A DNA stretch of 22,003 bases from positions 1 to 22,003 of IMG/VR virus record IMGVR_UViG_3300009695_000392; one strand, written 5' to 3'. A program made the position numbers and the translations under genes. The notes beneath the pieces were generated by a model. The model was not told the origin of the DNA, did no database searches, and was given only the letters and a program-made list of their open reading frames with translations. This document shows positions 1-22,003 of the stretch, piece by piece; the first letter of the stretch is position 1; each line of letters opens with the position of its first letter. The DNA comes from a virus.

Positions 1-243
1 TTAAATACTAAATCCTTTTTCTCGAATCTCATTTAGCGTTTCTGCTAGTTTTGCAAATAACTCAACTAAATCCTTTGCCTCGACAACCTGCGCCCCGTAA
101 GTACTGCCATTATTAAAACTGATAGTAGCCCTGCATATATATCTATCTGTATATGTGGTTACATTCATTATTTTATCAATGAAAAATGGGTCTTTCAGAA
201 CATTGGTTTGAACCTCGTGAAGTTCTGCAAGTGTTACCTCCAT
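1..243 (-). CDS. Small hypothetical protein, last gene seen of the lysogeny operon
   Basis: An 80-residue reading frame, complete within the window, whose stop codon lies at the very first bases. I do not recognise a family. It has no signal peptide and no membrane segment, so it is probably cytosolic. The C-terminal third (from about residue 56) is an acidic, Leu/Glu-rich stretch likely to form one long helix; the middle looks like beta strands. It starts 3 nt after the neighbouring lipoprotein gene on the same strand, so it is probably the fifth gene of the transcript that begins with the CI-type repressor. Its role is unknown. Confidence 0.7.
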   Translation of the reverse strand: MEVTLAELHEVQTNVLKDPFFIDKIMNVTTYTDRYICRATISFNNGSTYGAQVVEAKDLVELFAKLAETLNEIREKGFSI

Positions 244-246
244 AGA

Positions 247-564
247 TTAGAATTCAAATAGTTGGTTCTTGCCGTCATGGTGGTAGACATTTTTACCGTC
301 AATCTTAATCATGCAGTTAAAATCAGTACTATCTCCGATTATGTCAACTCTATATTTATATCCACCATACGCCATAAATGTGCTGACAGCATTTTCTTTT
401 GCCATTGCGCCACCACCATCGCTATCCGTTGGCCCTCCATCTCCGTGAAACGAATATCGATAAGCACAATTACTTCCAATAATTTCAACTTTACGATCCT
501 GTGGCTCTTTTTTGCACCCGGCAATCAGCAGAATGCAAATGATAATTAATTTTGTGTATTTCAT
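247..564 (-). CDS. Putative lipoprotein in the repressor operon
   Basis: A 105-residue protein with a classic lipoprotein signal: basic start (MKYTK), a hydrophobic core and the lipobox LIAGC with the modified cysteine at residue 17, followed by charged KKEPQD. After processing it should sit as a small lipid-anchored domain in the envelope. The mature part is rich in Gly, Tyr and Asp and has no motif I can name. Its start codon overlaps the stop of the upstream gene by one base (TAATG), which points to coupled translation. Because it lies behind the repressor it is likely made in the lysogen. A role in superinfection exclusion or host-surface change is inferred from position only. Confidence 0.75.
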   Translation of the reverse strand: MKYTKLIIICILLIAGCKKEPQDRKVEIIGSNCAYRYSFHGDGGPTDSDGGGAMAKENAVSTFMAYGGYKYRVDIIGDSTDFNCMIKIDGKNVYHHDGKNQLFEF

Positions 565-884
565 TATTTTAGTAGTTTTAGTTTTTCTATTTCAAGTTCT
601 ATTTTTTGGAGCGAATCTTCCAAATCTCCAACATGCGGGTAAAATGCCGAATATGTTTTAAGCCAAACGCTATCATAATATTCATCTTTGCCATTGCTGC
701 TATCATAGTATTTTTCTGGCAACACCCTGTTTATTTGTCGTTTTGCAGAATCACTTAAATACTTCAATTCGCTTTCGATATTTGTTTTAGATAGTAACAA
801 TGACTCCATCAACTCTCTGTCTTTTTCAGCTTGTGATTGGCATGAAAACAAAAGCCAAAGTATTAAAAAGGTTAGATATTTCAT
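564..884 (-). CDS. Putative lipoprotein with helical mature domain, in the repressor operon
   Basis: A 106-residue protein starting MKYLTFLILWLLFSCQ. The hydrophobic stretch ends in the lipobox LFSC, with the lipid-accepting Cys at residue 15. The mature region is strongly charged and mostly helical, with a heptad-like Leu/Ile pattern at the end (about residues 88-106) that could form a coiled coil. It begins 2 nt after the upstream secreted-protein gene and overlaps the next lipoprotein gene by one base. Two lipoproteins in a row with almost the same first residues (MKYL, MKYT) are too divergent afterwards for me to call them duplicates. Small, envelope-anchored and lysogeny-linked fits a phage exclusion lipoprotein, but this is inference. 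Confidence 0.75.
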   Translation of the reverse strand: MKYLTFLILWLLFSCQSQAEKDRELMESLLLSKTNIESELKYLSDSAKRQINRVLPEKYYDSSNGKDEYYDSVWLKTYSAFYPHVGDLEDSLQKIELEIEKLKLLK

Positions 885-886
885 TA

Positions 887-1351
887 TTAAAAAAAGTTTA
901 GCATGCAGTCAAGAAAAGTTTTATACATAATCTGATTTTCTTTAGGTATTTCAGTATCAAAAACATAAAGTCTAAAATCAGTTATGGGATTTTTATATAT
1001 TTTATAAATTTGTTTTCGAGTAACTATAAGTAATGCCGAATACTTATACCCATAATCATCTACAGAAGTTTTTATTTCAGCGCTTGGGAATGATATTTTA
1101 CTACTATCCGACAATAGCAACGTAACACCATCCCCAATAGCCAAAGTTACGCCATAAGAGGTTAAATGAATAAAATATGTAGTATCTGTTTTGTCGATAT
1201 GCTTTACAAATATTATCCGCCTGTCTGTTGGGGATGAATGTTTTTTGGAGCCATCAAATTTATCAACTTTAGTAGATACATCACCACAGTCAGGCACCTG
1301 AGAAATTATGACATTTGTTGTTAAAAATGCCATAATGAATAATAATTTCAT
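887..1351 (-). CDS. Putative exported protein next to the repressor
   Basis: A 154-residue protein beginning MKLLFIMAFLTTNVIISQ, a typical Sec signal peptide with a likely cut before or near Gln18. I chose the ATG at 1351. The frame can be extended six codons to a TTG at 1369, but that would bury the signal and would overlap the promoter-like element at 1367-1374. The mature domain looks like an all-beta fold with a mid-protein run of hydrophobic strands; no family is recognised. It lies just downstream of the repressor gene and ahead of two lipoproteins, so it may be the first of a set of lysogenic-conversion genes with a promoter of their own. Confidence 0.7.
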   Translation of the reverse strand: MKLLFIMAFLTTNVIISQVPDCGDVSTKVDKFDGSKKHSSPTDRRIIFVKHIDKTDTTYFIHLTSYGVTLAIGDGVTLLLSDSSKISFPSAEIKTSVDDYGYKYSALLIVTRKQIYKIYKNPITDFRLYVFDTEIPKENQIMYKTFLDCMLNFF

Positions 1352-1366
1352 ATAGTTTAGTTTTTG

Positions 1367-1374
1367 CAAATATA
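1367..1374 (-). promoter_or_regulatory. Possible minus-strand -7 promoter element for the exported/lipoprotein genes
   Basis: Read on the minus strand these bases are TATATTTG, an exact match to the Bacteroidota -7 consensus TAnnTTTG. It would start transcription only about 10 nt before the ATG at 1351, letting the three exported-protein genes be expressed apart from the repressor. I see no good TTTG or TTG at the usual -33 distance, and the motif can arise by chance in AT-rich DNA, so confidence is low. Confidence 0.3.
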
Positions 1375-1375
1375 A

Positions 1376-2071
1376 TTAAATATCTATTATTCCACCTCTG
1401 ACACGATAAACTGCGCTTACAAGCCTTGTGCTGACCTCTTGGTCTTCATATTTATCTAAATCATGGCTGCGCAATATCCAGTGTTCGGGGTCTTTCCCTT
1501 TTCTTATGTATTTTACTTCCGGTTCTAAAGGAAACTCACCACCAAATAATATAAAATAGGCTCGACCCCATGCTATATTATTAATGTCAGCTTTCTTTAC
1601 CGCGATGTAGTCGCCATTTTTAAGGAATGGTGCCATACAATCTCCTTTAACTCTCACCCAACCCATGCAATCCTCATAGCCGGGGACTTTGACGTAATTT
1701 ATAATGTGTGCTTCTTCCATAGTGTTTACAAGTGTAGTTTTACCAGCGTGTCCGTATACGTCGAAAACGGGCAGACTTTTAATCCTGTCGTTTCCAACTT
1801 TTTGCTCTATCATTTCCTCTTCGCCGGTAATTAGCCAGCCAATATTCAAATCAGGGAAAGCATAGTGTATTTTCTCGAGCATATTAGAGCCAATACTATT
1901 AGCCTTATCTAAATACCCATTGGATATTCCTGTCTGGACGTAAAAGGAATTTCTATTAATTCCGCTAGTTTTTAAGTAATCAAGAAGCCTTTCGGTGACT
2001 TTTGAGTCGCTTTTCGTTCGGTTTTTTTCTTTTTCGTTCGGTTTTTCTTTTGTTTTAATCGATGTTTTCAT
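1376..2071 (-). CDS. CI/LexA-type phage repressor with S24 peptidase domain
   Basis: A 231-residue prophage repressor. Residues 24-85 form the N-terminal helix-turn-helix domain (TGISNGYLDKA as the recognition region, ending GWLITGEEEM as in other Bacteroidota repressors). Residues 100-230 are the S24 (LexA-like) autocleavage and dimerisation domain: an Ala109-Gly110 pair in VYGHAGKT matches the self-cleavage site, and a Lys in EVKYI (about 187) matches the catalytic base. The usual nucleophile motif GDSM reads GDCM here, with Cys145 (codon TGT) replacing Ser. The first 24 residues form an unusual Lys/Glu-rich tail. It probably holds the prophage silent by binding the 2.1-2.2 kb control region and is released by host SOS cleavage or by the antirepressor at 2606. 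Confidence 0.93.
   Translation of the reverse strand: MKTSIKTKEKPNEKEKNRTKSDSKVTERLLDYLKTSGINRNSFYVQTGISNGYLDKANSIGSNMLEKIHYAFPDLNIGWLITGEEEMIEQKVGNDRIKSLPVFDVYGHAGKTTLVNTMEEAHIINYVKVPGYEDCMGWVRVKGDCMAPFLKNGDYIAVKKADINNIAWGRAYFILFGGEFPLEPEVKYIRKGKDPEHWILRSHDLDKYEDQEVSTRLVSAVYRVRGGIIDI
2011..2046 (+). repeat. 20-nt-period tandem repeat inside the 5' end of the repressor gene
   Basis: TTTTCGTTCGGTTTTT occurs at 2011-2026 and again at 2031-2046, exactly 20 nt apart. Since 20 is not a multiple of three, the copies encode different residues in the repressor's Lys-rich N-terminal tail. A slippage duplication that lengthened a tolerant tail is the simplest reading. Confidence 0.75.
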
Positions 2072-2088
2072 TTTATTATGTGTATTTT

Positions 2089-2176
2089 CTAGTTTTCTTA
2101 TAATTTTATTTGATTATATGCTAGACAGTTAAGTATAAAAACCTAGAAATCTAGATTTTTTTCTTGTTTGGTCTAG
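2089..2176. promoter_or_regulatory. Candidate operator array: five CTAG sites, four arranged symmetrically
   Basis: CTAG starts at 2089, 2121, 2143, 2151 and 2173 in the divergent gap; the tetranucleotide is only sporadic elsewhere in the window. The last four are spaced 22-8-22 and share one centre at 2148.5. The inner pair is CTAGA-AA-TCTAG with flanking A5 and T5 tracts (2137-2160). The outer pair is GCTAGAC (2120-2126) and GTCTAGC (2171-2177), part of 11/12 matched arms (2115-2126 with 2171-2182). This fits cooperative binding by the dimeric CI-type repressor next to the plus-strand promoter. The binding itself is inference. Confidence 0.55.
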
Positions 2177-2193
2177 CTTATATACTATATTTG
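2164..2193 (+). promoter_or_regulatory. Early lytic promoter (Bacteroidota type)
   Basis: TATATTTG at 2186-2193 is an exact match to the -7 element TAnnTTTG. A TTG at 2164-2166 lies 19 nt upstream, the usual -33 spacing for the Bacteroidota primary sigma factor. Transcription would start near 2200, giving a leader of about 50 nt before the Cro-like gene at 2251. The CTAG site at 2173 falls between the two elements, so a bound repressor would block the polymerase. Confidence 0.6.
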
Positions 2194-2206
2194 CACTGTT
2201 GATATA

Positions 2207-2214
2207 CAAAGATA
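2207..2214 (-). promoter_or_regulatory. Possible minus-strand -7 element for repressor transcription
   Basis: On the minus strand this reads TATCTTTG, matching TAnnTTTG. The only upstream CAAA (TTTG on the minus strand, 2241-2244) is 26 nt away, longer than usual. Transcription would start near 2200 and give about 130 nt of leader before the repressor ATG at 2071, crossing the CTAG array, so the repressor could control its own synthesis. Weak support. Confidence 0.3.
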
Positions 2215-2250
2215 TACTAAAAGTATAGTAAAAATAAAATCAAAATTCAC

Positions 2251-2448
2251 ATGAAACGCAAACCCATTGATAAACAGACTATTAAAAATTGGAAGGCACT
2301 TATGTATGATACTACATATCCTGCTATTTCAGAATCAACCGGACTTAGTGTACTTACTATTGGTAATGCAATAAGAACAGGTAAGGCCACGCAAATGGTT
2401 ATAGAAAAGCTAACCAAATACTTTAACGAATTTCAATTATCAGCATGA
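2251..2448 (+). CDS. Cro-like helix-turn-helix protein
   Basis: A 65-residue DNA-binding protein and the first gene of the lytic transcript, divergent from the CI-type repressor. Residues 22-45 (YPAISESTGLSVLTIGNAIR) form a helix-turn-helix with a Ser-x-x-Thr recognition helix, followed by a short helical tail suited to dimerisation. Size and place match Cro: it would repress the repressor promoter and fine-tune early transcription. Its stop overlaps the next start (ATGA). I rely on motif shape and position rather than a named family. Confidence 0.7.
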   Translation: MKRKPIDKQTIKNWKALMYDTTYPAISESTGLSVLTIGNAIRTGKATQMVIEKLTKYFNEFQLSA

Positions 2449-2606
2449 AAACAATAATCCTAAACAACAAAGTTTATTTACAGGCAGGTAATGCTGTAAT
2501 GTTCTTAAACAATGTGCCTGTTAAAGTTCAGGCTAAACCAACAGACGTTTTCGCACAGTTCGCGCAAGTCGGTGGGTTCACTTTCTTAAATAATATTTTC
2601 AAATAA
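2445..2606 (+). CDS. Small hypothetical protein between Cro-like gene and antirepressor
   Basis: A 53-residue frame with ATG overlapping the Cro-like gene's stop by ATGA, and a stop overlapping the antirepressor's ATG by TAATG. Tight coupling on both sides argues that it is translated. The sequence is mildly hydrophobic with Val/Phe/Asn-rich beta-like segments (VMFLNNVPVKVQAK, then a Phe/Gly-rich end). It has no signal peptide, Cys pair or known motif. Confidence 0.6.
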   Translation: MKTIILNNKVYLQAGNAVMFLNNVPVKVQAKPTDVFAQFAQVGGFTFLNNIFK

Positions 2607-3376
2607 TGAATAATTTAATTAAAACATTTGACCCTTCTATATTGGAGGTTGACAGGGAAACCGGAATGGTTAACCTTACGAGAATTGCAAATCATTTTGG
2701 AAAACTGGTCGCTGATTGGAGTAAAACAAAAAGCACTCAATCGTTCCTTAACGCTTATGCTAGTGAATATCCCGATATGAATATTATCATATCGAACAAG
2801 GGCGGACAAGCCGAGCAAGGGACATGGGCTGTTCGTCATGTGGCTATCGAATTTGCACAATGGATAAATCCAGCTTTCAAAGTTTTCTGTATAAAGAAAC
2901 TGGACGAACTATTCCAAACAGGCAAAACAGAAATAAGCCCAGTTAAGAGAATGACAGCAAAAGAAATTCTCCTTATGGCTCTCGATGCAGAAAACAGAGC
3001 AGAAATGGCAGAAGAGCAAACACGCCTTTTAACTGAAACCATAAAGAAGCAAGCCCCAATAGTCGAATACCATGAACAGGTTATGCAATCTCGTGATTCA
3101 TGGCCAATCACATTAATAGCAGCAGAATTGGGAATGAGTGCTATTGCATTGAACAGAGTCCTGCAAGAGAAAAACATTCACAGAAGAGTATCCGGTGTTT
3201 GGGTTCTTAACGCTCAGTTTAACGACAAAGGATATACTACAACCCGTACTCATACCTATACAGATACAACCGGACAACAAAGAACCAATCAGTTGACTGT
3301 ATGGACTGAAAGAGGTAGAGAGTTTTTACATAGGCTCCTTAATGTGAATCTTAACAAATCACTTCAAACCGCTTAA
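2606..3376 (+). CDS. Phage antirepressor, KilA-N plus KilAC domains
   Basis: A 256-residue antirepressor. Residues about 10-105 are a KilA-N domain: the NLTRIANHFGK opening, a W-x-x-T-K-S block and the hallmark HVAIEFAQWINPAFK near residues 78-92. Residues about 115-148 are a helical linker. Residues 150-250 match the KilAC (ANT, C-terminal antirepressor) domain, with WPITLIAAELGMSAIALNRVL as a helix-turn-helix-like segment and a VWTERGREFLHRLL end. Proteins of this make-up bind DNA and/or the CI repressor to lift repression during induction. It begins on the stop of the previous small gene and sits next to the Cro-like gene, as expected for an immunity region. Confidence 0.9.
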   Translation: MNNLIKTFDPSILEVDRETGMVNLTRIANHFGKLVADWSKTKSTQSFLNAYASEYPDMNIIISNKGGQAEQGTWAVRHVAIEFAQWINPAFKVFCIKKLDELFQTGKTEISPVKRMTAKEILLMALDAENRAEMAEEQTRLLTETIKKQAPIVEYHEQVMQSRDSWPITLIAAELGMSAIALNRVLQEKNIHRRVSGVWVLNAQFNDKGYTTTRTHTYTDTTGQQRTNQLTVWTERGREFLHRLLNVNLNKSLQTA

Positions 3377-3381
3377 AAGCC

Positions 3382-3546
3382 ATGCAGATCACATTAGAGG
3401 AAATATTCGAGCAAAACAAAATCATCCTTAAAAAGATGAAACGCATTGAAGAAGCGATTGCACCGGCAAAGAAAACTAATCTTAAATCAGCAGACAGGGC
3501 AGAAGTAAAATTCCTTGAAAAGCTGAATAAAAAATTCAACTCATGA
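3382..3546 (+). CDS. Small charged hypothetical protein
   Basis: A 54-residue frame 5 nt after the antirepressor, ending in an ATGA overlap with the next gene. It is strongly basic and helical (Lys/Glu-rich, a Leu/Ile heptad pattern in residues 4-28), suggesting a short coiled coil. No family is recognised. Its spacing and overlap support real translation. Confidence 0.6.
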   Translation: MQITLEEIFEQNKIILKKMKRIEEAIAPAKKTNLKSADRAEVKFLEKLNKKFNS

Positions 3547-3701
3547 ACTATTTATCAAAAACACTTCTATTGCCTTATAAGGGCTTCACTTTGGGTAGAT
3601 GGTTTACAGGCTTTACAGCAGAAAAAGGCGGTGTAATGATGTTTGCAAGCCATCTTGATTCAATCATTGAAATGATAGACGAAACAATTAAAACAAAATA
3701 A
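3543..3701 (+). CDS. Small hypothetical protein
   Basis: A 52-residue frame coupled to the gene before it by ATGA. The middle carries aromatic and Gly residues (PYKGFTLGRWFTGFT) and the end is an amphipathic acidic helix. It is neither clearly membrane-spanning nor exported. No family is recognised. The next gene starts 2 nt after its stop. Confidence 0.55.
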   Translation: MNYLSKTLLLPYKGFTLGRWFTGFTAEKGGVMMFASHLDSIIEMIDETIKTK

Positions 3702-3703
3702 AT

Positions 3704-4300
3704 ATGAACTTCACAAAACAATTCATGACAGACAACCGAGGATGCTACGACTTAGAACAATTAAACAAATGTTCATTCATGAGTCAGGAAAGCATATCCT
3801 TAGATTCAATAATCAATTCTGAAATATCTTTAAAAGATAAGTATTGGTTTTTCTGCAAAAAAGTAGCAACAAAAGAGCAAAATCAACAAATTGCTATAGG
3901 TGTGGCTGAAATAGTAGTACATATTTATGAGAATAAATACCCCGATGATTTACGACCAAGAAAAGCCATCGAAGCCGCCAAAGAGTATTTAAAAGGGAAT
4001 ATCAATATTGACGATTTGAGAGCCGCTAGGCGTGCTGCTTATGCTGCTGCTTATGCTGCTGCTTATGCTTATGCTGCTGATGCTGCTGCTGATGCTTATG
4101 CTTATGCTGCTGATGCTGCTGCTGATGCTGCTGCTTATGCTGCTTATGCTGCTGCTGATGCTGCTGCTGCTTATGCTGCTGCTGCTTATGCTTATGCTGC
4201 TGATGCTGCTGCTGATGCTGCTGCTTATGCTGCTGCTGATGCTGCTGCTTTAAAGCAAACACTTTTGCAATTTCTTAAAGATTTCACTAAAAATTTATAA
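3704..4300 (+). CDS. Protein with Ala/Tyr/Asp low-complexity domain, related to Imm5-like 'putative immunity protein' family
   Basis: A 198-residue protein. Residues 1-75 are ordinary globular sequence. Residues 79-108 (YPDDLRPRKAIEAAKEYLKGN) match the signature of Imm5-like proteins, where an acidic-RPR-AIEAA helix precedes Ala-rich helices. From 111 to 182 the chain is made only of Ala, Tyr and Asp, with almost every Ala encoded by GCT. It ends with a normal Leu/Lys helix (183-198). In this family the Ala-rich helices pack into a helical bundle; here the tract has grown into near-perfect repeats. The gene is in a phage early region, so a role against host defence or toxins is possible but unproven. 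The family link is from memory of the motif. Confidence 0.7.
   Translation: MNFTKQFMTDNRGCYDLEQLNKCSFMSQESISLDSIINSEISLKDKYWFFCKKVATKEQNQQIAIGVAEIVVHIYENKYPDDLRPRKAIEAAKEYLKGNINIDDLRAARRAAYAAAYAAAYAYAADAAADAYAYAADAAADAAAYAAYAAADAAAAYAAAAYAYAADAAADAAAYAAADAAALKQTLLQFLKDFTKNL
4034..4249 (+). repeat. In-frame GCT/TAT/GAT low-complexity repeat tract
   Basis: 216 nt built from only three codons, encoding residues 111-182 of the protein above. A 51-nt block is present identically at 4094-4144 and 4184-4234 (period 90 nt), encoding AYAYAADAAADAAAYAA. The 12-residue unit AYAYAADAAADA occurs at residues 120, 131 and 161. This pattern indicates recent expansion by slippage or unequal recombination. 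The tract lacks stops in several frames, giving false frames on both strands. Confidence 0.95.
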
Positions 4301-4302
4301 CA

Positions 4303-4527
4303 ATGAATAACCCATTTACAGAAGAACACCGACACAACATTGACATTGCTTTGACTAATGCAATAGGCCAATTATATCGTCATGGACGACAAGAATTCAT
4401 TGAGCAGGTAATTAACCAACTCGAAAACACCAAAGAAATCTTATCAATGATTGATACAGAAACCCCACAAGAAGCCATTAACAACAATCATTCAGGCTCT
4501 ATAAACGAAACTTTAATCATTGAATAA
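4303..4527 (+). CDS. Small hypothetical protein
   Basis: A 74-residue acidic protein two bases after the repeat protein. It is mostly helical (residues 8-48) with a flexible polar end (NNNHSGS). No motif or family is recognised. Close packing with its neighbours (3 nt to the next gene) supports expression as part of the early transcript. Confidence 0.6.
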   Translation: MNNPFTEEHRHNIDIALTNAIGQLYRHGRQEFIEQVINQLENTKEILSMIDTETPQEAINNNHSGSINETLIIE

Positions 4528-4530
4528 GAT

Positions 4531-4749
4531 ATGAAAGACCCAAATGATTTTTATTCAGAAGAGGATTATAAAAAGTATTTCATGCACCACTTTTCAGGTC
4601 TTGCCATGCAGGGTATTTTATCTAATCTATCAATGCACAACTGCCCTTATATAACAGATGGAAAACTTGTAACTAAACTCATTGCATCTGATGCAATTGC
4701 AATAGCGGACGAACTTTTAAAACAACTTGAAGAAAATGAAAAATTATGA
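4531..4749 (+). CDS. Small hypothetical protein
   Basis: A 72-residue protein with an acidic/aromatic start (DPNDFYSEEDYKKYF) and helical remainder ending in a Leu/Glu-rich helix (IAIADELLKQLEENEK). Short phage proteins with this plan (IA-DELLK-L ending) are common in Bacteroidota phages, with no known function. The stop overlaps the next gene's ATG by ATGA. Confidence 0.6.
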   Translation: MKDPNDFYSEEDYKKYFMHHFSGLAMQGILSNLSMHNCPYITDGKLVTKLIASDAIAIADELLKQLEENEKL

Positions 4750-5261
4750 ACAGAAAATTCAGAGCGTGGGATAATGAAAATAAATGTTTCAATGATTCTA
4801 TAAAAATAGATATGAACGGTGATTTATATCCTGAAACAGATTTAGGACAATATGATTACAGCGTTACTTGCAAATCAATATCAATTGAGTATTCAAGTGG
4901 AAAGCCTGACAAGAACGGAAAAGAAATGTATGAGGGGGATTTGGTAAAAGTATCGTTAGAATCTTTGGGCAATAGGAATGGCAACCATACAAACCCATAC
5001 CAGACTATATGTGAAGTTATTTATGAAGATGGGTGCTTTGTTTTAGTCAACAAAAAGCATCATTCCAAAAATAGTAGAAATTGGAACAAAAGAACATTTC
5101 GACATGCAGATTTTGTGGACTTTGAAATCATTGGGAACATTCACTTACAAATGTCCAAAGAACAGTACTGGGTAGATTTAGAAAGCGATGCAGACAACGG
5201 TAACTATCATAAAAGAATGATAAAAAACCATGCTCATGAAAGTAAGGAATTTGAACACTAA
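4746..5261 (+). CDS. YopX-family phage protein (first copy)
   Basis: A 171-residue YopX-like protein. It starts RKFRAWD, the family's N-terminal strand, and carries the diagnostic block GKPDKNGKEMYEGDLVKV (about residues 52-69), which is the YopX 'TGL.DKNGKEIYEGDIV' motif, followed by VIYEDGCFVL and the closing FEIIGNIHLQ strand. It is longer than the usual 130-140 residues because of a polar tail after the IGNIH motif (residues 140-171). YopX proteins are widespread in phages of Bacillota and Bacteroidota and have a beta-barrel-like fold, but no agreed function. A second copy lies at 8595 and a likely fragment at 13716. Confidence 0.88.
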   Translation: MNRKFRAWDNENKCFNDSIKIDMNGDLYPETDLGQYDYSVTCKSISIEYSSGKPDKNGKEMYEGDLVKVSLESLGNRNGNHTNPYQTICEVIYEDGCFVLVNKKHHSKNSRNWNKRTFRHADFVDFEIIGNIHLQMSKEQYWVDLESDADNGNYHKRMIKNHAHESKEFEH

Positions 5262-5266
5262 AAAAC

Positions 5267-5572
5267 ATGGCTAGAATTACAGATTACGCACCAATAGGAA
5301 ATACTTGCCCAATAATAGATACTGTTATTAATTGGATAGAAAGTATTGATTGGGATGAAAATAATGATGAACAAACTGAATACAAAATTCAATCAAAGGA
5401 AATTGTTGCTGAAATGGAGAAGATAAGACAGGCGAATACAAAATTAAGGCAGTGGGGCAATGAATTACAAATGCAGATTTTCGATATTGATAAAGATAAC
5501 GACTACCTGAGAAAGCAAGAAAAGACATTAACAGATGAAATTGAATATCTGAAAACTCAAATAGAACACTAA
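5267..5572 (+). CDS. Coiled-coil hypothetical protein
   Basis: A 101-residue acidic protein. The first 45 residues look compact; residues 46-101 are a continuous charged helix with heptad hydrophobics (MEKIRQANTKLRQWGNELQM, then LRKQEKTLTDEIEYLKTQI), a good coiled coil that should dimerise. No enzyme motif is present. It lies five bases after the YopX gene and four before the next small gene. Confidence 0.65.
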   Translation: MARITDYAPIGNTCPIIDTVINWIESIDWDENNDEQTEYKIQSKEIVAEMEKIRQANTKLRQWGNELQMQIFDIDKDNDYLRKQEKTLTDEIEYLKTQIEH

Positions 5573-5576
5573 AATC

Positions 5577-5738
5577 ATGACCGACAAAAAAGCAAAACTT
5601 CATTCTCAGGATATTATCGACACAGTTAATAACCTATCAGATGAGCAATTCAATAGGATTAAACAATCTGAAATAGAGCATTTAGAAAATGAAGATTACA
5701 GTTGGATGGAAGAAGAAACTAAAACAGAAAACGAATAA
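5577..5738 (+). CDS. Small acidic hypothetical protein
   Basis: A 53-residue acidic protein four bases after the coiled-coil gene. It has a helix with polar spacing (LSDEQFNRIKQSEIEHL) and a very acidic end containing one Trp. Small acidic proteins are frequent among phage inhibitors of host enzymes, but nothing here names a target. Confidence 0.6.
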   Translation: MTDKKAKLHSQDIIDTVNNLSDEQFNRIKQSEIEHLENEDYSWMEEETKTENE

Positions 5739-5750
5739 TAAAATACAAAA

Positions 5751-6836
5751 ATGGAAAATACAATTCAAACTACACCCGAAATTTTACAAGTTGATGCTAT
5801 CAATGGTTTAGCCTTAACAACAAAACAAGCCATTACAGAAGCATTTATGCCTTTTGCGGTACAATTCGCTGAATGGAAAGAAAAAGCCTTGCAAATCGAA
5901 GTTAATGAGCCTACACAGGTAGAATTAATGAAACAAGCGAGCGAAGCAAGAAAAGCAATTAAAAATATCCGTAATCGTGCCAATGATGTTAAGGATGAAC
6001 TAAAAGCTGAATCACTAAAATACAATAGTGCCGTTCAGGAAGTTCGTAATAAAATCTGGGTAGCGTGTGAAGCGATTGAAGCGCGCCTCGAAAAACAGGA
6101 AAAATTCAAAGAACTTTATGATGCCAGAGTTTTAGCAGAACGCACCGCACAAAGAATGGATAGGCTTAAAGAATTTCCAGATGTTTCAAGTGCCATGATT
6201 TCAGGATTAACCGATGATATGTTTGAAATTACATTGACAGGCTTAATAACCAAGCGTGACAAGGATATTGAAGATGAACGTATTGCCGAAGAAGCCAGAC
6301 AAGCGGAAATTAAAGCGGAAGAAGCCCGTAAGGAAGCGCAAAGAATTGAGTTTGAGAGATTGAAAGCAGAGAACGAAGCAAAGGAACTTGAACTTGCAAA
6401 ACAGCGTGAAGAAGCCGAAAAAGAGCGCATAAAACAACAGGCTATTCTTGAAGCAGAACGCAAAAAAGCGGATGAACTGTTAGAAACTCAAAGGAAACAG
6501 GCAGCAGCAGCAAAAGCAAAACAGGATGAAATTCTTGCAAAGCAGAAAGCTGAGAACGATAGACTAATCCGTGAAGCCAAAGAAAAAGAACAGGCAGAAG
6601 CATTGCGTTTAAAAGAAATTGAGGATAAGAAAATTGCAGAAGAAAAGGAACGTATTGCAGCCGAAAAGAAAGCAGCTAAAGCCCCAGATAAAAGCAAGTT
6701 GAAACTTGCAATTGATGGTATCTATTTGCCTGAACCTGAATTAAAAGAACAGGAATCAAAAGCAGTTTACAGCGTTATCACTGCAAGATTTGAAGGATTT
6801 AAAACTTGGGCGCTATCACAAATAGAAACACTTTAA
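5751..6836 (+). CDS. Long coiled-coil protein heading the recombination cassette
   Basis: A 361-residue protein. Residues 1-120 are globular and helical, with a MPFAVQFAEWKEKA segment and a basic helix (ARKAIKNIRNRANDVKDELK). Residues about 165-313 are a nearly uninterrupted coiled coil of Glu/Lys/Ala with several long repeats. Residues 315-361 are a short closing domain (LPEPELKEQESKAVYSVITARF). In Bacteroidota phages, proteins of this shape sit directly before the annealing protein and exonuclease, as here (9 nt to the next gene), and recall DUF1351-type phage proteins. Its likely role is structural or accessory to recombination. It has no visible nuclease or ATPase motif. Confidence 0.7.
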   Translation: MENTIQTTPEILQVDAINGLALTTKQAITEAFMPFAVQFAEWKEKALQIEVNEPTQVELMKQASEARKAIKNIRNRANDVKDELKAESLKYNSAVQEVRNKIWVACEAIEARLEKQEKFKELYDARVLAERTAQRMDRLKEFPDVSSAMISGLTDDMFEITLTGLITKRDKDIEDERIAEEARQAEIKAEEARKEAQRIEFERLKAENEAKELELAKQREEAEKERIKQQAILEAERKKADELLETQRKQAAAAKAKQDEILAKQKAENDRLIREAKEKEQAEALRLKEIEDKKIAEEKERIAAEKKAAKAPDKSKLKLAIDGIYLPEPELKEQESKAVYSVITARFEGFKTWALSQIETL

Positions 6837-6845
6837 AACCAAAAT

Positions 6846-7538
6846 ATGACACAATCAAATCTCCCTACATTACAAGAACTCAATCAAGATTTACAGGTTG
6901 CTTTTAAGAATGATGCTTTTAATGCGCTTGTAAATAGTGAAGTTCCTACAAAGTGGACTAAGCCACACCCATTCGCCCGAAAGACTGTTATAATAGAAAA
7001 GGATGGTGTAAAATCTAGCGCAAAAGTACCGATTGAGTATTTGCCGATTGATAAAGTCGAATACTTAATGACAAAGATTTTCCAAATATGGAATGTAGAA
7101 GTTAAATCAACTCAGCAATTATTCAACTCTGTATCCGTATGTGTAAGGGTTCATTATAGAAACCCTGTGACGGGCGAAATGCAATACCATGATGGTGTCG
7201 GGGCGGTAGGTGTTCAAACGGATGCAGGGGCGAGCGCAGCCGACTTGTCAGCGATTAAACAAGATGCTATTATGAAAGCATTGCCGGCAGCTAAAAGTTA
7301 CGCTATAAAAGATGCGTGTGAACACATTGGAAAATTATTTGGCAGGGATTTAAACCGTCCCGATACTTTGGCGCACACTATGACATACGAAAATCCAAAC
7401 AATGCAGATCTGGTGGAACTATTTGAACTTAAACGTGAAAATATGAGTGCAGAAGATATTGCCAATGCCGAGCGGATCATCAATAACAAAGAAACCAATT
7501 CTTACAAAAAACTATTTACAAAACTTCAAAACTTATAA
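6846..7538 (+). CDS. Single-strand DNA annealing protein, Rad52/Erf-like
   Basis: A 230-residue protein likely to anneal complementary single strands in phage recombination. Residues 62-105 give the beta-strand core (YLPIDKVEYLMTKIF, VSVCVRVHYRNPVTGE). A Gly-rich turn YHDGVGAVGVQTDAG follows at 114-128. Then comes the family helix pattern in residues 134-170: an A-x-K-x-x-A-x-x-K-A-x-x-x-A stretch ending ACEHIGKLFGRDLNR, the counterpart of the 'A.TDALKRA...FG' helix in Rad52-type phage annealers (Sak and relatives). The assignment to the Rad52 superfamily is from this pattern; the exact subfamily is uncertain. It is followed 2 nt later by the exonuclease, the usual partner. Confidence 0.75.
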   Translation: MTQSNLPTLQELNQDLQVAFKNDAFNALVNSEVPTKWTKPHPFARKTVIIEKDGVKSSAKVPIEYLPIDKVEYLMTKIFQIWNVEVKSTQQLFNSVSVCVRVHYRNPVTGEMQYHDGVGAVGVQTDAGASAADLSAIKQDAIMKALPAAKSYAIKDACEHIGKLFGRDLNRPDTLAHTMTYENPNNADLVELFELKRENMSAEDIANAERIINNKETNSYKKLFTKLQNL

Positions 7539-7540
7539 TT

Positions 7541-8263
7541 ATGGAAACAATAAGAAATTCAAAAGTAAGGATAGGCAATTTTACATCTAGCGGTATGGGT
7601 AAGCTATTCGCCACTCCTGCTAAAATAAAGACCTATATCAAAGAATTAAACTTTGAACGTAAGTTAGGGAGGTCACTGACAAAAGAAGTCAGCACAAGGG
7701 ATATTGCGTGGGGTCACCTTTGCGAATCTTTTGTATTCAGCAATCTTTTAGATGAATCATATACCCTAACAAGCAGTACATCAATATTACACCCTACAAT
7801 AAAATCATGGGCAGGAAGTCCAGAGGGTAAAAAAGGTGAAACTGTCGTATATGATATTAAAGCATTTCAATTAAAAAAGTTCTGCGAGATTATCGAAACA
7901 TTTGAAACGAACGACCCAGAGCAATTAAAAGAGGAATTTCCGAGTGAGTTTTGGCAGCTTGTATCTAATGTTATTCTTTTAAGTACCGAAGAAAAACCTA
8001 TTATACAAGCAGAACTAATAGTTTATTGCCCATATCAATCAGAATTAGACGCACTTAGAAAGTTTGCTGATGAGTTAGACGACTTCGAGCTACAAAAGCA
8101 GTTGTATTGGCTCGCAGGGGCTTCTGATGAAGAAATGTCTTATGTAATTGATGGCGGTAATTATTCAAACATAAACAAGTTTCTATTTGAAGTTACCGAA
8201 AAAGACAAAAAAACATTGACGGATAAAATTCTTGAATACGAAAAACAACTTATCACGGTTTAA
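7541..8263 (+). CDS. YqaJ/lambda-type exonuclease, PD-(D/E)XK fold
   Basis: A 240-residue nuclease expected to resect double-strand ends for the annealing protein upstream. The catalytic series is visible: SSGMGKLFA near residues 16-24, WGHLCE with Glu62 (motif I), WAGSPEG with Glu95 where the family usually has Asp (SPDG), VYDIK with Asp105-x-Lys107 in place of the usual Glu-x-Lys, and FWQLVSN with Gln139. Both acid swaps keep the charge, so activity is likely. The length is close to lambda exonuclease (226). The C-terminal 80 residues are helical and end KILEYEKQL. The gene pair is the standard two-part phage recombination system. Confidence 0.82.
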   Translation: METIRNSKVRIGNFTSSGMGKLFATPAKIKTYIKELNFERKLGRSLTKEVSTRDIAWGHLCESFVFSNLLDESYTLTSSTSILHPTIKSWAGSPEGKKGETVVYDIKAFQLKKFCEIIETFETNDPEQLKEEFPSEFWQLVSNVILLSTEEKPIIQAELIVYCPYQSELDALRKFADELDDFELQKQLYWLAGASDEEMSYVIDGGNYSNINKFLFEVTEKDKKTLTDKILEYEKQLITV

Positions 8264-8288
8264 CAACAATCTTTTTAAAAAATAAATT

Positions 8289-8591
8289 ATGAACTGGTAT
8301 ATAGGACAAGAAATAGTGTGCGTAGAATTCCACAAAGAAGGATTTGTAAAAGAAGGCAATATTTATAAAATAAACGATATCAGGAAAGGATGCTGTTCAA
8401 ATGCAGATATTGATGTTGGTAAAAAAGACCCCAAAGACGCAAATACATACGGAACAAATTGTAGGTATTGCAACAAAACAATGAATAACGGTAGCAATAA
8501 TACGATTTGGTTTGACGAAAGTCGATTCGCCCCACTACAAGACATGACAGAACAGATTTCAGAACTTTTAGAACAAAAAATTAAAATTTAA
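8289..8591 (+). CDS. Small Cys-containing protein, likely SH3-like beta fold
   Basis: A 100-residue protein. Residues 4-32 (IGQEIVCVEFHKEG, then GNIYKINDI) look like the opening strands of a small SH3-like beta barrel, and the end (WFDESRFAPL) matches the closing strand of small phage proteins of this kind. Cys at 11, 35, 36, 58 and 61, including a C-x-x-C (NCRYCNK), could bind zinc. Function unknown; it lies next to a YopX gene, 3 nt away. Confidence 0.6.
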   Translation: MNWYIGQEIVCVEFHKEGFVKEGNIYKINDIRKGCCSNADIDVGKKDPKDANTYGTNCRYCNKTMNNGSNNTIWFDESRFAPLQDMTEQISELLEQKIKI

Positions 8592-8594
8592 AAT

Positions 8595-9014
8595 ATGAAC
8601 AGAGTAATAAAATTTAGAGGATTACGATTTGACACGAAGCAATGGGCTTACGGTGATTTAAAAATATTTGAAGGTGTAGAAATTGGCGTTGCGTTTACTG
8701 CATTTGATAAGGAAAGTGGGCATTACAACGATTATAAATATTGCGAAGTTAAACCTGATTCAGTTGGGCAATTCACAGGCTTACTTGATAAGAATGGTAA
8801 AGAAGTGTTTGATGGAGATATAGTAGAAGTTCCAGAATATGAAGAAATTGGTCATAAACTAATAGTTACAGGATTTATAAAGTATGAAATCAAATGGTAT
8901 GAAGATATATACAATTTTGTAGCAGTAGGGAATGGCGAATGGCTAAGTTTAGAAGATATTGAAGGCTGCCTAATCATTGGGGACATTCACCAAAACCCAG
9001 AACTTTTAAAATAA
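8595..9014 (+). CDS. YopX-family phage protein (second copy)
   Basis: A 139-residue protein with the standard YopX length and order: KFRGLRFDTKQWAYGDL at the start, VGQFTGLLDKNGKEVFDGDI (about residues 55-75) as the hallmark, then a variable strand region and the C-terminal IGDIHQNPELLK. It is a more typical member than the copy at 4746 and is divergent from it, so the two are more likely separate acquisitions or old duplicates than a recent copy event. Function of the family is unknown. Confidence 0.93.
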   Translation: MNRVIKFRGLRFDTKQWAYGDLKIFEGVEIGVAFTAFDKESGHYNDYKYCEVKPDSVGQFTGLLDKNGKEVFDGDIVEVPEYEEIGHKLIVTGFIKYEIKWYEDIYNFVAVGNGEWLSLEDIEGCLIIGDIHQNPELLK

Positions 9015-9019
9015 ACACC

Positions 9020-9301
9020 ATGATAGCCATATACATCTTATCGTCAATAGTTCTATTCTGTATTATAGCCTTAATATGGAATCATTACGACCTTAATAAG
9101 CGTTTTGAGAACACAATTTTGTATGAACTGTACTTCTTTGCCAAAGAGATATTTAAAGCGTTTTGGCGTGATATAAAAGCAGAATACAGAAAAAGAAACT
9201 ACTATCATATTCACAAGTATGAAGTGCCTGAAAAAGTAAATCATCAGCACGAAATAAAAACCATTCAACAAGGGTATAACCAATTTAAAGAAAATAATTG
9301 A
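9020..9301 (+). CDS. Small membrane-anchored protein
   Basis: A 93-residue protein with one N-terminal transmembrane helix (IAIYILSSIVLFCIIALIW, residues 2-20), followed by a basic, aromatic, helical cytoplasmic tail with many Lys, Arg, Tyr and His. The positive tail indicates N-out/C-in insertion in the inner membrane. It lies 5 nt after YopX and before the 170-nt gap. Candidate roles include interference with membrane functions or exclusion, with no direct evidence. Confidence 0.65.
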   Translation: MIAIYILSSIVLFCIIALIWNHYDLNKRFENTILYELYFFAKEIFKAFWRDIKAEYRKRNYYHIHKYEVPEKVNHQHEIKTIQQGYNQFKENN

Positions 9302-9471
9302 AACTATTTTAATTCCTGATACCCTTACAAAAGAAAATCAACTAAACGAAAAATGAAAAATAATCAACATAGCAGCATTGAAAACTTTTACTAAAAAAAC
9401 AGCAAAATACATTGAAAACACATGAACTTTAACTAATTTCCACATACAAATAATTATATATTTAACTCAAA
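9302..9471. other. AT-rich gap before replication genes, with a direct repeat
   Basis: 170 nt of very AT-rich, A-biased sequence between the early genes and the replication initiator. CATTGAAAAC occurs at 9376-9385 and 9410-9419, 34 nt apart. No convincing TAnnTTTG promoter is present, and the only short ATG frame (about 9352-9394, 13 codons) looks accidental. Placement just upstream of an initiator gene makes it a candidate promoter or replication origin region, without proof. Confidence 0.4.
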
Positions 9472-10122
9472 ATGCAAGGCTTTATATCGCTTAATAGAAA
9501 GATCATCAGTCATTGGATATTCAAAGATGACAAAAAATTCAAATGGTGGGTTATTATGCTGCTTGAAGTTAATTATACGGATAATAAATTTAATCTAGGT
9601 GGTGAGATTTTTGACATAAAACGTGGTCAGTCTTGTATTTCTTTAAGATCATGGGCAAAACTTCTTTGTACAACTCCTAAGACAGTACAGGCGTTTTTTA
9701 GATTACTTCAAAAAGATGGCATGATTACGACAAAAATAATTGGAAAAGGGAAACAAAGCACAACCCTTGTAAACATTGAGAATTATAACAGTTATCAGGT
9801 AGATGGTAAACGTGAAGTAACACGCAAAGTAACACACAAAGTAAACGCTAACTACCTACAACTTAATAAAGGAAATAAAGATAATAAAGAAATAATGTAT
9901 AGGGAGTTCGCCCATCTTTCAATTTCAAATGAACAGATCGATAAGTTGAAAGAACAGAATTTCACCATTGATCAAATTGACCATGTTTTAAATAAAATCC
10001 AGAATTTCAAAAAGAATACACAGTATTCAGATTTATACCTTACCGCCCTGAATTGGTTAAAAGATGATAAAATTAAAATAACACCTCAGCAGCAACCTAA
10101 TAAACCATTATTTATTCGATGA
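9472..10122 (+). CDS. Winged-helix replication initiation protein (DnaD/phage O-like)
   Basis: A 216-residue protein of the phage replisome-organiser type. Residues 1-40 (GFISLNRKIISHWIF, then WWVIMLLEVNY) and 50-108 form the winged helix-turn-helix with ISLRSWAKLL, TPKTVQAFFRLLQKDGMI as recognition helix and wing strands to NIENYNSYQ. A polar Asn/Lys linker follows, then a C-terminal helical part (residues 130-205) that includes DLYLTALNWLKD, a segment seen in Bacteroidota phage replication proteins. It should bind the phage origin and load the helicase encoded next, whose ATG overlaps its stop (ATGA). The 170-nt gap before it may hold its promoter or binding sites. Confidence 0.8.
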   Translation: MQGFISLNRKIISHWIFKDDKKFKWWVIMLLEVNYTDNKFNLGGEIFDIKRGQSCISLRSWAKLLCTTPKTVQAFFRLLQKDGMITTKIIGKGKQSTTLVNIENYNSYQVDGKREVTRKVTHKVNANYLQLNKGNKDNKEIMYREFAHLSISNEQIDKLKEQNFTIDQIDHVLNKIQNFKKNTQYSDLYLTALNWLKDDKIKITPQQQPNKPLFIR

Positions 10123-11786
10123 ACTATTCAGACTACAATATTGAAATTCAATCAAACAAAGTTAGTGGTGAGGTAACAACCCGTTGCCCGCAATGTTCAG
10201 ATGATAGGTCAGCAAAAAACCGCAAGGCAAAAGTATTGTCCGTTAATCTTGATAAACAAACTTGGTTTTGTCATCATTGCGGGTTTAAAGGTTTCCTTAA
10301 GCCTGACAAGAAAGTTGAGTACAAAGTCCCTGCATGGAAAAACAATACTGAACTTTCAGATTTAACAGTCAGGTATTTTGAGAGCCGTAAAATATCACAG
10401 GGTACGCTTAAGAGGGCAATGGTAACCGAAGGAATGGAATGGATGCCAAAGGCTGGTAAAGAAATAATTACTATTCAATTCAACTATTTCAGGGATGAAA
10501 AGTTAGTCAATGTCAAGTACAGGGGCAAAGACAAGGATTTCAAAATGTACAAGGACGCTGAATTGATTTTTTATAACCTTGATGGCATTAAGACAGTTGA
10601 TGATGTGTTTATTGTTGAGGGTGAAATGGATGCATTAAGCATTATGGAATTAGGGATAATGAATGTGCTGAGTGTCCCAAATGGTGCAACATTGACTAAT
10701 AATAATCTTTCATATTTGGATAACTGTATTGAGCAAATATTTCATAAAAAAAGATTTATCCTTTGCCTTGACAATGATGCCGCAGGGCGAAAACTAAGAT
10801 CAGATTTAGTTGATCGTTTGGGTATTGAAAGATGTTTGTATGTAGAGTTTGAAGGTGCTAAAGATGCTAATGAGTATTTATGTAAAGAAGATTTAAACAA
10901 ATTGAAAGCTGCGCTTTTATCCCCTAAAGAATTTCCACTTGAAGGTAGTTTTACTATATCTGATATTGCTGATGATATTGAAGATTTATATCATGTCGGT
11001 CTTGATATGGGAGAAAATACAAACATTCCCGGATTTAATCTTCGTTTTGCAAAAGGCTATATTACCACTATCACAGGTATCCCGAGTCATGGTAAATCTG
11101 ATTTCATGGATTACATTGCTTTATCACTTCATAGACATGCACAATGGAGGGGTGCTTTTTACTCGCCTGAAAATAAGCCTACACAGTTACACTTTTCAAA
11201 GATGGCACGAAAAATACTTGGTAAAGGTTGGTATGGCGAGGATAAAATGAGTTGGGAGGAGGTTCAGGGAGTTATGGGATACCTTGACAGGGAAATGTGG
11301 TTTATCAAGCCTGAAAACGATTTCACACTTGAGTCAATATTAAGATCTGTTAAACAGGTAAAAACAAGATATGGACTTGATTTTTTTGTAATAGATGCTT
11401 GGAATAAGCTGGAACATAAGAGGGATGGGAAAAGCGAAACCGATTATGTCAGTATCAGTTATGATTTGATTGAAAGGTTTTGCCAGCGCGAAAATATGCA
11501 CTGCTTCATGATTGCACATCCTACAAAAATGCACCGAAAAAAAGATAGTGAGGTTTATGAAGCCCCTACGTTATACGATATTTCAGGATCAGCTAATTTT
11601 TACAATAAAACTGATAATGGAATAACAATTTACAGGGACTTTGCAAGCGGTAAAACATATGTGCTGGTTACTAAAGTAAAGTTTAGTCATTGGGGAGAAA
11701 CATGTGAATGTGAATACTACTATGATGTAGTGAGTGGGCGTTATTATCAACAAGAGTTTTTAAAGAACGAAACATGGATCAAATAA
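10119..11786 (+). CDS. Bifunctional primase-helicase (TOPRIM plus DnaB-like RecA domain)
   Basis: A 555-residue enzyme built like T7 gp4/Twinkle. Zinc-binding domain: Cys23, Cys26 (CPQC) and Cys51, Cys54 (CHHC). TOPRIM primase fold: VFIVEGEMDALSIMELG with Glu168, and FILCLDNDAAGRKL with Asp218/Asp220. After a linker, the helicase domain has Walker A GIPSHGKS (320-327), YSPEN (motif 1a, about 348), Walker B FFVIDAWNKL (422-431), motif 3 MIAHPTKMHR with His467, and the DISGSANFYNKTDN segment (487-500) preceding the arginine-finger region. It should unwind the fork and make RNA primers for phage DNA synthesis. It overlaps the initiator by 4 nt and the next gene by 13 nt. Confidence 0.93.
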   Translation: MNYSDYNIEIQSNKVSGEVTTRCPQCSDDRSAKNRKAKVLSVNLDKQTWFCHHCGFKGFLKPDKKVEYKVPAWKNNTELSDLTVRYFESRKISQGTLKRAMVTEGMEWMPKAGKEIITIQFNYFRDEKLVNVKYRGKDKDFKMYKDAELIFYNLDGIKTVDDVFIVEGEMDALSIMELGIMNVLSVPNGATLTNNNLSYLDNCIEQIFHKKRFILCLDNDAAGRKLRSDLVDRLGIERCLYVEFEGAKDANEYLCKEDLNKLKAALLSPKEFPLEGSFTISDIADDIEDLYHVGLDMGENTNIPGFNLRFAKGYITTITGIPSHGKSDFMDYIALSLHRHAQWRGAFYSPENKPTQLHFSKMARKILGKGWYGEDKMSWEEVQGVMGYLDREMWFIKPENDFTLESILRSVKQVKTRYGLDFFVIDAWNKLEHKRDGKSETDYVSISYDLIERFCQRENMHCFMIAHPTKMHRKKDSEVYEAPTLYDISGSANFYNKTDNGITIYRDFASGKTYVLVTKVKFSHWGETCECEYYYDVVSGRYYQQEFLKNETWIK

Positions 11787-12034
11787 CATATCAAAAAGTA
11801 ATTGATTCGACTAAACCCGATTCATCAACTAATGAGGTAATAAAAACCTTATGCGAAGATTTGGGCGTTGAATGTAAAACGGTAGAGCCTTATCATTTAA
11901 GACTTTTCAAATTAGGCCGTTTAGATATGCACGTAATGACAATAAATTTAACCACCTGTACCGGCAATAGTTGGTTAATGGGCAATACCTTAACCCAAGT
12001 TAGAAATCAAATAATAAAAAACTTCACATTATGA
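11774..12034 (+). CDS. Small hypothetical protein overlapping the primase-helicase end
   Basis: An 86-residue frame that begins inside the last 13 bases of the primase-helicase gene and ends in an ATGA overlap with the HNH gene. It has a compact alpha/beta look, with an acidic helix (TLCEDLGVECKTV), a basic strand (YHLRLFKLGRLDMHV) and a C-terminal helix. This resembles small phage proteins of unknown function that travel with HNH genes. No catalytic motif is seen. Confidence 0.65.
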   Translation: MDQITYQKVIDSTKPDSSTNEVIKTLCEDLGVECKTVEPYHLRLFKLGRLDMHVMTINLTTCTGNSWLMGNTLTQVRNQIIKNFTL

Positions 12035-12426
12035 AAATAGATAGAATAAAAGTATATGAAAAATATCACGCCCATTGTGCTTATTGCGGAGAATTTATAA
12101 AAATGAAAGATATGCAGGTTGACCATATTATACCACAGAATGAATTTATAATCTACATCAAAAATAATTTTAGAGTTCCTGTTTTCTTGCAACATTTAAC
12201 CGTCAATGACTTAAACCATATTGATAATTTAAACCCATCATGCAGGGTGTGTAATAAATGGAAAAGCACCTTTGATTTAGAGTTGTTTAGAAGCGAATTA
12301 CAAGCACAAGTTGAAAGACTGAATTTGCGTTCTGCTAATTATAGGATGGCTAAAAAATATCAACTCATTCAGGAAAATATAATTCCTATAAAATTCCATT
12401 TTGAAACAATCAACACAATCAAATAA
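12031..12426 (+). CDS. HNH endonuclease
   Basis: A 131-residue HNH nuclease. The zinc ribbon is Cys16-x-x-Cys19 (CAYCG) paired with Cys71-x-x-Cys74 (CRVCN). The ββα-metal motif begins at DHIIP with His32 as general base, Asn68 lies in NLNPS, and CNKWKS closes the motif, matching the common phage 'NL.P.C..CN..K' form. It is short and has no extra DNA-binding domain. HNH enzymes of this kind act in packaging, as free-standing homing nucleases or in host DNA breakdown. Here it is embedded among small genes after the primase, and a NUMOD1-like gene sits about 800 nt downstream, which fits a homing-type history. Confidence 0.88.
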   Translation: MKIDRIKVYEKYHAHCAYCGEFIKMKDMQVDHIIPQNEFIIYIKNNFRVPVFLQHLTVNDLNHIDNLNPSCRVCNKWKSTFDLELFRSELQAQVERLNLRSANYRMAKKYQLIQENIIPIKFHFETINTIK

Positions 12427-12450
12427 TAAACAATTTTAAAAAATAAATAT

Positions 12451-12672
12451 ATGTTACAATATTCAGAATTAACAAAGTCGGTCTATTTTGTAGACTCAAA
12501 AGGCAAAAAACATGATGTCAGTAAAGATTTTTACAATATGATTATACTCAGTATAACGGATGGCAAAGAAATACCTGAATTAAATAATCATGTTAGTAAA
12601 TTGATAGGCATAAATGATATGCATGGTAAACAAATGGCTGCATTTGAAATCCAATTAACAAGAATACTATAA
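12451..12672 (+). CDS. Small hypothetical protein
   Basis: A 73-residue protein with beta-like opening (YSELTKSVYFVDSKGKK) and a helical remainder (DFYNMIILSI, then an Ile/Leu-rich end). No motif is recognised. An A-rich leader and an ATG at the expected distance support translation. Confidence 0.55.
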   Translation: MLQYSELTKSVYFVDSKGKKHDVSKDFYNMIILSITDGKEIPELNNHVSKLIGINDMHGKQMAAFEIQLTRIL

Positions 12673-12675
12673 GCC

Positions 12676-12972
12676 ATGAATTTGTACGCTAAAATTATAT
12701 TCCTGTACTTTAAAAAGCAATTTACATTCCGTGAGATTGTAGACTTTTTAAGTGAAGAATTACAGATGGAAAACGTCCGCGAAGCAATACCCGGTAGATG
12801 GATAGCTAACTATACACCATTAGGAGTAGTTCATCAGGTAATAGGTAATGAAGTAGCAGAGCATTATAGGCAGGGTGAATATAGCAAATTTATAAATAAA
12901 GACCCTGCAAAAAAGTTCAATGAAATTCACAATCAAAAACTTGACGAATATAAACACCAAAAAGTATCATGA
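12676..12972 (+). CDS. Small helical hypothetical protein
   Basis: A 98-residue protein, mostly helical and basic at the end. The N-terminal Leu/Ile/Phe stretch (YAKIIFLYFKKQFTF) is too charged to span a membrane. It continues FREIVDFLSEEL and later a polar helix (FNEIHNQKLDEYKHQK). No known domain. Its stop overlaps the next start by ATGA. Confidence 0.55.
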   Translation: MNLYAKIIFLYFKKQFTFREIVDFLSEELQMENVREAIPGRWIANYTPLGVVHQVIGNEVAEHYRQGEYSKFINKDPAKKFNEIHNQKLDEYKHQKVS

Positions 12973-13220
12973 AAGCCAAAGAATTAAAAAATATTTTAGA
13001 TAAACTATCTCCGAAACAATTGGAGCAAGAACTTTACATAAACATAGAAGAAACACCCTTAAAAGCTATATATAGCGTAGAGGTTATTAAGCATACGTAC
13101 GTGCATTATCCGGGCGAAGGAATATTTAGACATGGCAATAATGCGCAAGGTAGTGAGCCGTGTCCTCCTGAATGGGAGAAAGGAAATATCCATATTCATG
13201 TTGAAGAGATTAAAAAATAA
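12969..13220 (+). CDS. Small hypothetical protein
   Basis: An 83-residue protein coupled to the preceding gene by ATGA. The first 35 residues are a helix (ELKNILDKLSPKQLEQELYI). The rest is a His-, Gly- and Pro-rich beta-like segment ending with alternating Ile/His (GNIHIHVEEI). The local HxH could bind a metal, but no family is recognised. Confidence 0.55.
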   Translation: MKAKELKNILDKLSPKQLEQELYINIEETPLKAIYSVEVIKHTYVHYPGEGIFRHGNNAQGSEPCPPEWEKGNIHIHVEEIKK

Positions 13221-13238
13221 ATAACCTTTAAACTCATC

Positions 13239-13475
13239 ATGAATAAAGGACAAGTTGCCGTTAAAAGAACAGATAAAATCTATTGCTACGATTACAATAG
13301 TCATGAATTTATATGCTGTTACAAAAACATTCCAATTGCCGCCCGTAAGATGAATTTACATTATAAATCCATTTGGGACGTATTGGATAAGACCAACAAA
13401 AAAGGCAGAAGAAAGCACATCTTCCATTCGGTAACATTCAAATTCGTGTACTTAACAACTGAGAAAATAAATTAA
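13239..13475 (+). CDS. Stand-alone NUMOD1-like DNA-binding protein
   Basis: A 78-residue basic protein. Residues about 16-68 follow the NUMOD1 pattern found in homing endonucleases: YDYNSHEFICCYKNIPIAAR is the 'Y-d-x-G-x-F-I-x-x-F-x-S-I-x-E-A-a-x' strand-helix part, MNLHYKSIWDVLDK is the second recognition helix ('g-x-x-x-x-I-x-x-v-L'), and HIFHSVTFKF is the closing strand. NUMOD1 domains normally serve as DNA-binding tails of HNH or GIY-YIG nucleases. Here it occurs alone, 812 nt after a separate HNH gene. It may be a small DNA-binding regulator or the separated tail of a decayed nuclease. The assignment is from pattern recognition. Confidence 0.65.
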   Translation: MNKGQVAVKRTDKIYCYDYNSHEFICCYKNIPIAARKMNLHYKSIWDVLDKTNKKGRRKHIFHSVTFKFVYLTTEKIN

Positions 13476-13483
13476 ATAAAATA

Positions 13484-13711
13484 ATGAAAATAACAATCGA
13501 CCAACCCGAAGAGAAAACTCAAGACATAAAGTTCCCTTGCTTGATGAAGGGAGAGTTAACAAACGATATCTATTTAGTATTTAACAAGAGTACTGGGATA
13601 ACAATTAACAGTGAATTGTGGCCGTCAGGTGCTATGATATCTCAATCTATAAATATCTCATATCTAACCCCACTACCCAAAGGAACAAAGATAATTTTAG
13701 AACAAGAGTAA
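13484..13711 (+). CDS. Small hypothetical beta-rich protein
   Basis: A 75-residue protein with alternating hydrophobic strands (KFPCLMKG, IYLVFNKSTGITI, then SYLTPLPKGTKIILEQE), likely a small beta barrel or sandwich. No Cys clusters, signal or family. It is 8 nt after the NUMOD1-like gene and 4 nt before the YopX-like fragment. Confidence 0.55.
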   Translation: MKITIDQPEEKTQDIKFPCLMKGELTNDIYLVFNKSTGITINSELWPSGAMISQSINISYLTPLPKGTKIILEQE

Positions 13712-13715
13712 AACC

Positions 13716-13760
13716 ATGAGATATAAATTTAGAGGTTTAACCCATAAAGAACTATTGTAA
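13716..13760 (+). pseudogene. Likely YopX 5' fragment (14 codons)
   Basis: The reading frame gives MRYKFRGLTHKELL and then TAA. The KFRG start is the YopX signature (compare KFRGLRFD at 8595 and RKFRAWD at 4746). A 106-codon gene starts 1 nt after this stop, so nothing remains of the rest of a YopX gene. It looks like the stump left after a deletion, or a very short coding leader. Confidence 0.45.
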
Positions 13761-13761
13761 T

Positions 13762-14082
13762 ATGAAAGAAGTAAACTTAACACCAGAACAACAAAAGTTA
13801 TTCAAAAAGCTGAAAAAGGCATATTCAGACTGTGAAAAGGCAGGTGTATTTTTTGTCAATAATTACGGCAGTTTAGAAGGATATAATTCTGAATATGTAG
13901 AAGGATATAGTGATAAAGAAAATTCACATTCACTTGCTTATAATCAATATATCAATTCATTTAAGATTGCTAATGAATGGACTGATGATGCACATTTTCT
14001 ACAATTGACAGAAAAGGGGTATTTGGTTGCAAAAGCAAATGAACAGGCTTATAAAAAGTCAATAGAAGGATTTGATATATGA
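13762..14082 (+). CDS. Hypothetical protein
   Basis: A 106-residue protein with a charged N-terminal helix (EQQKLFKKLKKAYSDCEKAG), then an aromatic/Gly/Asn-rich centre (NNYGSLEGYNSEYVEGYSD) and a helical end (LTEKGYLVAKANEQAYKK). It is likely a small soluble domain of unknown function. It overlaps the next gene by ATGA. Confidence 0.6.
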   Translation: MKEVNLTPEQQKLFKKLKKAYSDCEKAGVFFVNNYGSLEGYNSEYVEGYSDKENSHSLAYNQYINSFKIANEWTDDAHFLQLTEKGYLVAKANEQAYKKSIEGFDI

Positions 14083-14201
14083 AAAAGGTTCTCAAATATT
14101 ATAAGGGCGTAAGCAACAATTGGATAATTGGAACTGAGAAAGAATGTGAGAATTTTATAAAAGACAAAAGAAACAAAAATTGGAATTTTAAATATGAATA
14201 G
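14079..14201 (+). CDS. Very small basic protein
   Basis: A 40-residue Lys/Asn/Trp-rich frame starting on the previous gene's stop and running 8 nt into the NinG-like gene in another frame. The double overlap suggests real translational coupling, but at this size chance remains possible. No motif is recognised. Confidence 0.4.
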   Translation: MKKVLKYYKGVSNNWIIGTEKECENFIKDKRNKNWNFKYE

Positions 14202-14688
14202 CATATACACCCCAAAGAAAATCCCTTGCAAAGTTTGTGAAAGACCGTTTCATCAAATTTCAAGTCTAATAAAGGTTTGTTCAATGAAGTGTGCATATAC
14301 CCTCAAACAATCAAAGAAAGTTCCGCAAATGGCAAATAAACGCTATTCTATACCAAAAAGAAGCGCAAAGACCATAGAGAGAAGTAAAGGCAGAACCGAA
14401 ATAGATGTATTTAATGAGATATGGAATGAACGCCCAAGAATTAGCGAACTATCTGGAATGCCATTGCAATATGATAAAAGCAATATGAAAATGTGGGTAT
14501 GCCAATTCCTTCACGTAATACCAAAAGGAATGAGCAAAAAGTTAAGATTGGAAAAGAGAAATATAATGCTAGGGACGATTTACGAACATAACCACCAAGA
14601 CCAATATCCGGCATTTAACCAAAGAAAACAAGAATTGAATTTAGCGTTTTACCCTGTAAAGCTCAGAGAGAAAAAGAATACATTTTAA
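14194..14688 (+). CDS. NinG/Rap-like recombination nuclease
   Basis: A 164-residue protein. The N-terminal zinc knuckle Cys12-x-x-Cys15 (CKVCERPF) with Cys29-x-x-x-Cys33 (VCSMKC) is the signature of lambda NinG/Rap, which cuts branched DNA. The C-terminal half shows an HNH-like motif in the Bacteroidota form: DVFNEIWNERPRISELSG, then WVCQFLHVIPKG with His107, RNIMLGT with Asn123 and EHNHQ with His132/His134. It likely resolves or trims joint molecules made by the annealing protein. The rest of the family, to my knowledge, has the same division but different spacing. Confidence 0.78.
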   Translation: MNSIYTPKKIPCKVCERPFHQISSLIKVCSMKCAYTLKQSKKVPQMANKRYSIPKRSAKTIERSKGRTEIDVFNEIWNERPRISELSGMPLQYDKSNMKMWVCQFLHVIPKGMSKKLRLEKRNIMLGTIYEHNHQDQYPAFNQRKQELNLAFYPVKLREKKNTF

Positions 14689-14712
14689 ACAGAAAAATAA
14701 ATTAAAAATATC

Positions 14713-14952
14713 ATGAATATAAATCAAGAAATTAAAGCAGTTGAAATGTTGGGCGAAACAATAGGCTACGGAAATATGATGGCTTTGGCTAGTGCAATAT
14801 GGAGAAAGAAGTTAAAAGACTCTGGGATTCCTGAAATTGGAGCTTTTGTCCCTACAATATCATCGTTCATTAAAAAGGGTTATTACAGCAAAGAAAATCA
14901 AGCCCAATATGATAATGAAATATCTAAACATTTTGAATCACAAACACCATGA
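14713..14952 (+). CDS. Small hypothetical protein
   Basis: A 79-residue protein, mostly helical (EIKAVEMLGETIGYGNMMAL) with a Gly/Pro turn in the middle (SGIPEIGAFVPT) and an acidic end. Similar small proteins with a 'GYGNMM.LAS..W' opening are found in Bacteroidota phages, with no function assigned. Overlaps the next gene by ATGA. Confidence 0.6.
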   Translation: MNINQEIKAVEMLGETIGYGNMMALASAIWRKKLKDSGIPEIGAFVPTISSFIKKGYYSKENQAQYDNEISKHFESQTP

Positions 14953-15188
14953 AACAACCAACAATAAAAGATTTTATAGGCAGAGCTAGTTACGATGATT
15001 CTGGAACTATGATATGGGGTATAAGTCAAAATGGCACTTATCAAAAAATATTAGATGTAAGAGGATGGGGAGCTATACAGCATTTATTTAAAACAGAAAA
15101 AGAAGCTATGGATTTTCAAGATAGTTTAGGAGCATTCATAGCGGAAGCAATTAATGAAAAATTAAACAAAATAAACCCCTTAATATAA
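14949..15188 (+). CDS. Small hypothetical protein
   Basis: A 79-residue protein coupled to its predecessor by ATGA. Residues 10-50 look like a small beta sheet with several Gly and Trp (MIWGISQNGTYQKILDVRGW). The C-terminal part is a single helix (FQDSLGAFIAEAINEKL). No family is recognised; the next gene begins 1 nt after its stop. Confidence 0.6.
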   Translation: MKQPTIKDFIGRASYDDSGTMIWGISQNGTYQKILDVRGWGAIQHLFKTEKEAMDFQDSLGAFIAEAINEKLNKINPLI

Positions 15189-15189
15189 A

Positions 15190-15609
15190 ATGAAAACCCA
15201 CACAGAAATATTAAAAGCGCATAATTCTTGGGATGAGAATATGCCAGCGCCTAATAAATTGATGTTATTAGATGCAATGGAAGAATACGCCAATCAATTT
15301 AAACATCAGCCAAAAAAATCTTTACTGGAATGTAAGGATGAAGTAGCAAAATATCGTAGGGGTTGCAATTTTGAAAACATATTAAGAGGAACACATTATA
15401 AGTATATTGAAACTATAATGAACGAATCCGCCGAACTATACTTACAATCTAATACATCAGCACTTAAAAGTGAAATTGAGAAGCAAAAAGAGTTAATAAA
15501 AGAAATGTACGATATGTTGGACAGATGTTCAATGGCAATCAACAGAGATAGCAGATTAGGCGAAGAAATTGAAACTACACTCACAAAAGCTAAACCATTT
15601 ATATCATGA
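15190..15609 (+). CDS. Hypothetical helical protein
   Basis: A 139-residue protein. It begins with a short conserved-looking block (ILKAHNSWDENMPAPNKLML) followed by LDAMEEYANQF, then a basic middle and a coiled-coil stretch (residues 92-115, SEIEKQKELIKEMYDMLDR). The opening resembles short Bacteroidota phage proteins that are annotated only as hypothetical. It overlaps the following gene by ATGA. Confidence 0.6.
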   Translation: MKTHTEILKAHNSWDENMPAPNKLMLLDAMEEYANQFKHQPKKSLLECKDEVAKYRRGCNFENILRGTHYKYIETIMNESAELYLQSNTSALKSEIEKQKELIKEMYDMLDRCSMAINRDSRLGEEIETTLTKAKPFIS

Positions 15610-15845
15610 AAGAAACATTCCACAACGCTAAACAGGTAACAACCGAGGATGAGTATATGCAAGTCCGCAAAGATATGGCAGAAATGACCGCAAAGAATCT
15701 AGGCATTACAGTAGGACAGGCTTATAGGCGTGTCGATGCGTTTAATCAGGTAAAGGATAGGTTAATAAAGCAATTTAAAGCAGAAAACAACGAAATGATG
15801 TATGCTATAATTGTTGATATAGCTATGCAAATTCCACAAATTTAG
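15606..15845 (+). CDS. Small hypothetical protein
   Basis: A 79-residue protein joined to its predecessor by ATGA. It is helical, with MAEMTAKNLGITVGQAYRRVD in residues 23-43 giving a helix-turn-helix-like shape, so DNA binding is possible. The last helix is hydrophobic (MMYAIIVDIAMQI) but too short for a clear membrane span. Confidence 0.55.
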   Translation: MKETFHNAKQVTTEDEYMQVRKDMAEMTAKNLGITVGQAYRRVDAFNQVKDRLIKQFKAENNEMMYAIIVDIAMQIPQI

Positions 15846-15875
15846 AAATTAAGGAACTATAATAACCATAGAAGT

Positions 15876-16121
15876 ATGACACCAAAAGAACACGCCGAAA
15901 AATTAGTTGATAAATTCTATTCATTACAATGGCAAATACATAAATCAACTAGGCAATATAAAATTACAAGTATGTCAAAAAGTGCAGCCAAACAATGCGC
16001 TATAATAGCAGTAGATGAGATACTAAAACTTTCTTACTTTGAAGAATCACAAATGACTGAGGAAGATTCGATGTATAAGAATTATTGGGAGGAAGTAAAG
16101 CAAGAAATCGAAAAACTATAA
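15876..16121 (+). CDS. Small phage protein of the 'AKQCAIIAVDEIL' type
   Basis: An 81-residue protein starting TPKEHAEKLVDKFY and carrying AAKQCAIIAVDEIL (residues about 46-59). These two blocks define a small protein often seen in Bacteroidota phages and prophages, always unnamed. Mostly helical and acidic at the end (YWEEVKQEIEKL). I recognise the pattern but know of no function. Confidence 0.65.
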   Translation: MTPKEHAEKLVDKFYSLQWQIHKSTRQYKITSMSKSAAKQCAIIAVDEILKLSYFEESQMTEEDSMYKNYWEEVKQEIEKL

Positions 16122-16127
16122 AACGCC

Positions 16128-16202
16128 ATGCGCAAGCAAAGAACATCAAACAAGCCCAACGGAGTGCCTCAGTCCGTTATTAAAACTGAAATTAAAAAAT
16201 GA
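16128..16202 (+). CDS. Possible 24-residue basic peptide
   Basis: A very short basic frame (MRKQRTSNKPNGV at the start) lying exactly between two genes, with its stop overlapping the HAD gene's ATG by ATGA. It could be a coupling leader for the HAD gene rather than a functional peptide. Confidence 0.3.
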   Translation: MRKQRTSNKPNGVPQSVIKTEIKK

Positions 16203-16762
16203 AATACAATAAAGTTATATTTTTAGATATTGACGGAGTCATAAATTTAGCTACTGAAAACTTTGATAGGTTTAATAATTTGTCAATGGCTAATTTAGAG
16301 CAAATAATCAAAGAAACCGATGCTTACATTATAATTTCAAGTAGTTGGAGGACTGCCATGTATAAGATGGAAGTCGCCCTTAAAGAACATGGTTTTACCG
16401 ATTTCCTGTGGAGCAAAGTTAAAGGAATTACAATAAGAGGGTATCACGAAACTATCGAAGGTAGTTCTTTGCCAATAGTGCGAGGCAATGAAATAAAGCA
16501 TTGGGTGGACAGGCATATGTCCTATCCTTGGCATGGAAGCCCCGAATTAAAAGAGCAATATAGTTTATATAAAGAAGATGGCTCATTCCAGAAAATGAAG
16601 ACCAATAAGCTAAATGAAAACTACACCTATTTGATACTTGACGATGATTCAGATATGCTTTATGAACAGAGAAATAATTATATTCAAACAGATGTTTACA
16701 AAGGTATAACAGAAGAAGTAAAAATTAAAGCGATAGAAATTCTGAATAAACTCAAGCAATGA
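16199..16762 (+). CDS. HAD-family phosphatase-like protein (HAD_SAK-type)
   Basis: A 187-residue HAD-fold protein. Motif I is FLDIDGVIN with Asp10 (nucleophile) and Asp12. Motif II is YIIISSSWR with Ser47-49 followed by Arg51. The late acidic motif is YLILDDDSDM with Asp148-152. The ending FIQTD-like stretch (NYIQTDVYKGIT) matches HAD domains of the SAK type found in phages and in nucleic-acid repair proteins. The natural substrate may be a nucleotide, a 5'/3' phosphate on nucleic acid, or a modified base; the sequence does not decide. It overlaps its neighbours by ATGA on both sides. Confidence 0.82.
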   Translation: MKYNKVIFLDIDGVINLATENFDRFNNLSMANLEQIIKETDAYIIISSSWRTAMYKMEVALKEHGFTDFLWSKVKGITIRGYHETIEGSSLPIVRGNEIKHWVDRHMSYPWHGSPELKEQYSLYKEDGSFQKMKTNKLNENYTYLILDDDSDMLYEQRNNYIQTDVYKGITEEVKIKAIEILNKLKQ

Positions 16763-16917
16763 CAGTAGATTACATCATAAACCATAAGAAGCATTTATCT
16801 GTAGAAGTACACGTATTCAGCGTTACAAAAACCGGAATGTTTTATTATGTGGGCAATGAAAACCACCCTCATGATCAGTTTAGAGTGCATAAAAGTAAAA
16901 TAAGAAAATCCAATTAA
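16759..16917 (+). CDS. Small hypothetical protein
   Basis: A 52-residue basic, His-rich beta-like protein (LSVEVHVFSVTKTGMFYYVG) coupled to the HAD gene by ATGA. Its last residues are Lys/Arg-rich. No family is recognised. It is followed 5 nt later by the DnaA-like gene. Confidence 0.55.
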   Translation: MTVDYIINHKKHLSVEVHVFSVTKTGMFYYVGNENHPHDQFRVHKSKIRKSN

Positions 16918-16922
16918 CACCA

Positions 16923-17549
16923 ATGAATAAACAACCTATTGACAAGATCATTATTAAAACAGTATGCAGCTTTTATGGAATTTCGGAGAGTGACTTAAAA
17001 TCAAAATCAAAAAAGGGGCATTTGCCGGACGCTAGAGCGATTGCAGCAATGCTTTTAAAGAAGTATTATACAGTTAATCAATATGAAATAAGTAGGATGT
17101 TAGGGCAGTCGAAAAATTGGTTCGCCAATATAATACCAAGAGCCGAAAGCAGGAAGGATTCCAGATTTAATAACAGCATTTTATATTGCATCACAAAAAC
17201 ATCACAAACTCTTGAAAGTGCCGAAAAGTCAATAGGTTTAGAAAATAAAATCATAGTTTATTACACCGAAATTCAGGTAAAAAAAGCTGTATGTGATAAA
17301 TACGAAATTTCATCTGATGATTTAATGGGAAAATCAAAGGTCGGAGTTCTGGAATATGCAAGACCAATGTATGCACTACTTCTTTATTCTCATGTAACCC
17401 AACACAAGGGACTTGTTAGTAGAGCAATGGGCAGAAAAAGCCATGCAAGTGCAGTAGAGTTCATTAATCGTGCAGAAGATTTGATAAGTACAAACACCGC
17501 CTTTAAAACACATTTGCAGCAGATAAGGCAGAAATTAAGCGATAAATAA
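16923..17549 (+). CDS. Protein with two DnaA domain IV-like segments
   Basis: A 208-residue protein with an internal duplication. Segment 1 (about 8-75) and segment 2 (about 115-190) both follow the DnaA C-terminal DNA-binding plan: an opening helix (IIKTVCSFYGIS; VKKAVCDKYEIS), the DL-x-x-KSK motif (DLKSKSK; DLMGKSK), an A-R-x-x-A/Y-x-x-L-L helix (DARAIAAMLLKKY; YARPMYALLLYS), then the G-x-S recognition turn (MLGQSKNWFANII; AMGRKSHASAVEFI). There is no AAA+ ATPase part. It could bind DnaA-box-like sites, acting as a late regulator, a replication modulator or a terminase-site protein; function is inference. Confidence 0.72.
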   Translation: MNKQPIDKIIIKTVCSFYGISESDLKSKSKKGHLPDARAIAAMLLKKYYTVNQYEISRMLGQSKNWFANIIPRAESRKDSRFNNSILYCITKTSQTLESAEKSIGLENKIIVYYTEIQVKKAVCDKYEISSDDLMGKSKVGVLEYARPMYALLLYSHVTQHKGLVSRAMGRKSHASAVEFINRAEDLISTNTAFKTHLQQIRQKLSDK

Positions 17550-17561
17550 TCCGTCGCCATG

Positions 17562-17597
17562 TTGTCGGAATATCAATAAATATTAGAGTTTACTTTG
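17562..17597 (+). promoter_or_regulatory. Weak promoter-like sequence before the packaging-side genes
   Basis: In the 77-nt gap after the DnaA-like gene, TTACTTTG (17590-17597) matches TAnnTTTG at five of six fixed bases. A TTG lies at 17562-17564, but 25 nt away, more than usual. As the largest gap between the replication and packaging modules, it is a natural place for a late promoter. Low support. Confidence 0.25.
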
Positions 17598-17626
17598 TAA
17601 TGCTTAAATAAATTCAATGACTAAAT

Positions 17627-17968
17627 ATGAAATTAAATTCTTCCGACATCAAACATTTAAAGGCGGTTGCATCACAATTGCCGATTTGCTACACATCTGA
17701 TGGGCAAAAAACATTAAGATTGGTTTATGGCTCACAGTTGTTAGAAGCCGGCCACAAAGATGTAAAAGGGAAGCCGATAAATCCGGAAGCTAAATACGCT
17801 GTTCAGACTGGCGAAGGCGTTCAGGTTAATCACTACAAGCATTTAAAGAGATTGTGCGAAGATAAACGCTACAAAGAAGCACAAGAGTATATCGACAGCG
17901 TTCAATCAATCAGTAATCCACACATTGACCTTATGCAATCCATGAATCAAAGAAGACCGACCATTTAA
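17627..17968 (+). CDS. Hypothetical protein at the start of the packaging-side block
   Basis: A 113-residue basic protein. It begins with a helix (SSDIKHLKAVASQLPICY), continues with a beta-like basic part (KTLRLVYGSQLLEAGHKDVKG) and a segment VNHYKHLKRLCEDKRYKEA that looks helical and nucleic-acid friendly. No family is recognised. It stands alone after the 77-nt gap and precedes the exported protein by 1 nt. Confidence 0.6.
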   Translation: MKLNSSDIKHLKAVASQLPICYTSDGQKTLRLVYGSQLLEAGHKDVKGKPINPEAKYAVQTGEGVQVNHYKHLKRLCEDKRYKEAQEYIDSVQSISNPHIDLMQSMNQRRPTI

Positions 17969-17969
17969 T

Positions 17970-18527
17970 ATGAAAAAAATATTCAATACCGGATACACCG
18001 CTTTGCTCCTGATAGCAATGTTATGCATTGCCAAGTGTGCTAATGGGCAGAAACCAACACCAAAGCCTGACACACTTATTGCAGAATGGAATACGTTTGC
18101 ACCCTTCAATATTTTGTCGAATGATAAAGACCCAAACGGGGATAAAATAGTTGTCACATCTTACAAGATTGGCAAAACTACTTATAAGCCGAATGATACA
18201 GTAATGTTAAAGGGTAAAGGGCAAATCATCATAACCACAGCCGGATTAGTATCCTTCACACCCCTGTATAATTTCTACGGTATCATAAACATCAGCTATG
18301 TATGCAATGATGGAACATCAGGCACCGGCAAATCAAGTAAAGTATTTATAAAACTTCATACTGCAGATTACATTTATGATTGTACAAGAGCCTGGACAAC
18401 CAACGGCAGCGAGAGAGGTTATTACACGTTTTCAGGTGATAAATACATGATAGTATTTCCAAGCGGAACAAGGTATATCACTAAACAGGAATATGATTTG
18501 GCCATTAAAAGCATACCCAGAAAATGA
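17970..18527 (+). CDS. Exported protein with an Ig/cadherin-like domain
   Basis: A 185-residue protein with a signal peptide (MKKIFNTGYTALLLIAMLCIA, likely cut after ANG near residue 26; the Cys23 context AKC is not a proper lipobox). Residues about 34-130 read as one Ig-like fold of the cadherin/VCBS-related type: ILSNDKDPNGDKIVV (calcium-binding type loop, 48-62), then SFTPLYNFYGIINISYVCND, the classic 'F.P..nf.G...i.Y...D' ending. The remainder has two Cys and a Tyr-rich segment. It would be a periplasmic or surface-adhesive protein. Its place between replication and packaging genes is unusual. It overlaps the next gene by ATGA. Confidence 0.7.
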   Translation: MKKIFNTGYTALLLIAMLCIAKCANGQKPTPKPDTLIAEWNTFAPFNILSNDKDPNGDKIVVTSYKIGKTTYKPNDTVMLKGKGQIIITTAGLVSFTPLYNFYGIINISYVCNDGTSGTGKSSKVFIKLHTADYIYDCTRAWTTNGSERGYYTFSGDKYMIVFPSGTRYITKQEYDLAIKSIPRK

Positions 18528-18799
18528 AATCACCTAAACGCAGATCGAATGAACTTTACAGCGATGCAATCATGATTTACTTCATCAACAAGACAAATAA
18601 GCCATGTAAAGCACTAGGTGTATATAATTTTCATTTAGGAACTTATGAGATAAGAGGTAAGCAACTAGGCGGTGTAACTAAGTGGAAATATCCATCATAC
18701 AACCCTGTAAGGGAACGAATAAGCCGGGAGCGCAGAGAATTGAATCTTCATGCATTCGGGCTGATGATAAGTTGCCAAAGTTTAAAGAAAGTCGTATAA
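18524..18799 (+). CDS. Small basic hypothetical protein
   Basis: A 91-residue protein with many Arg/Lys residues at both ends (KSPKRRSNEL; RERISRERREL) and a central aromatic beta part (GVYNFHLGTYEIRGKQLGGV). The basic character suggests nucleic acid contact. No family is recognised. It is ATGA-coupled to the exported protein gene. Confidence 0.55.
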   Translation: MKSPKRRSNELYSDAIMIYFINKTNKPCKALGVYNFHLGTYEIRGKQLGGVTKWKYPSYNPVRERISRERRELNLHAFGLMISCQSLKKVV

Positions 18800-18812
18800 A
18801 CCATATTTAACT

Positions 18813-18881
18813 ATGCAAAATTCAGATGATACACCACAGCAAGGCGAAGCTACCAAGAGCACAGAATCCGGATTGGGATAG
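18813..18881 (+). CDS. Possible 22-residue polar peptide
   Basis: A short frame, polar and acidic (MQNSDDTPQQGEATKS at the start), 13 nt after the previous gene and 20 nt before the small terminase gene. The size makes a chance frame likely; it is listed because it fills the only gap here. Confidence 0.25.
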   Translation: MQNSDDTPQQGEATKSTESGLG

Positions 18882-18901
18882 GATATTAAACTCATAAATC
18901 A

Positions 18902-19366
18902 ATGGCACCAAAGAAACCCATAAAGAAAAAGCCCACAGTAAAGAAGCCGGTTAATAAGCCACCTGTTAAGCGTGGAAGACCTAGCGAAGCAAGCGTAGAT
19001 ATATTTAAAGAGATATGCGCGAGAGTATCCGATGGGGAGGATATAATTAAAATATTAAAGAGCGACGATAGATTTCCATGTTGGGGAACTTTTTGTAATT
19101 GGAAAAGGAATGATAAAGAATTATCAGCACTGTACGCACATGCGCGCGAGGATAAGGCAGAAACATTTGAACACAAGATAAATTCAGTTATCAATAATCT
19201 GCAACAAGGTCTAATTGACTCTAATAGTGCGAAGGTTGTAATAGATACACTAAAATGGCAAGCATCTAAATCCTCGCCTAAACAATATGGAGACTCCATA
19301 AAACTATCTGGGGACAAAGATAATCCGATACAAATCGAGCAAATCACAGGTATGAAAATAGATTAA
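18902..19366 (+). CDS. terS: Terminase small subunit
   Basis: A 154-residue protein of the terminase small-subunit type. It begins with a Lys/Pro-rich tail (PKKPIKKKPTVKKPVNKPPV), then a helix-turn-helix: RPSEASVDIFKEICARVSDG, a short-arm turn, and PCWGTFCNWKRNDKELSALY as the recognition region. A helical oligomerisation part follows (residues 78-100), and it ends KVVIDTLKWQASKSSPKQYG, matching the family's 'R.DtrkW.aSKl.PK.YGd' block. It should recognise the phage packaging site and load the large subunit encoded at 19995. Confidence 0.85.
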   Translation: MAPKKPIKKKPTVKKPVNKPPVKRGRPSEASVDIFKEICARVSDGEDIIKILKSDDRFPCWGTFCNWKRNDKELSALYAHAREDKAETFEHKINSVINNLQQGLIDSNSAKVVIDTLKWQASKSSPKQYGDSIKLSGDKDNPIQIEQITGMKID

Positions 19367-19464
19367 AAATTAAACAAAACCATATCGAAGAGTATAATAA
19401 AACCGTAAATAGGTGCCATTTGCTCACCGTGTGGAGACAATAAAAAACTAAACAAAATGAAATT

Positions 19465-19737
19465 ATGGCAAAATTAACCGCATTGGAGATATTAGGTTCT
19501 ATTTCAGTTATAACTAAAGAGGATTTGCATATCAACAAATGTTTGTATACGCTAAAGCGAATTGATTTTATTACAAAAGAAATAATACTGTCGCCTAAAA
19601 ACCCAGAAGGGTATATTCTTAAAAAAGATAAATGGTATCTCATTATTCAGCATGATAGTACATATGAGTTTATTAATATGCCAGAGACATTCGAAATACC
19701 CGAAGGATTGTCACCATGTGCAATACCAGATTTATGA
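19465..19737 (+). CDS. Small hypothetical protein between terminase genes
   Basis: A 90-residue protein lying between the terminase genes. It has a Leu/Ile-rich helix (LTALEILGSISVITKED), a beta-like part (YTLKRIDFITKEIIL), and FEIPEGLSPCAIPDL at the end. No family is recognised. A 98-nt gap precedes it, with an A-rich leader and no clear promoter. Confidence 0.55.
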   Translation: MAKLTALEILGSISVITKEDLHINKCLYTLKRIDFITKEIILSPKNPEGYILKKDKWYLIIQHDSTYEFINMPETFEIPEGLSPCAIPDL

Positions 19738-19741
19738 TATC

Positions 19742-19990
19742 ATGAACGACACATCTAAATGGACATACGCGCAAATAAACGACAGATATAATTATCTGAG
19801 AAAGCAATTTAAGGATACGCAAGATTATTCATTGCGGACTGAGATGTATCAATTGCAGACAGTTCTTGCAAAGGTTGGTAATGTTACAGCAAGGCAAATA
19901 AAAGAACAGGAGATACTAAGCAAAGTCATTTATGGGGTATTTATATTGTCTTTTTTAGGCCTAATCGCTACATATATTTTTCTTAAATAA
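19742..19990 (+). CDS. Small tail-anchored membrane protein
   Basis: An 82-residue protein: residues 1-58 are helical and charged, ending QIKEQEILSK; residues 62-82 are a C-terminal transmembrane helix (IYGVFILSFLGLIATYIFL). I chose the ATG at 19742 because the frame open upstream to 19652 lies inside the preceding gene. The layout suggests a tail-anchored inner-membrane protein. It sits just ahead of the large terminase, where a holin-like or exclusion role could be considered; I see no holin family signature. Confidence 0.6.
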   Translation: MNDTSKWTYAQINDRYNYLRKQFKDTQDYSLRTEMYQLQTVLAKVGNVTARQIKEQEILSKVIYGVFILSFLGLIATYIFLK

Positions 19991-19994
19991 ATAA

Positions 19995-21356
19995 GTGCGC
20001 CAGATCCGATTCAATACAAATGGTAACGATAAGCAGAAAGAGTGCGCAAGGTATTGGCTCGATTCTGAAACTATTGATATTGTATATGGTGGATCAAAAG
20101 GTTCTGCAAAGTCATTCACAGGGGTATCTCTGATATTCGGGGATGCTTTAATATATCCCGAAACGCATTACTTCATTGCCCGTAAGAAACTAAATGACCT
20201 TAGAAAGTTCACAATACCTTCCATACATGAGGTTTTAAAGATATGGGGTGTATCTGAGCAGTACTACAAGTATAATGGCATGGATAATTACTTTGAGTTA
20301 TACAACGGCTCAAAAGTATTCTTATTGGATGCAAAGTATTTACCAAGTGACCCACATTACATGCGATTTGGCTCCATGCAGATAACAAGGGGATGGATAG
20401 AAGAGGCCGGAGAGTTTGAAGAAGAAGCGAAAACAAACCTACAGGCATCCATTGGCCGTTGGAAAAACAAAGAATATAACTTGGCGCCTAAACTACTCCA
20501 AACTTGTAATCCTGCAAAAAACTACCTGTATCGAGAATATTACAAAAAGTTCAAAGAGAACAAGCTCGAATCACATAAAAAGTTTATTCAGGCTTTACCC
20601 GAGGATAATAAGATGTTACCAGGGGATTACATCGCCAACCTTTTAAAGATACTTTCACCAAATGAAATTCAAAGGCTTGTTAAAGGGAATTGGGAATTTG
20701 ACGATAACCCCAACGCCTTATTCGACTATAACGACATACTCAATATCTTTACAAATGAATTCATTAAACCAGATGGGCGTAAATATCTCACAGCAGATAT
20801 AGCTTATGAGGGTTCAGATAGATTTGTTATTGGCATTTGGCATGGCTGGGTATTAAAGAAAATAATCGCCATTGATAAGATTGATGAAACCATGGTAAGT
20901 AAAAAGATTCATGATCTACGAATTGAAAATACAATCACCTTATCAAATGTCGTATATGATGCTGATGGATTAAAGAGATTTGTCAGGCAAAGTGGTAAGA
21001 CAGGGTATTTGCAAGGGGCAAAGGAGTTTCACAATGGTGGCTCACCAATAAAAGTAAATGGCCGGAATGAAAACTTCTTCAATCTGAAAGCCCAATGTTA
21101 TTACTTACTCGCTGAAATGGTTAAAAAGAATGAAATCTATATCGAATGTAAAGAATATCGAAAGCAGATAATTGAAGAATTAGAGCAGATATGTAAACTT
21201 CCGTTAGCAGATGATGGCAAGATAAGATTAGAGCCAAAGGATGCGATAAGGGAGCGTTTAGGCAGAAGCCCAGATTTTGCCGATATGATTATGATGCGCA
21301 TTTTCTTCATGTTGAAAAGTGATTATGTAATTGGGAGTGTAAAGGCGACGGTATGA
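19995..21356 (+). CDS. terL: Terminase large subunit (packaging ATPase/nuclease)
   Basis: A 453-residue terminase motor and nuclease. Start: GTG at 19995, as an in-frame stop precedes it and no ATG fits. Walker A is VYGGSKGSAKS (about 30-40); the family uses a G-rich loop with KS. Walker B reads ITRGWIEEAG with Glu136-137, and the coupling motif is TCNP (170-173). The RNase H-like nuclease part has KYLTADIAYEGSDRF with Asp268, VVYDADGL with Asp322/Asp324, and the late SPDFADMIMMR with Asp427/Asp430. The order and lengths fit a complete enzyme. It overlaps the metallopeptidase-like gene by ATGA. Confidence 0.95.
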   Translation: MRQIRFNTNGNDKQKECARYWLDSETIDIVYGGSKGSAKSFTGVSLIFGDALIYPETHYFIARKKLNDLRKFTIPSIHEVLKIWGVSEQYYKYNGMDNYFELYNGSKVFLLDAKYLPSDPHYMRFGSMQITRGWIEEAGEFEEEAKTNLQASIGRWKNKEYNLAPKLLQTCNPAKNYLYREYYKKFKENKLESHKKFIQALPEDNKMLPGDYIANLLKILSPNEIQRLVKGNWEFDDNPNALFDYNDILNIFTNEFIKPDGRKYLTADIAYEGSDRFVIGIWHGWVLKKIIAIDKIDETMVSKKIHDLRIENTITLSNVVYDADGLKRFVRQSGKTGYLQGAKEFHNGGSPIKVNGRNENFFNLKAQCYYLLAEMVKKNEIYIECKEYRKQIIEELEQICKLPLADDGKIRLEPKDAIRERLGRSPDFADMIMMRIFFMLKSDYVIGSVKATV

Positions 21357-21781
21357 GTAAGCGAGTAAAAATAATAAGATATTTGGATTGTGGTATTTTC
21401 CCATCAACTGTTTTGTTTAGTAATGGATTCACATATGATGAACTCTATAAGCACTTAAAAAAGACAGGGGCAAAGGAATGGCTGTACGGGTTGGAAGGAG
21501 ATAAGAAAACCATTGATAATGGGAAGTTCTTTGCGTTATACAGAAATATTGAGCATAAAGGGCATTCAATACAACTGTTTTATATTATATTCACAGAGTC
21601 TTTTAAATTTAACGATTCAAGTTATACTATATTGGCGCATGAGATTATACATATACTCCAATTTATGTTGCCTACATTGAATGTGGATATGGTTATAGAG
21701 ATGGAATCTACCGCCTATCTTCATTCTCATTTAATGAATCAATGCCTGAAAGAATTAAGGGAATCATCCAATAAAAAATAA
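21353..21781 (+). CDS. HExxH zinc metallopeptidase-like protein
   Basis: A 142-residue protein. ILAHEIIHILQFMLP has the zinc-peptidase motif H96-E97-x-x-H100 in a helix. Downstream, EMESTAYLHSHLM supplies Glu118 as a likely third ligand, in the family's 'E..AYL..yL' helix. No signal peptide is seen, so it is likely cytosolic. Small proteins of this type accompany the large terminase in Bacteroidota phages; a protease role in assembly or against host proteins is possible but untested. Its ATG overlaps the terL stop by ATGA. Confidence 0.75.
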   Translation: MSKRVKIIRYLDCGIFPSTVLFSNGFTYDELYKHLKKTGAKEWLYGLEGDKKTIDNGKFFALYRNIEHKGHSIQLFYIIFTESFKFNDSSYTILAHEIIHILQFMLPTLNVDMVIEMESTAYLHSHLMNQCLKELRESSNKK

Positions 21782-21787
21782 AGGATT

Positions 21788-22003
21788 ATGATAAATTCAG
21801 ATGGGTATAAAATGCAAGAACTTACCGAAGATGTGACTTTACCATATTTAGGATATAATTTTAGCGTTAAAAGGAATTATTGGTATTGTATACAAACGGG
21901 GGAAAGATTAATAACACCCGAACAAGAAGAAAAAGTGATTGATGATTTAAAAAGCAAGCATGATGATTTCATTACCATGATATGCTGCGGATTTAGTGGA
22001 TAA
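21788..22003 (+). CDS. Small hypothetical protein at the window end
   Basis: A 71-residue protein whose stop codon is the last three bases of the window, so it is complete. It has an aromatic beta-like front (YLGYNFSVKRNYWYCIQTG), an acidic helix (TPEQEEKVIDDLKSK) and a Cys-Cys pair near the end (MICCGF). The YWYCIQTGE turn recalls the zinc-domain/HTH junction of MqsA-like antitoxin proteins, but the required Cys pairs are missing, so I leave it unnamed. Confidence 0.55.
   Translation: MINSDGYKMQELTEDVTLPYLGYNFSVKRNYWYCIQTGERLITPEQEEKVIDDLKSKHDDFITMICCGFSG

Follow-up and report, generated by a model that had tools for sequence, protein, structure and literature searches.

A tandem DnaA domain IV protein without an AAA+ part, encoded between the early genes and the terminase genes of a probable Bacteroidota phage

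INTRODUCTION

What does a phage do with two copies of the DnaA DNA-binding domain that come without the ATPase of the initiator? This question is raised by a gene at positions 16923 to 17549 (plus strand) of a 22,003-base virus record, IMGVR_UViG_3300009695_000392, which is part of a phage genome and is referred to here, at its full length, as the window. Little is known about the regulators that control late genes in phages of Bacteroidota. The gene product, P0001 (208 aa, pI 9.6), had been predicted from the DNA letters to be a tandem of DnaA domain IV units that could read host or phage DnaA boxes in pairs, with blocking of host initiation, regulation of phage transcription, or marking of the origin as suggested roles. 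Here, the domain make-up, origin, relatives, DnaA-box residues, and surroundings of P0001 are examined, and the functions that these features may point to are weighed.

RESULTS

Profile searches with Pfam and NCBIfam were used to define the domains of P0001. Bac_DnaA_C (PF08299) was found to match the protein twice, with an E-value of 6.8e-18 and 64.9 bits over the whole protein, and this two-domain finding is well beyond chance. The N-terminal unit (aa 6-95; 16938 to 17207, plus strand) scored 40.9 bits by itself, above the curated PF08299 cut-off of 31.5, while the C-terminal unit (aa 114-208; 17262 to 17546, plus strand) scored 28.0 bits (E-value 2.2e-6), below this cut-off. Both halves are basic, with pI values of about 9.9 (N) and 9.4 (C), and are separated by an acidic linker (aa 96-113; 17208 to 17261, plus strand) delimited by its charge and low model confidence. 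The NCBIfam DnaA models aligned to P0001 only via their C-terminal part, reaching 63 bits compared with the cut-offs of 344 and 410 set for the full initiator, and no AAA+ family was detected in the protein (Pfam E-value up to 10; NCBIfam E-value up to 1). The DL-x-x-KSK and A-R-x5-L-L motifs claimed for the two halves in the original prediction were both present in each half of the translation.

The predicted structure was found to agree with this assignment. The best AlphaFold single-sequence model (mean pLDDT 75.3, pTM 0.54) displayed two helical units joined by an uncertain linker at about residues 95-112, with pLDDT below 50 at 95-103 and 105-112; the five single-sequence models differ widely, with mean pLDDT values of 75.3, 67.4, 49.5, 38.2, and 36.5. 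When the model was compared with known structures by VIA-align 2, residues 114-207 superposed on E. coli DnaA domain IV (1j1v) with a Z-score of 14.8 and an rmsd of 1.9 over 94 of 94 residues, and residues 1-94 superposed on the DnaA domain IV of 8btg_B with a Z-score of 13.2 and an rmsd of 2.4 over 94 residues; the best non-DnaA fold reached a Z-score of 5.7. Each half therefore superposes on DnaA domain IV, as had been anticipated, albeit on a predicted model. A second model, built from an 11-row alignment whose rows cover mainly the C half, was good for the C half (block means 80-95) and poor for the N half (40-68). Foldseek searches with the P0001 model gave no match at an E-value of 0.001 or better in PDB and BFVD; the top high-probability PDB rows were DnaA, and several BFVD entries that are 170-211 aa in length and aligned over long stretches (A0A6J5T805, A0A516MI70, and R9ZXH4, among others) could be tandem too. 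ClpC was also considered as a relative after a phmmer search of PDB sequences (E-value 0.009, with DnaA 1j1v at 0.54) and was taken as a chance match. Compared with DnaA domain IV (PDB 1j1v, 3pvp, and 8btg), both halves of P0001 share the fold, Arg407, and the helix-turn-helix, whereas P0001 differs from DnaA in having two copies, in lacking domains I-III, and in its changed DnaA-box contact residues. Overall, the Pfam matches to both halves, the superposition of the predicted model, and the absence of AAA+ confirm P0001 as a pair of DnaA domain IV units connected through a short, acidic stretch and lacking AAA+.

The relationship between the two halves was then analyzed. In a phmmer search of 17,928 translated fragments, each half retrieved the other at E-values of 5e-6 to 7e-6. 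The halves share 32-34% identity, and their best identity to other rows with at least 60 aligned columns was 28% (N half) and 25% (C half). In a 99-row tree, the two halves were placed as sisters on a long branch with support of 97/96, a grouping that is less than certain because columns were few, branches long, and bootstrap values not yet stable. Since the two halves group together, the simplest reading is that P0001 arose by internal duplication of one DnaA domain IV unit. The C half also matched the C-terminus of DnaA in one Sphingobacterium genome directly (E-value 1.9e-6).

Tandem relatives were sought in several collections, and no second example of the doubled form came from those searched. 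A single copy of the P0001 sequence is known, and an identical contig (L003) found via its terminase starts downstream of the gene. Viral contigs yielded no tandem relative with the whole protein, the two halves aligned, or each half as queries, nor did genome contigs and phages; the pattern-based scans for relatives detect close relatives only. The plasmid search gave 50 records at an E-value of up to 1; the matches listed had E-values of 0.3, mostly carried the label gspC, and were taken as due to chance. A single match at an E-value of up to 1e-6 was obtained from 395 genomes of one phylum, a 491-aa frame that was taken as host DnaA, and 397 genomes of one family gave no tandem relative in a search run without a positive control, whose empty result by itself shows nothing. 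When PF08299 was searched over 247 genomes, the matches listed were filled by host DnaA, which says little on prophage copies. Nine of 41 records related by terminase or primase carried PF08299 at an E-value of up to 1, eight of them above the cut-off, with one match each.

Single DnaA domain IV proteins of phages, by comparison, are common and already annotated. All 80 of the single-domain IMG/VR loci examined have one open reading frame with one domain, and two domains were found in none; they represent the best 80 out of 432 that were confirmed from 600 stretches, and the collection contains further ones. They were fetched by a pattern requiring [RK]DH[SAT]T[VI], their frames measure 105-482 aa, of which the longest may represent complete DnaA, and the profile used on them includes both P0001 halves, whose scores are thereby inflated. 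Querying phage records with a host DnaA domain IV gave 72 matching records, 60 of them among the matches listed; at least some look like bacterial dnaA from misfiled entries, so this number does not count phage genes. Annotated single-domain relatives include Cellulophaga phages phi19:1 gp042 and phi13:2 gp011, Polaribacter phage Freya_1 gp53, Tenacibaculum phage Gundel_1 gp036, and Flavobacterium phage hattifnatt9-1 gp29. Like P0001, these proteins, which come from phages of Flavobacteriia, are small and based on DnaA domain IV; unlike P0001, they have one domain, and the DHTT-type signature is kept in the 80 loci, where it was required by the search pattern. A hypothetical protein of Leeuwenhoekiella phage Arctus_1 (WYD67201; L227, 5965-6426), encoded directly after a DNA replication gene, matched PF08299 at an E-value of 1.1e-17. 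An open reading frame before terS in L208 was dropped as a relative, having scored 20.6 bits with our own profile but no Pfam match; it remains a row in the 80-locus profile alignment, the 99-row tree, and the 11-row alignment. Among the matches listed, open PubMed Central text held no report of a tandem DnaA domain IV phage protein. As far as these searches reach, they bear out the expectation that single-domain proteins are known and that the tandem is less explored.

The residues by which DnaA reads its box were examined next in both halves (E. coli numbering). DnaA Arg399 and Ser400 are described as binding the minor groove, and Thr435 as making base contacts (PMC9638019). Arg399 was found to be replaced by Lys in both halves of P0001, whereas 78 of the 80 phage relatives and all eight bacterial DnaA proteins have Arg; Gly426 was replaced by Ser in both halves, compared with Gly in 80/80 and 8/8, respectively; and Asp433 was replaced by Ser in both halves, compared with Asp in seven of eight bacterial DnaA proteins. 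Among the 80 phage relatives, conservation of D433, H434, and T436 was built into the search pattern, while that of R399, R407, and G426 was not. The N half lacks His434 and Thr436, and its recognition segment, GQSKNWFANII, deviates from the DnaA signature; the C half has His and Ser at these positions, such that its segment, GRKSHASAVEF, retains the His434 equivalent. Arg399 combined with DHTT-type residues, the combination used here to define a DnaA-box reader, is thus lacking in both halves, and P0001 appears to retain the fold and basic charge but not the DnaA-box reading head.

DnaA boxes were also counted. The window has no exact TTATNCACA in its 22,003 bases; when one mismatch was allowed, 33 sites were counted, without excess over the 35.7 expected. 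In the 80 single-domain loci, TTATNCACA was found 36 times compared with 54 expected (ratio 0.67); the corresponding counts were 48 compared with 60 (ratio 0.80) in phage loci that were related by terminase and lacked a DnaA_C gene, and 66 compared with 63 (ratio 1.05) in the terminase loci of genome contigs. TTATCCACA alone was detected 16 times in the DnaA_C loci, with 10 expected. No iteron-like family of at least three copies was found in the 22 kb outside a repeat gene (one scan omitted 3704-4300), and the 9-mer clusters among the matches listed sit in this gene, which encodes an Ala/Tyr repeat. The gene product (3704-4300) is an Ala/Tyr/Asp-rich repeat protein with a weak likeness to the Imm5 immunity protein, below the Pfam cut-off. 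A TATTCCACA array recurring every 21 nt in L015 (14792-15070) was considered as DnaA-box iterons and proved to be a 7-codon repeat of a 495-aa protein. With the box-contact residues lost in both halves and no exact TTATNCACA in the window, the idea of a double reader of host or phage DnaA boxes is weakened.

The gene surroundings were analyzed to place P0001 within the phage. Its layout looks temperate in type, and its host probably belongs to the Bacteroidota: the closest named-phage terminase matches were to Flavobacterium, Polaribacter, Bacteroides, and Cellulophaga phages, and the best genome matches were to Bacteroidota, with weaker ones extending to other groups. The window encodes, in order, an S24 CI-like repressor (1376-2071, minus strand), a KilA-N/ANT protein, a weak Rad52-like match, a replication module of a DnaD-like helicase loader and a primase/helicase (9472 to 11786, plus strand; PHROG 2514 and 239), a NinG-like protein (14194 to 14688, plus strand; Pfam 24.6 bits, just below the cut-off of 25.4), P0001, three small genes, the small terminase subunit (terS; 18902 to 19366, plus strand; PF20901, E-value 1.7e-22), and the large terminase subunit (terL; 19995 to 21356, plus strand; PF04466, E-value 1.2e-10). 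The P0001 gene thus lies at the end of the early block, 5.1 kb downstream of the primase/helicase, and precedes terS by 1.35 kb and terL by 2.45 kb on the same strand. When 10 neighboring proteins were searched (Pfam for all, PHROGs for nine), no late regulator was recognized, and several had no match of any kind. Just upstream of P0001, at 16199-16762, is a HAD_SAK_2 protein (Pfam: HAD domain in Swiss Army Knife RNA repair proteins). A further protein between the early block and the terminase genes (17970-18527) starts with a signal-like stretch and also contains a bacterial Ig/cadherin-like domain.

The single-domain loci were compared with this layout and found to vary. terL was detected in 15 of the 80 loci, always downstream and on the same strand at 2.0-7.9 kb, with a distance of more than 4 kb in 13 of the 15; in L012 and L170, it was 6.5 and 8.8 kb downstream. 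Relatives near the terminase genes were found in L015 (Pfam 25.9 bits, below the cut-off), one gene upstream of terS, and in L022, L024, L029, and L031 (two near-identical pairs), 1.4-3.0 kb upstream of terL. The order of primase/helicase, NinG, and DnaA_C is common to the window and the primase relatives L038, L039, and L042, in which the single DnaA_C gene lies 4.8-7.0 kb past the primase/helicase and 0.3-1.0 kb past NinG, and whose DnaA_C proteins are near-identical. In phage lambda, Q follows ninG, and the position of DnaA_C after NinG in these four phages resembles this slot. In L294, L302, L305, and L310, NinG is downstream of the DnaA_C gene rather than upstream. The primase/helicase was located 0-1.9 kb upstream of the DnaA_C gene in 10 of the 80 loci: the single DnaA-C gene comes directly after DnaD and the primase/helicase, with touching or overlapping frames, in L252, L253, L266, and L282. 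It lies past the primase/helicase by 0.75-1.2 kb in L272, L274, L275, L278, and L290, while the distance in L270 is 1.9 kb. DnaD was not detected in L270 and L278, whose sequence starts inside or near the primase. A DnaD-like loader, a primase/helicase, and DnaA-C are a recurrent replication module in IMG/VR phages. In annotated flavophages, the single-domain gene is located in or near early DNA-metabolism genes (e.g., NinB, SSB, DnaC-like, or primosomal) rather than beside the terminase.

Directly 3' of the P0001 gene is a 77-nt gap (17550 to 17626), a candidate target region that was scanned for transcription signals. The gap had no match to the Bacteroidota promoter pattern (a consensus, with up to two mismatches allowed) and no terminator. 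Across the window, the same pattern was found at 69 sites compared with 84 by chance. One site with a single mismatch, at 2163-2193, is made plausible only by its location, between the repressor and cro-like genes, which diverge. From 12000 to 20000, 32 sigma-70-type sites (37.3 expected) and one terminator (4.2 expected) were detected, and Rfam gave no match. A perfect 12-nt inverted repeat, ACCGCCTTTAAA, was identified around the gap, with its left arm at 17496 to 17507 (plus strand) and its complement at 17656 to 17667 (minus strand). Its center (17581.5) falls within the gap (center 17588), and the repeat overlaps the 3' end of the P0001 gene and the start of the next gene, such that both arms are coding. 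Within 4301-22003, it was the sole repeat of its kind (12 nt, at least five G/C, within 400 nt); 40 simulated sequences had a mean of 0.075 such repeats, with one or more in 2 of the 40, by criteria that were fixed after the repeat had been seen. No further copy of the 12-nt arm was found in the window with up to two mismatches, and none of the 77 loci examined, out of 80, had an inverted repeat straddling the gene end. The ACCGCCTTTAAA repeat is thus a candidate operator, a lead rather than a result.

DISCUSSION

P0001, for which two domain IV units, sister halves, altered DnaA-box residues, and the position in the phage are shown here, probably acts on the virus itself, by turning on its genes or marking its DNA, and not on the DnaA sites of the host. 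We tentatively favor, at somewhat under an even chance, a phage-specific DNA binder with two sites that acts at the early/late boundary and works like the DnaA-like domain of GafA, an activator of the terminase operon in a gene transfer agent. P0001 would be expressed from the last part of the early operon, each unit would act as a basic helix-turn-helix, and the pair would read two phage-specific sites other than canonical DnaA boxes. Its binding may take place in or close to the gap that separates its gene from the packaging genes, and there P0001 would most likely activate or time late transcription, as suggested for the DnaA-like domain of GafA upstream of the terminase. DNA binding by P0001, its sites, and the direction of regulation are what we infer here.

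The precedent is GafA of the Rhodobacter capsulatus gene transfer agent (GTA), which has an N-terminal DnaA-like DNA-binding domain (PMC9638019, PMC6363796). Mutations in this domain impair GTA production, its authors judge it likely essential for GTA promoter activation, and GafA binding is cited at 75-125 bases upstream of the TerS start (PMC9638019); in split versions of GafA, a separate small gene encodes the DnaA-like part (PMC9638019, PMC6363796). In Caulobacter, GafY and IHF are reported to act from far upstream of the GTA promoter, with GafY modeled as contacting RpoD and GafZ described as an anti-terminator (PMC11150451); where GafY is so described, it is not called DnaA-like. P0001 is matched to GafA by domain class only, as a DnaA-like DNA-binding domain in a phage-type regulator. 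GafA combines one DnaA-like domain with a sigma-like C-terminal region, whereas P0001 has two DnaA-like domains and no such region recognized; the GafA-type C-terminal region (DUF6456) was found neither in P0001 (Pfam E-value up to 10) nor in the 10 neighbors (E-value up to 1).

Beyond this precedent, the role in late transcription is consistent with two basic, sister units of domain IV, a gene shortly before terS and terL on their strand, an order past NinG that is shared with three other loci and resembles the Q slot of lambda, relatives near the terminase in five loci, the lack of another recognized late regulator among the 10 neighbors, and an inverted repeat around the gap that is rare by chance. 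However, the gap has no recognizable promoter or terminator, three genes separate P0001 from terS, and no partner akin to the GafA C-terminal region was recognized. In addition, the annotated single-domain relatives are near early DNA-metabolism genes, terL is mostly distant in the other loci, and four of them have NinG on the other side of DnaA_C. The inverted repeat was chosen after the fact, has coding arms, and recurs neither in the window nor at other gene ends, and the one P0001 sequence affords no conservation comparison. A more specific version, that P0001 loops the DNA between the inverted sites at 17496-17507 and 17656-17667 to throw an early-to-late switch, from the Q slot and with an origin independent of GafA, is clearly unlikely.

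The main alternative is a role in replication, in which P0001 would bind the phage origin and help the DnaD-like loader bring in the primase/helicase, as a split initiator without an ATPase. The location of the single-domain gene at or near the primase/helicase in 10 of 80 loci argues for such a role, as do the NinB, SSB, DnaC-like, or primosomal neighbors of the annotated flavophage genes. P0001 is instead far past the primase/helicase at the end of the early block, its N half is without a recognition signature, and the window has neither an iteron-like family outside the repeat gene nor an exact DnaA box, though the origin may lie outside the window because this record is part of a phage genome. 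Since phages with the same replication pair carry the gene beside the primase/helicase, this role is kept as somewhat unlikely rather than dismissed. P0001 could also regulate only its own operon, as a repressor or auto-regulator with no part in late-gene expression or replication. The overlap of the inverted repeat with the 3' part of the P0001 gene and the first part of the following gene would suit this role, which is nonetheless clearly unlikely: even with two mismatches allowed, the window contains no further copy of the 12-nt arm, so none is present at the promoter region of the early operon. Least likely is that P0001 antagonizes host DnaA by occupying chromosomal DnaA boxes to block or reset host initiation. 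The C half is recognizably DnaA by its Sphingobacterium match and keeps His434 and a Ser at 436, but Arg399, Gly426, and Asp433 are changed in both halves and the N half is without the DHTT signature.

Overall, P0001 doubles a type of phage protein that is already known; the domain finding is real and well supported, and the function is drawn from comparison. In the public-record notes examined, the names given to phage DnaA-C proteins, such as 'replication initiation protein', rest on sequence similarity alone. A tandem that lacks the DnaA-box residues offers a clean test case for whether DnaA-C proteins start replication or control transcription. Furthermore, if the looping described above were true, P0001 would be a late regulator built from the DNA-reading domain of a replication initiator.
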